64,000 nucleotides of DNA from Rhodoferax lithotrophicus (GTDB taxonomy: Bacteria; Pseudomonadota; Gammaproteobacteria; Burkholderiales; Burkholderiaceae_C). The position numbers and the translations under genes are program-made. Of this stretch, positions 1 through 64,000 are shown piece by piece (positions within the stretch are counted from its first letter, which is position 1; every line of letters begins with the position of its first letter). A model generated the notes under the pieces. The model ran no database searches and had not been told where the DNA came from. It saw only the letters and a program-made list of their open reading frames with translations. The stretch covers positions 1,550,001 to 1,614,000 of the forward strand of contig NZ_AP024238.1 in NCBI RefSeq assembly GCF_019973615.1, read 5' to 3'.

Positions 1-894
1 GCAATTGGTCAGGGTAGCCGTAGCCGTCCCAGCGCTCATGGTGTGAGCGTGCAATCAGCCGGGCTACTTCCAGAAAAGCCAGGGGGGTGCCCTGGCTGCG
101 GTAGGCGGAGCGATCTGCATCCTTGACGCGCTGCATGGCCAGCGCAATGGCATCACCACCAATCTTGCAGTGGGTTTGGATGACCTCGAACTCTGCGGCC
201 GTCAGTGGCCCGGGTTTGCGCAGGATGTGGTCGGGAATCCCCACTTTGCCGATGTCATGCAAGGGGGCCGCCCGCACGATCATTTTCAGATGTTCGTCGG
301 AGAGCTGACCCTGGTAATGGGCATGCTGCCGGATCGCCTTGGCCAGCAGTTGCACATAGGACTGGGTGCGAAAAATGTGGCCACCGGTATCGGGGTCACG
401 CGTTTCGGCCAGCGTGGCCAGTGCGTGCAGGCTGGCGTTCTGGATGAGTTCGTTGTCATGCATGCGCCGCGCCACTTCGGATTCCAGAAACGCGTTCTGA
501 TCCTTCAGCCAGTCTTTGGCGAGTTTGTTTTCCAGCTGGATGCGAACCCGCGCCAGCACCACCACGGGTTTGATGGGTTTGGTGATGTAGTCGGCGGCAC
601 CCAGCTCCAGCCCGCGCTCTTCGTCCTCGGCACGGTCTTTGGCAGTGACAAAGATGACCGGAATGTCGCGCGTCAAAGGGTTTTCTTTCAGCCGCGCCAG
701 CAGCTGGTAGCCGTCCATGACCGGCATCATCACGTCCAGCAGAATCAGGTCGGGGATGGGGGCTGTGGCTGCAGCGTGTAAGGCGCGTTGCCCGGAATTG
801 GCAATTTTGACGCGGTAGTGAGACTCCAGCAGCTCCCCCAGAATGGCCAGATTCTCGGGTTGATCATCAACCACCAGCACGGTGTGTATCTTGT

Positions 895-898
<4 letters not shown>
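1..898 (-). CDS. Response regulator with HD-GYP phosphodiesterase domain (C-terminus beyond window)
   Basis: Translating the minus strand from the ATG at 898 gives a CheY-like receiver ([10 protein letters not shown] at the N-terminus, phospho-acceptor Asp in [14 protein letters not shown], Lys in [10 protein letters not shown]) followed by an HD-GYP domain ([10 protein letters not shown], later [11 protein letters not shown]). HD-GYP proteins hydrolyse cyclic di-GMP. The reading frame stays open to base 1, so the C-terminal end is missing only because of the window edge. The start overlaps the stop of the upstream hybrid kinase by ATGA, so the two are probably translationally coupled and form a kinase-effector pair. 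Family call is firm; the signal and the output in this cell are unknown. Confidence 0.93.
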
Positions 899-3465
<2,567 letters not shown>

Positions 3466-3473
3466 ACAAGGCT

Positions 3474-4265
3474 TCAGTCGGCGTAAGGTTTCAGGGTTTT
3501 GTCAAAGATTTGCTGATAGCGGCCATCCTGTTTCATTTTGGCCAGTGCCTGGGCCACGCGGGGCACCAGTGCCGCGTGTTTTTTATGCAGGTACATGAAC
3601 ATCTTGGTGTGCACCAGCGGTGGTTCCAGCACCTGTACCTTGAATCCCATGTCGCGCACCTTCACTAGCCCTTGCCAGCGTTCGTACAACGCAATGTCAG
3701 CCCGCTTGGATTTCAACATGCCAAACAGCTGATTGGCATCTCGCACCAGGGTGATTTCCTTGCCCTTGGGTACATTTTGCTCAAAGACTTTCCAGCCAAT
3801 GAGGTAGGTGACGGAATAAGGTTTCAGGCTATCCCAGCTGTCGGTGGTAAAGGGTTCGCCGGTGGTATAGGCCACAAAATCGTTGAAGATCACCTCTTCG
3901 GGTACCCGGATCAGGTTGGGGTATAGTTTTTCGAGTCCGGCCACACGCATGGCCTCGCCATCATCCAAACCTTCGTTGGCATTCAGCAAGCTACGCTCGG
4001 TGGCCGTTGGATAGAGGATGATTTCAGCCTCAATGCCAATGTCACGAAAAACGGCAGTGATCAACTGATCCAGAAAGCCCTGGCGATCCGGTGTGGTGTA
4101 GGGCTTTAACACCCCTGTAGACAACACCAATTTTTCATTCGCCAGCGCGGGTGAATTGAGCAGCACCAGAGTCAACAGTATGGCCCACATCAGTATGTTG
4201 GGGAAAAGCCTTAAGGCCGCAGAACGATGGGGGTGTTCTGTGCGGGCTGTGCTTGGCGTTTTCAT
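3474..4265 (-). CDS. Periplasmic solute-binding protein (SBP_bac_3-like), probable sensor partner
   Basis: The frame is open to 4382, but the ATG at 4265 is preferred: it gives 263 residues with a clear Sec signal peptide (hydrophobic [13 protein letters not shown], cleavage near SPALA-NE) and GGAA just upstream. The mature part resembles family-3 amino-acid-type binding proteins ([23 protein letters not shown] core, terminal [16 protein letters not shown]). No permease or ATPase gene is adjacent; the next gene is the hybrid kinase. It may therefore feed signal to the kinase rather than transport. Ligand unknown. Confidence 0.85.
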
Positions 4266-4446
4266 GGAAATTCCAGTTCTTGGATGTCTACGCAGGGAGT
4301 TTATTCCTTGGGTGGGCGTACGTCTATCTGGTTTGTCACAACCCATGGATGGCCATGCTCCAAACTGTTCGTTGCGGCGCACTAAGAGAGCGGCAGGGCA
4401 CAGCAGGCGCGTGGACCGGAGTGGGGTTGGAAATTTATAAGAAACT

Positions 4447-4495
4447 GGCCTCTAGTCATTGATATGACTGCGTAAGTAGCTATGAAAAGTATAGT
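4447..4495. repeat. Comamonadaceae-type ~60-bp repeat, copy R1 (degenerate)
   Basis: Reads GGCCTCTAG, a decayed central palindrome and GTAAGTAGCTATGAAAAG, matching the layout of the other copies (GGCCTCTAGCGCTTATTCAG, then TAAGCGCAAGCAGCTA). It sits in the 269-bp gap between the solute-binding protein and mmuM. Confidence 0.7.
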
Positions 4496-4534
4496 TATTG
4501 AGGCCGGGTTGCTTCAATCTGGTTGCCGGATGAC

Positions 4535-5494
4535 TCAGCGGGCTTTGAATGTCCGGGCCAAGGCGGCAATGTCAGCCGGTCCGGTGCGGCAGCAGCCGCC
4601 AATCAGCCGTGCGCCGCAGGCATACCACGCTTGTGCCTGCTGGGCAAAGTTGTCCGAGTGGCTGCAACCATGCCACTGCTTGTGCGCCGCGTCGTACTGC
4701 TCGCCTGAGTTGGGGTAGACCACCATCGGCTTGGTGGTCGCTTGGCGGGCCTGTGCCACCAGCGAAGGAATGAACTCGGGAGCCGTGCAGTTGATGCCGA
4801 CAGCGACGATTTGCGGCACGCCGTCCAGTTGGGCCACGCAGTTGGCCAATTTTTCGCCCTGGCTGTTGTGTTCACCGTCCCGGCAGGAAAAGCTGACCCA
4901 GGCCGCCATGTGATCAAACTCCGGCAGCAGGCTGGCAATGGCCAGGGCTTCGTCCAGGCAGGGCAGCGTTTCGCAGGCCAACAGGTCCGCGCCGGCGTTG
5001 GCCAGCACCTGCAGACGCGGGCGATGAAAGTCAGCCAGGGCTTGTTGCGACAGGCCGTAGTTGCCGCGGTATTCCGAGCCATCCGCCAGCATGGCGCCGT
5101 AAGGACCGACCGACGCAGCCACCAGCGGTTGGATGCGCCCAACCCGATTGGCAGGGTCGGCCCAAAAGGCATCACGCGCCTGCAGTGCCAGGGTGATGGA
5201 TTTCTGCATCAGCGAGGCGGCCTCTTCACGGCTGTAGCCGCGCCGCTGAAAAGCTTCAAACGTGGCCTGGTAGCTGGCGGTGGTGGCCACATCGGCCCCG
5301 GCGACAAAGTAGTCAAAGTGCACCTGCTGGATGAGGTCGGGCTGCTCGATCAGCAGCTTGGCCGACCACAGCGGGTCGTTCAAATTGGCACCGCGCTTCT
5401 CCAGCTCGGTGGCCAGGGCACCATCCAGGATGAAGACGGGTTGTTGTGACAGGGCTTGCGCGATAGGGTCAAAAAAAGTGGCAGCGTTGGGCAT
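4535..5494 (-). CDS. mmuM: Homocysteine S-methyltransferase (MmuM-like)
   Basis: 319 residues, full length for the family. The N-terminus FILDGALATELEKRG, the ADVATTASYQATFEAF segment, the zinc-site cysteine in GINCTAPEF and the C-terminal pair in GGCCRTGP are diagnostic of betaine/S-methylmethionine-homocysteine methyltransferases. The reaction is methyl transfer from S-methylmethionine (or SAM) to homocysteine, giving methionine. It is the last gene of the operon, 21 bp after a PLP-dependent sulfur-amino-acid enzyme and downstream of an amino-acid ABC importer, which fits scavenging of S-methylmethionine or related compounds. The donor preference is inferred. Confidence 0.92.
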   Translation of the reverse strand: MPNAATFFDPIAQALSQQPVFILDGALATELEKRGANLNDPLWSAKLLIEQPDLIQQVHFDYFVAGADVATTASYQATFEAFQRRGYSREEAASLMQKSITLALQARDAFWADPANRVGRIQPLVAASVGPYGAMLADGSEYRGNYGLSQQALADFHRPRLQVLANAGADLLACETLPCLDEALAIASLLPEFDHMAAWVSFSCRDGEHNSQGEKLANCVAQLDGVPQIVAVGINCTAPEFIPSLVAQARQATTKPMVVYPNSGEQYDAAHKQWHGCSHSDNFAQQAQAWYACGARLIGGCCRTGPADIAALARTFKAR

Positions 5495-5515
5495 GGTATG
5501 AGCGTCGTTAAAAAA

Positions 5516-6742
5516 TCAGAGGGTCAATGCGCGGTCAAGGTCGTCGATCAGGTCTTGCGGGTCTTCCAGCCCAATGGACAGGCGCAAAACACCGTCACCC
5601 GCATAACGGCGGTAGTCTGCCAGTTGGGCGGGGGTGAGGGTAAAGGTGGATTGGAGCAGGTCTTGGGTTTTCAGCAGCACCACCAGGCTGCGCTGGTGGC
5701 CGATGGAAAACGCATAGTCAAACACCGCTGCATCGCGCGCTAGGCGCTGCGCCACCGCCTCAGGATCACGCACCTGGAAGATGATCAACGCCCCCGGCAC
5801 CCGCATTTGCCGCTGTGCCAGCGCATGCTGCGGGTGACTCGCCAGGCCCGGATAAATCACCGTACTGACCGCCGGATGCGCCTGCAAAAAAGCCGCTACT
5901 TTGGCCGCAGAGGCCGACATGGCCTGCATGCGGGGGAACAAGGTGTCGATGCCGCGCATGATCAGCCAGGCGTTTTGCGCCGACAGTGCCGCACCAAAAT
6001 ACACCCCGGCGCGTGAGCGAATCCGCTCCACCAGATCTTTGCGCCCGGCCACGCAGCCACCCAGCGCGTCGCCATGGCCGTTGATGAATTTGGTCAGGGA
6101 ATGCAGCACCAGATCAGCCCCGAGCGCCAGCGGACAGGTGGCCACCGGCGTGGCAAAGGTGGAATCCACTGCCAGCAAGATGCCTCTCGCCCGGGTGATT
6201 TCAGCCAGTGCAGCAAGGTCCGTCAGGCGCAGCAGCGGGTTGCAGGGGGATTCGGCATGGATCAGCCGCGTGTTGGGGCGGATGGCTGCTGCCACATCGT
6301 CCAGGTACGACAGGTTCACGGTGGACACTTCGATGCCGTAATCAGGCAACAACTTGCACGCCAGCTCGTGCACCCCGGCATAACACACGTCGCTGATGAT
6401 CAGGTGATCACCCGCTTTGAGAAACGTGAAAAACATCGCGTTGGCGGCGGCCGTGCCACTGGCCGTGGCAAATGCATCATCCGCGCCCTCCAGGGCCGCC
6501 ATGCGCAGCTCCAGTTGTCGCACCGTTGGATTGGTCCAGCCTGCGTACAAAAACGGCAAGGCGGTCAGATCAGCCACACCATCTGCCGAAAAAGCGCCAT
6601 CACCGGGGGCGAACGCATGATTGACCGACATGGCGATGTTGGGCGCAATGGCCTGGGTCACCGGGTCGTGCATCAGCCCACCCTTCAAGGCCAGCGTGGC
6701 GGCTTGAAGTGGGCGTGTTGGCTTGGGGTTGACCTGGGGCAT
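5516..6742 (-). CDS. Cys/Met-metabolism PLP-dependent enzyme (gamma-lyase / trans-sulfuration family)
   Basis: About 408 residues. The family landmarks are present: YAGWTNPTVRQLELRMAALEG, ATASGTAAANA, AESPCNPLLRLTDL, DSTFATP and the PLP-lysine segment SLTKFINGHGDALGG. Members are cystathionine gamma-synthases or lyases, O-acyl-homoserine sulfhydrylases and methionine gamma-lyases; the sequence alone does not separate them safely. I chose the ATG at 6742 over the TTG one codon upstream. It stands between the ABC importer and mmuM in one operon, so a role in breaking down or interconverting imported methionine-type compounds is likely. Confidence 0.9.
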   Translation of the reverse strand: MPQVNPKPTRPLQAATLALKGGLMHDPVTQAIAPNIAMSVNHAFAPGDGAFSADGVADLTALPFLYAGWTNPTVRQLELRMAALEGADDAFATASGTAAANAMFFTFLKAGDHLIISDVCYAGVHELACKLLPDYGIEVSTVNLSYLDDVAAAIRPNTRLIHAESPCNPLLRLTDLAALAEITRARGILLAVDSTFATPVATCPLALGADLVLHSLTKFINGHGDALGGCVAGRKDLVERIRSRAGVYFGAALSAQNAWLIMRGIDTLFPRMQAMSASAAKVAAFLQAHPAVSTVIYPGLASHPQHALAQRQMRVPGALIIFQVRDPEAVAQRLARDAAVFDYAFSIGHQRSLVVLLKTQDLLQSTFTLTPAQLADYRRYAGDGVLRLSIGLEDPQDLIDDLDRALTL

Positions 6743-6861
6743 CAATGGCGCTCAAAAAAGAAGCGGCCATCGTACCGGCGGGTTGTGGTGGCTGGCGGCG
6801 AAATTGCATCGTCGATTGCGGCCAAACCGCAAGCTCCTATCCATCTGCAAAGCCAGGCAGC

Positions 6862-7560
6862 TTAACGGCGCAAGTAGCGGTTGTTGTGGTGTTCCGCCAG
6901 GCGCACGGCCAGCGAGATGATCAAGGTGATCATGGCGTAAATGGCCCCGGCAATGATCAGCGCATCGGTGGTGTAGGACACCGCCGACAGCCGACGCGCC
7001 ACCCCGGTCAGATCCAGCACCGTGATGGTGCTGACCAGGGCGGTGGCTTTGAGCTGGGCAATCATCTCGTTGCCCAACACCGGCGTGGCAATACTCAACG
7101 CACGCGGCAGGATGATGTAGCGATAGCGCTCGAACGTGGTCAGGCCATAGGCGGTGGCTGCCTCTTTCTCACCCGCAGGCACGGCCAGGATGCCCGCACG
7201 AATATCTTCGGCCATGTAGGCGGTCAGATTCAGCGCCAGCACCGTCACCCCGCAATAAAAGGAGTCATTGAGCACCAGCCAGGCGGGCGAGTTTCTGACC
7301 CACTCGAACTGACTCAAGCCATAGTAAAAAATGAAAATTTGCACCAGCAACGGCGTGCCGCGAAAGATGGCAGAGTACGCGCTGGCGAAACGGGACACCC
7401 CCCGGTGGGTCGATGTCCGTGCTACTGCCAGCGGCACGGACAACATGAATCCAATCACACTGGAGCCCAGCAGCAGCTCCAGGGTCAACAGCAGCCCATC
7501 CAGAATGTCCGGCCCTTTTTCAGCCAGCAGGGCCATGTAATCATTGAGCAGCGACATCAT
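6862..7560 (-). CDS. Polar amino-acid ABC transporter permease (HisM-like)
   Basis: 232 residues with about five membrane helices and the EAA cytoplasmic loop (PAGEKEAATAYGLTTFERYRY), which docks on the ATPase. The FRGTPLLVQIFIFYYG segment is typical of His/Glu/Gln-type permeases. Its ATG at 7560 shares a base with the TGA of the preceding permease gene, so the two are translationally coupled. It pairs with the HisQ-like subunit to form the membrane channel. Substrate is not determined by sequence; sulfur amino acids are suggested by the operon. Confidence 0.93.
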   Translation of the reverse strand: MMSLLNDYMALLAEKGPDILDGLLLTLELLLGSSVIGFMLSVPLAVARTSTHRGVSRFASAYSAIFRGTPLLVQIFIFYYGLSQFEWVRNSPAWLVLNDSFYCGVTVLALNLTAYMAEDIRAGILAVPAGEKEAATAYGLTTFERYRYIILPRALSIATPVLGNEMIAQLKATALVSTITVLDLTGVARRLSAVSYTTDALIIAGAIYAMITLIISLAVRLAEHHNNRYLRR

Positions 7561-8240
7561 CACGCCTTGGGTTGGTGGTAGCCACGGTTGGCTTTCTTTT
7601 CAAGATGAGCAAACACCGGGTTGGACAGGCTCAGGAACAAGAAATAAATGCCTGCCACCGCCATGAAAAACACAAACGGCTGCTTGCTGTACTGGGCCGC
7701 CATGCCGGCCTTTTTCAACAGGTCTTCCAGCCCCACCACCGACACCAGCGAGGTGTCTTTCAACAGCGATTGCCACATGTTGCTCAGGCTGGGCAAGGAG
7801 ATGCGCCAGGCCTGGGGCAACTGAACATAGAAAAACATTTGGGTTCGTGTCAGGCCATAGGCCTTGGCCGCCTCAATCTGCCCGTGGGGCACGGCGACAA
7901 ATCCGCCGCGAAACACCTCGGAGGCATAGGCCGCGAACACGATGGAGAGTGCAAACACCCCCCCGGCAAAAGGGCTGATCTCAAATGCCGCATCAAACTG
8001 GTTGTTGATCAGATTGGACAGTCCAAAATAACAAATCAGAATGATCAAAAACTCAGGAATGCCGCGCAACAGGCTGGTGAAGTGCGACACCGTCCAGCGC
8101 AGATACACGTTGCTGGAGAGTTTGCAGGCCGCAAACGCCAACCCCAACAGCAAACCAAAAAACAGCGAGGTAAACGCCAGCTGCAACGTGACCGCAGCCC
8201 CCAGCAGAAGCTGCCCAAAATAGCTAAAAAGAATTTCCAT
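7560..8240 (-). CDS. Polar amino-acid ABC transporter permease (HisQ-like)
   Basis: Inner-membrane permease of about 226 residues. It carries the LLRGIPEFLIILICYFG motif and the EAA loop (VPHGQIEAAKAYGLTRTQMFFY). The ATG at 8240 is preferred over a TTG two codons upstream. It follows the solute-binding protein by 28 bp and is coupled to the second permease by a TGATG junction. It is expected to heterodimerise with that permease and bind the adjacent ATPase. Confidence 0.93.
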   Translation of the reverse strand: MEILFSYFGQLLLGAAVTLQLAFTSLFFGLLLGLAFAACKLSSNVYLRWTVSHFTSLLRGIPEFLIILICYFGLSNLINNQFDAAFEISPFAGGVFALSIVFAAYASEVFRGGFVAVPHGQIEAAKAYGLTRTQMFFYVQLPQAWRISLPSLSNMWQSLLKDTSLVSVVGLEDLLKKAGMAAQYSKQPFVFFMAVAGIYFLFLSLSNPVFAHLEKKANRGYHQPKA

Positions 8241-8268
8241 GTGCAAAAGCTGGGGGCTGATCTCTCAA

Positions 8269-9057
8269 TTACTTGGCGGCGTTCGGCGCAATCGTGAACG
8301 GGAACACTTTCTTGTTTTCTGCGGCAAAGGTGCCGTCGGTCAATACGGTTTTGATGGCTTTGTTGAAGCTGGCCTTCAGCGGGTCACCCTTGCGGATGGC
8401 GATGCCCGTGCCTTCGCCAAAGATCGCGTTGTCAACCAGTGGTTTGCCCGCATAGTCAAAACCCTTGCTCTTGCCGGTTTTGACGATCCAGTCGTACGCC
8501 ACGGTGGTGTCTGCCAGCACCGCATTCACACGGCCTGATTCCAGATCCAGCCAGGCTTGATCCATCGACTGGTAGATCTTCATGTCAATACCGGACTTGG
8601 ATTTTGGCAAGCGGGTGTTCATGTAGGACTCATGGGTGGTGCCGCTTTGCACACCGACGACTTTCCCTTTCAGGGTGGCCGGGTTTTCGGTGATGCCAGC
8701 GCCCACTTTGGTCACGTACTGAACCGGAGCCAGGGTGAACAGGTCGGTGAAGTCCACCACTTTTTTGCGCTCGTCGGTGATCGACATCTGGGCCAGCACG
8801 GCATCAATCTTCTTGGCTTTCAAGGCAGGGATCAGCGCGTCGAAATCCATGGTCACGTATTCGCACTTGACCTTCATGATCTTGCACATGGCGTTGCCGA
8901 GTTCAATTTCCATGCCTTGCAGCTTGCCGCTGGCATCCTTGTACTCAAAGGGTGCGTAATCGGTGATGGTGCCGATCTTGACGGTGGGCTCTGCGTAAGC
9001 ATTGAAAGCCAACAACAGGCTGGCGGCGGCGATGGATTTGAGAAGAGAACGTTTCAT
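8269..9057 (-). CDS. Amino-acid ABC transporter periplasmic binding protein
   Basis: I start at the ATG 9057, preceded by AGGAAA, which gives 262 residues; the frame is open further upstream but the start there would lie inside the ATPase gene. The N-terminus MKRSLLKSIAAASLLLAFNA with AYA-EP is a good Sec signal peptide. The mature protein has the family-3 signature (ITDYAPFEYKDASGKLQGME) and DFDALIPALKAKKIDAVLAQ. It captures the substrate for the two permeases encoded next. The usual family-3 ligands are polar, basic or sulfur amino acids. Confidence 0.93.
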   Translation of the reverse strand: MKRSLLKSIAAASLLLAFNAYAEPTVKIGTITDYAPFEYKDASGKLQGMEIELGNAMCKIMKVKCEYVTMDFDALIPALKAKKIDAVLAQMSITDERKKVVDFTDLFTLAPVQYVTKVGAGITENPATLKGKVVGVQSGTTHESYMNTRLPKSKSGIDMKIYQSMDQAWLDLESGRVNAVLADTTVAYDWIVKTGKSKGFDYAGKPLVDNAIFGEGTGIAIRKGDPLKASFNKAIKTVLTDGTFAAENKKVFPFTIAPNAAK

Positions 9058-9079
9058 TTTTTTCCTATAAAAAAGCCCA

Positions 9080-9877
9080 CTACTTGGGGGACACACTTGA
9101 CAAAAATTTCTGGAACCGGGCCGAGCGCTGGCTGGTGAACAGCTCGTCTGGCGGGCCTTCTTCTTCCACCTTGCCTTGGTGAAAAAACACCACCTTGCTG
9201 GCCACTTCGCGGGCAAAGCCCATTTCATGGGTCACCACCAGCATGGTGCGGCCTTCTTCGGCCAGGGCACGCATCACTTTGAGCACCTCGGTGACTAGTT
9301 CCGGGTCCAGTGCCGAGGTCGGCTCGTCAAACAGCATCACATCGGGCTCCACCGCCAGCGCACGGGCAATGGCCACACGCTGCTGCTGGCCACCCGACAA
9401 CTGGTTGGGGTAGTAGTGCTGTTTTTCAGCCAAACCGACCTTTTCCAGGTAGGCAATGGCTTGCAGTTCGGCATCACGCTTGTCGATGCCCATCACCTTG
9501 ACCGGCACAAACATCACGTTTTGCAACACCGTCATGTGTGCCCACAGGTTGAATTGCTGGAACACCATGGCCAGCTGACGGCGGATGCGGATGATTTGCT
9601 CGGGGTCTTCAGGTTTGAGGATGCCGTCCTTGCCCAGGCTCATCTTGATCAGCTCGCCGTTGACAAACACACGCCCGGCGTTGGGTGTTTCCAGCAAATT
9701 GATGCAGCGTAGAAAGGTGCTTTTTCCGGAGCCGCTGCTGCCCAGAATGGCGATCACGTCATGGTTTTTGGCCGTCAGACTGATGCCTTTGAGCACCTCG
9801 GTTTGCCCAAAGGACTTGTGCAGGTCTTCAACGACCAGCACCTCTTTGGCATGGCGGCGGGGTTCGGTACTACTCAC
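9080..9877 (-). CDS. Amino-acid ABC transporter ATP-binding protein (HisP/GlnQ-like)
   Basis: 265 residues. Walker A is GSSGSGKST, the Q-loop lies in [14 protein letters not shown], the signature is [15 protein letters not shown], Walker B is [14 protein letters not shown] and the switch His lies in [13 protein letters not shown]. The inserted stretch [18 protein letters not shown] is typical of the HisP/AotP subgroup. First gene of the operon running to mmuM, and divergent from an Lrp/AsnC gene that is its likely regulator. Confidence 0.95.
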
Positions 9878-10039
9878 TTAAGCATCTTTCTTTCACAAGG
9901 GACTGCCAGAGGGCAACGACAAATTCATTTGGGTTCAATTGAGGGGTAGGAAGTGTATCGGCAGATGATGTCGCGCCAACATGCAAAAACCATACCTTAT
10001 GCCCAAACATCAGTTGACATCGCTCCCTAAAATCACCGC
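9878..10039. promoter_or_regulatory. Divergent promoter region between ABC operon and Lrp-type regulator
   Basis: A 162-bp gap between two divergent starts. It is the only space for promoters of the six-gene minus-strand operon and of the plus-strand regulator. It is AT-richer than its neighbours, for example GAAAGATGCTTAAGTG next to the ATPase start. I see no unambiguous -35/-10 pair. Regulation by the adjacent Lrp-type protein is inferred from the divergent layout. Confidence 0.5.
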
Positions 10040-10504
10040 ATGGACGCATCCCTTGACACGTTTGACCGCAAAATTCTGGCGCTGGTACAGCTGGACTGCC
10101 ACCTCAATGCAGAGGTGATTGCCGAGCGAGTCGGCTTGTCGGCCTCTGCGGTGCAGCGCCGCTTGCGCCGCATGCGCAGCGAGAAGATCATCACAGCGGA
10201 GGTGGCTGTTGTTGACCAACAAACAGTGGGGCCGTTGATGACCTTTATCGCCGGTCTGGAGATTCGGGACAACTACGATGCCTTGCCACGCATCCGTCTT
10301 TGGGCCGCAGACCACCCTGAAATCCAGCAAATCTATTACGTCACCGGCCATGTGGATGTGATGATGATCATCACCGCGCCAAGCGTGAAAGCTTACGACA
10401 TGATCATCGCCCGCATGATGGCCGAGAACCCGCACATCACCCGCATCACCACCAATGTGGTGCTGGACACCATCAAGCTGGGCTTGTTCGTTCCTGTGGA
10501 ATAA
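10040..10504 (+). CDS. Lrp/AsnC-family transcriptional regulator
   Basis: 154 residues. An N-terminal winged helix (LDTFDRKILALVQLDCHLNA then ERVGLSASAVQRRLRRM) is followed by a RAM/AsnC ligand-binding domain (VDVMMIITAPSVKAYD, then TTNVVLDTIKLG). These proteins bind amino acids and usually control linked transport or catabolic genes, often divergent ones. Here the divergent unit is the amino-acid importer with sulfur-amino-acid enzymes. The effector is unknown; methionine or a derivative is a reasonable guess only. Confidence 0.95.
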   Translation: MDASLDTFDRKILALVQLDCHLNAEVIAERVGLSASAVQRRLRRMRSEKIITAEVAVVDQQTVGPLMTFIAGLEIRDNYDALPRIRLWAADHPEIQQIYYVTGHVDVMMIITAPSVKAYDMIIARMMAENPHITRITTNVVLDTIKLGLFVPVE

Positions 10505-10545
10505 GTGGCCATGGTGACACGCCTGAACGGGCAGAAATCACTCGA

Positions 10546-11277
10546 CTACCGCCGCAGCATGGCGAAGGCCTCAAACTCCCAACTGCGCATGGCCAGCAGC
10601 AGGGTGTAGCCCTCGCGGTCTTTCTCGGCGAGTTTCTGGTCGGCCAGGTGTTGCTGGGCAAAGTCCTGCGCCACGCGCTGCATGCGCTCCATGAACGACG
10701 GGGCCAGGCTGCGGCTGACCGAGCCATGCACCAGCAGCAAGCCTTCACCCATGCCGTTGAAACCGCCCGAGAAGTAGTCCAGCAGCGCGTTGTCGCGAAA
10801 GTAGTTCATCACCGGGCCATGCGGCCGCCAGCGAAAGGCTTTGGCCAGCTTGAGCCGGTAACGGTTCAAGGGCCGCAGCTCAATGATGCCAATGCGATCA
10901 AGCTGCACCAGGTAGCCGGTGCATTCGGCCTCGGTCAGGCGGTAGGCGCTTGTGATTTGCTCCAGCGTCCACTGGCTCAGCACACAAATCGCCACCAGCA
11001 GCAGTTTTTTATCTGCCACCACGGCGCTTTCCTGCTCCTGGCTGAGCTGCGCCAGCAGCGGCTGCGCGTCGGCCACGCGGCGGGCCAGGTCGGCAAAGTC
11101 AAGTTTCAGGGCGCGGCAGATGGCATCAATGCGTGACAGCGGCATGTCGCCCTTGGCCAGCATACGTTTGACGCTGCTCTCGGCCATGTTCAGGCTTTGC
11201 GCCAGGTCGGCATAGGTCATGCGGGCGGCTTTGAGTTCTTTTTTCAGGGCGGTCACAAGGTCGGCGGTGGTACTCAT
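10546..11277 (-). CDS. Helix-turn-helix (XRE-like) transcriptional regulator
   Basis: 243 residues. The N-terminal Cro/CI-type HTH (MTYADLAQSLNMAESSVKRM then SRIDAICRALKLDFADLA) is followed by about 170 residues with no domain I can name, partly winged-helix-like (TEAECTGYLVQLDRIGIIEL). It is convergent with the Lrp gene and divergent from the CREST-type membrane gene, which it may regulate. Target and ligand are unknown. Confidence 0.85.
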   Translation of the reverse strand: MSTTADLVTALKKELKAARMTYADLAQSLNMAESSVKRMLAKGDMPLSRIDAICRALKLDFADLARRVADAQPLLAQLSQEQESAVVADKKLLLVAICVLSQWTLEQITSAYRLTEAECTGYLVQLDRIGIIELRPLNRYRLKLAKAFRWRPHGPVMNYFRDNALLDYFSGGFNGMGEGLLLVHGSVSRSLAPSFMERMQRVAQDFAQQHLADQKLAEKDREGYTLLLAMRSWEFEAFAMLRR

Positions 11278-11394
11278 GGGTATTGTCTGGTGATACTTTG
11301 CGGATTCATTATCTATACAGGTTCAGATATTTGCCAAATTTTTATCGTGACGTTTGCACACTGCAGGTGTTTTTAACCCACCGGAGTGTTTGTC

Positions 11395-12204
11395 ATGAAA
11401 GCTTTATCCTCATCCGCTTTATCCCATCCTGCTTTGTCTCGGCCTGAACAGGTGCTGTTGGCTGCGTTGCTGGCGGCCCTGGCGTTGGCCGCTTGGGGCC
11501 CCAGCGTAGCCCAGCATGCGCAGTACCACGCTTTTGCCGACCAGCGTGGCTGGCACGGCCTGCCTTGCGCCATGGATGTGCTCACCAACCTCCCGTTTGC
11601 CGTGGTCGGCCTGTGGGGGCTGGTGCGGTTGTGGCAGGCCAGCTTGCAACGCAGCTTGAATGACCATTGGCAACTGGCTGCGGTGTTTTTTGGCGGCTTG
11701 CTAGTGACCGCTGCCGGTTCAAGCTACTACCACTGGCAGCCCGACAACCATGGCCTGGCCTGGGATCGGCTGGGTATGGTGGTGGCATTTGCCGGGCTGC
11801 TGGGCATGGCGGTGGCTGAGCGCATCAGCCTGCGTGCCGGTGTCGCAACGCTGGCGGCCACGTTGCTGGCCGGGCCGGTGGCGGTGCTGGTGTGGTATCA
11901 GACCGGCGACCTGTTGCCCTGGGTGGTGGTACAAGCCGGTGGCATGTTGCTGCTGCTGGCTTTGGCCCTGCGCCAACCTACGCCCGATGGCTGGGGTTTG
12001 TCACTGGCACCGGTGGTGGCGCTGTACACATTGGCCAAGTTGCTGGAGCTGGGCGACCACTCCGTGTTTGGCTGGACCGGTGGGCTGGTGTCGGGCCACA
12101 GTCTGAAGCATGTGGTAGCTGCGCTGGCAGCCTGGCCGGTCATCGCCGTCATGCACAATCACCCGCAATTCAGGCTGCATCAGGCGGCCAAGGTGTGGGC
12201 TTGA
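11395..12204 (+). CDS. CREST-superfamily membrane protein (alkaline-ceramidase-like)
   Basis: About 269 residues, mostly hydrophobic with around seven helices. The ATG at 11395 is placed 8 nt after GGAG; a GTG at 11386 overlaps that site and is less likely. The pattern YHAFADQR ... NLPF ... GSSYYHWQPD ... WDRLGM ... SGHSLKHVVAA has the conserved Ser, His, Asp and paired His residues of the CREST superfamily of membrane metal hydrolases, which includes alkaline ceramidases. The substrate here is unknown; a lipid amide is possible. It precedes a lipid-acyltransferase fusion by 38 bp, probably in one operon. Confidence 0.75.
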   Translation: MKALSSSALSHPALSRPEQVLLAALLAALALAAWGPSVAQHAQYHAFADQRGWHGLPCAMDVLTNLPFAVVGLWGLVRLWQASLQRSLNDHWQLAAVFFGGLLVTAAGSSYYHWQPDNHGLAWDRLGMVVAFAGLLGMAVAERISLRAGVATLAATLLAGPVAVLVWYQTGDLLPWVVVQAGGMLLLLALALRQPTPDGWGLSLAPVVALYTLAKLLELGDHSVFGWTGGLVSGHSLKHVVAALAAWPVIAVMHNHPQFRLHQAAKVWA

Positions 12205-12242
12205 GCCCCTATTTCCCCATTCCAACCTTCAGGAAAGAAGCC

Positions 12243-14204
12243 ATGTTGAATGCCGAAACCCAGGCGATTGCCGTCTCTACTGTGTCACCAGCGCACGCAC
12301 AGCATCCCAATCAGTTTGCACTGCTCAAGCAGCGTCGCTTTGCCCCATTCTTCTGGACCCAGTTTGCCGGTGCGGCCAATGACAACCTGTTCAAGTTTGC
12401 CTTCACCGTGATGGTGACCTATCAGCTCAGCGTGGACTGGTTGCCCCCGGCCATGGCCGGCCTGGTGATTGGGGCGCTGTTCATTCTGCCGTTTTTGCTG
12501 TTCTCGGCCACCAGCGGCCAGCTGACCGACAAGTTCAATAAAACAGCCATGATCCGCCTGGTGAAAAACCTGGAAATTGTCATCATGGGGCTGGCCGCCT
12601 GGGGCTTCATGGCCGACAACGTGCTGGTGCTGCTGGGCTGCACTTTCCTCATGGGGTTGCACTCCACCTTGTTTGGCCCGGTGAAATTCGCCTACCTGCC
12701 GCAGGTGCTGGGTGAGCGTGAGCTGACCGGTGGCAACGGCATGGTCGAGATGGGCACGTTTGTGGCCATCTTGCTGGGCAATATCGCCGGTGGCCTGCTG
12801 GTGGCGATTCCTGAAGTGGGCCACCGTGACGTGGCCCTGACCTGTGTGCTGCTGGCCTTGCTTGGGCGTGGCGTGGCCCAGCTCATCCCCAGCGCCCCCG
12901 CCACCGACCCCGGTCTGGTGATCAACTGGAACCCGGTGAGTGAGACCTGGCGCAACCTGAAGCTGGCCCACGGCAACCTGGTGGTGTTCCGCTCGCTGCT
13001 GGGCATCAGTTGGATGTGGTTTTTTGGCGCGGTGTTTCTGAGCCAGTTCCCCAGCTTTGCCAAAGAAGTGTTGCACGGTAATGAGCAGGTGGCCTCCCTG
13101 CTGCTGGTGGTGTTTTCGATTGGCATCGGCACCGGTTCGCTCTTGTGTGAGGTGTTCAGCCGCCGCCATGTGGAAATTGGCCTGGTGCCGCTGGGCGCGA
13201 TTGGCATGAGTGTGTTTGCGGTGGACTTGTACTTTGCCTCCCGCAGCCTGCCGCCCGTCGAGGTGATGGGCCTGGGCGCGTTTCTGGCGCAAAGTGCACA
13301 CTGGCGGGTAATGGCCGACCTGCTACTCTTGAGTCTGTTTGCCGGCCTGTACAGCGTGCCCATGTACGCACTGATCCAGTTGCGCAGCCAGCCCACACAC
13401 CGCGCCCGCATCATTGCTGCCAACAACATTTTGAACGCGCTGTTCATGATTGGCAGCTCGGTCATCGCCGGGGCTTTGATCAAGAGCGGTTTCAGCATTG
13501 CCCAGATCTTTTTGTTCACCGGCCTGGCCAATGCGGTGGTGGCGTTTTACATCTTCATGCTGGTGCCCGAGTATTTGCTGCGCTTTGCCGCCTGGGTGTT
13601 GTCGCGCCTGGTGTACCGCTTCAAGGTGCAGGGCGACGAGCACATTCCCAGCCAGGGCGCGGCCATTCTGGCCTGCAACCATGTCAGCTTTGTGGATGCG
13701 GTGTTGCTGATGGCCGCCAGCCCGCGGCCCATTTATTTTTTGATGGATCACCGCATTTTTCAGGTGCCGCTGCTGGGTTGGTTGTTCCGGCTAGCCAAAG
13801 CCATCCCGATTGCGCCGCGAGCCGAAGACCCGGTGGCTTATGAGGCCGCGTTTGAAGCTGCCGCCAAAGTGCTGCAAGAAGGTGACTTGCTGGCTATCTT
13901 CCCAGAAGGCGGCATCACCAAAGACGGCACGCTGCAAGAGTTCAAAGGCGGCATCATGAAGATTCTGGAGCGCACTGCCGAGCAGGGTTTGAGCGTGCCG
14001 GTGGTACCAATGGCACTGACCAATCTGTGGGGCTCGTACTTCAGCCGGGTTGAAAAAGGTGCGGCCATGGTGCACCCCTTCCGGCGCGGCGTGTTGAATC
14101 GGGTGGGGCTGAATGTGGGGGCGGCGATGGCGGCGGGCGAGGTGCAGCCGGGGGTGTTGAGGGCACGGGTGGCGGGCTTGCTGGGGGAGGGTGTAGCGCG
14201 CTGA
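12243..14204 (+). CDS. MFS transporter fused to a PlsC-type acyltransferase
   Basis: The ATG at 12243 follows AGGAAAG, giving 653 residues. The first ~420 residues form an LplT-like major-facilitator transporter (RFAPFFWTQFAGAANDNLFK). The last ~200 form a glycerolipid acyltransferase with the NHVSFVD (HX4D) and FPEGGITKDG motifs. In many proteobacteria this fusion carries a third acyl-ACP/AMP-ligase domain, as in LplT-Aas; here it stops after the acyltransferase. The likely role is flipping and reacylating lysophospholipids at the inner membrane. Function is inferred from domain architecture. Confidence 0.88.
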   Translation: MLNAETQAIAVSTVSPAHAQHPNQFALLKQRRFAPFFWTQFAGAANDNLFKFAFTVMVTYQLSVDWLPPAMAGLVIGALFILPFLLFSATSGQLTDKFNKTAMIRLVKNLEIVIMGLAAWGFMADNVLVLLGCTFLMGLHSTLFGPVKFAYLPQVLGERELTGGNGMVEMGTFVAILLGNIAGGLLVAIPEVGHRDVALTCVLLALLGRGVAQLIPSAPATDPGLVINWNPVSETWRNLKLAHGNLVVFRSLLGISWMWFFGAVFLSQFPSFAKEVLHGNEQVASLLLVVFSIGIGTGSLLCEVFSRRHVEIGLVPLGAIGMSVFAVDLYFASRSLPPVEVMGLGAFLAQSAHWRVMADLLLLSLFAGLYSVPMYALIQLRSQPTHRARIIAANNILNALFMIGSSVIAGALIKSGFSIAQIFLFTGLANAVVAFYIFMLVPEYLLRFAAWVLSRLVYRFKVQGDEHIPSQGAAILACNHVSFVDAVLLMAASPRPIYFLMDHRIFQVPLLGWLFRLAKAIPIAPRAEDPVAYEAAFEAAAKVLQEGDLLAIFPEGGITKDGTLQEFKGGIMKILERTAEQGLSVPVVPMALTNLWGSYFSRVEKGAAMVHPFRRGVLNRVGLNVGAAMAAGEVQPGVLRARVAGLLGEGVAR

Positions 14205-14287
14205 ATTGGGTTTTTCCGGCAGGGTGAATCAGCAAATAAACAGGTTATTGCGTTCATCCTGCTGGGGGCCTTGTGTCTTGATTTTTA

Positions 14288-14350
14288 TATGATATTTTAA
14301 CCTCTAGAGCTTATTCTGTATGCGTAAGCAGCTGCGTTAAATGTAGCGAT
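14288..14350. repeat. ~60-bp repeat, copy R2
   Basis: TTTTAACCTCTAGAGCTTAT is followed by TCTGTATGCGTAAGCAGCTG and TAAATGTAGC. Same order of blocks as the other copies. It lies directly left of a GNAT-gene remnant, as in copies R3 and R4. The gap 14205-14475 holds only this repeat and that remnant. Confidence 0.8.
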
Positions 14351-14369
14351 AGACGTGATTTTGGGGCGG

Positions 14370-14460
14370 ACTTTCAAGAGGGAGTATGTGATGCATTGGT
14401 GATGTGCCTGGATTCAACTGCATCATCAAATGGCTCTAAATCGAATGGCACGAAGCTGTG
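14370..14460 (-). pseudogene. Remnant of a GNAT acetyltransferase C-terminus
   Basis: Minus-strand reading gives HSFVPFDLEPFDDAVESRHI before the frame drifts and stops. The intact GNAT gene at 20823-21353 has HGFMPFGLEPFAVAVDSGYV at its C-terminus. At nucleotide level, blocks such as CTTTCAAGAGG, CTGGATTCAAC and AATGGCACGAAGC also align in order. Only the last ~30 codons survive; the rest is replaced by the DUF2971 gene. A second remnant lies at 19616-19716. Confidence 0.7.
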
Positions 14461-14475
14461 ATGTTGACTGAGAGG

Positions 14476-15444
14476 TTAAGCAGCGTCATCGGAACCAGCT
14501 TCAGCTTCATTGAAGCCATTACATATTTCTTCTCCAGACTGCGCGGTTTTCGGCATGTACATGGAGAGTTCGGCTTGGTCAACCTCAGATCGTCGAAGGG
14601 CGAACCGATCGCGTTCTACTTTCATCTGAAAGTAGCGCATCGCGGCATCACGGCCAGCGAGTGCTTTGACTACCGTGTGCACCACCGATTCAGGACACCG
14701 CAGACCGAATGTGATCTCCTTGAGCAGTAGGGTTGAGTCTTGATTACCTTGCACTCCCAACAGACGGTACTCCCTCTCATATTTCCAGCCACTTGCTTTC
14801 CGAAGAAGGACATCACGATCAAGTTCCTTCTTCGCGTTTTGATCGTCATGTACCAGTGCGCGAATCAGAACCGACGTGCGTACTGATCGGCTGCCTCCAT
14901 AGACGACGGCGTGCATTTCTGGCTTAGGTTGTCGAATGAGGCCATATCCGATGCATAGACCGCGATGCTGATCACCGTAATGGCTCCAAAGTAAAGGACT
15001 TGCGTAGGTAGTAGAGAAGCAGCAAACCCCTCTTTCGTAGTGCCGATGGAGTTCGCTTTCGATCTGTGTGGTGAGAAGATATCTTTCTGCTTCCGCTTCG
15101 GACACGGTGTACTCGGGGTCTGTGGCGTTGTATGCGATGGTCTCTAGCTCTTTTCTCGCTTCCAATATCGCTCTCTTCTCTGCGTGCGCTGTGGCACCCT
15201 CACCCTTGACTCTAGCTTGCCTAAGAGACGCGAGTACTTCAGACTTTACTCGCCTTCTCACAAGAATAGATAGCAAATTCCGGAGTTCTTCAAGCGGTGA
15301 GTCGCAGTCCAGCGTTGGACTGCAGTCGAGCGGGTCATTGAATGTTCCGGGATTCGCGAAGTACAAATGGTCACGGCAAAGAGAGTCAATGGTGGTTGTG
15401 CTGAATCCACGATATTTGTAGAAGGTAGCTCGCTTACGTGTCAT
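14476..15444 (-). CDS. DUF2971-family protein, probable integron cassette gene
   Basis: 322 residues. The N-terminus TFYKYRGFSTTTIDSLCRDH with LYFANPGTFNDPLDC and the later CCFSTTYASPLLWSHYGDQH are hallmarks of DUF2971, a family of unknown function common on mobile DNA and in defence neighbourhoods. The gene begins 22 bp after a GTTAGTC core site (15466-15472). Its TAA stop lies within GCTTAAC (14475-14481), an RYYYAAC match like an attC R'' box. GC content is lower than in the neighbouring housekeeping genes. Cassette status is inferred; the right half of its attC is not clear. Confidence 0.8.
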   Translation of the reverse strand: MTRKRATFYKYRGFSTTTIDSLCRDHLYFANPGTFNDPLDCSPTLDCDSPLEELRNLLSILVRRRVKSEVLASLRQARVKGEGATAHAEKRAILEARKELETIAYNATDPEYTVSEAEAERYLLTTQIESELHRHYERGVCCFSTTYASPLLWSHYGDQHRGLCIGYGLIRQPKPEMHAVVYGGSRSVRTSVLIRALVHDDQNAKKELDRDVLLRKASGWKYEREYRLLGVQGNQDSTLLLKEITFGLRCPESVVHTVVKALAGRDAAMRYFQMKVERDRFALRRSEVDQAELSMYMPKTAQSGEEICNGFNEAEAGSDDAA

Positions 15445-15467
15445 AGTGTGTGTGGAAATTGCACTGA

Positions 15468-15617
15468 CTAACGAAATTCACATCGGAATGTGCTGCCAAT
15501 GAATGTGATCTTCCCCGCATTCAAACAGCCCTTGCCGCTTGCTGCCATTGCATAGTCTGCTACCATAAAAATAGCATCAATCCCAACGGTTTCTGAAAAT
15601 AGACTAGAAGACTTCAT
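15468..15617 (-). CDS. Micro-ORF A (49 aa), one of three related copies
   Basis: From the ATG at 15617 the product contains SETVGIDAIFMVADYAMA and ends TFRCEFR. It is related to the two other micro-ORFs at 20530-20679 and 24590-24751, which share the FSETAGF.AIFIAADYA and STLRCKSR patterns. The TAG stop is created by the first bases of the following cassette (CG|TTAG). There is no clear ribosome-binding site. It may be a real small protein or a by-product of the repeated element. Confidence 0.35.
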   Translation of the reverse strand: MKSSSLFSETVGIDAIFMVADYAMAASGKGCLNAGKITFIGSTFRCEFR

Positions 15618-15640
15618 GGGCTGACTGTGCTTTCGGCTCT
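15472..15640 (-). repeat. Element A: ~170-bp repeat ending at an integron-type crossover site
   Basis: Homologous to element B (from 20534) and element C (from 24606), including ATTTTCAGAAAC, GCTATTTTTAT and GCAGCACATTCCGATGTGAA. On the minus strand, similarity between copies stops at the G of G|TTAG, the position at which integron cassettes are joined. It lies between the response-regulator gene and the DUF2971 cassette. Confidence 0.65.
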
Positions 15641-15663
15641 GACTGGGTTGAGTTTCGCCGCAG

Positions 15664-16218
15664 CTACTCCGGTGTGCTTTTCGGCGGGACTTCAACTGCG
15701 GACTCTGCGGGCATCTCCGCCGGTGGTTCAGTCGCCACTTCAGGGGCGGTCGGTGTCACCTGGTCTGGGGCGGCCTGCGCCGCGGCCGCAGGTTTTGGAG
15801 CTTCGCGCTGTTCAAGTTGGGTGCGCAGTCGGCTTTCCAGAATCACGCTGTGGCAGGCTTTCTCTATCACCGCCACCAGCCGTTGCTGTTGAAACGGTTT
15901 GAGTACGTAGCCCTTGGCTCCGGCTTTCAAGGACTCCAGCACCATTTTTTCCTGCCCGTGGGAGGTCACCATGATGATGTTGGCATCCGGGAATTCGCGT
16001 TTGATGGCACGTGTGGCTGCAATGCCATCCATCTCCGGCATGGTGATGTCCATAGTGACCAGATCGGGCTTGTACTCGCGGTAGGCGGCGATGGCTTTTA
16101 AGCCGTTGTCAACCGTCTTCACCACCCGGTAACCCAGCAGCTCCATCATCATGACCAGTTTTTGGCTGATGATGGGCGAGTCGTCAACCACCAGGACTCT
16201 GAGCGCGGTGATTTCCAT
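15664..16218 (-). CDS. CheY-like response regulator with Pro/Ala-rich tail
   Basis: The ATG at 16218 is preceded by AAGGTGA; about 184 residues. Residues 1-120 are a receiver (LRVLVVDDSPIISQKLVMMM, phospho-Asp in DLVTMDITMPEMDG, Lys in GYVLKPF). The tail is an Ala/Pro/Glu-rich low-complexity stretch with no output domain, so it probably acts through protein contacts as CheY does. It starts 5 bp after the CheA/CheX-like kinase stop, so the two form one operon and likely a cognate pair. Confidence 0.93.
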   Translation of the reverse strand: MEITALRVLVVDDSPIISQKLVMMMELLGYRVVKTVDNGLKAIAAYREYKPDLVTMDITMPEMDGIAATRAIKREFPDANIIMVTSHGQEKMVLESLKAGAKGYVLKPFQQQRLVAVIEKACHSVILESRLRTQLEQREAPKPAAAAQAAPDQVTPTAPEVATEPPAEMPAESAVEVPPKSTPE

Positions 16219-16223
16219 CGGGT

Positions 16224-19200
16224 TCACCTTGGGGCCACCAGACTGATGCTCAAACGCCCGCACTGGGATACGAGGTGATGGGTGTCCAGCACGGTGTGGC
16301 CGGGGGCTGGAAAGGTGGCAGTGGGGTCAAGAATGAGCGGTGGTGTCATGGTGATTCCCTGGTGGTCTAGATGCGCCATGTCGATCGTACAGTGTCCGAG
16401 GATGGTGTTGACCAATTCTCCGATGGCGGCTTCGCGGTGCAGGGTCAATTCTTCCACAGGATGGGAAAAACCTTCGGTCATCCAGACATGCACGGCGTTG
16501 ACCAGGCTGTTTTCAAAGCTGAAGATGGCCTGGCGCTGGATCTGGCCCCCAAAACCGATCATAACGCTCACATCCAGCAGGTGGGGTGCGGCGACAGCGC
16601 TGTCGGCAAGGGGTACGTCTGCCAAGGGGATGCCGTGTTCGTTGCTGAAATAGTCACGTGTTTTTGTCACCATGGATTGCATGATCAGCGTGGCAGGGCT
16701 GGGCGTTTGGGGATCGAACGGCCTGGCCTCTGAGGCTGCGCCAGGCCAGGGCAGGGTGAAGAGAAATTCGGTGCCCTTGCCCGCCAGCGTTTTGACGGCC
16801 AGCGTGCCGCCCAGCTTTTGGGTTTCGCACCACATTGCGGCCAGTCCGACACCGCGTCCGGCATGCTCGGTCACCGTGGTGCTGCTGCTGATGTGATCCC
16901 GGAAAATCAATTTGGCGATGTCGTCGTCTGACACCTGTTGCACGGCCTCTGCGGTGTAAAGTCCGGCGGCCACCGCGCGTTGGCGAATGGCCTCCAGATC
17001 AATGCCGGCACCGTCGTCAGAGATGGACAGATGCAGGCTGTTGAGGCTCTGGCTGATGCGGCACATGATCTGCCCGGGCTCATTTTTGCCCTCTGACCAG
17101 CGTTCCTCTGGAGTGCCCAGCCCATGGGTGACGGCGTTGCGAAACACATGGCCCAGCACTTGTAAAAAAGCCTGATAGGGCTGCGGGTCGATCCAGATGT
17201 TGTCACCACCTTCGACCTTGAGCGGGGCCACTTCTTTGCCCAGGCGCGTGGCGAGCTGTTTCACCAGGCGGTCAAAGCCACTCAGCAGCTCTTTCAGGGA
17301 CAGCTTGCGCAGGTGCAGCAGCGCGTTGAGCAGCGTGTGCATGTCGGCGCGGCTGGCATCGATGCTTTCACCAGCAAGCAGGTGTGCAGCCATGGCTTCG
17401 AGCTGCTGCGCCTGATGGTCGGTCAGCTGGATGCTTTTGCGGTGCGCCAGAAATTCCTGGCCCAGTGCGTCGCGCAAGATCGCCAGGTCTTGTTCAAACG
17501 GGGTCTTCAAGTCATGCAAAGAAACCGCTTCAGCCAGTTGCTGGGGCAACAGCGCATCACCTTGTGCCAGCAGAGCCGACAAGCGGGTCTCAAGGTCATG
17601 CAAGGCCGTGGGCGTGTGGATAAAACCAAACTGGTTGAGCAAGCCCTTGCAAGTGTGAATGTCGCGGTAAAGGTTGTTGGCCTTGGTTTGCGGATCAAGC
17701 GTGGTCTGGAGCAAGAGCGGCAACCGGTGGTTGACAAATTCACCCCAGGCATCCAGCGCATCAAAGAAACTGCGGCTGTCAGACACCACCGAGACGATGA
17801 AGGCCTGGCGGCTGCGTTCGCTTTGCAGCATGGTTTGCAGCCGCTGCTCTTCGGTGATGTCGGTCAGCACCACCATGGTTTTTCCGTTGCCCAGCAGTTT
17901 GTAGTCGGCTTTGAGCAAGCGGTCGCCACGCGCCAGTTCGCTGGGCAGCAGGCTCAGCATGCTCTCGCGCACCACCGGCTCTGGCTCGGCCAGCGCGGCG
18001 GCGATCACCTCGCCAAAGAGTTCGGCTTGCGCGCTGTCCTGACCCACCAGCACCTGAGCCGCGTTGCGTCCCGCTGGTGAGCAGCCCAGCATGCTGTCAC
18101 AGGCACGGCTGGTCTCCAGGTCAATCACCAGGTCTGCGCCGAATGACAGAAACCCTTGCCCCGAGTGGTTGAGCAAATCACTCACCCGTTGTTGCCCCTG
18201 CAAGGCGGCTTGTTCCGACTGCTTGAGCTGCGCCTGGGTGGACTCGATCACCTGAAGGGCAGACTCTTTGGCCGCCAGCAGTTCCTTGAGGCTTTCCACC
18301 TGGGACTGGATCAGCGAGAGTAATTTGTTGAAGTTGGCGGCAACCAGGCTCAGCTCATCGTGGCCGCCTATGTCAATGCGCGTGGCCCAGCTGGACGACC
18401 CGTCCAGCACCTCCAGTTGCCTGGCGAACCGACGCAGGCGGCGCACCAGCATGAAATTCAGCGTCAGGCCCAGCAAGGTGGTCATGAGCAAAGCCGTCCA
18501 CAGCAACTGCTGGCGAACCTGCTGAAACAACTGCACACCCTGGCGGTGCACGGTGCGTGGCATGTCCAGAGAAATGAGCCCAAGCTCGCCCTGCAAGATG
18601 TCTCGCACCGGGTAGAAGATGTTGACCACCTCGTCATCCAGCGAGGTCCAGAATTCACCGCTGCCAATCGTCCCCGGCTTCAGAATGTTGCGCCATGGGG
18701 TCAACCCTGTGGGCAGGCCCGCTTGCGCCTTCAGGTCAAACGACAGCTTGGTCTGCTCGCGCAGTTTCTGGATGCGCGTCGCATCCAGCAAACGCCCCAG
18801 CAGCACCGTGCCCACCACATCGTTGAGTGCATCGGTATGGACAATGCCCGCCCAGCAGATTTGCATCAGGCCCGCATCGGTCTTGATCAGGCCGCATTGC
18901 GCCAGTTGGGTGTTGGTTTTGATGTGCTGGAAATAGGCACTGTTTTGCGGGGTAAAGATGTTCAGCGTGGCATCCTCGATCTGGATCGCGCTGTAGGTCA
19001 GCAAACGGCCATCTTTGCTAAAAACAGCGCTGAAGGCAATGTCTGCCGGGGCCAGACTCTCTGTGCCAATGTTGTCCTTGGCCCAACGTGCATCGGGCTT
19101 GAGGGCATAGCGGTACATGTCGTTCCAGACCGCCCAGTCCTTGGTCACATTCTTCAAGCTGGTGGCACTGGCCTCAAAGCTCTGCTCCACCCGGCCCATG

Positions 19201-19334
19201 TTGTCTGCAATGTCATCGCGTTCAATGGCTTCATAACTCTTGCTCATGCTTTGCTGCAGCAAGAACAGGCTCACCCCCGCCATCGCGCCAAAACACAGCA
19301 CAAATGCCAGAAGAACCTTGAGACGTATGCCCAT
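16224..19334 (-). CDS. Large sensor kinase: CHASE4-HAMP, Hpt, CheA-like ATPase, CheX-like C-terminus
   Basis: The ATG at 19334 follows GGAGG; about 1036 residues. Order: membrane helix (LLAFVLCFGAMAGVSLFLL), periplasmic CHASE4-type domain (KDWAVWNDMYRYALKPD), second helix near residue 290, HAMP and a coiled coil. A PAS-like segment comes next, then an Hpt-like helix with HTCKGLL, and a CheA-type ATPase (HVFRNAVTHGLGTPEERW, then ISDDGAGI). The last ~150 residues look like CheX (IGELVNTILGHCT, an ExxN-type motif), a family of CheY-P phosphatases. A kinase joined to a phosphatase-like module for its own CheY partner is unusual. Domain boundaries are estimates. Confidence 0.88.
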   Translation of the reverse strand: MGIRLKVLLAFVLCFGAMAGVSLFLLQQSMSKSYEAIERDDIADNMGRVEQSFEASATSLKNVTKDWAVWNDMYRYALKPDARWAKDNIGTESLAPADIAFSAVFSKDGRLLTYSAIQIEDATLNIFTPQNSAYFQHIKTNTQLAQCGLIKTDAGLMQICWAGIVHTDALNDVVGTVLLGRLLDATRIQKLREQTKLSFDLKAQAGLPTGLTPWRNILKPGTIGSGEFWTSLDDEVVNIFYPVRDILQGELGLISLDMPRTVHRQGVQLFQQVRQQLLWTALLMTTLLGLTLNFMLVRRLRRFARQLEVLDGSSSWATRIDIGGHDELSLVAANFNKLLSLIQSQVESLKELLAAKESALQVIESTQAQLKQSEQAALQGQQRVSDLLNHSGQGFLSFGADLVIDLETSRACDSMLGCSPAGRNAAQVLVGQDSAQAELFGEVIAAALAEPEPVVRESMLSLLPSELARGDRLLKADYKLLGNGKTMVVLTDITEEQRLQTMLQSERSRQAFIVSVVSDSRSFFDALDAWGEFVNHRLPLLLQTTLDPQTKANNLYRDIHTCKGLLNQFGFIHTPTALHDLETRLSALLAQGDALLPQQLAEAVSLHDLKTPFEQDLAILRDALGQEFLAHRKSIQLTDHQAQQLEAMAAHLLAGESIDASRADMHTLLNALLHLRKLSLKELLSGFDRLVKQLATRLGKEVAPLKVEGGDNIWIDPQPYQAFLQVLGHVFRNAVTHGLGTPEERWSEGKNEPGQIMCRISQSLNSLHLSISDDGAGIDLEAIRQRAVAAGLYTAEAVQQVSDDDIAKLIFRDHISSSTTVTEHAGRGVGLAAMWCETQKLGGTLAVKTLAGKGTEFLFTLPWPGAASEARPFDPQTPSPATLIMQSMVTKTRDYFSNEHGIPLADVPLADSAVAAPHLLDVSVMIGFGGQIQRQAIFSFENSLVNAVHVWMTEGFSHPVEELTLHREAAIGELVNTILGHCTIDMAHLDHQGITMTPPLILDPTATFPAPGHTVLDTHHLVSQCGRLSISLVAPR

Positions 19335-19548
19335 ATGCAACCTCCATCCATTGTTGGCCCGATGCGGCAGCCTGTTGAAGGGGACAACAGCCACTGCATG
19401 CCTCCCAGCGCGGATTTGAATCCTCGCGCGGCTGGCTCAGAATAGCATGCGGGATGGTGCATCGCGTTGAGCGGGCTGGGTCAGCGGGGCGGTTCTGCAA
19501 TCAAGCAGGCTTTGGCACTCGTTCTGATGGGGGGCTTTGCGCTTTGGT

Positions 19549-19615
19549 TTTTATAGGTCATTTTGGCCTATGGCGCTTATTCTGTTTGCGCAAGTAGCTA
19601 CTTTAAATGTAGCTT
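19549..19615. repeat. ~60-bp repeat, copy R3
   Basis: TTTTTATAGGTCATTTTGGC, CTATGGCGCTTATTCTGTTT and GCGCAAGTAGCTAC with a TTTAAATGTAG tail. It is immediately left of a GNAT remnant, as with R2 and R4. It occupies part of the 448-bp gap between the sensor-kinase start (19334) and the end of the secreted-protein gene at 19783, which otherwise holds the remnant and an attC-like site. Confidence 0.85.
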
Positions 19616-19716
19616 TTGAGGTGTCATTCTGATCGATTTTCAGGTGAACACCACACGGGCGATTTGGCGATATACCTGGAGTCAATTGCTCAATTGCTAC
19701 CGTGAATGGCTCGAAC
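19616..19716 (-). pseudogene. Second GNAT C-terminal remnant, abutting an attC crossover
   Basis: On the minus strand, TTCGAGCCATTCACGGTAGC parallels the intact GNAT gene's TTTGGAGCCTTTTGCGGTAG. It translates as FEPFTVAIEQLT against LEPFAVAVDSGY. Further blocks (CCAGGTATAT, GGTGTTCACC) also align. The homology starts right at the G|TT of the attC-like site, so a cassette appears to have been joined onto a GTT inside a GNAT gene, or recombined there, removing its 5' part. Confidence 0.65.
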
Positions 19717-19779
19717 GTCTGAATTTACCGGCGCTGCGCGTCTTTCTCGCGCAGCGTACTGTGGAATGATGGGTTAGCC
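19708..19779 (-). other. attC-like recombination site 3 (end of the secreted-protein cassette)
   Basis: Minus strand: R'' TTGGGCTAAC follows the gene's TAA stop, then an imperfect hairpin with CGCTGCGCG and CGCGCAGCG arms, then AAATTCAGACGTTCGAGCC as the R' side. R'' is the exact 10-nt reverse complement of the sequence that opens the same cassette (GTTAGCCCAA at 20525-20534). That is the rule for integron cassettes, in which R' of the circular form is split by integration. Confidence 0.75.
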
Positions 19780-19782
19780 CAA

Positions 19783-20520
19783 TTATCTCTTCCACGCCCA
19801 CCCTCCGACATTGGGCCAAGCCTTTCTTGTCTCGATGCTGCACAACTTGGATTTTTCAAATGCAGCCTTAGAAATTCTCATGCGACCGTAGGCGTCACCT
19901 GTTATCGCAACCAAGTAAAAACCGTAGCCTTTGCGGACGGTGGTTGCATTAGTGCCTTTTGGGCTTACTACCAGTGCTTTGTTTTCGAGGGAGTTGATGT
20001 ACGCGGAAAAGCAATGCTCGGACCTGAATACGCTGCCCTTCTCAGCCCCTTTCCATTCAACCGAAAAATCGTTGGCCACTTCGTAGTTGGGTCGGCCGTA
20101 TTGAACTGTCCCTACGATTCCTTGTTCTGGATTATCTGGCGGGGTAAATGGGCAACCACTGTCACCCGGACAATCAGTGTCGCTCCGCGAAAATTGTGCA
20201 TTACCGTCGACGCTTACCATTACTATTTCTTCGGGCATCCGAACCTGGTACCGCGTTAACCCGAACAATTTTTCAAGAAAATCATTCTCCACCTGAATTG
20301 ACCAGCTACCCCAATACCGAATTGCTGGTTTGAACTTGGAATAGTCGGCCTGTAATTCTTGGAGGTTGGAGTAAATATCCGGGTAGCTGAATCGAACTGC
20401 CGCATCAATGATTTCTCGCTCTCCCACGTATTCCAATCTCTTCCATGAAAACCCTGTGAAGTTGCCAGCTTCATAGAGTGAAAAAGGCAAGAGCAACATT
20501 ATGAAGATCAGACGACGCAT
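19783..20520 (-). CDS. Secreted hypothetical protein, integron cassette gene
   Basis: 245 residues starting MRRLIFIMLLLPFSLYEAG, a likely Sec signal peptide. The mature part has no domain I recognise. It has four cysteines in two pairs (DTDCPGDSGCPF and distant single cysteines near residues 165 and 225) and many aromatic residues, compatible with an extracytoplasmic, disulfide-bonded protein. The start lies 5 bp after a GTTAGCC core site and the end is followed directly by a matching R'' box. GC content is lower than that of flanking genes. No function is proposed. Confidence 0.75.
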   Translation of the reverse strand: MRRLIFIMLLLPFSLYEAGNFTGFSWKRLEYVGEREIIDAAVRFSYPDIYSNLQELQADYSKFKPAIRYWGSWSIQVENDFLEKLFGLTRYQVRMPEEIVMVSVDGNAQFSRSDTDCPGDSGCPFTPPDNPEQGIVGTVQYGRPNYEVANDFSVEWKGAEKGSVFRSEHCFSAYINSLENKALVVSPKGTNATTVRKGYGFYLVAITGDAYGRMRISKAAFEKSKLCSIETRKAWPNVGGWAWKR

Positions 20521-20529
20521 AGCATTGGG

Positions 20530-20679
20530 CTAACGTGATTTACAACGCAGGGTGCTCCAAATGAATGTGAACTTCTCTGCATCAAAAAAGGCCTCGAAGT
20601 TTTCTGTGATTGCATAGTCAGCTGCAATAAAAATAGCAAAAAACCCGGCAGTTTCTGAAAATGGACAGGAAGCATTCAT
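20530..20679 (-). CDS. Micro-ORF B (49 aa), second related copy
   Basis: From the ATG at 20679 the product begins MNASCPFSETAGFFAIFIAA and ends STLRCKSR. It is the best preserved of the three copies. The last codon and the TAG stop (CG|TTAG) straddle the crossover point, so termination depends on which cassette follows. Expression is unproven; there is no obvious Shine-Dalgarno sequence. Confidence 0.4.
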   Translation of the reverse strand: MNASCPFSETAGFFAIFIAADYAITENFEAFFDAEKFTFIWSTLRCKSR

Positions 20680-20768
20680 GGCCTGATTGTGCCCTCGGCG
20701 CAATGCATTGGGTTTCTCCCAAACCTGGGATTTGATGACATCTGTTGTTTGTTCAATGGCATCTCAAA
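20534..20768 (-). repeat. Element B: repeat ending at integron-type crossover
   Basis: Homologous to element C over its full length, including the micro-ORF, the GTTTCTCCCAAACCTGGGA region and the approach to the ~60-bp repeat, and to element A over the micro-ORF part. Similarity with A and C stops at the G of CACG|TTAGCCC. It occupies the 302-bp space between the GNAT gene and the secreted-protein cassette. Confidence 0.7.
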
Positions 20769-20832
20769 TGTTCTATGTGTTTTAGGCCTCTAGCGCTTAT
20801 CCAGTAAGCGCAAGCAGCTACGTTAAAAGGAG
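20769..20832. repeat. ~60-bp repeat, copy R4, overlapping the GNAT stop codon
   Basis: GTGTTTTAGGCCTCTAGCGC, TTATCCAGTAAGCGCAAGCA and GCTACGTTAAAAGGAGTATT. A near-consensus copy. The right tail encodes the last residues (KYSF) and the stop of the GNAT gene on the minus strand. Confidence 0.9.
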
Positions 20833-21353
20833 TATTTCGGCAAGCTTTCAAGAGGACACCACAGGTGCAACTTGGACACATACCCGGAGTCAACGGCTAC
20901 CGCAAAAGGCTCCAAACCAAACGGCATGAATCCGTGCCGCTCATAAAGTGACTGAGCAGCCGTATTGCCCTCGGTGACCGTGAGTTGAACCAGCAACACG
21001 CCGGGCCTTGTCTTGGCGTAGGCCAGTGTCGTGGCGAGCAACGTTGAGCCGAGACCCCGATGACGTTGCTGGGTTGGCACATACATGCCGAAGAGCGTGG
21101 CCTTGTGTTTGGCTTTTTCGCGCTTCTCGAATGCCAAGCCTGCCACGCCAGAAAGCACACCGTTGGTGAAGCAGCCAAAGACGATCTCTTTGGGCATCTC
21201 GCCCGTGGCGAGGCGATCCTCCCACCAGGCGACGGGCAATTGGGCGCGTTCAGCAGCGCTGGATGTGAAAGCGTCTGGATGCCGGGCATAGGCTTCAAGC
21301 ATGAGTGCCCGGTATTCAGCGGCGTGCTGAGGGGTAAGGCGGGTGGGGGGCAT
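20823..21353 (-). CDS. GNAT-family N-acetyltransferase, cassette gene
   Basis: 176 residues. The acetyl-CoA binding signature is seen in MYVPTQQRHRGLGSTLLATT (Q-x-x-x-G-x-G/A type) and the late NTAAQSLYERHGF helix-turn. The start lies 3 nt after GTTAACCCA, the R' end of an attC-like site, as in integron cassettes. The 3' end runs into the ~60-bp repeat, which supplies the final residues. Two decayed relatives of its 3' end lie at 14370-14460 and 19616-19716. The acetylated substrate is unknown. Confidence 0.9.
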   Translation of the reverse strand: MPPTRLTPQHAAEYRALMLEAYARHPDAFTSSAAERAQLPVAWWEDRLATGEMPKEIVFGCFTNGVLSGVAGLAFEKREKAKHKATLFGMYVPTQQRHRGLGSTLLATTLAYAKTRPGVLLVQLTVTEGNTAAQSLYERHGFMPFGLEPFAVAVDSGYVSKLHLWCPLESLPKYSF

Positions 21354-21356
21354 GTT

Positions 21357-21447
21357 GGGTTAACGTCGGCGCTGCCCGGCGCGCAACCAGTGCCGCGCAG
21401 CGGCAGCCTTCGGTTGCGTGTCCGCGCCGAGCAAATTGTTAAATGGC
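21357..21447 (-). other. attC-like site 1
   Basis: The clearest attC here. Minus strand: R'' GCCATTTAAC overlaps the TAA stop of the upstream cassette gene. Then comes TTGCTCGGCGCGG, a GC-rich middle with CTGCCGCTGCGCGGCA, then GCGCCGAC and R' GTTAACCC. R'' is the exact complement of the start of its own cassette (GTTAAATGGC, 21848-21857), and the GCTCGGCGC and GCGCCGA arms pair. The length is normal for attC. Confidence 0.85.
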
Positions 21448-21852
21448 GTTGTTCGCATTTACTAAACCCTTCGCTTCGATTGCCAATCTTTCGAGTTCAC
21501 CGAGTCCCGTCTCGATACCAACTTGAACGCTCCACTCCTCGGGCGCACCAGGAAGGCCTCGGAGCTTCACCTGAAAAGTAACTGAACCCAAGGCCGTGCA
21601 GGTGACGGACAAACCTAAATCGCCTTCCAAAGAAGCCCAAGTTATTGCTCCCTTCCAGGGCGCTCGATGCTCGCCAAGGTTGGCGAAAAAGAAAGCGAGA
21701 TCGGGTGCATCCATTTCCGACCATAGCTGTGTATTGGCCGTTATCGAATACCCAGTGAGTTCGACAGGAAAGAAGCTGCCGTTTGGTTCGCCAATTTGGA
21801 GCACACGGTTTGAGGCGGTGGAGCGAATTGTGATCAAGGGTTCCATAGCCAT
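21439..21852 (-). CDS. Small cassette protein, DUF6228-like / immunity-like
   Basis: 137 residues from 21852, or 135 from a second ATG at 21846; the first ATG lies inside the R' box, so the second may be the gene's own start. The product has a beta-rich pattern: an N-terminal strand region, FFANLGEHRAPWKGAITWAS, then GSVTFQVKLRGLPGAPEEWS and GLGELERLA. The layout resembles the DUF6228 family and small immunity proteins; I am not certain of the family. It is bounded on both sides by attC-like sites, and its stop codon is inside the R'' box. Confidence 0.75.
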   Translation of the reverse strand: MAMEPLITIRSTASNRVLQIGEPNGSFFPVELTGYSITANTQLWSEMDAPDLAFFFANLGEHRAPWKGAITWASLEGDLGLSVTCTALGSVTFQVKLRGLPGAPEEWSVQVGIETGLGELERLAIEAKGLVNANNAI

Positions 21853-21912
21853 TTAACGTTTGAATTCAGTGGACCAGCCAGCGCAGCTGGCGCAGGTCCG
21901 CTGCAATGAATG
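21848..21912 (-). other. attC-like site 2, left part, interrupted by a group II intron
   Basis: R' GTTAAAT (21851-21857), L' TGAATTCAAACG, and hairpin arms GGACC/GGTCC and CCAGC/GCTGG around GCGCAGC. The distal arm ATTCATTGCAGC ends at the intron's 5' junction. The remaining R'' half (TGACGCAC, 23945-23952) lies beyond the intron. TGACGCAC is complementary to the GTGCGTCA that opens the same cassette (24327-24340), which confirms that the two parts belong together. Confidence 0.75.
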
Positions 21913-22573
21913 GTGTGCGCCCAGCATGGGCGCGAACTTATGGGGTGAAAGTCCCCTGTGGGAGAACCGAATTGGACTCATAGAGAGCAATCTTAACCAC
22001 TAGCCGACGGCGTGTCCGTAATCGTCTATCAACGATTACGGAGGGGCTGACCCGCGAGGGGTAGTCTGGAGGAAGCCCGAGTGCAAATGTGCGAGACGAC
22101 GAACAGAAACCGCATAGAAGGCCCAGAGCGCCGAGGCAAGCTGGCACATGACAGCAAAGCCCAACGGTTCGATGCCTACGGTAAATGCGGCGTTTGTGCA
22201 CAGAAAGTTTGCGACCCTTACCTGGGGAGATCTGCACCGCGTGCGGTGCAAATGGATGACGGCATGACCCGGATCGGTTCCACCGGGAAACCAAGACTCA
22301 AGTGCCGTGGCGAGCTGCCCGCCACGTGTCGAAGAAACTGGCAGCAACGTCATTCATGAACACAGCGCGACTTGCAGCAATGTGAGCCGTGACGATGCAG
22401 AAGTCAGCAGCGGCCGTAGTAGGTGTTCAGGAGTCGGGATACCGAAGGGCCAAACAATGAGACACAAGGAGCAGACGTGAAAGCCTTGACCAAATCGACC
22501 AAGCCCGAACGGGTGAGATGCGGGCGGCGGCCAACACGCACCGAGCCTTGACACAAGACGAAGTGAAAGCAAA

Positions 22574-23875
22574 GTGACAACTGAACTGCTTGAAGCCGTA
22601 CTGACCAGCGACAACCTGACGCAGGCATGGAAACGAGTGAAGGCCAACAAAGGCGCGCCGGGCATTGACGGCATGACCATTGACGACTTCCCTGACCATG
22701 CACGCGCACACTGGCCAGCCGTGCGACAGCAGATCAGAGAAGGGCGATACCAGCCGCAGCCAGTGCGCAGGGTGGAAATACCCAAGCCCGGCGGCGGCAA
22801 ACGCCTGCTGGGTATCCCCACCGTCATGGACCGGGTCATCCAGCAGGCTATCGCCCAAGTGCTCACGCCGATATTCGATCCGAGCTTCTCGGATTCGAGC
22901 TTCGGTTTCCGACCTGGCCGCAATGCACACCAGGCGATCAGGCAGGTGCAAGCGACTGTGAAGGACGGCAAAAGCATCGCAGTGGACATCGACCTGGCCA
23001 AGTTCTTCGACACCGTCAACCATGACGTGCTGATGAACTTGCTGGGTCGAACCATTGCCGACAAGCGACTGCTGCGCCTGATCGGGCGCTACCTGCGCGC
23101 CGGAGTGCTGGTCGGTGAGCATGTGGAGCCGAGCGAAGTGGGCACCCCACAAGGTGGGCCACTCTCGCCACTGCTGGCAAACATCCTGCTGCACCAGCTT
23201 GACATTGAGCTGGAGAAGCGGGGACACCGCTTTGCACGTTACGCCGATGACATGGTGATTCTTGTCAAAAGCGAACGCGCGGCACAGCGGGTGATGGACT
23301 CCATCACGCGTTATCTGGAAACCACCCTCAAACTCAAAGTCAACTTGGCCAAAAGCAAAGTGGCACCGATGAGCGAATGCGCCTTTCTGGGCTTCACGAT
23401 CAAGGGCAAGAAAATACGCTGGACTGACAAGGTCTTGGCAAACTTCAAGCACCGGATCAAAGAGCTGACCGGGCGAAGCTGGGGCGTTTCCATGGAATAC
23501 CGGCTGCGAAAACTGGGGCAATATCTTCGGGGCTGGACGGCGTACTTTGGCATCAGCCAGTACTACCGACCGGTTCCTGAACTGGACGAGTGGATCAGGC
23601 GGCGCATCCGCATGTGCTACTGGAAACAGTGGCGCTGGGCGCGAACCAAGATCAAGAATCTGCTGGCTTTGGGGGTTGACCTGAAGTCAGCGATTCAGCA
23701 CGGTGTCAGCAGCAACAGCTACTGGCAGATGTCCAGAACACCAGTGATCAAGCAAGCGATATCCAACGCGTGGCTAAAGGAGCAAGGTTTGCTCAGTGTG
23801 AAGGACCTGTGGTGCAACGCACAGGGCTATACGGGAAAGAGGAGGAAAACTTCGTCGAGCGTGCCAACTTGTTGA
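22574..23875 (+). CDS. ltrA: Group II intron reverse transcriptase/maturase (class C)
   Basis: 433 residues from a GTG start. RT landmarks: WKRVKANKGAPGIDGMTIDD, RRVEIPKPGGGKRLLGIPTV, SFGFRPGRNAHQAI, FFDTVNHDVLM, GTPQGGPLSPLLANILL and the catalytic YADDMVIL. The maturase X domain (RLRKLGQYLRGWTAYFGISQ) and a basic C-terminus follow. There is no HNH endonuclease, which fits group IIC elements that insert at DNA hairpins such as attC or terminators. The frame is intact, so the intron may be active. Confidence 0.96.
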   Translation: MTTELLEAVLTSDNLTQAWKRVKANKGAPGIDGMTIDDFPDHARAHWPAVRQQIREGRYQPQPVRRVEIPKPGGGKRLLGIPTVMDRVIQQAIAQVLTPIFDPSFSDSSFGFRPGRNAHQAIRQVQATVKDGKSIAVDIDLAKFFDTVNHDVLMNLLGRTIADKRLLRLIGRYLRAGVLVGEHVEPSEVGTPQGGPLSPLLANILLHQLDIELEKRGHRFARYADDMVILVKSERAAQRVMDSITRYLETTLKLKVNLAKSKVAPMSECAFLGFTIKGKKIRWTDKVLANFKHRIKELTGRSWGVSMEYRLRKLGQYLRGWTAYFGISQYYRPVPELDEWIRRRIRMCYWKQWRWARTKIKNLLALGVDLKSAIQHGVSSNSYWQMSRTPVIKQAISNAWLKEQGLLSVKDLWCNAQGYTGKRRKTSSSVPTC

Positions 23876-23944
23876 ACCGCCCACTGCGGACCCGCATGGT
23901 GGGTGGTGTGGGGGCTGGGAGTTAGAGACTCCCGGCTACCCGAT
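23874..23944 (+). ncRNA. Group IIC intron domains V and VI
   Basis: Just after the RT stop: GAACCGCCCACTGCGGACCC with the pairing GGTGGGTGGTGTG, matching the class-C domain V (CGC rather than AGC triad, GCGGACCCGCAT tetraloop region). It is followed by GGGGCTGGGAGTTAGAGACT and CCCGGCTACCC, a domain VI stem with a candidate bulged A. The intron ends GAT at 23944. Confidence 0.85.
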
Positions 23945-23949
23945 GTGCG

Positions 23950-24318
23950 TCATTGCCACTGGCTCAGCTCTTTAAGACTAGCAAAACTTCCATTGAACCG
24001 AGGGAGTTGAGGCACCGCCGCGATATCAGCAACTAGTTCCGAACTTGCTTGCTTCATTGGAGTTGCGCGCAGTTTGTACGGACCACCCGGAAGATCCCAG
24101 TCAAAAACGTACAACCCGACTGCCGCGTAGTCGCTCCACACTTTCTCCGTTCCAGTGTGTGGGCTGGGAATAGCTTCCGTGATTGCCGAGTGCTTCGCGT
24201 GATGGGTTGTCACGGGAGCTGGGAAAAATCCTTCACCGGCTGTCGCAAAGAGCGCGATATTTCCATCGGTGTCCCTGGCAAGCCAGTCAAACTCAATTCC
24301 GTCGAGATCGGGGTGCAT
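23950..24318 (-). CDS. Small cassette protein, immunity-like
   Basis: From the ATG at 24318 (a further in-frame ATG at 24360 would lie before the attC junction) the product is 122 residues. The N-terminus DGIEFDWLARDTDGNIALFA with TAGEGFFP is a pattern I associate with small immunity-like and cassette-encoded proteins. The middle has YVFDWDLPGGPYKLRATP. The start is 15 nt after the GTTGTGC core, and its stop overlaps the residual R'' sequence next to the intron. No enzymatic motif is seen; an immunity role is only a suggestion. Confidence 0.75.
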   Translation of the reverse strand: MHPDLDGIEFDWLARDTDGNIALFATAGEGFFPAPVTTHHAKHSAITEAIPSPHTGTEKVWSDYAAVGLYVFDWDLPGGPYKLRATPMKQASSELVADIAAVPQLPRFNGSFASLKELSQWQ

Positions 24319-24326
24319 AGCTGCCT

Positions 24327-24533
24327 CTATGACGCACAACGTTGGAAATGTGCGGCGCACGCGAAGCGGGTGTCCGTACGATTGAGGCGGTCTGTCGCGG
24401 ATCGCAACACCTCTTGGCGCGTATTCTGTCTATCCACAATCGTCCCCTTTTTGGTCAACAGCCTACGTAGCTGTGTCACTTCGTCCGTGTCAAAAGCTTG
24501 CTTTTGTCCGTGCGCTGTGTCGCAGCTACGCAC
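24327..24533 (-). CDS. Hypothetical small cassette ORF (68 aa, GTG start)
   Basis: Open frame from a GTG at 24533. The product is basic and polar: FDTDEVTQLRRLLTKKGTIV then RQEVLRSATDRLNRTDTRF. It fills the ~270-bp interval between element C and the next cassette and ends across the attC-like junction. No family was recognised and there is no strong ribosome-binding site. It could be a genuine cassette gene or non-coding cassette DNA. Confidence 0.35.
   Translation of the reverse strand: MRSCDTAHGQKQAFDTDEVTQLRRLLTKKGTIVDRQNTRQEVLRSATDRLNRTDTRFACAAHFQRCAS
24334..24395 (-). other. attC-like site 4 (weak)
   Basis: Minus strand: GGACACCCGCTTCGCGTGCG, then CCGCACATTTCCAACG and the core GTTGTGC. 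The right side and crossover core are convincing because the next cassette's R'' (TGACGCAC) matches. The left R'' box is not clear and would lie inside the 68-aa frame. Confidence 0.5.
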
Positions 24534-24589
24534 GCTACCAGAAAATCGTCGCTGTATAAATACCCAGCATATGTGCTAGTGCCACCGTT

Positions 24590-24751
24590 CTATCCGTCGA
24601 TCGACCGTGATTTACACCGCAAGGTGCTGCAAATTAAAGTGACAAGTTCAATCTGAAAATGCGTCTTTCCGCAAACTGCCATTGAAGACTTAGCTGCAAT
24701 AAAAATAGCATCAAACCCGGCAGTTTTTGAAATTTGACTTGAAGCACTCAT
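24590..24751 (-). CDS. Micro-ORF C (53 aa), third related copy
   Basis: From the ATG at 24751: MSASSQISKTAGFDAIFIAA ... LICSTLRCKSR, then four extra residues because this copy is followed by G|GTCGATC instead of G|TTAG. The alignment with copies A and B includes the first ~20 residues and the C-terminal 10. Protein-level conservation exceeds what the central nucleotides suggest, but coding status is unproven. Confidence 0.35.
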   Translation of the reverse strand: MSASSQISKTAGFDAIFIAAKSSMAVCGKTHFQIELVTLICSTLRCKSRSIDG

Positions 24752-24842
24752 GGCTTGATTGTCTTCCAGGCGCAATGCCTTGTGCATCCCCCAAACGGGG
24801 GATCTCAATGCGTCTGTTGATTGCTCAATAGCATCTTAAGTG
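24606..24842 (-). repeat. Element C: repeat ending at crossover position, with GC hairpin
   Basis: Colinear with element B from the ~60-bp repeat down to GTAAATCACG. It includes a perfect hairpin ATCCCCC-aaac-GGGGGAT (24786-24803). B has the weaker TCCCAAACCTGGGA at the same place, and the gap near 26443-26460 has a similar ATCCCC/GGGGAT stem. Homology to B stops at the G of CACG. Confidence 0.65.
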
Positions 24843-24911
24843 CTTTATAAATTTTAGGTTTCTAGCGCTTATTCAGTAAGCGTAAGCAGCTATAAAAAAT
24901 GTAGTATTTTG
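24843..24911. repeat. ~60-bp repeat, copy R5
   Basis: TTTATAAATTTTAGGTTTCT, AGCGCTTATTCAGTAAGCGT and AAGCAGCTATAAAAAATGTA. One of the best-preserved copies. It flanks element C on the right exactly as R4 flanks element B. Confidence 0.9.
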
Positions 24912-24965
24912 AGTCACGCATTACAGACCAAACAGCGCGCTCACTCACCTACACAGCTTGCTGCC

Positions 24966-25136
24966 TCAGCCTGCATCATCCAACGCCTCAAGTGCCGCAG
25001 TGACAACCCGTTGCGCCTCTCCAATCAGTTCAGCAGGGTGGCCTTTGGCGACCAGTTGTTTGGTGTGGTTGGCGGACAGCTTGCTGGCGTTTTGCAGGCA
25101 GGCCCGCACCAGCAGCACCAGGTCGTTGTTGTTCAT
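24966..25136 (-). CDS. Small hypothetical protein (56 aa)
   Basis: The ATG at 25136 is 5 nt after AGGGG. The product starts MNNNDLVLLVRACLQNASKL and ends EAQRVVTAALEALDDAG. It is predicted helical, with no recognised family. It begins 22 bp after the stop of the secreted-protein gene, suggesting a two-gene operon. The frame is open upstream to 25334, but that part overlaps the other gene in a different frame. Confidence 0.5.
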   Translation of the reverse strand: MNNNDLVLLVRACLQNASKLSANHTKQLVAKGHPAELIGEAQRVVTAALEALDDAG

Positions 25137-25158
25137 TGCCCCTGGCAACGCATTGAAT

Positions 25159-25560
25159 TCACTTTGCAGTGTCCACGTGTAGCGCAAGAAGCCTGCAGTC
25201 TGACTCTGGAGCGCTGGCGATATGAAATTGCAACGGGCCGATGGACTCCGAGTGCGCATTGATCCAGTAACCCTGGTAGGTGTAGGAGTCTGGTAAATCC
25301 TTTGCTTGAATGGAAATTCTTGTGTGCTGCGCAAAGCGTGCAGTCGTCGCTTCTTGGATACCTGTCACTTTGCCGAGGCTTTCGGCCATACGCTGCAAGG
25401 GCCCCAAAACCTCAGACGGGTTGGCGAACAAGGTCGCCAATTCTTTTGTCTTGCTGCTAGCCAGAAGACCCGCTGCGTGGATTCCACACGACTCTTTGGC
25501 TATTGCGTTTGACAAGGTGGCCAAGAGAAAAATGGGTAAAAGTGTGTATCGAATGTGCAT
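25159..25560 (-). CDS. Secreted hypothetical protein
   Basis: The ATG at 25560 gives 133 residues with a Sec signal peptide (RYTLLPIFLLATLSNAIA-KE). The mature part contains LATLFANPSEVLGPLQRMAE and YTYQGYWINAHSESIGPLQF. There are two cysteines (near residues 25 and 124) that could pair. Family not recognised. It is followed at 22 bp by a 56-aa gene with a good ribosome-binding site. Confidence 0.65.
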   Translation of the reverse strand: MHIRYTLLPIFLLATLSNAIAKESCGIHAAGLLASSKTKELATLFANPSEVLGPLQRMAESLGKVTGIQEATTARFAQHTRISIQAKDLPDSYTYQGYWINAHSESIGPLQFHIASAPESDCRLLALHVDTAK

Positions 25561-25618
25561 GGGTTTGATTTGTTGGAAATGTGGTTGACGTTCACGGCCT
25601 GAGACGCTGCGCGCCATG

Positions 25619-25788
25619 TCAGGTTTTGGCGCTTGCACTGAGATCTTTCCATAACGGTAACTGGTGCTTCTTGCGTCCAATAGCGTAGTAGATGGCCATG
25701 AAGAAGCCAAAGCACAACCCCGCAAGGCCTGCGTCGAGCGAAATGTTAAGTTTGGCATTGCGAAGTGTGATCGGTTGGCCAGCTTGCA
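25619..25788 (-). pseudogene. Probable C-terminal fragment of a membrane-protein gene
   Basis: A minus-strand frame follows a TAA and lacks a good start: QAGQPITLRNAKLNISLDAG, then the hydrophobic LAGLCFGFFMAIYYAIG, then KKHQLPLWKDLSASAK and TGA at 25619-25621. It looks like the transmembrane end of a longer protein whose 5' part is gone. The intact 4-TM gene starts just upstream and ends at 25793. It could instead be a short gene with a non-ATG start. Confidence 0.4.
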
Positions 25789-25792
25789 GTGC

Positions 25793-26332
25793 TTAGCCCA
25801 CAAAAACGTACTGGCCTTTGATTTTCTTGGGAGTCATCAAAGCGAAATCCGGAAAGATTTGTTCCCTGACATACCAGACAAAAGCAGTGATTCCGATGGC
25901 AATGGAAATACCGATGGATGAGGCAATTGGGCTGGACGAAAAATCTTCAAATGCTTTCGGCAGTTGAATGATCGACAGCAAAATGTAGGCGTTGTATGCC
26001 CCCACGCGATTGGTGTGGAAACCCCAGGCAAACAGCAGCGGGATAGAGGTCATCAGAATGCCTGTAATCCACTTGGCGTTTGGCCCGATCTTGGCTCCGA
26101 GGTCAAAGCCAAGCCAAAAGGCAATCATGGTCTGAATCAACATCAAGATAATGAGAATGTTGACTTTTTGGTGATGTTTTTTGCAGCGTTTGGGATCAGG
26201 GTATGAGGCAATAAAGTGTGCGAGCTGATGATCTTTGATGCCATGATTGGAGAGCAGTTCAAATACCCTGGCCTTCATCGTGCCCGACGCTAGAAGCGTA
26301 TTGACCTTGGCTTTGATTTCAGATTTTTTCAT
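25793..26332 (-). CDS. Hypothetical inner-membrane protein (about four TM helices)
   Basis: The ATG at 26332 follows AGGAAG; about 179 residues. A soluble helical N-terminus (KSEIKAKVNTLLASGTMKA, HQLAHFIASYPDPKRCKKHH) resembles small helical adaptor regions. It is followed by hydrophobic segments near residues 60-77, 88-104, 113-128 and 137-155. No family named. It is the first of a group of poorly known genes next to the cassette region, and its GC content is low. Confidence 0.65.
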   Translation of the reverse strand: MKKSEIKAKVNTLLASGTMKARVFELLSNHGIKDHQLAHFIASYPDPKRCKKHHQKVNILIILMLIQTMIAFWLGFDLGAKIGPNAKWITGILMTSIPLLFAWGFHTNRVGAYNAYILLSIIQLPKAFEDFSSSPIASSIGISIAIGITAFVWYVREQIFPDFALMTPKKIKGQYVFVG

Positions 26333-26739
26333 CACAAGATTTCTTCCTGCGCTGCGATAAGTCCAGCAACAGTTGCGGTGGTTGGGGGAGTGGCTAAGTA
26401 GGCGCTATGTGCTGATTCTCACGTCGGCACCATTTTCTGAATATCCCCCAAACAGGGGATTTGGTGGTGTAAATGACTAGTGCGTCGTGGGATTCATTTC
26501 ATATGCCATTTAAGCCTATAACGCTTATAAAGTAATCGTCAATAGCTATTGAAGATGTAGCAACTTTGTTAAACAAAGATGAGTTGCTTTCGTGCGCATT
26601 GATCTTGAGCGCATCATGATAAGTATCGGATATTGATACCTTGCATCTCTATTCATCAGACTTCACATGAAAAAAGAGACTATTTGGCCTGACGCAGCCC
26701 ACACTTGCGCCCATGTTCAACAACTCTTCAAGGAAACGT
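26333..26739. other. Intergenic stretch with hairpin and ~60-bp repeat copy R6
   Basis: About 400 bp with no gene that I can support. It contains a stem ATCCCC/GGGGAT (26443-26460) like the one in element C. It also has a diverged repeat copy (26500-26564: AAGCCTATAACGCTTATAAA then GTCAATAGCTATTGAAGATG). Towards the right end it holds the upstream region of the YiaA/B-type gene. Confidence 0.6.
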
Positions 26740-27222
26740 ATGCAAACCTCAACTCAAATGCTGATTCACCGTGATTCCAAGGCCTGGGTGCTGCAGGTGT
26801 GGGTGTCGTTTGGTCTGGCGGTGTTTTTGTGTGGTGTCGGGCTGGCCTGGTTGCCAGGCAAGGATCTGGATCGGGCGTTCATGGTGATGGGTTATTTCTT
26901 CTGCCTGTCGGCGGCGTTTGTGCTGGCCAAGTTTGTGCGCGACAACGAGGCCGCCCAGGCCGAGGGGCGGGTGGTTGATACCCCGCTGTTCAAGTTGGTG
27001 GTGTGGGGCGGCTTCTTTCTGGCCATGACACTCACCGGCTGGGGCTTGCTGCGCATGGAGGTGAATGAGGCCTATAAGGCGTTTCTGGGGGTGAGCTGGC
27101 TTTACCTGATCACTTGTACCTTTACCTTGGCCAAGACGCTGCGTGACCGCCATGAAGCTGACTTGAGCGAGGCACGTTTGCAGCATCAAATGCCTCGTGA
27201 CAAGCGCGACGTTTTGGCGTAA
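26740..27222 (+). CDS. YiaA/YiaB-type inner-membrane protein
   Basis: The ATG at 26740 follows AAGGA closely and is preferred over 26713, which has no such signal; 160 residues. Two repeats of a helix pair are visible: FMVMGYFFCLSAAFVLAKFV-RDN and FLGVSWLYLITCTFTLAKTL-RDR. This duplicated pattern defines the YiaAB domain family of membrane proteins. The molecular role of the family is not known. It lies 24 bp upstream of a secreted-protein gene and may be cotranscribed with it. Confidence 0.88.
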   Translation: MQTSTQMLIHRDSKAWVLQVWVSFGLAVFLCGVGLAWLPGKDLDRAFMVMGYFFCLSAAFVLAKFVRDNEAAQAEGRVVDTPLFKLVVWGGFFLAMTLTGWGLLRMEVNEAYKAFLGVSWLYLITCTFTLAKTLRDRHEADLSEARLQHQMPRDKRDVLA

Positions 27223-27246
27223 AACCTGATATATCAGGAGATCATC

Positions 27247-27705
27247 ATGAAACATAAATTTGCTACATACTTAATAGCTGCTTGTGCAATATCTATAAGC
27301 GCTACAGCCTCATTTGATGCGCAATCCCAAAGCGAGGTATCGGCCCTGAGTGCGGTGTTTGCCATGCCGGTGGCCTCGGTGGTTGCCGGGGCCAGTGCGG
27401 CCGCTGGTGCGATGGTGGCCATTCCGGCGGTGTTGTCTACGGCTGGGGCTGTGCTGGTGGTCAAGGCGGTTGAAGTCTCGGCGCGTGGCACGGTGTATGT
27501 GCTGGAGCGCGTCTCGGATGGTGTGCAGGTGAGTGTGGAGGTGCTCGGCCAGAGTGTTGCCGCCGTGTCGGTGGGTGTCGGTACGATGGCCACCGTGAGT
27601 GTGGTGGGAGCCGGGGTGTTGCTGTCTGTGGCGGGGGAGGTGATTGCGTTCATCCCCAATGAATTGGGTAAAGCCTTGCTGCATAACGAACGGGTGACCA
27701 AATGA
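27247..27705 (+). CDS. Exported hypothetical protein whose signal peptide is encoded by the ~60-bp repeat
   Basis: 152 residues, ATG 7 nt after AGGAG. The N-terminus MKHKFATYLIAACAISISAT is a Sec signal peptide (cleavage near ASF/DAQ). The rest is an Ala/Val/Gly/Ser-rich hydrophobic sequence with probable glycine-zipper-like helices (VVAGASAAAGAMVAIPAVLS). The bases coding for the signal peptide are an inverted copy of the ~60-bp repeat (CTACATACTTAATAGCTGCT, TGTGCAATATCTATAAGCGC). The stop overlaps the next gene's ATG by 4 bp (ATGA). Function unknown. Confidence 0.8.
   Translation: MKHKFATYLIAACAISISATASFDAQSQSEVSALSAVFAMPVASVVAGASAAAGAMVAIPAVLSTAGAVLVVKAVEVSARGTVYVLERVSDGVQVSVEVLGQSVAAVSVGVGTMATVSVVGAGVLLSVAGEVIAFIPNELGKALLHNERVTK
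27261..27315. repeat. ~60-bp repeat, copy R7, inside a coding region
   Basis: In reverse orientation to R4/R5: CTACATAC..AATAGCTGCTTG, a decayed centre and TATAAGCGCTACAGCCTC. The repeat is read in frame as the signal peptide of the 152-aa exported protein. Confidence 0.75.
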
Positions 27706-28550
27706 GCACGCTGTTTTCATCTCATCAGGTCAGCTGGCGCAAGATGCTGGCGCTGGCCTTGTTGGCCCTGGGTTTGCTGGGGAGCCTTCAGACGGCTCAC
27801 GCCGGGCGACCCTGCGACACACCTAAGCCGCCCAAGTTGCAGACGGTCACCCAGGCACTGGCGCTGGCGGAGCGTACGCTTCACGCGCTGGATGCCAGCG
27901 GAGCCCAGGTGGTGATACTGGCGCGGGCTGGGCAAGACCTGACAAGTTATGGCTTGCATTACTCGCATCTGGGTTTTGCTTACCAGCAGCCTGATTCGCA
28001 AGGCCATAGCCAGTGGCGGGTGCTGCACAAGCTGAATCAGTGTGGCACGGCGGTGTCTGACATTTACCGCCAGGGCTTGGGTGAGTTTTTTATGGATGAT
28101 TTGTGGCGTTTTGAGGCTGCCTGGGTGGTGCCCACACCCGAGGTGCAAACCCGGTTGTTGGCGCTGCTGCGTGATCAGCCCCGAGCTGTGTCACTGCATC
28201 ACAGGCCCTACAGCATGGTCAGCTACGTGTGGGGGCAAAAATACCAGCAATCCAACCAGTGGGCGATTGAAACCATGTCGCTGGCCATGGCACCAGAGCT
28301 GGGCATGGGCCCACCCACGCGCGAACGTGCGCAAGCCTGGATGCAGCTCACGGGCTACCAGCCCAGTGTGCTGAAGATTGGTGCGTTCACACGCTTGGGT
28401 GGGCGCATCACGTCCGCCAACGTGGCGTTTGATGACCACCCCAATGAAAAACGGTTTAATGATCGTATTGAAACCGTCACGGTGGATTCGGTGTTTGCAT
28501 GGATGCAGCGTGCGGGCTTGACCCGTCAGCCGGAAGTGAACTTGCGCTGA
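27702..28550 (+). CDS. DUF2145-family exported protein
   Basis: 282 residues with a signal peptide (KMLALALLALGLLGSLQTAHA-GR). Conserved features are LARAGQDLTSYGLHYSHLGF, WRVLHKLNQCGTAVSDIYRQ, GLGEFFMDD and YSMVSYVWGQKYQQSNQWAI, which match the DUF2145 family and are reminiscent of periplasmic NlpC/P60-like folds with a Cys/His pair. It overlaps the preceding exported-protein gene by 4 bp. The biochemical role is unknown. Confidence 0.85.
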   Translation: MSTLFSSHQVSWRKMLALALLALGLLGSLQTAHAGRPCDTPKPPKLQTVTQALALAERTLHALDASGAQVVILARAGQDLTSYGLHYSHLGFAYQQPDSQGHSQWRVLHKLNQCGTAVSDIYRQGLGEFFMDDLWRFEAAWVVPTPEVQTRLLALLRDQPRAVSLHHRPYSMVSYVWGQKYQQSNQWAIETMSLAMAPELGMGPPTRERAQAWMQLTGYQPSVLKIGAFTRLGGRITSANVAFDDHPNEKRFNDRIETVTVDSVFAWMQRAGLTRQPEVNLR

Positions 28551-28558
28551 CATGTATT

Positions 28559-28589
28559 TGTCACATGAGTGTCACATGAAGTCGTCACA
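28559..28589 (+). promoter_or_regulatory. PhoB-box-like repeats upstream of ppk1
   Basis: TGTCACA at 28559-28565 and again at 28570-28576, exactly 11 bp apart with 4-bp spacers, followed by CGTCACA (28583-28589) at an irregular distance. The 7-4-7 layout matches the PhoB box (CTGTCAT-N4-CTGTCAT). It lies about 35-60 bp before the ppk1 start. Confidence 0.75.
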
Positions 28590-28621
28590 ATTGGCAGAAT
28601 TGACACACCTTGATCTGCACG

Positions 28622-30727
28622 ATGGCCGTTTCACCTTCTCCAGTTTCCCCCATGCCAACGCCTGTTGATACCCGCTGGATCGACCGTGACATGAGTCTGC
28701 TGGCGTTTAACGCCCGCGTGTTGCACTGGGCACAAAAGCCAGACGTGCCCTTGCTGGAGCGGCTGCGCTACTTGTGTATTGTGTCGTCCAATCTGGATGA
28801 GTTTTTTGAGGTACGGGCCGCGCTTTACACCAGCCTGGCCAAGCCCAAAGCCGATCTGAGTGCCATTGATGCGCAAGCGCAAGAGGCCCTGAGTTTGGTA
28901 GCTCATAGTTTGGTGGCGACCCAGTACACGCTGTACAACGACGTGTTGTTGCCCGCTTTTGCCAAAGAAGGTATTCGCGTGGTGTCGCACAGTGAGCGTA
29001 CGCTGGCGCAGCAACGTTGGGTGAAGTCATTTTTTGAGCGCGAAGTGCGCCCATTGCTATTGCCGGTGGGGTTGGACCCGGCGCATCCGTTTCCACAGGT
29101 GGCCAACAAGTCGCTGAATTTCATTGTGCGTTTGTCCGGCCATGATGCGTTTGGCCGCGAGAATGAGATTGCCATTGTCAAAGTGCCGCGCAGCTTGCCG
29201 CGTTTTATCCGCTTGCCAGAGAAACTCTCGGGCAAGCGCACGCTGTTTGTGTCGATTTCAAGTGTTATCCGCAGTCACCTCAAAGACCTGTTTCCAGGCC
29301 GTACGGTGGGAGATTTTTCGCAATTTCGCGTTACCCGTCACTCAGACTTGTCGGTCGATGAAGAAGATGTCAAAAACCTGCGCACCGCGCTGCGCCAGGG
29401 TCTGGATCACCGTAACTATGGTCAGGCCGTGCGTCTGGAGGTGTCGGCGGGTTGTGCCGAGTCTTTGTCTGATATGTTGTTGCGCCAGTTTGAGCTGCCG
29501 ACCTCTGCGCTGTACCGGGTGCATGGCCCGGTGAACCTGGTGCGGTTGAACCAGTTGATTGATCTGGTGGATCAGCCCAAGTGGTTGTTCCCTTCTTATG
29601 AGCCCAGTTTTCCACAGCAACTGGCTCCGAACACGCCGATTTTTGAGCAGCTTCAAGCCGGTGACGTGCTGATTCATCAACCTTACGAGAGTTTTGACGG
29701 GGTTCTGGCCTTTTTGCGCGAAGCTGTGAATGATCCTGATGTGTTGGCCATCAAGCAAACCATTTACCGCACCGGGTCGGACTCGGCGCTGATGGAGTTG
29801 CTGCGCCAGGCGGTGCAGCGTGGCAAAGAAGTGACCGTGGTGGTGGAACTCAAGGCCCGCTTTGACGAAGAGGCCAACATCAACTGGGCCGAAAAGCTGG
29901 AATACATCGGCGCGCAGGTGGTGTATGGCGTGGTGGGCCTGAAAACCCATGCCAAGATGCTGCTGGTGTCGCGCCGGGAAGGGCGCAGCATTTGCCGCTA
30001 CGCACATTTGTCTACCGGTAACTACAACCCGAAAACGGCGCGGCTGTATACGGATATGAGTTATCTGACGCGTGACCCCAAGATTACCCAGGACATTGAA
30101 GCCGTTTTTGGCCTGCTGGCCAACCAGAGCCGTATTCCGCGCCTGAACAAGCTGATCCTGGCCCCATTTGCCTTGCAGCGCAGCCTGATTGAGCTGGTGG
30201 ATAAAACGGCCAAGGCCGCTGCAGCAGGTGTGACAAGCCGCATCATTCTGAAGATGAATACGCTCACGGATGAAAAATTGATGGAAGCGCTGGTGCGTGC
30301 TGGTCAGGCCGGGGTGGCGGTAGATCTGATCGTTCGCGGAGCCTGTATGCTGCCCGCGCAGCGAGTCGGCTTCACGGACAACATACGTGTGCGCTCCATC
30401 ATCGGGCGGTTTCTGGAGCACTCCCGGGTGTTTTACTTCCAGATGGGTACGCAGGAAACCTTGTATCTGTCCAGCGCCGACTGGATGAGCCGCAACATGT
30501 TGCGCCGGGTAGAGCTGGCTTGGCCGGTAGAAAACGCGGTCTTGCGTCAACGCGTGGTGGACGAGTGCCTGAACACCTATTTACACGACACGGTGGATGC
30601 CTGGACGATGCACCCCGACGGTCATTACACCCAGGTCAGCCCGACGCGCAGTCGTCTTGCCGCCAAGACAAAAGCTACTTTGGGTGCACAAGGCAAGCTG
30701 ATGGCAATGTATTCAGCCAAAGCGTGA
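28622..30727 (+). CDS. ppk: Polyphosphate kinase 1
   Basis: About 701 residues from ATG 28622; a TTG at 28610 is possible. All four PPK1 regions are present: the N-terminal domain (WIDRDMSLLAFNARVLHWAQ), head domain, and two PLD-like catalytic domains. The autophosphorylated His lies in GLKTHAKMLLVSRREG, and STGNYNPKTARLYTDMSYLT is highly conserved. The enzyme reversibly transfers ATP gamma-phosphate onto polyphosphate at the membrane. It is followed at 22 bp by sixA. The upstream 11-bp-period repeats suggest PhoB control. Confidence 0.97.
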   Translation: MAVSPSPVSPMPTPVDTRWIDRDMSLLAFNARVLHWAQKPDVPLLERLRYLCIVSSNLDEFFEVRAALYTSLAKPKADLSAIDAQAQEALSLVAHSLVATQYTLYNDVLLPAFAKEGIRVVSHSERTLAQQRWVKSFFEREVRPLLLPVGLDPAHPFPQVANKSLNFIVRLSGHDAFGRENEIAIVKVPRSLPRFIRLPEKLSGKRTLFVSISSVIRSHLKDLFPGRTVGDFSQFRVTRHSDLSVDEEDVKNLRTALRQGLDHRNYGQAVRLEVSAGCAESLSDMLLRQFELPTSALYRVHGPVNLVRLNQLIDLVDQPKWLFPSYEPSFPQQLAPNTPIFEQLQAGDVLIHQPYESFDGVLAFLREAVNDPDVLAIKQTIYRTGSDSALMELLRQAVQRGKEVTVVVELKARFDEEANINWAEKLEYIGAQVVYGVVGLKTHAKMLLVSRREGRSICRYAHLSTGNYNPKTARLYTDMSYLTRDPKITQDIEAVFGLLANQSRIPRLNKLILAPFALQRSLIELVDKTAKAAAAGVTSRIILKMNTLTDEKLMEALVRAGQAGVAVDLIVRGACMLPAQRVGFTDNIRVRSIIGRFLEHSRVFYFQMGTQETLYLSSADWMSRNMLRRVELAWPVENAVLRQRVVDECLNTYLHDTVDAWTMHPDGHYTQVSPTRSRLAAKTKATLGAQGKLMAMYSAKA

Positions 30728-30749
30728 ATACCTCTATAAGTGGTTTGAC

Positions 30750-31226
30750 ATGGATCTGATTTTGTGGCGACATGCGCAAGCCTTTGATGCCTTGCCTGGC
30801 TTTGATGATGCTTCGCGTGCACTCACGCCCAAGGGCGAGGGGCAGGCGGCCCGGGTAGCCAAGTGGCTTGACCGCCAGTTGCCTGAGAGTACACGTGTGC
30901 TGGTCAGCCCGGCCAGGCGGGCCGAGCAAACGGCCAAAGCACTCGGGCGCAAATACAAGCTGCGGGATGAACTGGTGCCAGAAAGCTCGGCCGATGAATT
31001 GCTGGCGCTGATCAAATGGTCGCCAGATGTCGGACCACCGCACAAAGGTGCGGTGTTATTGGTAGGACATCAACCTGTTTTAGGTCAGTTGGCCGCCCGT
31101 TTGCTGGGGAGCTCCGAGGCTGTGTGTGACATCCGCAAGGGCGCTGTGTGGTGGTTGCGCAGCCGCGCACGCGAAGACCAGTGGAGTACCTCATTACTCA
31201 CGGTGATCAGCCCCGAATTGATTTAG
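30750..31226 (+). CDS. sixA: Phosphohistidine phosphatase SixA-like
   Basis: 158 residues of the histidine-phosphatase (phosphoglycerate-mutase-like) superfamily. The N-terminal RHA triad is in LILWRHAQAF, VSPARRAEQTAKAL supplies a second Arg, and the second catalytic His is in LLVGHQPVLGQLA. SixA removes phosphate from protein phosphohistidines, for example in Hpt or PTS proteins. Only 22 bp separate it from ppk1, so it probably shares the Pho-type promoter. In-cell substrate is unknown here. Confidence 0.9.
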   Translation: MDLILWRHAQAFDALPGFDDASRALTPKGEGQAARVAKWLDRQLPESTRVLVSPARRAEQTAKALGRKYKLRDELVPESSADELLALIKWSPDVGPPHKGAVLLVGHQPVLGQLAARLLGSSEAVCDIRKGAVWWLRSRAREDQWSTSLLTVISPELI

Positions 31227-31241
31227 CCGTTCAGTTTGGGA

Positions 31242-31931
31242 TCACTTGGCATCTTTAGGCCGGCCGGTTTTGATGGTGGGGACATTGCTCAAGGCAAGCT
31301 TGTAAGCAATGTCGCTCATGGCTGCCAGCGCTTTGATACCAGCGCGGAGTAATTCACTTTTCTTCACGGATTGCCCTAGTTTGCCCGCGCGCAGTTTGAG
31401 GCTGTCAATGGCGGCGTACTCGTCTTTGGGCATGGTGAAGCTGTCGCGCACCAGTTTGGATTTTTTCACCTTGATCACTTCCACTGGAACCGTCACCGGC
31501 TTGGATGCAGTTGGTTTGGCAGCAGCAGGTTTGGTTGTCACAGGTTTAGCTACAGCAGGTTTAGCTACAGCAGGTTTAGTCACAGCAGGTTTAGTCACAG
31601 CAGGTTTAGTCACAGCAGGTTTAGTCACAGCAGGTTTAGTCACAGCAGGTTTAGTCACAGCAGGTTTAGTCACAGCAGGTTTAGTCACAGCAGGTTTAGT
31701 CACAGCAGGTTTAGTCACAGCAGGTTTAGTCACAGCAGGTTTGCGCACCACGGTTTTACTGACGACCACAGGTGCTGCCTTGGGGGTGACTTTTTTTACG
31801 CTGGTTTTGGCACTGGATTTAGCCGGGGCGCTTTTGACCGCTATCTGAGTTTCAGGTTGAGTGACTGCGGGCTGGGTTTCGACGAGGGCTTTTTCGGTGA
31901 CGGGTTGCGTGGTTGATGTGGTGGTCGCCAT
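31242..31931 (-). CDS. Lys/Pro/Ala-repeat protein with ribbon-helix-helix-like C-terminus
   Basis: 229 residues. Positions ~65-130 are pentapeptide repeats KPAVT (11) and KPAVA (2), giving a basic, extended histone-H1-like or AlgP-like arm. The C-terminal ~80 residues (KLVRDSFTMPKDEYAAIDSL then KLGQSVKKSELLRAGIKALA) look like an RHH-type DNA-binding domain: a beta strand with basic residues followed by two helices. It could condense DNA or act as a repressor. The upstream region has three TATAAAC half-sites, compatible with autoregulation. It is oriented with ppx and may share its transcript. Confidence 0.75.
   Translation of the reverse strand: MATTTSTTQPVTEKALVETQPAVTQPETQIAVKSAPAKSSAKTSVKKVTPKAAPVVVSKTVVRKPAVTKPAVTKPAVTKPAVTKPAVTKPAVTKPAVTKPAVTKPAVTKPAVTKPAVTKPAVAKPAVAKPVTTKPAAAKPTASKPVTVPVEVIKVKKSKLVRDSFTMPKDEYAAIDSLKLRAGKLGQSVKKSELLRAGIKALAAMSDIAYKLALSNVPTIKTGRPKDAK
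31546..31740 (-). repeat. Perfect 15-bp tandem repeat, 13 units, in frame
   Basis: On the plus strand the unit is TTAGTCACAGCAGGT (11 copies) preceded by two TTAGCTACAGCAGGT variants; 195 bp in total with no other differences. Each unit encodes KPAVT or KPAVA. The near-perfect nucleotide identity points to recent expansion or homogenisation, and copy number is likely to vary between strains without frameshift. Confidence 0.97.
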
Positions 31932-31952
31932 AAAGTTCCTTTGAAGTTGAAA

Positions 31953-31980
31953 GATATAAACAGTTTATACCGTTTATATC
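31953..31980. promoter_or_regulatory. Operator-like inverted/direct repeat upstream of the KPAVT-repeat gene
   Basis: GATATAAAC (31953-31961) and GTTTATATC (31972-31980) form a perfect 9-bp inverted repeat. A third half-site GTTTATA lies between them (31963-31969). It is 21-49 bp before the start codon, and AAAGGAAC follows as ribosome-binding site. RHH proteins bind such short spaced half-sites, so autoregulation is plausible. It may also contain the -10 element. Confidence 0.6.
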
Positions 31981-31995
31981 TTTTGTCAAATCAAA

Positions 31996-33489
31996 TCAAA
32001 GCACCACCAGCTCAAACGTCCAGTCGGTCTTTTGCCAAGCCAGGCACTCTTGGCGCAGAAGGTGCGCCGATTGCGGAAACTGCATGCTCCAGCTGTTGCT
32101 CACGGTCAGGCTAAGGCGTTGCCGCTGCTCGTTGCAACTCAAGGCCATATCCTGAATCTGCGGGCTTTGCCGGGCATGGCACAAAATCACAGCCAGGCGC
32201 AAGGACAGCAGCAGTTTGATGGAATCGGGTTCATCAAAATCGGCATCCAATTTTTTGAGCTTGCCACGGTGGCCAAGCACCAGCAGCCCCAGCCGATAGA
32301 GTTCTGTCATGCTGAAGCCAACGGTGTCGGCGTTTTCGAGAATGTAGGCACCGTGTTTGTGGTAGTCGCTGGTGGAAATGGCCATGCCAATTTCATGCAG
32401 CAAAGCAGCCCAACGTAGCTTGCGTTTGAGTTCGGCTGTGCGGGTAGATGGGGCCGGCAAGATGTGTTCAAGCAAGCGGCCAGCAACTTGGCTGACCCGT
32501 TCTGCCTGTGCGCTGTCGATGGCAAACTTTTGCGACAAGCGCTGCACCGAGGCATCCCGTGCATCGGTATCATGGCCATCACGTTCAACCATCTCCAGCA
32601 GCACCCCATGACGTAGCGCACCTTGGGCGACATGCAGGGTGTCGATGTGCAGCAACGTCATCAGCCCGCGCAACACACTCACGCCGCCACCAATCACCGC
32701 GCGTCGGTCATCTTTCAGACCTTCGAGCTGCAACTTGCTGGCATTACCTGCACGCAGCATGCATTTGACCAGCCAGTTCAAACCCTCACGACTGATCAGT
32801 CTGGCAGGCCAGCCGGCCATTTCAAGAACATCAGCCACTGCACCTACTGTGCCGGAAGCCCCATACGCACTGTCCCATTGGTTTCGCGGGTAATGGGTGA
32901 GCGCCTCTTCAAGCACGGCTTGTGCGGCAATTTCTGCGCGGTACATGGTGGTTTCCGTGAAGTCCCCTTTGGGAAAATATTTCATGGACCAAGCCACACT
33001 GCCCACCCGGAACGAGGCAGTTTGCAGGGTTTGTGTACCCGTGCCCAAAACCAGTTCGGTGGAGCGTCCCCCAATATCGATCACCAGGCGGCGTTCAGAA
33101 TTTTGCGGTAACAAATGTGTCACGCCCTGGTAGATCAGGCGCGCTTCTTCGGTGCCGGCAATCACTTCAATGGGGTAGCCCAGAATCTGGCAGCCACGCT
33201 GGATGAATTCTTCCCGGTTTTTGGCTTCGCGCAGGGTTTGGGTGGCCACGGCACGCATCTGTTCGGGCTTGAAGCCGTTCAGGCGTTCGGCAAAGCGTGC
33301 TAAGCAGTCCCAGCCACGGTTCATGGCCTCTAGCGATAAATTGCGGTCTTCGTCAAAGCCGTTGCCCAGACGAACTGTTTCTTTGAGGTAATCCACGCGC
33401 TGCAGTTGGCCGTGGTCGTAGCGACCAATTTCTAGACGAAAACTGTTCGAGCCAAGATCAATGGCTGCCAGGAATGTACCGTGTTTCAT
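31996..33489 (-). CDS. ppx: Exopolyphosphatase (Ppx/GppA family)
   Basis: 497 residues. The N-terminal actin-like fold is shown by FLAAIDLGSNSFRLEIGRYD and RLVIDIGGRSTELVLGTG, and GASGTVGAVADVL follows. The C-terminal half is HD-domain-like (ALLHEIGMAISTSDYHKHGA). It releases phosphate from polyphosphate ends. It is divergent from olsB and convergent with ppk1-sixA, so synthesis and breakdown of polyphosphate are encoded side by side. A PhoB-like box precedes it. Confidence 0.96.
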   Translation of the reverse strand: MKHGTFLAAIDLGSNSFRLEIGRYDHGQLQRVDYLKETVRLGNGFDEDRNLSLEAMNRGWDCLARFAERLNGFKPEQMRAVATQTLREAKNREEFIQRGCQILGYPIEVIAGTEEARLIYQGVTHLLPQNSERRLVIDIGGRSTELVLGTGTQTLQTASFRVGSVAWSMKYFPKGDFTETTMYRAEIAAQAVLEEALTHYPRNQWDSAYGASGTVGAVADVLEMAGWPARLISREGLNWLVKCMLRAGNASKLQLEGLKDDRRAVIGGGVSVLRGLMTLLHIDTLHVAQGALRHGVLLEMVERDGHDTDARDASVQRLSQKFAIDSAQAERVSQVAGRLLEHILPAPSTRTAELKRKLRWAALLHEIGMAISTSDYHKHGAYILENADTVGFSMTELYRLGLLVLGHRGKLKKLDADFDEPDSIKLLLSLRLAVILCHARQSPQIQDMALSCNEQRQRLSLTVSNSWSMQFPQSAHLLRQECLAWQKTDWTFELVVL

Positions 33490-33511
33490 GGTGTGAGTTT
33501 ATGGATTTTGT

Positions 33512-33529
33512 GTGACAAAAAGATGTCAA
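33512..33529 (-). promoter_or_regulatory. Possible PhoB box upstream of ppx
   Basis: Minus strand TTGACAT-CTTT-TTGTCAC fits the 7-4-7 Pho-box layout with three mismatches to CTGTCAT-N4-CTGTCAC. It is 23 bp upstream of the ppx ATG. This is the weakest of the four boxes proposed in this block. Confidence 0.45.
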
Positions 33530-33578
33530 TTTCAAGACATTTGTCCGGTTTTTGAGGCCAGCAGGGTTTCAGCAGGTG

Positions 33579-33606
33579 TGTCATACAACTGCCATCAAAA
33601 CGCCAT
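33579..33606 (+). promoter_or_regulatory. PhoB-box-like triple repeat upstream of olsB
   Basis: TGTCAT (33579), TGCCAT (33590) and CGCCAT (33601) are spaced exactly 11 bp apart. The period equals one helical turn, as in PhoB boxes that bind tandem dimers. It lies about 55-80 bp before the olsB start. Confidence 0.65.
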
Positions 33607-33659
33607 GAGCCTGTCACTTGGTGTGGCGATCATTACCTTGTTCAACCAAGGAGTACGAC

Positions 33660-34502
33660 ATGAGAGATCTGCCTAACCCCACCTTTGCATTTTCCCCGGT
33701 TTCCCTGCCCAGGGGGTCACTTCACCGATCCGAAACGGGCCAGTTTGAAGCGTTACCTTCGGCTTCCAAAGTGGAGCGCGCTGGTCTGCTGGTGTCGTGG
33801 GCCCGACATGCAGACGAAGTCCGGCAGGCCCAACGTCTGAGGTACCGGGTTTTTGCAGACGAAATGGGTGCCCGCCTGACCACACCGGTGGCCGGACACG
33901 ACATTGACCTGTTTGACAATTACTGCGAACACTTGCTGGTGCGTGATCAGGCCACCGAAGAGGTGGTGGGTACCTACCGCGTGCTCACACCCGCACAGGC
34001 CAAGCGTGTGGGCAGCACTTACAGCGATACCGAATTTGATTTGACTCGACTGCGCGGCTTGCGTGAGCGCATGGTGGAGTTGGGACGTAGTTGCGTGCAC
34101 CCGGACCATCGACATGGTGGCGTGATCATGGCGCTATGGGGTGCGTTGGCCGAATTCATGGTGCGTAATCAGCTCGACACCATGATTGGCTGCGCCAGTA
34201 TTCCCATGCTGCACAACGGTATCGTCAGCGGTGATGTGGCTGCCAGTATTTGGCAACAACTGAAAACCACGCAACTGGCACCGATTGAGTTGCATGTGCG
34301 GCCACGTTTGCCTTTGCCGGTGGAGCATCTCAACTGTTTTCTGGACGTTGAACCCCCGGCATTGATCAAAGGCTATTTGCGTCTGGGGGCCAAAGTGCTG
34401 GGCGCGCCAGCCTGGGACCCGGATTTCAACAGTGCTGATTTGCCCATGCTCATGCGCCTTACCGATTTGCCAGCGCGCTATCGCAAGCATTTCCTGGGTT
34501 GA
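33660..34502 (+). CDS. olsB: L-ornithine N(alpha)-acyltransferase OlsB-like
   Basis: The ATG at 33660 follows a strong AAGGAG; 280 residues. GNAT-fold acyltransferase features: QAQRLRYRVFADEMGARL, HDIDLFDNYCEHLLVRD, VVGTYRVL, ERMVELGRSCVHPDHRHGGV and PPALIKGYLRLGAKVLGAP. These match OlsB, which transfers a 3-hydroxyacyl chain from ACP to ornithine, the first step of ornithine-lipid synthesis. Ornithine lipids replace phospholipids under phosphate limitation, consistent with the Pho-type repeats upstream. No olsA candidate is adjacent; the acyltransferase at 12243 is a distant possibility only. Confidence 0.88.
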   Translation: MRDLPNPTFAFSPVSLPRGSLHRSETGQFEALPSASKVERAGLLVSWARHADEVRQAQRLRYRVFADEMGARLTTPVAGHDIDLFDNYCEHLLVRDQATEEVVGTYRVLTPAQAKRVGSTYSDTEFDLTRLRGLRERMVELGRSCVHPDHRHGGVIMALWGALAEFMVRNQLDTMIGCASIPMLHNGIVSGDVAASIWQQLKTTQLAPIELHVRPRLPLPVEHLNCFLDVEPPALIKGYLRLGAKVLGAPAWDPDFNSADLPMLMRLTDLPARYRKHFLG

Positions 34503-34601
34503 TTACAGCGTCGTTGATTCACTGCGTACGACATGTCTTCAGTCCATAAACAGAATGGGGTGTCAATTTTTGCCCACAATTCTGCGGCTGTATTCACAAA
34601 A

Positions 34602-34619
34602 CTGTCACATCACGTTCAT
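34602..34619 (+). promoter_or_regulatory. PhoB box upstream of phoX
   Basis: CTGTCAC-ATCA-CGTTCAT: first half exact, second half one change from the consensus, 11-bp period. It is about 77 bp before the phoX ATG. Confidence 0.75.
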
Positions 34620-34695
34620 ACGATCACGCTGGTTTGCAGCCGTCGCACGTGGTGCACGGTGCGTGCACTTCTCAACGATTAATTTTTGGAAAATC

Positions 34696-36618
34696 ATGTC
34701 TCATTTGCCTCAACCTTCACGCCGTCAGGCACTCAAGTTTTTAGCCAGTGCACCCATTTTGCCACTCGGAGCCATGTCGGTCAGCTCACTGATGGCTGGC
34801 TGCGCCACATCGGGTGCAAGTACTGCGCCTGTGGGTGGGGCATCGGCCTCTGCAACGTTTACTTCCATGGCTGCACCTACGTTGGCCAACCCTGCTGCCA
34901 TGGCCGCAACCACGGTGGCTTCGAGTCTGAAGGTGGGCGGCACCACCCAAGCACTGGCACACCAGTCATTTTTCATCACCGGTGACCGCGTGCCCGATGG
35001 TCAGGGTGGTTCCGTGGTGGCTGGTGGTTACTTCGACATCGTGAATCGCCCGATCATGGACAAAACGGTCGCTGGCAAAGAGCGTCAATTTTTCTCGGAT
35101 TGCCCGGACGGCACGTCCTTGTTGCAGTTGCCCAAGACAACGGTCAAGGGTATCAAGGGCAAAGCGGTGTTTGCGGTGGTGCAGTTTGAGTACGTGACCC
35201 GTGATCAGGCAGGAAATGACCGTTATGGCACATTGCCATCCCCCATGGCGGTGCTGACACTGGATCAGGATCAGGCCACCGGTCAACTAAGGTTGGTGAA
35301 ATACCACAATGTAGACACTTCGGAAGTGAATGGCTTGTGGATCACCTGTGCGTCCAGCCTGTCCCCCTGGAACACACACCTGTCCAGCGAAGAATATGAG
35401 CCGGATGCCTTTGCCGTGGCCAATGACAAGCGTTTTAAGGCCTTCAGCAAGAGTCTGTTTGGTGATGAATCCGTGGCCAACCCGTACCATTATGGGCATC
35501 TGCCAGAAGTCACCGTCAATTCGGATGGCACAGCCACCATCGTCAAGCATTTCTGTATGGGCCGTATTTCCCGTGAACTGGTGCAAGTGATGCCTGACCA
35601 GCGTACTGCCTTGATGGGGGACGACTACACCAACGGCGGTCTGTTCATGTTTGTTGCTGACAAAGCGGCGCAGTTGTCCGCGGGTACCTTGTATGTGGCC
35701 AAGTGGACGCAAACATCAGGTGCAGGCCCAGGCAGTGCCACGCTGTCGTGGATCAAGTTGGGCCATGCCAGTAGCAAGGAAATCGAGGCCTTGGCCAATA
35801 CGCTGAAACCCACAGACATCATGGAAGTCAAAACCACAGACCCGATGGATGCCAGCTTTACCAAAATTCAATACTCCGGCAAAACCAACTGGGTCAAGCT
35901 CAAGTCGGGTATGGACAAAGCAGCAGCCTTTCTTGAAACCCACCGCTACGCCGCACTCAAGGGAGCCAGTATGGGCTTCACCAAGATGGAAGGCACCACG
36001 CTCAACATCAAGGACAAAGTGGCTTATTCGGCCATGAGCTACATCCAGGCCTCCATGGTGGATGGTTCTAGTGACATCAAGGTGCAAGGCCCCAAAGCCG
36101 GTGCTGTGTATGCATTGAACCTTAAAGGCGGACAAAACGACCTGTCAGGCACAGCGATTGCCAGTGACTGGGTGGCGGTGGACATGGCCGCCCCGGAAGC
36201 TCTGGTGGGTGAAGATTTGGTCACGCCGGATGCCTTGGGCAACACCGCACACGCCGACAAGATTGCCAACCCAGACAACATCAAGTTCTCAGAAAAACTG
36301 CGCACGCTGTTCATTGGCGAAGACAGCGGCATGCACGTCAACAACTTCTTGTGGGCTTACAACGTCGACACCAAGGAGCTTTCACGCATCCAGTCTTGCC
36401 CGGCGGGTGCTGAATCCACCGGTTTGGGGGTTGTGGATGACCTCAATGGCTGGACTTACATCACCAGCAACTTCCAGCACCCTGGTGATTGGGACAAAAA
36501 ACTGCACAACAAGGTGGAAGCCACGCTAGACCCGCTGGTACGGGCCAACTTCAAAGACCGTTTTGGTGCGGCCGTGGGTTACCTGAGCGCCGGTGGCAAG
36601 GCGATCAAACTGAGCTAA
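34696..36618 (+). CDS. phoX: PhoX-type alkaline phosphatase (DUF839), Tat-exported, possible lipoprotein
   Basis: The ATG at 34696 gives 640 residues. The frame is open to 34432, but that overlaps olsB. The N-terminus has a twin-arginine motif (SRRQALKFL) and a hydrophobic stretch ending in the lipobox-like LMAGC. DUF839 landmarks follow: SPWNTHLSSEEYEPDAFAVA, VTVNSDGTATIVKHFCMGR, MGDDYTNGGLFMFVADKA, EGTTLN, NPDNIKFSEKLRTLFIGEDS and GWTYITSNFQHPGDW. PhoX enzymes are calcium/iron-dependent phosphomonoesterases that release phosphate outside the cytoplasm. The Pho box upstream agrees. Confidence 0.93.
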   Translation: MSHLPQPSRRQALKFLASAPILPLGAMSVSSLMAGCATSGASTAPVGGASASATFTSMAAPTLANPAAMAATTVASSLKVGGTTQALAHQSFFITGDRVPDGQGGSVVAGGYFDIVNRPIMDKTVAGKERQFFSDCPDGTSLLQLPKTTVKGIKGKAVFAVVQFEYVTRDQAGNDRYGTLPSPMAVLTLDQDQATGQLRLVKYHNVDTSEVNGLWITCASSLSPWNTHLSSEEYEPDAFAVANDKRFKAFSKSLFGDESVANPYHYGHLPEVTVNSDGTATIVKHFCMGRISRELVQVMPDQRTALMGDDYTNGGLFMFVADKAAQLSAGTLYVAKWTQTSGAGPGSATLSWIKLGHASSKEIEALANTLKPTDIMEVKTTDPMDASFTKIQYSGKTNWVKLKSGMDKAAAFLETHRYAALKGASMGFTKMEGTTLNIKDKVAYSAMSYIQASMVDGSSDIKVQGPKAGAVYALNLKGGQNDLSGTAIASDWVAVDMAAPEALVGEDLVTPDALGNTAHADKIANPDNIKFSEKLRTLFIGEDSGMHVNNFLWAYNVDTKELSRIQSCPAGAESTGLGVVDDLNGWTYITSNFQHPGDWDKKLHNKVEATLDPLVRANFKDRFGAAVGYLSAGGKAIKLS

Positions 36619-36850
36619 CTTTCATGAATCCAGGCCGACGCCCCGGATGATGAAAGAAACTTGAGGGAGGAGGTGCTGAGGTAGAAGTCGAGAAAATTCT
36701 TTGGGGCTGGCACCCCGATAGCTAACTTGACTCACCCACACCGACTCGTACCCCGAATTGACTCCATCGGTTTTGCCGATGAGATCTCACGTTAAACAGG
36801 GCTGCCGGGCGCAAGGCCGGACAAGCAATTTCGGTGGGGTACCCCGGCAC

Positions 36851-36889
36851 CTCCAGTTTTGAAGTTTACCTTTCAACTGGAGGATATCG
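36851..36889 (+). promoter_or_regulatory. Stem-loop covering the transposase ribosome-binding site
   Basis: CTCCAGTT (36851-36858) pairs perfectly with AACTGGAG (36875-36882). The right arm overlaps the Shine-Dalgarno GGAGG, 6 nt before the ATG at 36890. Folding would hide the ribosome-binding site, a known way for insertion sequences to limit transposase made from read-through transcripts. Confidence 0.6.
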
Positions 36890-38119
36890 ATGGAACTTAC
36901 CCCCATCTACAAGCGCGTGATTGGCCTGGACGTGCACCAAGCCCAGATCAGCGGCTGCGCCATCGTGGAGCAAGCCGATGGCACTGTCAGCGTCGAGCGG
37001 CACGAGTTCGGCGGCTTCAAGCGCGACCGCAAAGCGCTGGCCGAATGGGCGCACTCGATCAGCCCGGATGTGGTTGTCATGGAGAGCACCGGCATTTACT
37101 GGAAAAGTCCATTTGCAGCCCTGGAGTCAGTGGGCATCATCGCTTGGGTGGTCAATGCCCGCCACGTCAAAGCGGTGCCGGGTCGCAAAACCGATGTGGC
37201 CGATGCGCAGTGGCTGGCCACACTGGCGCGCGCCGGGCTGCTGCGGGCCTCCTTCATTGCCAAAGCTGACCTGCGCAGCCTGCGCCATATTGCGCGACAC
37301 AGACAAAAGCTCGGCGGCATGCTCGCCAGCGAGAAGAACCGGTTACACAAACTGCTCACCGATGCGGGTATCCGCTTGGGTGTGGTGGTGTCTGACTTGC
37401 ACGGGCAGTCAGCACGCGCCATGGTGAAGGCCCTGATCGCAGGCAAAAGCGTGCCCGAGGTGCTGAGCTTGGCCAGTAATCGCTTGCGTGCCAGCCGCGA
37501 AGATATCTTTGAGGCGCTACAGGCTGAAGAACTCACACCAGCACATCGCTTTGTTCTCACCGAAATCATGGTGCATATCGAGGAGCTCGAAAACCGTATC
37601 GCCCGCTTTGATGCAGAGTTGCTGCGCTCTTTGCGGGATGCCGGTTATGGGGTACCTTTGCAACTGCTGCAAACCTTGCCGGGCATTGACCTGATGGGAG
37701 CGGCCATGCTGCTGGTGGAGATCGGTGTGGACATGAGCGTGTTTGGCAGTGCGCAGCGACTGGCATCCTGGGTGGGCATGTGTCCGGGCAACAACGAGTC
37801 CGCAGGCAAGCGCAAAAGTGGGCGCATCAGAAAAGGCAACGCCTGGGTGCGTCGGCTGCTGTGCGAGTTCGCGCAAGCTGCTGGGCGCAGTCGCTGCGCG
37901 CTCAAAGATAAGTTTCAGGCCCTCAACGTGCGCAAGGGGCACAAACGATCCATCGTGGCGCTGGGGCACAAGATGCTGCGCACGATCTATGCGATGCTGC
38001 GCAAAAAGACGCATTACGTGGATAAAACAGTGGACTACGAGGCCTTGATGGTGGCGCGCAATGCGCCGCGCTGGTTGCAGATGTTGGTCAAGCACGGCTA
38101 TGTGCCTGCGCACGCCTGA
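36890..38119 (+). CDS. IS110-family transposase
   Basis: 409 residues, uninterrupted. The N-terminal DEDD RuvC-like domain shows IGLDVHQAQISGCAI, VVMESTGIYWKSPF, VVNARHVKAVPGRKTDVADA and QWLATL. The C-terminal transposase_20 domain shows LLQTLPGIDLMGAAMLL, RLASWVGMCPGNNESAGK and GNAWVRRLLCEFA with the conserved Ser region. The enzyme family mobilises the element, and recent work on the family describes an element-encoded bridge RNA in the flanking non-coding DNA. The 270-bp upstream region is a place to look for one. Confidence 0.96.
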   Translation: MELTPIYKRVIGLDVHQAQISGCAIVEQADGTVSVERHEFGGFKRDRKALAEWAHSISPDVVVMESTGIYWKSPFAALESVGIIAWVVNARHVKAVPGRKTDVADAQWLATLARAGLLRASFIAKADLRSLRHIARHRQKLGGMLASEKNRLHKLLTDAGIRLGVVVSDLHGQSARAMVKALIAGKSVPEVLSLASNRLRASREDIFEALQAEELTPAHRFVLTEIMVHIEELENRIARFDAELLRSLRDAGYGVPLQLLQTLPGIDLMGAAMLLVEIGVDMSVFGSAQRLASWVGMCPGNNESAGKRKSGRIRKGNAWVRRLLCEFAQAAGRSRCALKDKFQALNVRKGHKRSIVALGHKMLRTIYAMLRKKTHYVDKTVDYEALMVARNAPRWLQMLVKHGYVPAHA

Positions 38120-38224
38120 TTTACTGACTTCTTGAGATTAACGTGTCTTGCGTATGGCTTGGTCGGGTCAGGGGTTTGCTCGTCTGACGGTTGGGTTCTT
38201 TCACGTTAATCTGATCGATCCGGG

Positions 38225-38986
38225 TTATTGACCCATCAACTCGGCCGGATGTTTCTGGCCGGGTTGTTCGTCCATGTAACCCATGCCGTTTTTGATCCCT
38301 TTGCGGCCCAAAATCTGCCAGTTGGTGCGCTGATCTACCAGACGGGCCAGGAATTCCAGTTCTTCGTCGGTGTGGTTGATGGCTTTGGCTGCTCGCAGCA
38401 AGCGCCCGCCTGTGGGCTCGGGTTCGGCCCAGAATGATTGGTGGTAGTCCGATTGGCTGATGGCATGATCCGCGCCAGCCTGCACATCCACCGTGCCGTA
38501 GCAATTACAAAAATAACTCCGATCATGTTGCTCAGGCATCACTTCGGTGTAGGTTCCTGTGCCGCGAATACCCACAGTGATGGTGGGTGTGACAATACGC
38601 CGCGCACCGCCTTTGCCCCATACGCTGACGACCGCGCCTGTGAGCAGGCGTAACACACTGACCAGGTTCAGGCTGGCACCACGTTCCACCACCATTTGGG
38701 TGTTTTGGCGTACTTTGAAAGAAGAGTTGCCCAGTACAAAAATCACACCCGAATGGGGGCCGGTGGTAATGGCATCCCCGGTTTGAATGGTGTGCTCGGG
38801 CAGCATGCGCTGACCATTGAGCAGTGCGTCACCCATCAATTCAACAATGTTGCTGCGGTTTTGCGCCTGTGCGGTGTTGTAGCCGCCCATGGCGACCCAC
38901 ACGCTGGCAGCTTGCAGGAAACTGCGGCGCTGTGTCCATAGCAGTTCTGATTCAGTGCGCCCAGCCAGGGTGTGGATGGTGTTCAC
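38225..38986 (-). CDS. FecR-domain exported protein
   Basis: 253 residues. The N-terminus has RRSFLQAASVWVAMGGYNTA with AQAQ, a likely signal peptide with a twin-arginine-like start. The FecR domain follows: GDAITTGPHSGVIFVLGNSS, FKVRQNTQMVVER, LLTGAVVSVWGKG and ITVGIRGTGTYTEV. No sigma factor or TonB receptor gene is adjacent, so this is not a classical FecIR system; lone FecR-domain proteins of this kind occur widely. It overlaps the BPSS1780-family gene by 4 bp and ends near the IS110 element. Confidence 0.85.
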   Translation of the reverse strand: MNTIHTLAGRTESELLWTQRRSFLQAASVWVAMGGYNTAQAQNRSNIVELMGDALLNGQRMLPEHTIQTGDAITTGPHSGVIFVLGNSSFKVRQNTQMVVERGASLNLVSVLRLLTGAVVSVWGKGGARRIVTPTITVGIRGTGTYTEVMPEQHDRSYFCNCYGTVDVQAGADHAISQSDYHQSFWAEPEPTGGRLLRAAKAINHTDEELEFLARLVDQRTNWQILGRKGIKNGMGYMDEQPGQKHPAELMGQ

Positions 38987-39774
38987 GGTAGGTCTAGCTC
39001 CTTCACTGGTAGATCGGCTTCAAAACTATCTCGAAAGGTGAAATATAGCGAGGTAAAAAACATCGAGGCCACCAGCATCAGGCCCGGAAACAACAGCGTA
39101 CCCGCCAAGCTGGCACTGCCCAGCAGGGATGACAGCGTCATGATCCCCAGCATCATCCCCACCATCACCAGCATCCACAACAGGGCAAATACCGTCAGTG
39201 CCCAAAAATTTCTAAAACACGCCACGATGCTGAAAAACATGGCTTTGACAGGTGACAGGTCATGCCAGTAAACCAGTGCTGGAGCATGCCAAAACAACAA
39301 AGACAGTGGCAGATGCAGGCCAATAAACGTCCACATCGCAGCCATGAAGGCGTTGGACTCCATCATGTCCCGGTCTGGTACGTGACCACCCAGATACATG
39401 TTGGCAAAGCCGCCACCATCGACCAGATAAGACACCCCCATGGCACACATGAAGCCTGTGGCATACATGGCCCCCAAGCTGAACATGGCGCGTAACTTGA
39501 CCGGGCCAGCACGCAAACCCGAGAGCAAAATCAGTGGCATGGGAAATTTCCCCTGAATCGCCTCCCGCGTGGCAGCCATCAGGCCCAAGGTGATGGCTGG
39601 CAGCACCATCATGGCGATGGGTAAACCGATCAGTGGCACCATGGTCGCCACGGACATGAGTGCCATGAACATAAAAAACAGCCCGGTCAGGGCCAGTGGC
39701 TGCTTGGCATAGGTTTGTATCCCCAGTTTGACCCAGGTGGCACCGGTGAATGCCCGAACTAGCTTGAGTTTCAT
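38983..39774 (-). CDS. BPSS1780-family membrane protein
   Basis: 263 residues with about six hydrophobic segments (GLFFMFMALMSVATMVPLIG, PIAMMVLPAITLGLMAATRE, VFALLWMLVMVGMMLGIMTL). This matches the Burkholderiales-specific family known as BPSS1780, of unknown function. It overlaps thrB (start side) and the fecR-like gene (end side) by 4 bp each, so translation of the three is coupled. Confidence 0.85.
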   Translation of the reverse strand: MKLKLVRAFTGATWVKLGIQTYAKQPLALTGLFFMFMALMSVATMVPLIGLPIAMMVLPAITLGLMAATREAIQGKFPMPLILLSGLRAGPVKLRAMFSLGAMYATGFMCAMGVSYLVDGGGFANMYLGGHVPDRDMMESNAFMAAMWTFIGLHLPLSLLFWHAPALVYWHDLSPVKAMFFSIVACFRNFWALTVFALLWMLVMVGMMLGIMTLSSLLGSASLAGTLLFPGLMLVASMFFTSLYFTFRDSFEADLPVKELDLP

Positions 39775-40766
39775 GCGCAGGCCGCCAGTGTGTCAAAGTC
39801 CAGCAGATGGCTGACCCGCTGCGTGAGTACCCGCTCAAAGTGGCTGGGGTCGTGCGCCTGCAGCATACTGGCCTCGCGTGGCAGATGAAAATCCCACAGG
39901 CGTGAGAGCCAAAACCGCAGGGCCCCAGCGCGCAGCATGGCGGGCAGCAGTGCCCGCTCGGCCGCCAGCAAAGGTCGTTCCTGGTTATAGGATGCTATAA
40001 ATGAGTGAGCGTTCTGCGCATTGTTTTTGCCAGTTTCAAGGTCAATACACCAATCATTCAGGCACACCGCCAAGTCAAAAATCCAGGTGTCTATTCCGGC
40101 AAAATAAAAGTCAAAAAAACCGCTCAGCACAGGGGCGTGGTTGACGGTATCAAATAAGACATTGTCACGAAACAAGTCGGCATGAATCGGACCACGCGGC
40201 AGGGCGGCATAGCTGGACAGTGCGGCAACATGGTTTTGGTAGGCCAGCTCCTGGGTGATCAAGGCTTTTTGAGCTTGGGTCAAATAGGGCAACACGACAG
40301 GTACCGTGTCGTTCCACCAGCTCAAGCCGCGCAGGTTGGGCTGCTGTGGCTCAAAACTGCGTCCGGCCAGGTGCATACGGGCCAGCATGGCCCCCACTTG
40401 GGCGCAATGCTCGGGAGTTGGTGCCAGTTCACTGGCTCCGCTCAACTTGTTGACCACGGCCGCTGGTTTGCTTTTGACATCAAAGACCAGTGCACCCTTG
40501 TCATTGGCGGTGGGCTCGGGTACGGCAATGCCATGTTGTGCCAGGTGTTTCATCAGTTGCAAATAAAACGGCAGCTGTTCAAAGCTCAGGCGCTCAAACA
40601 GCGTCAGGACATAGTCATGGGTTTGTCCTTCAAGCTCCGCACTGGCGAAATAGTTGGTGTTTTCAATGCCGCCGGCGCAACCCTTCAAGCTGGTGACATG
40701 TCCCAGTTTCAGTTGTTTAAAAAGAGCTTGGGCTTCTGAGAGAGAGACTTCTGTGTAAACCGCCAT
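39771..40766 (-). CDS. thrB: Homoserine kinase (APH-type, ThrB)
   Basis: 331 residues of the aminoglycoside-phosphotransferase-like homoserine kinase type: CAGGIENTNYFASAELEG, YVLTLFERLS, and the catalytic loop LPRGPIHADLFRDNVLFD with downstream SGFFDFYFAGIDTWIFDLAV. It phosphorylates homoserine for threonine synthesis. It is second in the operon DUF2782-thrB-BPSS1780-fecR, divergent from polA, an order I recognise from Burkholderiales. Confidence 0.94.
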   Translation of the reverse strand: MAVYTEVSLSEAQALFKQLKLGHVTSLKGCAGGIENTNYFASAELEGQTHDYVLTLFERLSFEQLPFYLQLMKHLAQHGIAVPEPTANDKGALVFDVKSKPAAVVNKLSGASELAPTPEHCAQVGAMLARMHLAGRSFEPQQPNLRGLSWWNDTVPVVLPYLTQAQKALITQELAYQNHVAALSSYAALPRGPIHADLFRDNVLFDTVNHAPVLSGFFDFYFAGIDTWIFDLAVCLNDWCIDLETGKNNAQNAHSFIASYNQERPLLAAERALLPAMLRAGALRFWLSRLWDFHLPREASMLQAHDPSHFERVLTQRVSHLLDFDTLAACA

Positions 40767-40769
40767 GAT

Positions 40770-41060
40770 TCAGAACCCCATGACCTTCCAGGTGCGTTCA
40801 CCCGTTTGGGGGGCGACCTGGTAGCTTGGCAACCCCCCTTTGGGTTGCACCGTAATGGTTTGGGTTTGGCCACCTACACGTTCCTCGTCAATACGGGCAC
40901 CAGAGTCTTCCACCTGAATGTGTTCAGTGCGCGAGACTACGCCAGTTGGGTGGGTGGCAGGCTGGGCAGCGCTGGAAGCGGCAGAGGCCGGAATGGGGTT
41001 TTGGCTCCAGGCCGTGTTAACTGCCAGAAGAAGAGGGAAGAGGAGAGTATTGAAGCGCAT
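40770..41060 (-). CDS. DUF2782-family exported protein
   Basis: 96 residues with a signal peptide (NTLLFPLLLAVNTAWSQ) and the family's conserved end (TITVQPKGGLPSYQVAPQTG then RTWKVMGF). A small periplasmic protein of unknown role, usually encoded just before thrB next to polA as here. The gap to thrB is 3 bp. Confidence 0.88.
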   Translation of the reverse strand: MRFNTLLFPLLLAVNTAWSQNPIPASAASSAAQPATHPTGVVSRTEHIQVEDSGARIDEERVGGQTQTITVQPKGGLPSYQVAPQTGERTWKVMGF

Positions 41061-41113
41061 CTTTTGATTGTAGATAAAGCCGCTTTCCCCGGCGAGGCAG
41101 GCAAAATGCCGCC

Positions 41114-43960
41114 ATGAACAATGCTCCTCTCCAAACCCTGTTGCTGGTCGATGGTTCCAGCTACCTGTACCGCGCCTTCCACGCCATGCCCGATCTGCGT
41201 GCTGTGCCGGGTGACCCGACCAGCCCGCCCACCGGGGCGATCCGCGGCATGATCAACATGCTGCAAAGCCTGCGCAAGGATGTGCCTGCCGCATTCGCTG
41301 TCTGTGTGTTTGATGCCAAAGGCCCTACTTTTCGTGATGAGTTGTACCCACAGTACAAAGCCCATCGCTCACCCATGCCAGACGACTTGCGCAGCCAGAT
41401 CGAACCGATCCACGAGGTGGTGCGCCTGATGGGCTGGAAGGTGCTGGATGTGCCCGGTGTCGAGGCCGATGACGTGATTGGGACGCTGGCAGCCACTGCG
41501 GCGGCGCAAGGTATGCAGGTGATTGTGAGCAGTGGTGACAAAGACCTGGCGCAGTTGGTCACCGAGCGCATCACCATCATCGACACCATGAATGGCCGTA
41601 AACGTGACGTGGAGGGTGTCACCACCGAGTTCGGTGTGCCACCCCATCTGATGCGGGATTACCAGGCACTGGTGGGCGACACCGTGGACAACGTGCCCGG
41701 TGTGCCCAAGGTGGGGCCCAAGACTGCGGCCAAGTGGCTCAACGAATTTGGTTCGCTGGATGCCATCGTGGCCAACGCCGCCAACATCAAAGGTGCGGTG
41801 GGTGAGAATTTGCGCAACACCCTGGAATGGTTGCCCACCGGGCGCAAGCTCGTCACCATCAAAACCGACTGCGACTTGAGCAACTGGTTGCCGGATCTGC
41901 CAGCTATGCAATCAATAGCTGTTGGCGCAATGCAGACGGGCGCTTTAGCCATTTTTTATGAAAAATATGGGTTCAAGGGACTGGCTCGGGCGTTGGGTGC
42001 GGCTGCCACAGAAGCCACTGGTTCAGAAAATGTAGCCGGATACGCGAAGCGCAGCGCAGATGGCTCTGACCCCATTTCTGTGCGGGCACTCAGCAAAGAG
42101 CGTGACCTGTTCGATGACCCGGAGCCCTCCACAACGGCTGCAGCTCCCCGTGTCAGCAGCGTCACTTACGACACCATCCTGACCTGGGACGCGTTCGATG
42201 CTTGGTTGGCCAAGCTGCAGGCCGCCGAGCTGGTTGCACTTGACACCGAAACCACCTCGCTGGATGAGATGCGGGCCCACATTGTTGGCATCAGCTTCAG
42301 CGTGACTCCCGGCGAGGCGGCCTACATCCCGCTGGCCCATAGTTACCCGGATGCACCGCCGCAGTTGCCCTTGGCCGAGGTGCTGGCCAAACTCCGACCC
42401 TGGCTGGAGGATGCCAGCCACCCCAAGCTCGGGCAGCATGTCAAATATGACCGCCATGTGTTTGCCAACCACGGCATTGAGGTGCAGGGCTACGCGCACG
42501 ACACCATGCTGCAAAGCTATGTGCTGGAAGTCACCAAGCCGCATGGGCTGGCCAGCCTGGCCGAGCGGCATCTGGGGCGCACCGGCATCAGTTTTGAAGA
42601 CCTGTGTGGCAAAGGGGCCAACCAGATCTGTTTTGACCAGGTGGACGTGGCCAAAGCCGCCGAATATTCGTGTGAAGACTCCGACATGACGCTGGATGTA
42701 CATCACACCCTGTGGCCGATGCTGGAGCGTGATGACAAGTTGCGTTTTATCTACGAGCTGGAAATCAAGAGCAGTGAGGCTTTGTACCGGGTGGAGCGCA
42801 ACGGTGTGTTGATTGATGCGCCGATTCTGGCGGCGCAAAGTCATGATCTCGGGACACGTATTCTGCAATTGGAAAAAGAGGCGCACGAGCTGGCGGGGCA
42901 GCCTTTCAACCTGAGCAGCCCCAAGCAGATTGGCGAAATTTTCTTTACCAAACTCGGCCTGCCGGTGGTCAAAAAAACCCCGACAGGCGCGCCCAGTACC
43001 GATGACGAGGTGCTGCAAAAACTGGCAGAAGACTACCCGCTGCCGGCCAAAATCCTGGAGCACCGCGGCCTGTCCAAACTCAAGGGCACCTACACCGACA
43101 AGCTGGCCCAGCTGGCTTTGCCCTCCACCGGCCGGGTGCACACCCATTACGCGCAAGCCGTGGCGGTAACCGGGCGTTTGAGCAGCAACGACCCGAACCT
43201 GCAAAACATTCCGGTGCGTACCCCCGAAGGCCGCCGTGTGCGCGAGGCCTTTGTGGCCCCGCCGGGCAGCGTGATTGCCAGTGCCGATTACAGCCAGATC
43301 GAGTTACGCATCATGGCGCACATCAGTGGGGATGCGGCGCTGCTGCTGGCGTTTCACGATGGCATGGACGTGCACCGCGCCACCGCTGCCGAAATTTTCA
43401 ACGTCGAGCGGGCCCAGGTCAGCAGTGAGCAGCGTCGTTATGCCAAGGTGATCAATTTTGGCCTGATCTACGGCATGAGTGCCTACGGTCTGGCCAAAGC
43501 CCTTGGCATTGACAACACCGCCGCCAAAAACTACATCGAACGCTACTTTGACCGCTACCCCGGCGTGAAGCTGTACATGGAAAATACCCGTGCGCTGGCC
43601 AAGGCGCAGGGTTATGTGGAAACTGTGTTTGGCAGAAGGCTTTACCTGCCCGAGATCAACTCGCCCAACGGCCCACGTCGCAGCGGGGCCGAGCGTGCCG
43701 CCATCAACGCCCCGATGCAGGGCACGGCAGCAGACCTGATCAAGCTCAGCATGGTCAAGGTGCAGCAAGTGATTGACGCGCAAAAGCTGGCCACCAAAAT
43801 GATCATGCAGGTGCATGACGAACTGGTGTTTGAGGTGCCTGAGGCTGAAATAGACTGGGTACGCCATGAAGTGCCCAAATTGATGGCCGGTGTGGCACAC
43901 CTGAAAGTGCCTTTGCTGGCCGAGGTGGGTGTGGGGCCCAATTGGGACAAAGCACATTGA
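41114..43960 (+). CDS. polA: DNA polymerase I
   Basis: 948 residues. The 5'-3' exonuclease (residues 1-~300: LLLVDGSSYLYRAFHAMPDL, VEADDVIGTLA, GDTVDNVPGVPKVGPKTAAK), the 3'-5' proofreading domain (DTETTSLDEM, KYDRHV, YSCEDSDMTL) and the polymerase domain (DYSQIELRIMAHISGDAALL, VINFGLIYGMSAYGLA, VHDELVFE) are all intact. Acts in Okazaki-fragment maturation and repair. The linker after the nuclease (AMQSIAVGAMQTGALAIFYE) is encoded by a copy of the ~60-bp repeat, evidently tolerated there. Confidence 0.98.
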   Translation: MNNAPLQTLLLVDGSSYLYRAFHAMPDLRAVPGDPTSPPTGAIRGMINMLQSLRKDVPAAFAVCVFDAKGPTFRDELYPQYKAHRSPMPDDLRSQIEPIHEVVRLMGWKVLDVPGVEADDVIGTLAATAAAQGMQVIVSSGDKDLAQLVTERITIIDTMNGRKRDVEGVTTEFGVPPHLMRDYQALVGDTVDNVPGVPKVGPKTAAKWLNEFGSLDAIVANAANIKGAVGENLRNTLEWLPTGRKLVTIKTDCDLSNWLPDLPAMQSIAVGAMQTGALAIFYEKYGFKGLARALGAAATEATGSENVAGYAKRSADGSDPISVRALSKERDLFDDPEPSTTAAAPRVSSVTYDTILTWDAFDAWLAKLQAAELVALDTETTSLDEMRAHIVGISFSVTPGEAAYIPLAHSYPDAPPQLPLAEVLAKLRPWLEDASHPKLGQHVKYDRHVFANHGIEVQGYAHDTMLQSYVLEVTKPHGLASLAERHLGRTGISFEDLCGKGANQICFDQVDVAKAAEYSCEDSDMTLDVHHTLWPMLERDDKLRFIYELEIKSSEALYRVERNGVLIDAPILAAQSHDLGTRILQLEKEAHELAGQPFNLSSPKQIGEIFFTKLGLPVVKKTPTGAPSTDDEVLQKLAEDYPLPAKILEHRGLSKLKGTYTDKLAQLALPSTGRVHTHYAQAVAVTGRLSSNDPNLQNIPVRTPEGRRVREAFVAPPGSVIASADYSQIELRIMAHISGDAALLLAFHDGMDVHRATAAEIFNVERAQVSSEQRRYAKVINFGLIYGMSAYGLAKALGIDNTAAKNYIERYFDRYPGVKLYMENTRALAKAQGYVETVFGRRLYLPEINSPNGPRRSGAERAAINAPMQGTAADLIKLSMVKVQQVIDAQKLATKMIMQVHDELVFEVPEAEIDWVRHEVPKLMAGVAHLKVPLLAEVGVGPNWDKAH
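41913..41965. repeat. ~60-bp repeat, copy R8, inside polA
   Basis: AATCAATAGCTGTTGGCGCA, ATGCAGACGGGCGCTTTAGC, CATTTTTTATG: the inverted form of the repeat, read in frame by polA in a variable linker. It is diverged, but the block order is kept. Confidence 0.65.
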
Positions 43961-43978
43961 AATAAAGGGATTGGAATC

Positions 43979-44650
43979 ATGGAGTCGATGACCATTTTTG
44001 CCATTTCAGGCTGCTTGCTGACGGCATGTTTGGTGTATGTAGTGATGCAGGTGCGCTTTGTTGGAGAAAAACAGGCGGTGGCTGACCAGTTGTTGAAGAC
44101 TCAGGCGGAAATCACCCAGCTCAAGAAGACTCTAAAGGGTTACACCCGTTACCGTGAGTGTCTGGAGGTGGGTAAGCATGCCTTGATGGAGCAACTCAAA
44201 CCACCGATCGTCAGACAAGTTCGTCAGTATGTGCATGTAGAACCCATTGCCAGGGCACTTTTTAAGCTGGAGCAAGATGCGACAGTCGTGATCAAATTCG
44301 AGGTGGAATTTTTATTCTCGATTGATTTGAACCCTGCAGATCTGGATGTGACGGATATCGAACACGGTATTGCTTTGAAAATCAATCGTCCGGTTTTGAT
44401 GGGTGAACCTCAAATCAAAACCCTGACACAGCAGGTGTTTAGCATGAAACCCGTTGTGGACGACAGAGCACTCATTACATTTGCGCTGAACAAGTTTGTG
44501 CCACTGGCCAAACGCTATGGCTCCGCCATGAGTACGGAGGAATCGGTGCGAACGATGTGCAGGATGAAGGCCTTGGAGTGTTTGCGCGATACGCTGGTCA
44601 AACAGTCCGGGGTCAAACAGGTTGGGGCTATTTTTGTGGACTTCAAGTAA
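43979..44650 (+). CDS. Membrane-anchored hypothetical protein
   Basis: 223 residues. The N-terminal membrane anchor IFAISGCLLTACLVYVVMQV leads into a coiled coil (KQAVADQLLKTQAEITQLKK). A predicted alpha/beta domain follows (VVIKFEVEFLFSIDLNPADL, GIALKINRPVLMGEPQIKTL), reminiscent of DUF4230-type proteins, though I cannot assign it. It starts 18 bp after polA and may be cotranscribed. Function unknown. Confidence 0.75.
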   Translation: MESMTIFAISGCLLTACLVYVVMQVRFVGEKQAVADQLLKTQAEITQLKKTLKGYTRYRECLEVGKHALMEQLKPPIVRQVRQYVHVEPIARALFKLEQDATVVIKFEVEFLFSIDLNPADLDVTDIEHGIALKINRPVLMGEPQIKTLTQQVFSMKPVVDDRALITFALNKFVPLAKRYGSAMSTEESVRTMCRMKALECLRDTLVKQSGVKQVGAIFVDFK

Positions 44651-44995
44651 GCCGCATTAAACCTCAGGCCCTCATCATTGCGGATTCTGTGCGTGGTGGA
44701 AGGTGCAGGGTATGGGGAGCTGTGAAATGAAAATTGCTACAAGAAAAAGAGCATTTAGCGCAAGCATGACATGCGCTATGGCAGTTCTGGCTTAGGAGTT
44801 CACAAGCACGGTTATTGGGCTTCCATACAGCGGCTGTTTCTGGCGTGTGCGTGGTGGTGGATCGACAAAAGTGTGGCTGTGTCCCGCTATGATCTGAAGC
44901 TACAAGTGGAAAGCAGACCTCACAAAGCAGCGCCGCTGATCTCTGTCGTTCGGTTCTGATCGAATCTATTCATATCCATAAGAAAATTTACCGCC
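44651..44995. other. Intergenic region with repeat copy R9 and a 22-codon signal-peptide-like ORF
   Basis: GGGGAG (44714-44719) precedes an ATG at 44727. The 22-codon frame starts MKIATRKRAFSASMTCAM and ends VLA before TAG at 44793-44795. It looks like a Sec signal peptide with nothing after it and is largely made of an inverted ~60-bp repeat (GAGCATTTAGCGCAAGCATG, ACATGCGCTATGGCAG). It may be a 5' gene remnant. The rest, up to the methyltransferase start, holds nothing I can support. Confidence 0.5.
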
Positions 44996-45742
44996 ATGGA
45001 CATCCCACGAATTTTCAACATCACTGAAAGTGCTCACCGCATCCATAACCCGATCACACCCGAAAAGCTCGCCACGCTTGGCGCGGTGCTGCGTCTGGAA
45101 TCGGGATCCAGAGTACTGGATCTCGGCAGCGGTTCGGGGGAGATGCTGTGCACTTGGGCGCGCGACCACGGCATCCTCGGCACTGGCATTGACATGAGCC
45201 AGTTGTTCACTGAGCAGGCGAAGCTTCGTGCTGTAGAGCTTGGTGTCGCTGACCAAGTCAAATTTATCCATGGTGATGCTGCTGGCTATATCTCTGACGA
45301 GAGGGTAAGCGTGGCAGCCTGTGTCGGGGCCACTTGGATCGCCGGGGGAGTCGCCGGCATGATTGAGCTTCTGGCGCGGAGCCTGCGCACCGGAGGGATC
45401 ATCCTCATCGGCGAGCCCTACTGGCGGCAGTTACCGCCGACGGAAGAGGTGGCCAAGGGGTGTCTTGCCAATGCCATCTCCGACTTTCTCATGCTTCCAG
45501 AACTTCTCGCGTCTTTCAGTCGCCTTGGCTACGATGTCGTTGAAATGGTTCTGGCGGATCAGGACGGCTGGGATAGATATGAAGCAGCCAAATGGCTCAC
45601 AATGCGCCGATGGCTTGAAGCGAATCTCGGCGACGAGTTGGCGAAAGAGGTTCGAGCCCAACTGATCTCGGAGCCTGAGCGCTACGCCGCTTACACCCGT
45701 GAATACCTGGGCTGGGGGGTGTTCGCGCTGATGCCACGATGA
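44996..45742 (+). CDS. SAM-dependent class I methyltransferase
   Basis: 248 residues with Rossmann motifs: motif I VLDLGSGSGEMLCTWA, motif II GTGIDMS, motif III-like VKFIHGDAAGY, and LRTGGIILIGEPYW. The N-terminal FNITESAHRIHNPITPEKLA is shared by small-molecule methyltransferases of the UbiE/arsM-like group. The acceptor substrate is not evident. It stands alone between repeat-rich intergenic DNA and insertion-sequence remnants, suggesting an accessory gene. Confidence 0.88.
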   Translation: MDIPRIFNITESAHRIHNPITPEKLATLGAVLRLESGSRVLDLGSGSGEMLCTWARDHGILGTGIDMSQLFTEQAKLRAVELGVADQVKFIHGDAAGYISDERVSVAACVGATWIAGGVAGMIELLARSLRTGGIILIGEPYWRQLPPTEEVAKGCLANAISDFLMLPELLASFSRLGYDVVEMVLADQDGWDRYEAAKWLTMRRWLEANLGDELAKEVRAQLISEPERYAAYTREYLGWGVFALMPR

Positions 45743-45811
45743 AGCGCGATGACAAGTAGTTGGTTCACTGAATGCCACCTTGGTCGAATCGGGTAGCTGC
45801 AAGCTTCTAAC

Positions 45812-45853
45812 TTCATTTCTAAATCATTCGTGTCGTTGTTGTTTCGCCTTGTC
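45812..45853. repeat. Partial copy of the MITE-like end also found at 59253
   Basis: TTCATTTCTAAATCATTCGT followed by GTCGTTGTTGTTTCGCCTTGTC differs from 59253-59294 at two positions only. The right-hand inverted partner seen at 59327-59350 is missing here. Confidence 0.8.
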
Positions 45854-46138
45854 CTCCCAATGCATTTGTGAAGATGCATTGGTACACCTGATTAGCAATG
45901 AACTTCAGCCAAGCGTCTATTCGGTCGGAATCTGCCAGGAAATGCCCAGTGACAGCCCGCATCGCCTCCATTCAGCGTAGATTGAGTGCCAAACACACAA
46001 GCCTGAACTCAGCCTGTGCCTTTTTCAATCCCCGCGTGCTGGACTGGCGAAACCCGAGTACGTTCTTGATCCAGCTTTTTCCCCAAGGGGCGAAGTGTGC
46101 TCAATGTGGATCAAGTTGAAGTCGATGAGGCCATCTAA

Positions 46139-46249
46139 AGACTCAACCACAGACCGCGCAAGTGCCTGGGTTATCGCACTCCGCACGAGGTCTTTTATGG
46201 CTTGGAGATGCGCCCGATTAAACTACCCACGGATGCACTTTGTAGTTAA
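46139..46249 (+). pseudogene. IS30-family transposase C-terminal fragment
   Basis: In frame +: RLNHRPRKCLGYRTPHEVFY then GLEMRPIKLPT and a TAA at 46247-46249. The N-R-P-R-K-C-L-G-Y-x-T-P motif is the conserved C-terminus of IS30 transposases. A stop codon (TAA at 46133-46135) lies just upstream in the same frame and no further transposase sequence was found, so this is a remnant. Confidence 0.8.
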
Positions 46250-46262
46250 ATCTGCGTACAAA

Positions 46263-46314
46263 CTTAGCCTCCAGTGCTTATCCTGTAAGCGTGGGAAGCT
46301 ATGAATTTTGTAGT
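46263..46314. repeat. ~60-bp repeat, copy R10
   Basis: CTTAGCCTCCAGTGCTTATC, CTGTAAGCGTGGGAAGCTAT, GAATTTTGTAG. It follows the IS30 fragment by 13 bp. Confidence 0.8.
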
Positions 46315-46403
46315 TTGTAATCCCCTTGATCCTGATGTCCCGTGGTGTGGGTCTACGCCAAAATTCACCGCACTTTGTGGGGCCCCCGCCATGGATCAGG
46401 AGG

Positions 46404-47330
<927 letters not shown>

Positions 47331-47340
47331 TCACCAGGTA

Positions 47341-48240
47341 TCACCAGGCGTGCAGGGCGTTGTCAGGGAAGCTGAGGTTTTTCACCGCTTGAACATAGGC
47401 TTGCATGGCTTCCTTGATGCCGTGCTGGCCTTGTACGCCCGGCAGATCCGCCATGAAGTTGCGCACAAATTTGGGCATCTTGCCCAGGTTCAGGCCCAGC
47501 ATGTCGTGTAACACCAGTACCTGACCAGCCGTGCCGTTGCCCGCGCCGATGCCGATGGTGGCGCAGTGTGGCAGTTCTGCAGTCAGCTCGGCCGCCAGCA
47601 CGGATGGCACCATCTCCAGCACCAGCAGGGTGGCCCCGGCATCTTGCAGTTCATGGGCATGGCGTTTCAGGATGGTGGCAGATTCCACCGTTTTGCCTTG
47701 AACCCGGTAACCGCCCAGGGCGTGCACGGTTTGGGGTGTCAAACCGAGGTGGGCACAGACGGGAATGCCACGCTCCACCAGAAAACGCACGGTGTCTGCT
47801 GTCCAGCCACCACCCTCTAGCTTGACCATGTGTGCACCGGCTTGCATCAAGACAGCGGCACTGCGCAGGGCTTGTTCTTTGGACTCGTGGTAAGTGCCAT
47901 AGGGCAGGTCGCCAATGATCCAGGCCGTGCCTTGCACCCGGCGCACGCCACGCGTGACACTTTCGACGTGGTAACGCATGGTTTCCAGTGACACCCCCAC
48001 GGTGCTGCTCAAGCCTTGACAAACCATGCCCAGGGAGTCGCCAATCAGAATACATTCCACACCGGCGGCATCGGCCACGGCGGCAAAGGTGGCATCGTAG
48101 GCGGTCAGCATGGCGATTTTTTCACCCCGGGCATGCATTTCCATTAAACGCGGCAGGCTCACAGGCTTGCGTGCCGCCGGGTTGCTGGTGGGAGGCAAGG
48201 TGCCATAAGGTGAGGCGCTTTGTGTGGCGGATGAATTCAT
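47341..48240 (-). CDS. panB: 3-Methyl-2-oxobutanoate hydroxymethyltransferase
   Basis: The ATG at 48240 gives 299 residues; the frame is open to 48375 but that part overlaps nadB. Signature: [89 protein letters not shown] and [20 protein letters not shown]. It makes ketopantoate, the first committed step of pantothenate synthesis. It lies between nadB and panC in a cofactor operon. Confidence 0.96.
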
Positions 48241-48298
48241 CGGGCAGTTCTCCCAAAAAAAGTGGCGCGAGTCTAACGCAGACGGCAGGATGAAGGTC

Positions 48299-49900
48299 TC
48301 AAACCTGCGGTTGCAGTATGGTCGGCAAGGCTTTGCCCAGCATGTGCGGGTAGTCGCGACTGAAATGCAGGCCACGGCTTTCGTGGCGGGCCTGGGCCGA
48401 GCGCACGATCAGGTCGGCCACCACCACCAGGTTGCGCAATTCAAGCAGGTCGCGGGTGACGTGAAAGTGCGAGTAAAACTCTTGGATTTCCCCTTGCAAC
48501 AGGGCAATGCGGTGGGCCGCCCGTTCCAGGCGCTTGTTGGTGCGCACAATGCCCACGTAGTCCCACATGAAGCGGCGCAGCTCGTCCCAGTTGTGCGAAA
48601 TCACCACGGCTTCGTCGGCATCACTGACGCGGCTGTCGTCCCAGGCTGGCAAGGTGGGTGAACTGGCTCCCGTGCTTTGCATGATGTCTTGCGTGGTGGC
48701 TTGGGCAAACACCATACATTCCACCAGCGAGTTGCTGGCCAGCCGGTTGGCACCATGCAAGCCGCTGCACGCGGTTTCGCCAATGGCGTAGAGTCCGGCC
48801 ACGTCGGTGCGGCCATGCAGGTCGGCCACCACGCCGCCACAGGTGAAGTGGGCCGAGGGCACGACCGGAATGGGCTGTTTGGCAATGTCAATGCCCAGTT
48901 CCAGGCAGCGGGCGTAAATGTTGGGAAAGTGCTCTTGCAGAAAGCTTTGGGGCTGGTGTGAGATGTCCAGGTAAACGCAATCAAAGCCGCCTTTTTTCAT
49001 CTCGAAGTCAATCGCGCGGGCCACCACGTCACGCGGGGCCAGTTCGGCGCGTGGGTCGTGTTGAGGCATGAAGCGGGTACCGTCGGGCAGCAGCAGGCGA
49101 CCGCCTTCACCGCGTACGGCTTCGCTGATCAGGAAAGATTTGGCATGCGGGTGGTACAGGGCGGTGGGGTGGAACTGGATGAATTCCATGTTTTGCACCC
49201 GGCAGCCGGCCCGCCAGGCGGCGGCAATGCCGTCGCCGGTGGCGGTGTCGGGGTTGGTGGTGTAGAGGTAAACCTTGCCTGCGCCGCCGGTGGCCAGAAT
49301 GGTTTGCGGGGCCTCAAAGGTGAGCACCTGGTCGGTGTCGGAATCCAGCGCATACAGGCCCAGGCAGCGCCGCTCTGGCAAGCCCAGCTTGTCGCTGGTG
49401 ATCAGGTCAATCAGGGTGTGGTTTTCAAACAGGGTGATGTTGGGGGTTTTTTGTACCCGCTCAATCAGCGTGCGCTGCACCGCAGCGCCGGTGGCATCGG
49501 TCACGTGCACAATGCGTCGGGCGCTGTGGCCGCCTTCACGGGTCAGGTGCAGCTGGCCATCTTCTTCCGAGAATGGCACCCCCATGGTTTGCAGCCAGGA
49601 AATCGCCTTGGGTGCGTTTTCCACCACAAAACGGGTGGCGGCCAGGTCACACAGGCCAGCCCCGGCAATCAGCGTGTCGTCTACATGCGCGTCAAAACTG
49701 TCGTCCTTGTTCCAGACCGCCGCAATGCCGCCCTGCGCCCAGCCGCTGGAGCCTTCATTGACCGCGCGTTTGGTGATCACCGCCACACGCTTCTCAGAGC
49801 TCAGCAGCAGCGCGGCACTTAAGCCCGCCAGACCGCTGCCGACAATCAGCACATCAAAATGCAAGGCAGATGCGGGTGGGGTGTTGGGACGTGAATTCAT
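48299..49900 (-). CDS. nadB: L-aspartate oxidase
   Basis: The ATG at 49900 gives 533 residues. FAD-binding GxGxxG in [20 protein letters not shown], the [14 protein letters not shown] loop, [40 protein letters not shown] and the C-terminal helical domain ([13 protein letters not shown]) are as in NadB rather than SdhA. It oxidises L-aspartate to iminoaspartate for NAD synthesis. It lies 13 bp after scpA and upstream of panB. Confidence 0.95.
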
Positions 49901-49913
49901 GATTTTCTCGAAT

Positions 49914-50762
49914 TTAGGTTGGGGTGTAGGCCAGCCGCACGTAGATCGGGGCAAAGGCTTCGGCCTGGGTAATTTCAATCAGGGTTTCCTTGGCCAACTC
50001 CAGCAAGGCAATGAAGGTGACCACCAGCACGGCAGAACCTTGTTCGGGGTTGAACAAGGCTTCAAACTCCACAAAACGCTGGCCATGCAGGGCTCTGAGC
50101 ACCATGCTCATGTGCTCACGTACCGAGAGTTCTTCACGGGTGATTTTGTGGCGTTGCACCAGCTTGGCGCGTTTCAGAATGGCTTGCCAGGCTTCTTGCA
50201 GTTCGCTGATGCTGACATCGGGAAAGCGTGGCTGCAAGGCTTGTTCGATGGTGATTTCGGCACGCAAAAAATCTCGCCCAAGCTGGGGCAACTGGTTGAG
50301 CCTTGCTGCGGCCAGTTTCATTTGCTCGTATTCCAGCAGGCGGCGCACCAGTTCGGCCCGAGGGTCGTCGGCCTCTTCACCTTGCGCCACATGTTTGGGT
50401 GGCAGCAGCATGCGCGATTTGATTTCGATCAGCATGGCTGCCATCAGCAGGTATTCAGCCGCCAGTTCCAGGTTATGGTGGCGAATTTCGTCCACATAAC
50501 TCAGGTATTGGCGTGTCAAACCGGCCATGGGAATGTCAAGAATGTTGAAATTCTGCTTGCGGATCAGGTAGAGCAACAAATCCAGTGGCCCTTCAAAAGC
50601 CTCCAGAAAGACCTCAAGAGCATCCGGCGGGATGTACAGGTCTTGTGGCATAGCAAACAGCGGCTCACCATATAGCCGCGCCACAGCCACCTGGTCAACC
50701 ACCGTGGGCATGCTCGCCAAGTCAGAATCTCTGCCAGAAACCTGGCTGGCAGTATCACGCAT
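49914..50762 (-). CDS. scpA: Segregation and condensation protein A
   Basis: 282 residues; the ATG at 50762 is used and one at 50711 is possible. Kleisin features: [65 protein letters not shown], and the C-terminal winged helix ([20 protein letters not shown]). ScpA bridges SMC heads with ScpB in chromosome condensation. It follows DUF3460 in the order typical of Burkholderiales. Confidence 0.96.
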
Positions 50763-50775
50763 TGAGGGGATTTTT

Positions 50776-50832
50776 TGCTATATAAAAAATAGCTTTTTGT
50801 GCTTGTATCTAAAGGGCTACAAGCCAAATAAG
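50776..50832. repeat. ~60-bp repeat, copy R12 (degenerate)
   Basis: TGCTATATAAAAAATAGCTT, TTTGTGCTTGTATCTAAAGG, GCTACAAGCC. It fills the 71-bp gap between DUF3460 and scpA. Confidence 0.6.
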
Positions 50833-50833
50833 C

Positions 50834-51043
50834 TTATTCTTTTGCAGCGGTCTGGTAAACGTAGGGCTGTTGTGCCACGCGGGCGGCCTTGAATTCGCTC
50901 TGGGCTTCACGGTTGATGGGCTTGTCCCATAACAATGCACGACCTTCGCGCTGACGGTCTTCCATACCGGGCGTTTTGTCTTTGAGCTGGTTGATAAACA
51001 ACGTGGCATCGGATTGGTACTGTGGGCGATAAAAAATGTTCAT
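50834..51043 (-). CDS. DUF3460-family small protein
   Basis: 69 residues from the ATG at 51043, preceded by AAAGG. The sequence MNIFYRPQYQSDATLFINQL then GRALLWDKPINREAQSEFKA is the conserved DUF3460 pattern seen upstream of scpA in Burkholderiales. Function unknown. It is the first gene of the minus-strand operon through panC and divergent from the hyf-like operon. Confidence 0.9.
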   Translation of the reverse strand: MNIFYRPQYQSDATLFINQLKDKTPGMEDRQREGRALLWDKPINREAQSEFKAARVAQQPYVYQTAAKE

Positions 51044-51177
51044 GGTGTTACCTTTTGGGCGCATTTTAGACCTGCTCATGGTGTTGACTCTGGTCTGTCT
51101 CGTAGTTGCCGGGATCGGATTTTGCGGGTGTAAGATAAAACACAAGTTACCAATGCTCATCCAATCAATCAATCAAC

Positions 51178-53202
51178 ATGAACAGTTTTACCCATCCTGC
51201 CTCTTGGGTCCATTTGGATTGGGTGCTGGTTGTTGTGCTGGCTTGGTTGCTCATTGGGGTGATCGGGGTGCTGGCCTTGCGCCGTTTTCGGTTTGTCGCC
51301 GTAGTGTTATTTCCGGTAGGCGCATTTTTTTCGATACTGTTGATGGCGGTGGCGCTGAGCGCGGCTTTCAGTGACCCCGAAACAGCCATCCTGCCCTTAG
51401 GGTTGCCACAGTTGCCTTTCCATTTGCGACTGGACAGTCTTTCTGCTTATTTTCTGCTTTTGATTGGTGGTGTCTCCGCCGGGGTGTCGACGTTTGCGGC
51501 AGGCTATTTTCGGCAAGGGGAAGGCACACCGCCGGGGCTGATATGCCTGGAGTACCACGTGTTTCTGGCCAGTATTGCCATGGTGGTGATGGCCGATGAT
51601 GCTTATGTGTTCATGGTGGTGTGGGAAACCATGGCGTTTTCGTCCTTCTTTTTGGTGATGGCCAATCACCGCATTCCTGAAATACGACACGCTGGTTACT
51701 TGTATATGTTGGTAGCCCATATTGGTGCTTTGGGTATTTTGTTGTGTTTTGGTTTGCTGCAAGCCAACACCGGGGACTACACCTTTGCCAATATGCGAGC
51801 CCAGCACCTGACACCGTTTTGGGGTTCTGTGGCGTTTGTTTTGGCCGTTTTCGGTTTTGGCGCCAAAGCCGGTCTTTTTCCGTTGCATGTTTGGTTACCC
51901 GAGGCCCACCCTGCGGCCCCTTCGCCGTTTTCTGCCCTGATGAGTGGCGTGATGCTCAAAATTGCCTTGTATGGCATCTTGCGGGTGAGTTTTGATTTGC
52001 TGCAAGAACCCATCTGGTGGTGGGGTGTGCTGCTGATGGCGTTGGGGTTGATCAGTGCTTTGTTTGGTGTGGTTTTTTCTACCGTTCAGGTGGAGATGAA
52101 GCGGCTGCTGGCGTATTCATCGATTGAAAACATTGGTCTGATTTGTGCCGGTTTGGGCTTGTCACTGTTGTTTGCTGCCTATGGCATGAAAGCCTTGTCG
52201 GCTTTGGCATTGACCGCATCGATGTACCACATGCTGGCGCACGCTTTTTTCAAAAGCTTGTTGTTTTGCAGCACTGGTGCCGTCATGCATGCCACCGGCG
52301 AGCGCAGCCTGGGTAAGCTCGGCGGCTTGATGCGGTACATGCCCTGGGTGGCTTGGCCGACCCTGATGGGGGTGCTGGCCTGTGCCGGGTTGCCGCCCTT
52401 TGGTGGCTTCATTGCCGAATGGTTGTTGTTGCAAAGCTTTCTGTTTACCACCGGCCTGCCCAGCTCATTTTTGGATATGTTGGTGCCGGTGATGGCTGCA
52501 TTGATTGCGCTGATTGCTGCACTCTCGGGCTATGCCATGGTCAAGTATTTCGGGGTTATTTTTCTCGGCCAACCGCGCGAAGAAAACTTGTCCCATGCGC
52601 ATGATTCTGGTCCTTGGGAGCGTTTGGGCATGATTTGGCTGGTGATGGGGTGTGTGGTCTTGGGGCTGTTTCCCAACCATGTTATTGCCGTGATTGACCC
52701 GGTTACCCAATTGTTGGTTGGCGCGGGCTTGGCCCATACGGTGGCCGACAGTGGCTGGCTGCTGGTACCGGTGAATGTAGATCGCGCCAGTTACGCGCCG
52801 GCGATTTTCCTTCTGGGTGTATTGATCAGTTTTGGTTTGGCCTTCTTGCTGGTGCGCAAGTTCTACCACGGGCGGATGCGGCGGGTGCCGCCATGGGATT
52901 GTGGCTACCCCTGGCAGACTGCCCGCATGCAGGATACCGCAGAGGGGTTTGGTCAACCCATCAGGCAGATTTTTGAACCCTTCTTTCGCATGAAACGCCA
53001 GTTGCCCAATGCGTTTGACGAGCATCCCAGCTACAAGGTGACATTGGAAGACCCCTTGTGGTACTGGTTGTATTTACCTGTGGCCAATTTGGTTGAGCGT
53101 ATTTCCAGAATCATCGGTTTGCTGCAGCAGGGCCGGATCGCGGTGTACCTGATGTACAGCTTTGTCACCTTGATTGTGGTGCTGTTGGTGGTGAAGCGAT
53201 GA
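51178..53202 (+). CDS. hyfB: Hydrogenase-4-like complex, HyfB/NuoL-type antiporter subunit
   Basis: 674 residues, about 16 helices, of the Mrp-antiporter family. Landmarks are MVVMADDAYVFMVVWETMAF (transmembrane Glu), GFGAKAGLFPLHVWLPEAHP (the Lys-His proton-channel region), LLAYSSIENIG and LPPFGGFIAEWLLLQSF. The C-terminal tail (RVPPWDCGYPWQTARMQDTA) is characteristic of HyfB/HycC rather than NuoL. First gene of the operon; no strong ribosome-binding site. It probably translocates ions for the complex. Confidence 0.93.
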   Translation: MNSFTHPASWVHLDWVLVVVLAWLLIGVIGVLALRRFRFVAVVLFPVGAFFSILLMAVALSAAFSDPETAILPLGLPQLPFHLRLDSLSAYFLLLIGGVSAGVSTFAAGYFRQGEGTPPGLICLEYHVFLASIAMVVMADDAYVFMVVWETMAFSSFFLVMANHRIPEIRHAGYLYMLVAHIGALGILLCFGLLQANTGDYTFANMRAQHLTPFWGSVAFVLAVFGFGAKAGLFPLHVWLPEAHPAAPSPFSALMSGVMLKIALYGILRVSFDLLQEPIWWWGVLLMALGLISALFGVVFSTVQVEMKRLLAYSSIENIGLICAGLGLSLLFAAYGMKALSALALTASMYHMLAHAFFKSLLFCSTGAVMHATGERSLGKLGGLMRYMPWVAWPTLMGVLACAGLPPFGGFIAEWLLLQSFLFTTGLPSSFLDMLVPVMAALIALIAALSGYAMVKYFGVIFLGQPREENLSHAHDSGPWERLGMIWLVMGCVVLGLFPNHVIAVIDPVTQLLVGAGLAHTVADSGWLLVPVNVDRASYAPAIFLLGVLISFGLAFLLVRKFYHGRMRRVPPWDCGYPWQTARMQDTAEGFGQPIRQIFEPFFRMKRQLPNAFDEHPSYKVTLEDPLWYWLYLPVANLVERISRIIGLLQQGRIAVYLMYSFVTLIVVLLVVKR

Positions 53203-54152
53203 GTTGGCTCGGCATCTTTTCCCAATTGTTGGCCATGGTCATGGCCTTGGCGTTGGCACCTTTGCTCACTGGCTGGGTGAACCAGTGGCGGGCGCGGTTG
53301 CAAAACAAGTCGGCACCCGGTTTGTTGCAACCCTATCGGATGTTGCACAAGTTGTTCAACAAGGAATCGGTGATGGCTGAACATGCCACTTCGTTCTATC
53401 GCACAGCTCCCTATGTGATTTTCAGTTGTATGCTGCTGGCCTGCGCCATCATTCCCACGCTGTCCACTGACTTGCCGTTGTCGCCAGCGGCAGATGCCAT
53501 TGCTCTGGTCGGTTTGTTTGCCCTGGCGCGCGTGTTTATCTCGTTGGCGGCGATGGATGTAGGTACCTCGTTTGGCACGTTGGGTGCACGTCGTGAAATG
53601 CTGGTGGGTTTTTTGGCTGAGCCAGCCTTGTTGATGGTGTTGTTTTGTGCCTCCATGATTACCCGCTCAACCTCTTTGACCGCCATTGTGGAAACCCTGG
53701 CGCACCGCGAGTTGGCCATATACCCCAGCTTGTTGTTGGCTGGGGTGGCGTTCACCATGGTGTCATTGGCTGAAAACGCACGGGTTCCGGTGGACAACCC
53801 GGATACCCATCTGGAACTTACCATGATCCATGAGGCCTTGATTCTGGAATATTCGGCCCGCCATCTGGCTTTGCTCGAATGGGCTGCCAGCTTGAAGCTG
53901 TTTGCATATTCCTGTATCGGTCTTGCCCTGTTTTTTCCATGGGGTGTCGCTGAGGCGCATTCCCCGCTGGCCCTGATGCTGGCCTTGCCGGTGCTGGTGA
54001 TCAAGTTGGCCATTGGCGGCTTTTTGTTGGCCTTGATTGAGACCCTGAGCGCCAAGATGCGTATTTTTCGGGTACCCGAATTTTTGGGCACCGCCTTTCT
54101 GATGGCTGTGATTGGTTTGCTGGTGAATGTGCTGCTGGGGGTAGGCGCATGA
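53199..54152 (+). CDS. hyfC: HyfC/NuoH-type membrane subunit
   Basis: 317 residues. Conserved loops PGLLQPYRMLHKLFNKESVM, MDVGTSFGTLGARREMLVGF, ENARVPVDNPDTHLELTMIH and AKMRIFRVPEFLG match NuoH/HycD/HyfC subunits, which link the hydrophilic arm to the ion pump. ATGA overlaps with hyfB and with the next gene indicate tight coupling. Confidence 0.94.
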   Translation: MSWLGIFSQLLAMVMALALAPLLTGWVNQWRARLQNKSAPGLLQPYRMLHKLFNKESVMAEHATSFYRTAPYVIFSCMLLACAIIPTLSTDLPLSPAADAIALVGLFALARVFISLAAMDVGTSFGTLGARREMLVGFLAEPALLMVLFCASMITRSTSLTAIVETLAHRELAIYPSLLLAGVAFTMVSLAENARVPVDNPDTHLELTMIHEALILEYSARHLALLEWAASLKLFAYSCIGLALFFPWGVAEAHSPLALMLALPVLVIKLAIGGFLLALIETLSAKMRIFRVPEFLGTAFLMAVIGLLVNVLLGVGA

Positions 54153-54811
54153 TGTTCAAATTTGCCCCGCAGTTGATCAACCTGTTTGCTACGCTGATTT
54201 TGCTGCTGTCGTTTGCCATGATTTCGCAGCGGCGTATTGTTTCGCTGATCAATCTGTTCATGATTCAGGGGGCGGCACTGGTGGCCGCTTCATTTTTGCT
54301 GGGTTATGCGACAAATCAGCCGGATTTGTATGTTTCTGGTGGACTCACTCTGGTGCTCAAGGTGATTTTTATTCCCTGGATGCTGCACCGTCTGATTCGC
54401 CGGCTTAATGTGCGCTGGGATGTGGAAACCCTGTTCAATATCCCCACCACCATGTTGGTGGGGATTGCGCTGGTGATTTTTGCCTTCAGTCTGGCGCTGC
54501 CGGTGTCACGTTTGTCTTATTCCATTGCCGGAGGCTCCTTGGGCATTGCACTGGCCTGCGTGTTTTTGTCGTTCATGATGATGATCACCCGCTCCAAAGC
54601 TGTGCCACAGGTGATTGGCTTTTTGTCCATGGAAAACGGTCTGATTTTTGCCGCCACCACCGTCACCAATGGCATGCCGATGATTGTGGAGTTCGGCATT
54701 GCGCTGGACGTGTTGGTGGGTGTATTGATTTTGGGTGTGTTCATGTTCCAGATTCGCGAAAAGTTTGACAGTCTGGATATTCACAACCTTGAAGCCCTCA
54801 AGGAAGACTGA
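54149..54811 (+). CDS. hyfE: HyfE-type membrane subunit
   Basis: 220 residues, about seven helices with a NuoK-like fold in the second half (FLSMENGLIFAATTVTNGMP followed by IALDVLVGVLILGVFMFQIR). HyfE proteins pair with HyfF in hydrogenase-4 complexes. There is no HyfD gene between hyfC and hyfE as there is in E. coli. Confidence 0.92.
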   Translation: MMFKFAPQLINLFATLILLLSFAMISQRRIVSLINLFMIQGAALVAASFLLGYATNQPDLYVSGGLTLVLKVIFIPWMLHRLIRRLNVRWDVETLFNIPTTMLVGIALVIFAFSLALPVSRLSYSIAGGSLGIALACVFLSFMMMITRSKAVPQVIGFLSMENGLIFAATTVTNGMPMIVEFGIALDVLVGVLILGVFMFQIREKFDSLDIHNLEALKED

Positions 54812-54813
54812 AG

Positions 54814-56268
54814 ATGTACACACTGTTTTTTGTCCTGGGTGTGCCACTTTGGGGTGGATTGGTTTTGGCCTTGATCGGTCACCGCGCCTATGCCCGCGAC
54901 ATCAATGTCGCATTCAGTCTGGCGACGTTTCTGGCCGCTTGTGCACTGACAGTGCAAATCATCAACAACGGCCCGCAATTGTTTTGGCATGACCAGTTTT
55001 TTATTGATCCGCTGAATGTTTTTCTGGTGACCTTGACCGCCTTTGTCAGCCTCACCACAGCCATTTTTTCTCGCCCCTACATGCGTATTGAGCAAGACCA
55101 CGGCAAGATGACTGCGCCGCGCATGCGGCTCTATCACAGCATGTACCAGCTGTTCAGCTTTACCATGTTGCTGGGCTTTACCACCAATAATCTGGGCATC
55201 ATCTGGGTCGCCATGGAAGCTGCCACGCTGACGACCGTGCTGCTGGTGTCGGTCTACCGCACCTCGGCCAGTCTGGAAGCTGCCTGGAAGTATTTCATTC
55301 TGTGTGGCGTGGGCATTGCGCAAGCCCTGTTTGGCACCATCCTGCTGTACATGGCGGCAGACAAAGCCCTGGGGGCCGAACACGCCACCTTGCTGTGGAC
55401 CAATCTGGATCAGATCAAGGGCCAGCTTGACCCCACCATCATCACCCTGGCGTTTGTGTTTTTGCTGATTGGCTACGGCACCAAAATCGGCCTGGTGCCG
55501 CTGCACAGCTGGTTGCCCGATGCCCATGCCGAAGGCCCCACGCCGGTGTCGGCGGTGCTTTCCGGCTTGTTGCTCAACGTGGCCATGTACGCGGTGCTGC
55601 GCTGCAAGGTGCTGACCGACGGTGCTTTGGGCACGCCGATGGCCGGGCAATTGATGATGGGTTTTGGGCTCTTGTCAGTCACCGTGGCGGCGTTCTTTTT
55701 GTCGCGGCAAAAAGATGTCAAACGTATGTTTTCTTACTCCAGCATCGAGCACATGGGCATGATCACCTTTGCCTTCGGCATGGGTGGGCCGGTGGCCAAC
55801 TTTGCCGGCTTGTTGCACATGACGGTGCACTCGCTGGTGAAATCGGCCATCTTCTTCACCGTGGGGCATGCTACGCAAAAAGCCAAAACCCAGGTGATGA
55901 GTGAGATTCGCGGTCTGATCAAAGTCAACCCCACCGTCGGCTGGGGCTTGATGCTGGGTGTGATGGCGATTCTGGGCATGCCGCCGTTTGGCGTGTTTGC
56001 CAGCGAGTTTCTGATTTTGACCACTGCCATGCGTGAGCAGCCTTGGGCGGCCCCGTTCCTGTTTCTGGCGCTGGGCGTGGCCTTTGCCTCGATTTTGATT
56101 CGCGTCCTGCCGATGGTGTTTGGTGACACCACGCTCAAGCCCCTGGCTCATCCGCCAGCCTTGGTGCCGGTGTTTGTTCACCTGGTTCTGGCGCTGGCGT
56201 TGGGCCTGTACATACCGCCCTATCTGAACGGCTGGTATGTGCAGGCGGCCAGCATGTTGGGAGGTTAA
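54814..56268 (+). CDS. hyfF: HyfF/NuoM-N-type antiporter subunit
   Basis: 484 residues. Second Mrp-like antiporter subunit: NLGIIWVAMEAATLTTVLLV, GYGTKIGLVPLHSWLPDAHA, EGPTPVSAVLSGLLLN, KRMFSYSSIEHMGMITFAFG and MPPFGVFASEFLILTTAM. The key transmembrane Glu and Lys/His residues are retained, so ion translocation is plausible. It begins 2 bp after hyfE. Confidence 0.94.
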   Translation: MYTLFFVLGVPLWGGLVLALIGHRAYARDINVAFSLATFLAACALTVQIINNGPQLFWHDQFFIDPLNVFLVTLTAFVSLTTAIFSRPYMRIEQDHGKMTAPRMRLYHSMYQLFSFTMLLGFTTNNLGIIWVAMEAATLTTVLLVSVYRTSASLEAAWKYFILCGVGIAQALFGTILLYMAADKALGAEHATLLWTNLDQIKGQLDPTIITLAFVFLLIGYGTKIGLVPLHSWLPDAHAEGPTPVSAVLSGLLLNVAMYAVLRCKVLTDGALGTPMAGQLMMGFGLLSVTVAAFFLSRQKDVKRMFSYSSIEHMGMITFAFGMGGPVANFAGLLHMTVHSLVKSAIFFTVGHATQKAKTQVMSEIRGLIKVNPTVGWGLMLGVMAILGMPPFGVFASEFLILTTAMREQPWAAPFLFLALGVAFASILIRVLPMVFGDTTLKPLAHPPALVPVFVHLVLALALGLYIPPYLNGWYVQAASMLGG

Positions 56269-56272
56269 GTCC

Positions 56273-57859
56273 ATGCAAATCTCTGAGCTGGACCTTGAAT
56301 TTGCCGTGTTGAACGCTCCCGTTCCGATGGGATTTGCCCCTGTTAATGCTGAACAGTGGCTGACAATAGCCTCAGTAGTGCACGACGAAGGCGGGCGTTT
56401 GCTGGCGCTGTGGGCTGGTGCTGTGGCGCAAGCCGGTGCAGCATCCCCAGAGCCGCATGACACCGCCTGCATGTGCGCTGCCTACGTGACACTCGAAGGC
56501 GTGTTCTGGATTGCTTTGCCCTTGGCCCAACGAGATGGGCAATGGATTTACCCGGATATTTCAGACCTTTTTCCGGCAGCTATACGCATGCAGCGTGCTG
56601 CCGCCGATTTGTCCGGTGTACACGCCCAAGGCGCGCATGACACGCGAGCCTGGCTCAACCATGGCGCTTGGCCTGCTGACCATCACCCGCTGCAGCACAA
56701 CGCAGAACAGTGGCCGCAGCGGGTACCAACCGCACTGGTGAACTACCCCTTTGTTCATGTTGATGGGGATGGTGTGCATGAAATTCCGGTGGGCCCGGTG
56801 CATGCGGGCATCATTGAGCCAGGACATTTCAGGTTTTCGGTGGTGGGTGAAAAAGTGCTGCGGTTGGAGCAGCGCTTGGGCTACACCCACAAAGGGGTTG
56901 AACTGCGCATGACGCAGTTGACCCCTTTGCAGGCCGTGCGTCTGGCGGGGCGCGTCTCCGGTGACAGCACGGTGGCCTACGCCTGGGCTTATTGCATGGC
57001 CCTGGAGTCAGCCACGCAAACCACCATTCCGGTACGTGCGGCCTGGTTGCGCGCCATCATGCTGGAGCGTGAGCGGGTGGCAGCCCATCTGGGTGACCTC
57101 GGTGCCTTGGGCAATGATGCGGCTTTTGCTTTTGGTCTGGCGCAGTTTTCGCGCTTGCGTGAAGACTGGCTACGCGGCTCTCAGAAGGTGTGGGGTCATC
57201 GTTTGATGATGGACGGTATCGTGCCCGGTGGTGTTCGTGTGGACATTGACCGCACCCAAAAAGACCAGTTGATTCAGTTGTGTGATGCTATTGAGAAAGA
57301 AGTGCGCACCCTGTATGACATTTACGAGGCGCATGCCGGTTTGCAAGATCGCTTCATGACCACCGGCCGGGTGTTGCCTGAACTGGCCTCGCGCCTGGGA
57401 CTGACCGGCTTGGCCGGGCGCGCCAGCAGCCAGGTGTGGGACGTGCGCTGTGATCACCCCTTTGTGCCTTACAACCAACTGCAGGTCAAGATCGCCACCC
57501 ATCACAATGGTGATGTGGCCGCACGTGTGTCGGTGCGGTTTGACGAAGTGTTTGAATCCATGCGCTTGATTCGCCGCATGCTTGATGCGCTGCCAGCCGG
57601 TGACATCGCTTGCCCGGTGATCCTGTCCCAGGAGGCCTCGCGTGGTGCCGGTTGGGTGGAGGGATGGCGCGGGGAATTGTTTGTGGCACTTGAATTGGCT
57701 GGGGCCGAGGAAAACCACCGCATTCTGCACTGCCATTTGCACGACCCCTCATGGCAAAACTGGCCGGTGCTGGAGCACGCCATCATGGGCAACATCGTGC
57801 CGGACTTTCCGCTCATCAACAAGTCGTTCAACTTGAGCTACTCGGGGCAAGACCTATGA
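56273..57859 (+). CDS. hyfG: HyfG-like large subunit lacking NiFe-ligand cysteines (Ehr-type)
   Basis: 528 residues from ATG 56273 (GGAGG upstream). An N-terminal 30-kDa/NuoC-like part (to ~160, with YPDISDLFPAAIRMQRAAAD) is fused to a 49-kDa/NuoD-like part (IPVGPVHAGIIEPGHFRFSV, GYTHKGVELRM). Group-4 hydrogenases have RxCGxC and DPCxxC motifs for the NiFe centre. Here the matching places read RVSGDS (residues 227-232) and DPSWQNW (491-497). All four cysteines are absent, so H2 chemistry is not expected. The frame is intact and well conserved, which argues against decay. Confidence 0.92.
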   Translation: MQISELDLEFAVLNAPVPMGFAPVNAEQWLTIASVVHDEGGRLLALWAGAVAQAGAASPEPHDTACMCAAYVTLEGVFWIALPLAQRDGQWIYPDISDLFPAAIRMQRAAADLSGVHAQGAHDTRAWLNHGAWPADHHPLQHNAEQWPQRVPTALVNYPFVHVDGDGVHEIPVGPVHAGIIEPGHFRFSVVGEKVLRLEQRLGYTHKGVELRMTQLTPLQAVRLAGRVSGDSTVAYAWAYCMALESATQTTIPVRAAWLRAIMLERERVAAHLGDLGALGNDAAFAFGLAQFSRLREDWLRGSQKVWGHRLMMDGIVPGGVRVDIDRTQKDQLIQLCDAIEKEVRTLYDIYEAHAGLQDRFMTTGRVLPELASRLGLTGLAGRASSQVWDVRCDHPFVPYNQLQVKIATHHNGDVAARVSVRFDEVFESMRLIRRMLDALPAGDIACPVILSQEASRGAGWVEGWRGELFVALELAGAEENHRILHCHLHDPSWQNWPVLEHAIMGNIVPDFPLINKSFNLSYSGQDL

Positions 57860-58374
57860 TCTGGAAAATCGTCAAACAGATCGCCCAAACCGGTACGTGC
57901 AGCGAAGCTGCGCCAGATATTGGTGAGGAAAATGCCCTTGAGGCCTCAAAAATACAGCGTGAGCTGCTCTCAATTTTGGGGCAAGCGTTGAGCATTCGTG
58001 AAGTGGATGCGGGCTCTTGCAACGGCTGCGAGCTGGAGATCAATGCCCTTGGCAACCCCTACTACAACCTGGAAGGTCTGGGCATCAAGTTTGTCGCCAG
58101 CCCGCGTCATGCCGACATGTTGTTGGTCACCGGCCCGGTGTCGCGCAACATGGAAACCGCCCTGAGGCGCACTTATGAGGCTACCCCCGAACCCAAACTG
58201 GTGGTGGCTGTGGGTGACTGTGCCTGTGACGGCGGTATCTTCGGTGAGAGTTATGCCACCTGTGGCCGGGTGGCGAATGTGATTCCGGTGGATGAAGTTG
58301 TTCCAGGCTGCCCGCCACCGCCGCTGGAGATTTTGCGTGGCATTCTCAAAGCGGTGCGGCGGCGTGTCCAGTAA
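57856..58374 (+). CDS. hyfI: HyfI/NuoB-type [4Fe-4S] small subunit
   Basis: 172 residues. Cluster ligands appear intact: AGSCNGCELE (C55, C58), VGDCACDGG (C122 region) and VVPGCPPPP (C152). These hold the proximal (N2-like) cluster facing the large subunit. It overlaps hyfG by ATGA. No HyfA or HyfH ferredoxin subunit follows, so the route of electrons into this cluster is unclear. Last gene of the operon. Confidence 0.94.
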   Translation: MIWKIVKQIAQTGTCSEAAPDIGEENALEASKIQRELLSILGQALSIREVDAGSCNGCELEINALGNPYYNLEGLGIKFVASPRHADMLLVTGPVSRNMETALRRTYEATPEPKLVVAVGDCACDGGIFGESYATCGRVANVIPVDEVVPGCPPPPLEILRGILKAVRRRVQ

Positions 58375-58697
58375 GTTGGGGTAGCTGAGCCTCTTTAATC
58401 TGCATGGCGTTTGGCACAGTCCATCGTTGAATTTTGCTTTTGACCAGACCTTTCGCAGAAAACATCCCAGCGCATGATCATGTCCCGTTATCTGTGCCGT
58501 GCCCGAAGTGGGGTGCAGTTTGATCCCTCCTGTTGCGTAACATCGGCAGGCCAACACACACTGCCCAAATGACATTACCCCCTCAAGCCTCTACGGTCGA
58601 TGCCAAGACCGATTTAGCCGGATTCTCCTGGCCAATGGTGTTACTGCGTTACTGGGCATGGCTGGATAGGGTGCCTCTGATCCTGCAAGCACGCGTC
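58375..58697. other. Intergenic region after the hyf-like operon
   Basis: About 320 bp. The second half is an in-frame upstream extension of the TlpA-like gene and may be coding if an earlier start (58569 or 58533) is used. The first half shows no gene or clear hairpin. Confidence 0.5.
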
Positions 58698-59252
58698 ATG
58701 ACATGCTTCTTGCGCATGGTTTACAAAACACGTGCTTGGGGCCTGGTCTTGGCCATGCTGGCCGCAAGCCCATGTGTGTGGGCTCAGGGTTATGAGGTGA
58801 TGCCCTGGACTGCACGCAAATCTGTTCCAGAACTGGAAGGAGTTGACCTCCAGGGGCAGGTCTGGCATCTGGCGGACTTGCGTGGCAAGGTCGTATTGAT
58901 CAATTTCTGGGCCAGCTGGTGTGAACCTTGCCGGGCTGAAATGCCCTCACTTCAGTCCTTGGCCCAGTTCTATGGCCCTGAAAAGCTGCTGGTGCTGGCA
59001 GTGAACTTCAAGGAATCCGCCGCTATTGCACAGCGTTATGTGCAGCGCACCGATTTTGCCTTGCCAGTTTTGCTGGATCCTGCGGGGGCGATAGCGCATG
59101 CGTGGGGAGTCAAGGTGTTCCCTACAACGGTGCTGGTGGCAGCCAATGGTCAGGTGCGTCATCTGGTGCGTGGTGAGCTGGATTGGACGGGCCTGCAAGC
59201 TGCCAAGCTGGTAGAACCATTGTTGGACAAAAAGAGCCAGCTCAGCCGCTAA
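58698..59252 (+). CDS. TlpA/ResA-type periplasmic thioredoxin-like protein
   Basis: The start is uncertain: 58698 or 58716 gives a normal signal peptide (AWGLVLAMLAASPCVWA-QG), while 58569 adds ~43 residues of odd composition; none has a good ribosome-binding site. The mature domain has the TlpA fold with the active site NFWASWCEPCRAEMPSLQSL, LLVLAVNFKESAAIAQRYVQ and cis-Pro region VKVFPTTVLV. It probably reduces periplasmic disulfides, for example in cytochrome maturation. A MITE-like repeat starts directly at its stop codon. Confidence 0.88.
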   Translation: MTCFLRMVYKTRAWGLVLAMLAASPCVWAQGYEVMPWTARKSVPELEGVDLQGQVWHLADLRGKVVLINFWASWCEPCRAEMPSLQSLAQFYGPEKLLVLAVNFKESAAIAQRYVQRTDFALPVLLDPAGAIAHAWGVKVFPTTVLVAANGQVRHLVRGELDWTGLQAAKLVEPLLDKKSQLSR

Positions 59253-59350
59253 TTCATTTCTAAATCATCCGTGTCGTTGTTGCTTCGCCTTGTCGTGCGT
59301 CAGCACTGCCTGCGGCTTCGTGCCTAGACACCAATGATTTGGAAATGGAA
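59253..59350. repeat. MITE-like element with terminal inverted repeats
   Basis: The left end (59253-59275) reads CATTTCTAAATCATCCGTGT. The right end (59327-59350), read in reverse complement, gives CATTTCCAAATCATTGGTGT, about 17 of 20 positions matching. The element is ~98 bp, non-coding, with GTCGTGC/GCACGAA inside. Its left half recurs at 45812-45853. No transposase gene for it is in the window. Confidence 0.65.
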
Positions 59351-59471
59351 TAAGCTGCCCCCGATAATCTGACGGGCGAAACCGGGCTTTCCCGATTTTG
59401 CTGGGGCCAATGCGGGGTACTTTGACATACACCGACGGCCCTTGTTTTTTTACTTTTCCGGAGTTCCTTGA

Positions 59472-60599
59472 ATGATCACCGTTCACACACAGGCGCGCCG
59501 CGCTTTTCTGAAAAATATGGCGGTAACCACTGCTGCTGCAGCATTGCCCGCTGTTCATTTCGCCCAAGGCAGCCCACTTGCAGAGCGCAGGTTTGCGCCA
59601 CAGGCCGGTACTTGGCGCACTTTTGAGGTCACCACCCGGGTCAACATCATCAAACCCCAAGGTGTCACACGCCTGTGGCTACCGGTTCCCTCAGTCAATA
59701 CGGACTGGCAAAGATCTCTCGAAAGCGTCTTTTCCAGCAATGGCAAAACCAGGATGCTTGCTGATGAGCACTATGGCGCGCGCATGTTGTATGCCGAGTT
59801 TGCCGAGAGTGAAACCAAGCCTTTTGTCGAACTGACTAGCCGGATCCAGACCCAGAATCGCTCTGTTGACTGGGCACACAAGCAGAACGATGCCGAAGAG
59901 CCGGCTACGTTGACATACTGGACCCAAGCCACCAGTTTGCTGCCCACGGACGGTATCGTGCGCAAAACGGCAATGGAAGCCATTCGGGGTTCAAAAACGG
60001 ATGTTGAAAAAGCCCAAAAGCTCTATGACTGGATTGTTCTCAACACCTTCCGCGAGCCCAAAGTACAAGGCTGCGGCGAAGGCGATATCCAAACCATGCT
60101 GGAAACCGGTAATTTGAGCGGCAAGTGTGCCGATCTGAATGCGCTTTTCGTCGGGTTGTGCCGGTCTGTTGGCCTGCCCGCCCGTGATGTCTACGGTCTG
60201 CGCCTGGCCCCCTCGGCTTTTGGCTACAAGCAGTTGGGTGGCAACCCTGCCAGCCTGCAAGGTGCGCAACACTGCAGAGCCGAGGTGTACCTGAAAAATC
60301 ATGGCTGGGTGGCCATGGACCCCGCTGACGTGACCAAAGTTATGCGTCATGAAGCACCGGAGTGGATCAAGTCGGCCAACCATCCTGTGGTGGCACCTGT
60401 CAACAAGGCCTTGTTTGGCAGCTGGGAGGGTAACTGGATGGCCTATAACATGGCCCACGACGTGAAGCTGCCCAATTCCATAGGGTCTAAGCTGGGGTTT
60501 CTGATGTATCCGATAGCTGAGAATGCTTCTGGACGATTAAATTCCTACGCACCGGATGACTTCAAATACCAGATCAGCGCCCGCGAAATGACCATGTAG
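59472..60599 (+). CDS. Transglutaminase-like protein with twin-arginine signal
   Basis: 375 residues. The N-terminus ARRAFLKNMAVTTAAAALPA is a Tat-type leader. The transglutaminase core has the catalytic Cys in LSGKCADLNALFVGLCRSVG, LPARDVYGLRL, and His/Asp in CRAEVYLKNHGWVAMDPADV. The beta domain upstream (TRLWLPVPSVNTDWQ) is usual for periplasmic cysteine-protease/transglutaminase-like proteins. Substrate unknown. The preceding 219-bp gap holds the MITE-like element and a long T-run before a CCGGAG site. Confidence 0.88.
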   Translation: MITVHTQARRAFLKNMAVTTAAAALPAVHFAQGSPLAERRFAPQAGTWRTFEVTTRVNIIKPQGVTRLWLPVPSVNTDWQRSLESVFSSNGKTRMLADEHYGARMLYAEFAESETKPFVELTSRIQTQNRSVDWAHKQNDAEEPATLTYWTQATSLLPTDGIVRKTAMEAIRGSKTDVEKAQKLYDWIVLNTFREPKVQGCGEGDIQTMLETGNLSGKCADLNALFVGLCRSVGLPARDVYGLRLAPSAFGYKQLGGNPASLQGAQHCRAEVYLKNHGWVAMDPADVTKVMRHEAPEWIKSANHPVVAPVNKALFGSWEGNWMAYNMAHDVKLPNSIGSKLGFLMYPIAENASGRLNSYAPDDFKYQISAREMTM

Positions 60600-60621
60600 T
60601 TGGGCTGTTTGCGCCCCAACA

Positions 60622-60652
60622 AGGCCCCTGGATCATGGCTCACCAGGGGCTT
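60622..60652. terminator. Stem-loop between convergent genes
   Basis: AGGCCCCTGG (60622-60631) pairs with CCAGGGGCTT (60643-60652) around an 11-nt loop. It lies between the stops of the transglutaminase-like gene and the SHOCT gene and could end transcription from both sides, but no U-tract follows. Confidence 0.55.
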
Positions 60653-60666
60653 CAAGCCATTGGGGA

Positions 60667-61527
60667 CTACAGGCGGCTGAGTAGTTCCGCCTTTTTGCTG
60701 GCGTATTCCTGCTCGCTCAAAATGCCGCGGCTTTGCAGTGCCGCGAGTTTTTCAATGCTTGCAAAAATATCATGATGGTCACCCGAGGAAGACACGGCAT
60801 GGTTCACGGGTGCATAAGCATTCTGGATCGTGTGGCTGTGGCTTGGTGTGTCGTTTGGGGTGAAGTTTGGTGCTGGGGGCAATGGCGGCTGGCCATTGAT
60901 GCTGATTACCGGCAGACGTGACAAATCCACATAGCCATATTGGCTTGAAAACGTCACCGAGTAGCCACCACTTTGCTGCTGCGAGACCCCGCCAATGTTG
61001 TGATCCAGTGTGTCATAAATAATGACCTGACCGTTGGATTCAATGGCGAGACGGTGGGCTTGTGAAAACCAGGCGTACCGCATGCCATTTTGACCACCGG
61101 AACTGTTCGGCCATTTCAGATCGGGGCCCCACCAGTTGGCTTGCGCCGGTGCCGCAACAAACAGGCTGTTGGTGTTGTCGCCTGATACGCCGCCAAAGTT
61201 GTTGTAAGACGTGTTGCCATTTTGGGTCTGGCTCTGGAAGCTGCCGGTGCGAATCAGATCGGGCTGGTTGGAGATCAGGCGAGACAACTCAGCGCACAGG
61301 TTGTCAACCCGGCCCTTCAGGTTGTTGTTGAACATGTCGCCAATCATGGTCATGCCCCCTTGCATCCACTGGCCGGAGCCACCAAATTCATAGTGGCTGA
61401 ACTGCGCCATGCTGCCGTTGCCGTTGATCACGGAAGTGAGCATGGTTTGTACGGCATCAAAGCTGAAGCTGTGGCGCTGGGCAATGTCTTGTACGGCATG
61501 GATGCCAGCGGGGGAAAGTTGAGCCAT
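60667..61527 (-). CDS. SHOCT-domain protein
   Basis: The ATG at 61527 (MAQLSPAGIHAVQDIAQRHS) gives 286 residues; the frame is open to 61683 without a better signal. The C-terminal 33 residues (IEKLAALQSRGILSEQEYAS) form a SHOCT module, a short oligomerisation motif. The N-terminal half is helical with GNGSMAQFSHYEFGGSGQWM. The middle is Gln/Asn/Gly/Ser-rich, followed by a proline-rich linker. The function of the family is unknown. Confidence 0.8.
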   Translation of the reverse strand: MAQLSPAGIHAVQDIAQRHSFSFDAVQTMLTSVINGNGSMAQFSHYEFGGSGQWMQGGMTMIGDMFNNNLKGRVDNLCAELSRLISNQPDLIRTGSFQSQTQNGNTSYNNFGGVSGDNTNSLFVAAPAQANWWGPDLKWPNSSGGQNGMRYAWFSQAHRLAIESNGQVIIYDTLDHNIGGVSQQQSGGYSVTFSSQYGYVDLSRLPVISINGQPPLPPAPNFTPNDTPSHSHTIQNAYAPVNHAVSSSGDHHDIFASIEKLAALQSRGILSEQEYASKKAELLSRL

Positions 61528-61723
61528 ATGGAACCAAAGTTGAGTCAAAAAAAAGAAATCTAGATCGCCTGGCGCAAACTGCGAAGGCAGTGGACTGTAG
61601 TGCATTCCCAATTGGGCGCACCTACCGCAGGCATTCTGCCGTTGGGGCCGGATCAATCCGTGGTGGTCAAGCTCATGGCTCACTTCGCCGTTTGCTGGCG
61701 GTTATTGATCCGCCGGGAGCTTT

Positions 61724-62302
61724 TCAACGCGGCTTTTTCGGGGGCAACATGGTCGATAAAACACCATCCTTGAGAACCATGTGGTGGTAGATCGCTGCAG
61801 CAGCGTGCAAGCCAGCCAGCCACATGATGGCATCCCCCAGGAGTCCGTGTACATCACCCCAGTCCAGTAGTTTTGCAAGTGCTGAGTTGGTCATCAACGG
61901 GATCTGGTCGATGCGTACACCACCCAGCAGTGTCAGCGGATGGGCTTTGCCACCCAGTGCCAGGAGGGCGGTGATTGGTAGAAGCAGCAAAAGAGTCCAC
62001 AGTGCCAAGTGCATCAGCTTGGCCATCATGTGTATTCGAGGTGCCATGGGAATCTGCGGTGCGGCCGGTCGCAGAGCCACCCAGAGCAAGCGCAACACGG
62101 TCAATACCAGAACCAACATTCCCAAGGTTTCGTGCCAGACGATGTCGATGTGGGTCGCGGGGTCCATGCCTTGTCGCATCAGCCGGCCGAAGCCACCTGG
62201 CCCTAGGATGAAGGCAATGGTCACAACAATGGCGGTGATCCAGTGAAAAGCCCGACTGAGGACATCGTAATGGGGTGTGGAAGATGGGTGCATAAAGTTC
62301 AT
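61724..62302 (-). CDS. Cytochrome b561-type membrane protein
   Basis: About 192 residues from ATG 62302. Four helices carry the haem-ligand histidines typical of prokaryotic cytochrome b561: SRAFHWITAIVVTIAFILGP, VWHETLGMLVLVLTVLRLLW, MAKLMHLALWTLLLLLPITA and IMWLAGLHAAAAIYHHMVLK. Probably transfers electrons from quinol to a periplasmic or membrane acceptor. The gap 61528-61723 contains nothing I can identify. Confidence 0.92.
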   Translation of the reverse strand: MNFMHPSSTPHYDVLSRAFHWITAIVVTIAFILGPGGFGRLMRQGMDPATHIDIVWHETLGMLVLVLTVLRLLWVALRPAAPQIPMAPRIHMMAKLMHLALWTLLLLLPITALLALGGKAHPLTLLGGVRIDQIPLMTNSALAKLLDWGDVHGLLGDAIMWLAGLHAAAAIYHHMVLKDGVLSTMLPPKKPR

Positions 62303-62428
62303 ATGGAAATTGAAATGATTGTGCGGTACCTTGCTTAACAAATGATGAAGGTATGGCCCCAGATGTCTGCATAAGCTGGGTTTTCGCAGTCAGGTTGATT
62401 GGTGCTCAACCCCATGCCAGCCCGTTGC

Positions 62429-62974
62429 TCAGTGGGCAGGTACCCACATCTGCAAGCGTGGCAACATGGCGCGGTAGGGGGCCAAAAGCACAGCGGCCAT
62501 CAGCCACTTGATGGTCAGGTCACCGGCTGCCAGCATCAACCAGTCGATGTCTGAGCCGTAGAACGCCAGAAAGAAGAAGATACAGGTGTCAACCACCGAG
62601 GCCACGAAGGAACCAATCAACGGGGCTTTCCACCATGACATGGCACGCAGCCGGTTAAAGGCCACAATGTCCAGCAATTGGCCGGTGATGAAGGCTGCGC
62701 CAGATGCCGCTGCAATGCGCCATGGCGCAAGTGCCAATGACACCAGCACAGCAATGGCAAAGCCGGCCCAAGCCACACGGCGTGCGGCACCCGTACCCAC
62801 CGCACGATTGGTTAGATCCGTGACCAAAAAAGCCACCGGGAAGGTAAATGCACCCCAGGTTAACCAGTCGTTGATGGGAAACTGCACCAGATAATTAGAC
62901 GAGGTGATGACCATCAGCATCGCCAAAATGGGTCGCCAAAGCTTCATTAAAGGAAGTTGAGGTGGATATGTCAT
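62429..62974 (-). CDS. yhhQ: Queuosine-precursor transporter (VUT/YhhQ family)
   Basis: 181 residues, about six helices. TSSNYLVQFPINDWLTWGAF, TFPVAFLVTDLTNRAVGTGA and GQLLDIVAFNRLRAMSWWKA then VDTCIFFFLAFYG are the conserved features of the COG1738 family. Members import preQ0/preQ1 for tRNA queuosine modification. No queuosine riboswitch was recognised in the 88 bp before the gene. It is divergent from guanine deaminase, another purine-related gene. Confidence 0.92.
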   Translation of the reverse strand: MTYPPQLPLMKLWRPILAMLMVITSSNYLVQFPINDWLTWGAFTFPVAFLVTDLTNRAVGTGAARRVAWAGFAIAVLVSLALAPWRIAAASGAAFITGQLLDIVAFNRLRAMSWWKAPLIGSFVASVVDTCIFFFLAFYGSDIDWLMLAAGDLTIKWLMAAVLLAPYRAMLPRLQMWVPAH

Positions 62975-63062
62975 GCCGGTATTATCGTGGCGGCTGCTGA
63001 AGGTAGCCGATTTTGACCCTTTGTCTGAGCTTCGCTGACAGATTGGGTAAGCTCTGAGTTCT

Positions 63063-64000
63063 ATGAAAGCTTACCGTTCCTCTCTTCTTTATTTCTCCCC
63101 GTCGGCTGATCCGCAGGCCTCTGCTGTGCTGGAAGATGATGGCCTGCTGGTGGTGGGCCCCAACGCCCAAGGCCGGCAAGTGGTGTTGGCGCTTGGGCCT
63201 TACCGTGAATTGCAGCCGCGTTTTGCCGATGTGGCCGTGACGCACTGGCCGGGGCGCATCATTGCACCGGGTTTTGTCGATTTGCACAGCCATTACCCGC
63301 AAACCAATGTGATTGGCTCCCCCGCCGAAGGCCTGTTGCCGTGGCTGGAGAATTACACGTTTCCTGAGGAGAAACGCTTTGTATCGCCCGAATACAGTGC
63401 GCAGGCAGCTACTTTTTTTGTAGCTGAACTGTTGCGCCACGGGGTCACCACGGCGCTCACCTTTGCCACCTCGCACAGCGCTTCAGCCAACGCCTTGTTT
63501 CAAGAGGCGCAACAGCAGCAGATGCGGCTGATCACCGGCCTGTGTTTGATGGATCGGCACGCACCGGCGGAGCTGCTGAACCAGCGCGTCAACCCTGCCA
63601 CGGATGCTACCGAGCAAAGTCTGATTGACTCCGAAAACCTGTTACAGCGTTGGCACGGTGTGGATCGCCTGGGCTACGCCATCACGCCACGTTTTGCCCC
63701 AACCAGTACCGATGCCCAGTTGCGCGGTGCGGGTGAACTGGCAGCCCGCTACCCCGACGTGTGGATTCAGTCCCATGTGGCGGAAAACAAGGCCGAAATC
63801 GCCTGGGCACGCGAACTGTTTCCGGCCTCGCGCAGTTATCTGGCGACCTATGCCGACTTTGGCCTGATGCGCCAGCGGGCCATCTATGCCCACTGCATCC
63901 ATTTTGACGATGAAGACCGCGCCCTGATGCGCAGCACCGGCGCTGCCGCTGCCGTCAGCCCGACCAGCAACCTGTTTCTGGGCAGTGGTTTTTTTGACTA
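63063..64000 (+). CDS. guaD: Guanine deaminase (3' end beyond window)
   Basis: From the ATG at 63063 the frame is open to the window end (312 codons). The amidohydrolase metal motif is in IIAPGFVDLHSHYPQTNVIG. Then come LPWLENYTFPEEKRF, GVTTALTFATSHSASANALF, GLCLMDRHAPAEL, AITPRFAPTSTDAQLR, IQSHVAENKAEIAWARELFP and AIYAHCIHFDD. These match GuaD, which converts guanine to xanthine. About the last quarter of the protein is cut off by the window edge. Confidence 0.96.
   Translation, partial: MKAYRSSLLYFSPSADPQASAVLEDDGLLVVGPNAQGRQVVLALGPYRELQPRFADVAVTHWPGRIIAPGFVDLHSHYPQTNVIGSPAEGLLPWLENYTFPEEKRFVSPEYSAQAATFFVAELLRHGVTTALTFATSHSASANALFQEAQQQQMRLITGLCLMDRHAPAELLNQRVNPATDATEQSLIDSENLLQRWHGVDRLGYAITPRFAPTSTDAQLRGAGELAARYPDVWIQSHVAENKAEIAWARELFPASRSYLATYADFGLMRQRAIYAHCIHFDDEDRALMRSTGAAAAVSPTSNLFLGSGFFD

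What the first reader, a model, noticed from the sequence alone, without database searches (positions are those of the whole stretch)
14466..24606. Integrase-less integron cassette array (CALIN-like) on the minus strand
Successive minus-strand genes start within a few bases of GTTRRRY-like cores and stop within or just before RYYYAAC-like boxes. In three cases the R'' after a gene is the exact complement of the bases that open the same cassette: GTTAAATGGC with GCCATTTAAC (gene 21439-21852), GTTAGCCCAA with TTGGGCTAAC (gene 19783-20520), and GTGCGTCA with TGACGCAC (gene 23950-24318). This cassette-specific pairing is what integron integration produces and is hard to get by chance. No tyrosine recombinase gene is in the window. 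That cassettes are attC-bounded is established knowledge; assignment here is from sequence.
Basis: partly seen in the sequence, partly recalled or inferred. Interest (0 to 1): 0.85.

Follow-up and report, generated by a model that had tools for sequence, protein, structure and literature searches.

The report
Dispersed docking sites for integron cassettes
This stretch of a bacterial chromosome holds mobile gene cassettes sitting behind copies of a repeated element that ends like an integron's attachment site but has no integrase gene beside it; because related bacteria carry quite different genes behind the same element, it likely works as a landing site that an integrase made elsewhere would use.

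Summary
But it is not one headless CALIN. Three copies of a repeated ~200-nt element head the runs, at 24.6, 20.5 and 15.5 kb. Each ends in an attI-like core: a matrix from attIs beside integrase genes ranks these cores 4, 1 and 2 of 127,942 window positions. The element recurs elsewhere in this genome, in other genera of the family and on a conjugative plasmid. In 60 further loci, 53 of 53 attC hits (E<=0.01) lie on its strand and downstream, with no complete intI found there. In eight orthologous pairs the flank is 84-90% identical up to within 10 nt of the core, with nothing shared beyond. Best reading: orphan attI-like docking sites, likely served by an integron integrase acting in trans. 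Recombination at them is untested and the integrase unidentified.

The parts
24598..24815 (-). docking element, copy U1 (attI-like core at about 24601, here CACGGTC instead of CACGTTR)
   Evidence: repeat family, models R2 and R3, attI matrix rank 4 of 127,942
24334..24388 (-). weak attC candidate of a decayed first cassette behind U1
   Evidence: attC model R1, E 0.13; fold not better than shuffles
23950..24318 (-). cassette A gene; no Pfam or NCBIfam family for the ORF 23950-24360
   Evidence: opener/closer pairing 9 of 10 with the intron left out
21915..23944 (+). group II intron, 2030 nt, in the attC of cassette A, against the direction of the cassettes
   Evidence: Rfam RF02001 and RF01998; ends GTGCG..AT
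22574..23875 (+). intron reverse transcriptase/maturase
   Evidence: TIGR04416 422 bits; PF00078, PF08388
21851..21918 (-). attC of cassette A, split by the intron
   Evidence: attC model R1, E 2.4e-4
21439..21852 (-). cassette B gene, DUF6228
   Evidence: PF19739 59.6 bits; pairing 10 of 10
21357..21447 (-). attC of cassette B
   Evidence: attC model R1, E 1.2e-6; fold z -2.05
20823..21353 (-). GNAT acetyltransferase gene on the far side of the first run (88% identical protein at the same place in G018)
   Evidence: PF00583; L054
20526..20745 (-). docking element, copy U2 (core CACGTTAGCC)
   Evidence: attI matrix rank 1 of 127,942
19783..20520 (-). cassette C gene, 245 aa, no Pfam or NCBIfam family
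   Evidence: pairing 10 of 10
19709..19782 (-). attC of cassette C
   Evidence: attC model R1, E 8.4e-5; fold z -3.23
15464..15618 (-). docking element, copy U3 (core TTCGTTAGTC), 5' part missing
   Evidence: attI matrix rank 2 of 127,942
14476..15444 (-). gene behind U3, DUF2971, candidate defence protein; no attC recognised after it
   Evidence: PF11185; PADLOC PDC-S31 1.3e-39; no R1 hit
26338..26456 (-). partial docking element (model positions 2-121, no core) upstream of gene 26335-25793; also before the same gene in G018
   Evidence: model R2; E 0.0075 in the genome search

Best explanation
The cassette runs of the window begin at three copies of a repeated ~200-base element that ends in an attI-like core and has no integrase gene beside it, and this element likely serves as an orphan docking site at which an integron integrase encoded elsewhere would insert cassettes. 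Shown: the copies; their attI-like 3' ends; attC sites downstream on the same strand (behind two of the three window copies and in many other loci); and different cassettes at the same docking sites in related species, with the sequence break at the core. Inferred: that the break was made by an integron integrase recombining attC with the core; that the enzyme acted in trans (from another locus, a plasmid, or a gene since lost); and that the element spread as a unit by plasmids and by recombination. In this genome only remnants of intI were found, so the sites are probably silent unless an integrase enters the cell. The role of the conserved body upstream of the core is not known; an accessory binding region is a guess.
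For: attC sites by an independent model. Repeat family: four copies of 192-309 nt in this genome, a fifth at 1,464,973. attI matrix from 12 distinct sequences beside integrase genes: window cores rank 1, 2, 4 of 127,942; rank 1 in 6 of 7 other loci, not in the top three in L059; rank 1 within the locus in 29 of 35 higher-scoring docks, 26 of 35 without the GTTA columns. First round: of 12 examined R2 hits that reach the core, 8 have attC downstream on the same strand; of 30 that stop short, none. Second round: 60 loci, 53 attC hits at E<=0.01, all on the element's strand and downstream; at least one in 31 of 53 core-reaching and 1 of 7 partial loci. No complete intI in those 60 loci, pieces in 4. 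Orthologous sites: his locus in four species of the genus (six pairs, 1.57-1.70 kb aligned, 88-90%, ending 0-10 nt from the core), G000 U1/G018 C280 (84%, to -5), G217/G307 (90%, to -4); no downstream hit in any. Cassette proteins there do not match each other, while the far-side CSD/DUF1294 gene is 80-86% identical in three species. A dock heads a cassette on conjugative plasmid NC_007949.1. G303, one contig, has one full-length intI and at least five docks, 0.17-2.3 Mb from it along the contig.
Against: No recombination was tested. G000 has only intI remnants and G018 no hit at 1e-30, so no integrase now present can be named. In G303 the attI beside its own intI does not resemble its docks. 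Three R3 hits do lie beside integrase genes and were not among the 60 fetched: G001:C10:86367 and G056:C82:116108, matching only the last ~50 model positions, and G123:C35:94606-94763, matching 84-211 at 22 bits; so the profile also picks up ordinary attI. 22 of 53 core-reaching loci have no attC hit in the fetched flank, some with little flank, most unexplained. Without the GTTA columns the window cores rank 8 (U1), 43 (U2) and 387 (U3), and the plasmid core ranks 17 with and 161 without them. No attC was recognised behind U3, and the U1 core is mutated. Some docks keep pieces of intI or, by eye, of its promoter region, as expected if intI was lost in place. The element's small ORF shows no clear coding selection and no promoter was found above chance.
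Confidence: 0.7

Rival explanations
1. Loss in place: each dock is simply the attI of a once complete integron whose intI has been deleted, and the cassettes are leftovers.
For: Some docks keep what looks by eye like the intI promoter region (four in G303, one each in G337 and G024 C8) or pieces of intI (4 of 60 loci; L172). Three R3 hits lie beside integrase genes. Loss of intI is one of three routes to CALINs listed in PMC8618304 (passage).
Against: Model R2, of the window's type of dock, has no hit up to E 5 in 29 sources, most of them holding intact or decayed intI-attI regions or their arrays. At the his locus no intI piece was found in five species of two genera, yet the cassettes differ in every one, so they changed without a local intI unless it was lost several times. 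In this genome G1076 and U1 share 362 nt at 73%, more than the element itself, which points to copying of the dock.
Confidence: 0.3
2. Homologous recombination: whole arrays are swapped between docks and genomes by ordinary recombination through the shared element and flanks; no integrase acts at the core.
For: Docks and the short dispersed repeats beside them offer homology; U2 lies in what looks by eye like a duplication with the GNAT gene and the short repeat; G002 and G034 share a dock with the same two cassettes at different loci.
Against: It gives no reason for the break to fall at the core in each of eight orthologous pairs, nor for the cassette-specific opener/closer pairing.
Confidence: 0.2
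3. Off-target insertion: the cores are attG-type secondary sites that an integrase happened to pick.
For: attG sites are described as sites that are neither attI nor attC and take cassettes into genomes (PMC12901181 and PMC12444791, passages).
Against: The sites share a conserved body (16 copies of one genus; other genera), recur at the same loci in several species, and match attI; PMC12444791 describes attG insertion as broadly distributed over loci.
Confidence: 0.06
4. The element is a conserved promoter, terminator or small gene of its own, and cassettes next to it are incidental.
For: It holds a small ORF without stops in all seven copies examined, and its middle block TGCCGGGTTTG..CTATTTTT looks by eye like half a terminator.
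Against: pN/pS 0.88 and hardly any third-position excess; loci that match only part of the profile have attC in 0 of 30 and 1 of 7 cases; attC orientation is 53 of 53.
Confidence: 0.05

Closest known systems
CALIN (cluster of attC sites lacking an integron integrase)
   Same: clustered attC-bounded cassettes, no intI nearby
   Different: each run is headed by a member of a dispersed attI-like family; IntegronFinder 2.0's authors write that attI sites outside class 1 are poorly described and not detected (PMC9024848, passage)
attI site of chromosomal integrons
   Same: 3' end like TTGCGGnnTACATTACGTTR; cassettes start at the GTT core; array on one side only
   Different: no intI beside it; several copies per genome; for the window's type a distinct conserved upstream body
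attG sites (Loot et al. 2024, known here only from citing papers)
   Same: take cassettes away from the integron platform
   Different: described as divergent sites spread over many loci; these are copies of one element with an attI-like end
Delta-attI gene cassettes of mobile integrons (PMC12901181, abstract and passages)
   Same: attI pieces away from intI that IntI1 still recombines
   Different: there the attI piece belongs to resistance cassettes of mobile integrons; here it heads chromosomal arrays
group IIC-attC introns
   Same: group II intron in an attC, opposite to the cassettes, ends GTGCG..AT
   Different: the junction reads TGGT/G, not the published consensus TTGT/T (PMC7923331, passage)

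Membership tests
CALIN | at least two attC sites close together | tested here: met
   three R1 hits at E<=2.4e-4 between 21918 and 19711
CALIN | no integron integrase gene nearby | tested here: met
   none found in the window
attI | attI-like sequence with a G/TTRRRY-type core at the head of the array | tested here: met
   ranks 1, 2, 4 in the window and rank 1 in 29 of 35 other loci; U1 core mutated; weaker without the GTTA columns
attI | adjacent to intI | tested here: not met
   no complete intI in 60 loci nor in 16 earlier loci and the window, apart from a truncated one in L172; three profile hits beside integrase genes were not fetched
attI | recombines with attC through IntI | not testable with these tools
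   needs a recombination assay; different cassettes at orthologous sites are indirect support
attG | divergent sites without a conserved element | tested here: not met
   conserved body in 16 aligned copies
group IIC-attC intron | group II ribozyme and reverse transcriptase | tested here: met
   RF02001 122 bits, RF01998 54 bits; TIGR04416
group IIC-attC intron | class C lineage | not tested
   no phylogeny or class-specific model was run; judged from position and ends only
group IIC-attC intron | inserted in attC, opposite to the cassettes | tested here: met
   intron on +, cassettes on -, inside the attC of cassette A
group IIC-attC intron | insertion consensus TTGT/T | tested here: not met
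   exon bases AATGGT before and GTGCG after the intron

The most novel reading that the evidence does not exclude
A distributed integron: in this bacterial family the attachment site has become free of its integrase and multiplied into many landing pads around the chromosome and on plasmids, each holding its own cassettes, all served by one integron integrase in trans, resident or passing through.
Probability: 0.42. Interest if true: 0.85.

Novelty: new variant of a known kind. Interest (0 to 1): 0.75.

Why it matters
One survey counted 2,961 CALIN beside 2,760 complete integrons and recalls the proposal that CALINs are degraded integrons (PMC9024848, passages). A dispersed family of docking sites would give part of them a cause and a place. 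It would mean that one genome can hold several independently changing cassette ports, and that cassettes, candidate phage-defence genes among them, can land at predictable places without a local integrase. It is directly testable with standard integron assays, and the sites can be found with a simple profile.

Tried and rejected
Small ORF of the element as a gene: not supported (pN/pS 0.88). Promoter in the docks: none above chance in 14200-25200. Palindrome scan of the window: 0 matches, but the spacer I asked for does not fit the U1 palindrome, so this says nothing. Docks as attC sites: model R1 gives no hit at them, and two dock ends folded do not beat shuffles. Empty docks: the C49 locus of G018 has no counterpart in G000 beyond the nitroreductase gene, and the kinase relatives of G075 and G080 (63-64% identical) are preceded by another gene; no clean empty site was found. 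Plasmid search with the window's own copy: no match; with three other copies the same one plasmid each time. Order-wide search: 1 of 399 genomes, the window's own, at E<=1e-6; filters were strict and few genomes of the family were drawn, so this only suggests that the family of sites is confined to this bacterial family. First attC model: RNAalifold gave only 6 pairs; a second alignment was not used. Pfam scan with a wrong coordinate failed and was repeated without that protein.

In print: ten searches of an open-access library listed no title or abstract start that describes a dispersed orphan attI family; I read only listings and passages, and Loot et al. 2024 was not available.
Full report
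What was claimed and what is there. The window is G000:C1:1550001-1614000 of a 4.94-Mb single-contig genome; a relative found by its GNAT gene is a Comamonadaceae MAG (L054), which is contig C280 of G018 in the same genus. On the minus strand genes 21852-21439 and 20520-19783 open with a GTT core whose next bases are the complement of the sequence after the stop, 10 of 10 bases; the other 146 of 148 ORFs of at least 100 aa score at most 7. The gene 24318-23950 scores 9 if the intron is left out and the start set at 24318, and 5 as a mechanical ORF. I took 16 attC sites from cassette arrays in other genomes of the genus (picked from an own scan for paired R boxes and foldback, so the choice was mine), built a covariance model from them alone, and searched the window on both strands. 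The gene behind 15.5 kb (DUF2971) and the GNAT gene do not exceed background in the pairing and have no attC hit after them. A histidine kinase and a response regulator lie at 19394-15664; the kinase has an 87% identical counterpart in G018 behind dock C184. These look like ordinary chromosomal genes.

The intron. 21915-23944 on the plus strand is a 2030-nt group II intron (RF02001, RF01998; TIGR04416) with ends GTGCG..AT. It lies in the attC of cassette A, against the cassettes, as described for group IIC-attC introns (PMC7923331, passages). Its insertion point TGGT/G differs from the published TTGT/T, and its class was not tested.

The element at the head. Each run starts right after a repeat whose window copies are 66-77% identical, with a further copy at 1,076,214 and a fifth, more distant one at 1,464,973. 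The similarity ends at the GTT core. A short ORF in it ends at the core in several copies, but pN/pS is 0.88 and third positions are hardly more variable, so I do not claim a gene. In G018 one copy (C280) sits at the place of U1 with another cassette and the same GNAT gene beyond it; one (C184) precedes two other cassettes and the kinase; one (C49) is at another locus.

The 3' end is attI-like. 16 of 89 genomes of the genus have an integrase match over the TIGR02249 cut-off; G000 and G018 are not among them. From loci with such integrases (one of them with stop codons) I collected 14 attI ends, 12 distinct, by the strings ACATTACGTTA or TTACGTTA and made a 30-base matrix. Over 127,942 positions of the window it puts the three cores at ranks 1 (20531-20560), 2 (15469-15498) and 4 (24603-24632); in seven other loci the core is rank 1 in six and not in the top three in L059. 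With the last four columns (GTTA) left out the window ranks are 43, 387 and 8, in the same order, so for U2 and U3 much of the weight comes from the core itself. Among 35 docks (10 of the first round, the 24 second-round loci of at least 35 bits, and the plasmid) the core is rank 1 in its locus in 29, and in 26 without those columns. The 29 lower-scoring core-reaching loci were not scanned. Model R2, of the window's type of dock, has no hit in 29 sources that mostly hold intact or decayed intI-attI regions or their arrays.

How far it reaches. R2, a profile of seven copies of G000 and G018, matched 29 of 89 genus genomes at E<=0.05, many only with the middle block. I fetched 40 flanks and searched them with the attC model: all 13 hits (E<=1) were on the element's strand and 12 of them downstream; the thirteenth belongs to an upstream cassette in L172, where the element sits inside an array behind a truncated intI. 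With L061 and L060, 8 of 12 loci reaching model position 192 or beyond had attC downstream; of the 30 fetched loci that stop short none had. L062, also a short one, has only weak hits (E 0.13 and 0.19). R3, a profile of 16 copies, matched 60 of 89 genus genomes at E<=0.01 (list cut) and 59 of 299 family genomes at E<=0.001. Counting only matches of at least 35 bits that reach the core, I read from those tables 12 of 89 and 13 of 299 genomes (own genome in both, training copies included). Over the order it was 1 of 399 genomes, the window's own, at E<=1e-6.

Test on new loci. I fetched 60 more loci (53 core-reaching, 7 partial). Left out were hits already held, one at a contig end, and hits beside known integrase genes (G001:C10, G056:C82); the weak G123:C35:94606 hit, also beside intI, and other weak hits were not fetched. 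The attC model gave 59 hits up to E=1, 53 of them at E<=0.01. All 53 lie on the element's strand and downstream; none upstream, none on the other strand. 31 of 53 core-reaching loci and 1 of 7 partial ones have at least one; of the 24 core-reaching loci with at least 35 bits, 16. tblastn with 12 IntI queries found no complete intI in the 60 loci; four hold pieces of it. By eye there are two kinds of dock: those with the window's body, and canonical attI ends that keep an intI-promoter-like region without intI (four in G303, one each in G337 and G024 C8).

Same dock, different cassettes. Upstream and downstream sides of 59 docks were compared pairwise. Upstream alignments of at least 350 nt were found for 14 pairs. 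At the his locus (histidinol dehydrogenase on one side, an aminotransferase on the other) of G002, G034, G025 and G039 six pairs align over 1.57-1.70 kb at 88-90% and stop 0-10 nt before the core; four further pairs join these to G212, of another genus (77-78%, ending about 250 nt before its core). G000 U1/G018 C280: 84%, to -5. G217/G307: 90%, to -4. Two pairs join G1076 to U1 and C280 over about 360 nt (73%, 82%). None of the 14 has a downstream hit at 1e-8 within 1.2 kb. Proteins from up to four ORFs behind each of 11 docks show no cross-match, except the CSD/DUF1294 gene at the far side of the his array in three species. This is what exchange of cassettes at the core would leave.

Vehicle and enzyme. 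A dock follows repB on the 360-kb conjugative plasmid 1 of Polaromonas sp. JS666 (NC_007949.1): R3 105 bits; the gene behind it has, by eye, opener GTTAGGCATC and closer GATGCCTAAC, and an attC follows (E 0.0036). Seven of 17 family genomes tested have an integrase match over the cut-off. In single-contig G303 the full-length intI at 3.394 Mb is 0.17-2.3 Mb from five docks, each with an attC downstream. But the attI beside that intI is of another sequence type than the docks, so the enzyme that used them is not identified. In G000 I found only pieces of intI.

Judgement. The array is real and is a CALIN by definition; its new side is the dispersed, integrase-free, attI-like head. Papers: PMC12901181 outline with abstract, and passages; PMC12444791, PMC11023631, PMC7923331, PMC9024848 and PMC8618304 passages only; all others search listings.

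Noticed in passing
G000:C1 near 3480.1k (L039 6150-6170), 1736.3k (L041), 142.3k (L043): Three copies of an insertion element with a tyrosine-recombinase gene start at the same bases GTTGAACTAAACCGC; two sit exactly at the core of attI sites beside intI pieces, as if the element landed at attI.
   Followed up: partly
window 14264-14376, 19530-19642, 20777-20837, 24850-24909: A ~35-nt repeat beside the docks (TAGCTGCTTGCGC..ATAAGCGCTAGAGGCC) matches at 37 other places among the hits listed for this genome; REP-like.
   Followed up: no
window 14476-15444; L186 2625-3470; L057 2572-3747: Genes behind docks resemble candidate or known phage-defence proteins: DUF2971 (PDC-S31), a TIR-Mrr protein and a SIR2-like protein.
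   Followed up: partly
window about 19700-19640 and 14435-14376; L059 about 9197-9260; L057 2430-2520: C-terminal scraps of the GNAT gene follow the cassettes at several docks (by eye; one search aligns two of them), so in this lineage dock and GNAT tail seem to have been copied together.
   Followed up: partly
L172 2500-3870: In G034 a dock with two cassettes lies inside the array of a truncated integron, between two copies of the same GTTACAGCGC.. sequence, like a duplication; G002 has the same dock and cassettes at another locus.
   Followed up: partly
L170 3973-5250: In G024 the dock lies next to a phage-type integrase gene (PF00589 with arm domain), which suggests travel on a genomic island.
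   Followed up: partly
cassettes at L010, L054, L057, L059, window 20520: First genes behind several docks of G000 and G018 start with a signal-peptide-like stretch; the two at L010 and one at L063 9023-9568 look like one protein family (by eye only).
   Followed up: no
window 12952-13073: Rfam match Bcj11 (Burkholderia RNA 11), 83 bits, inside a long open reading frame.
   Followed up: no
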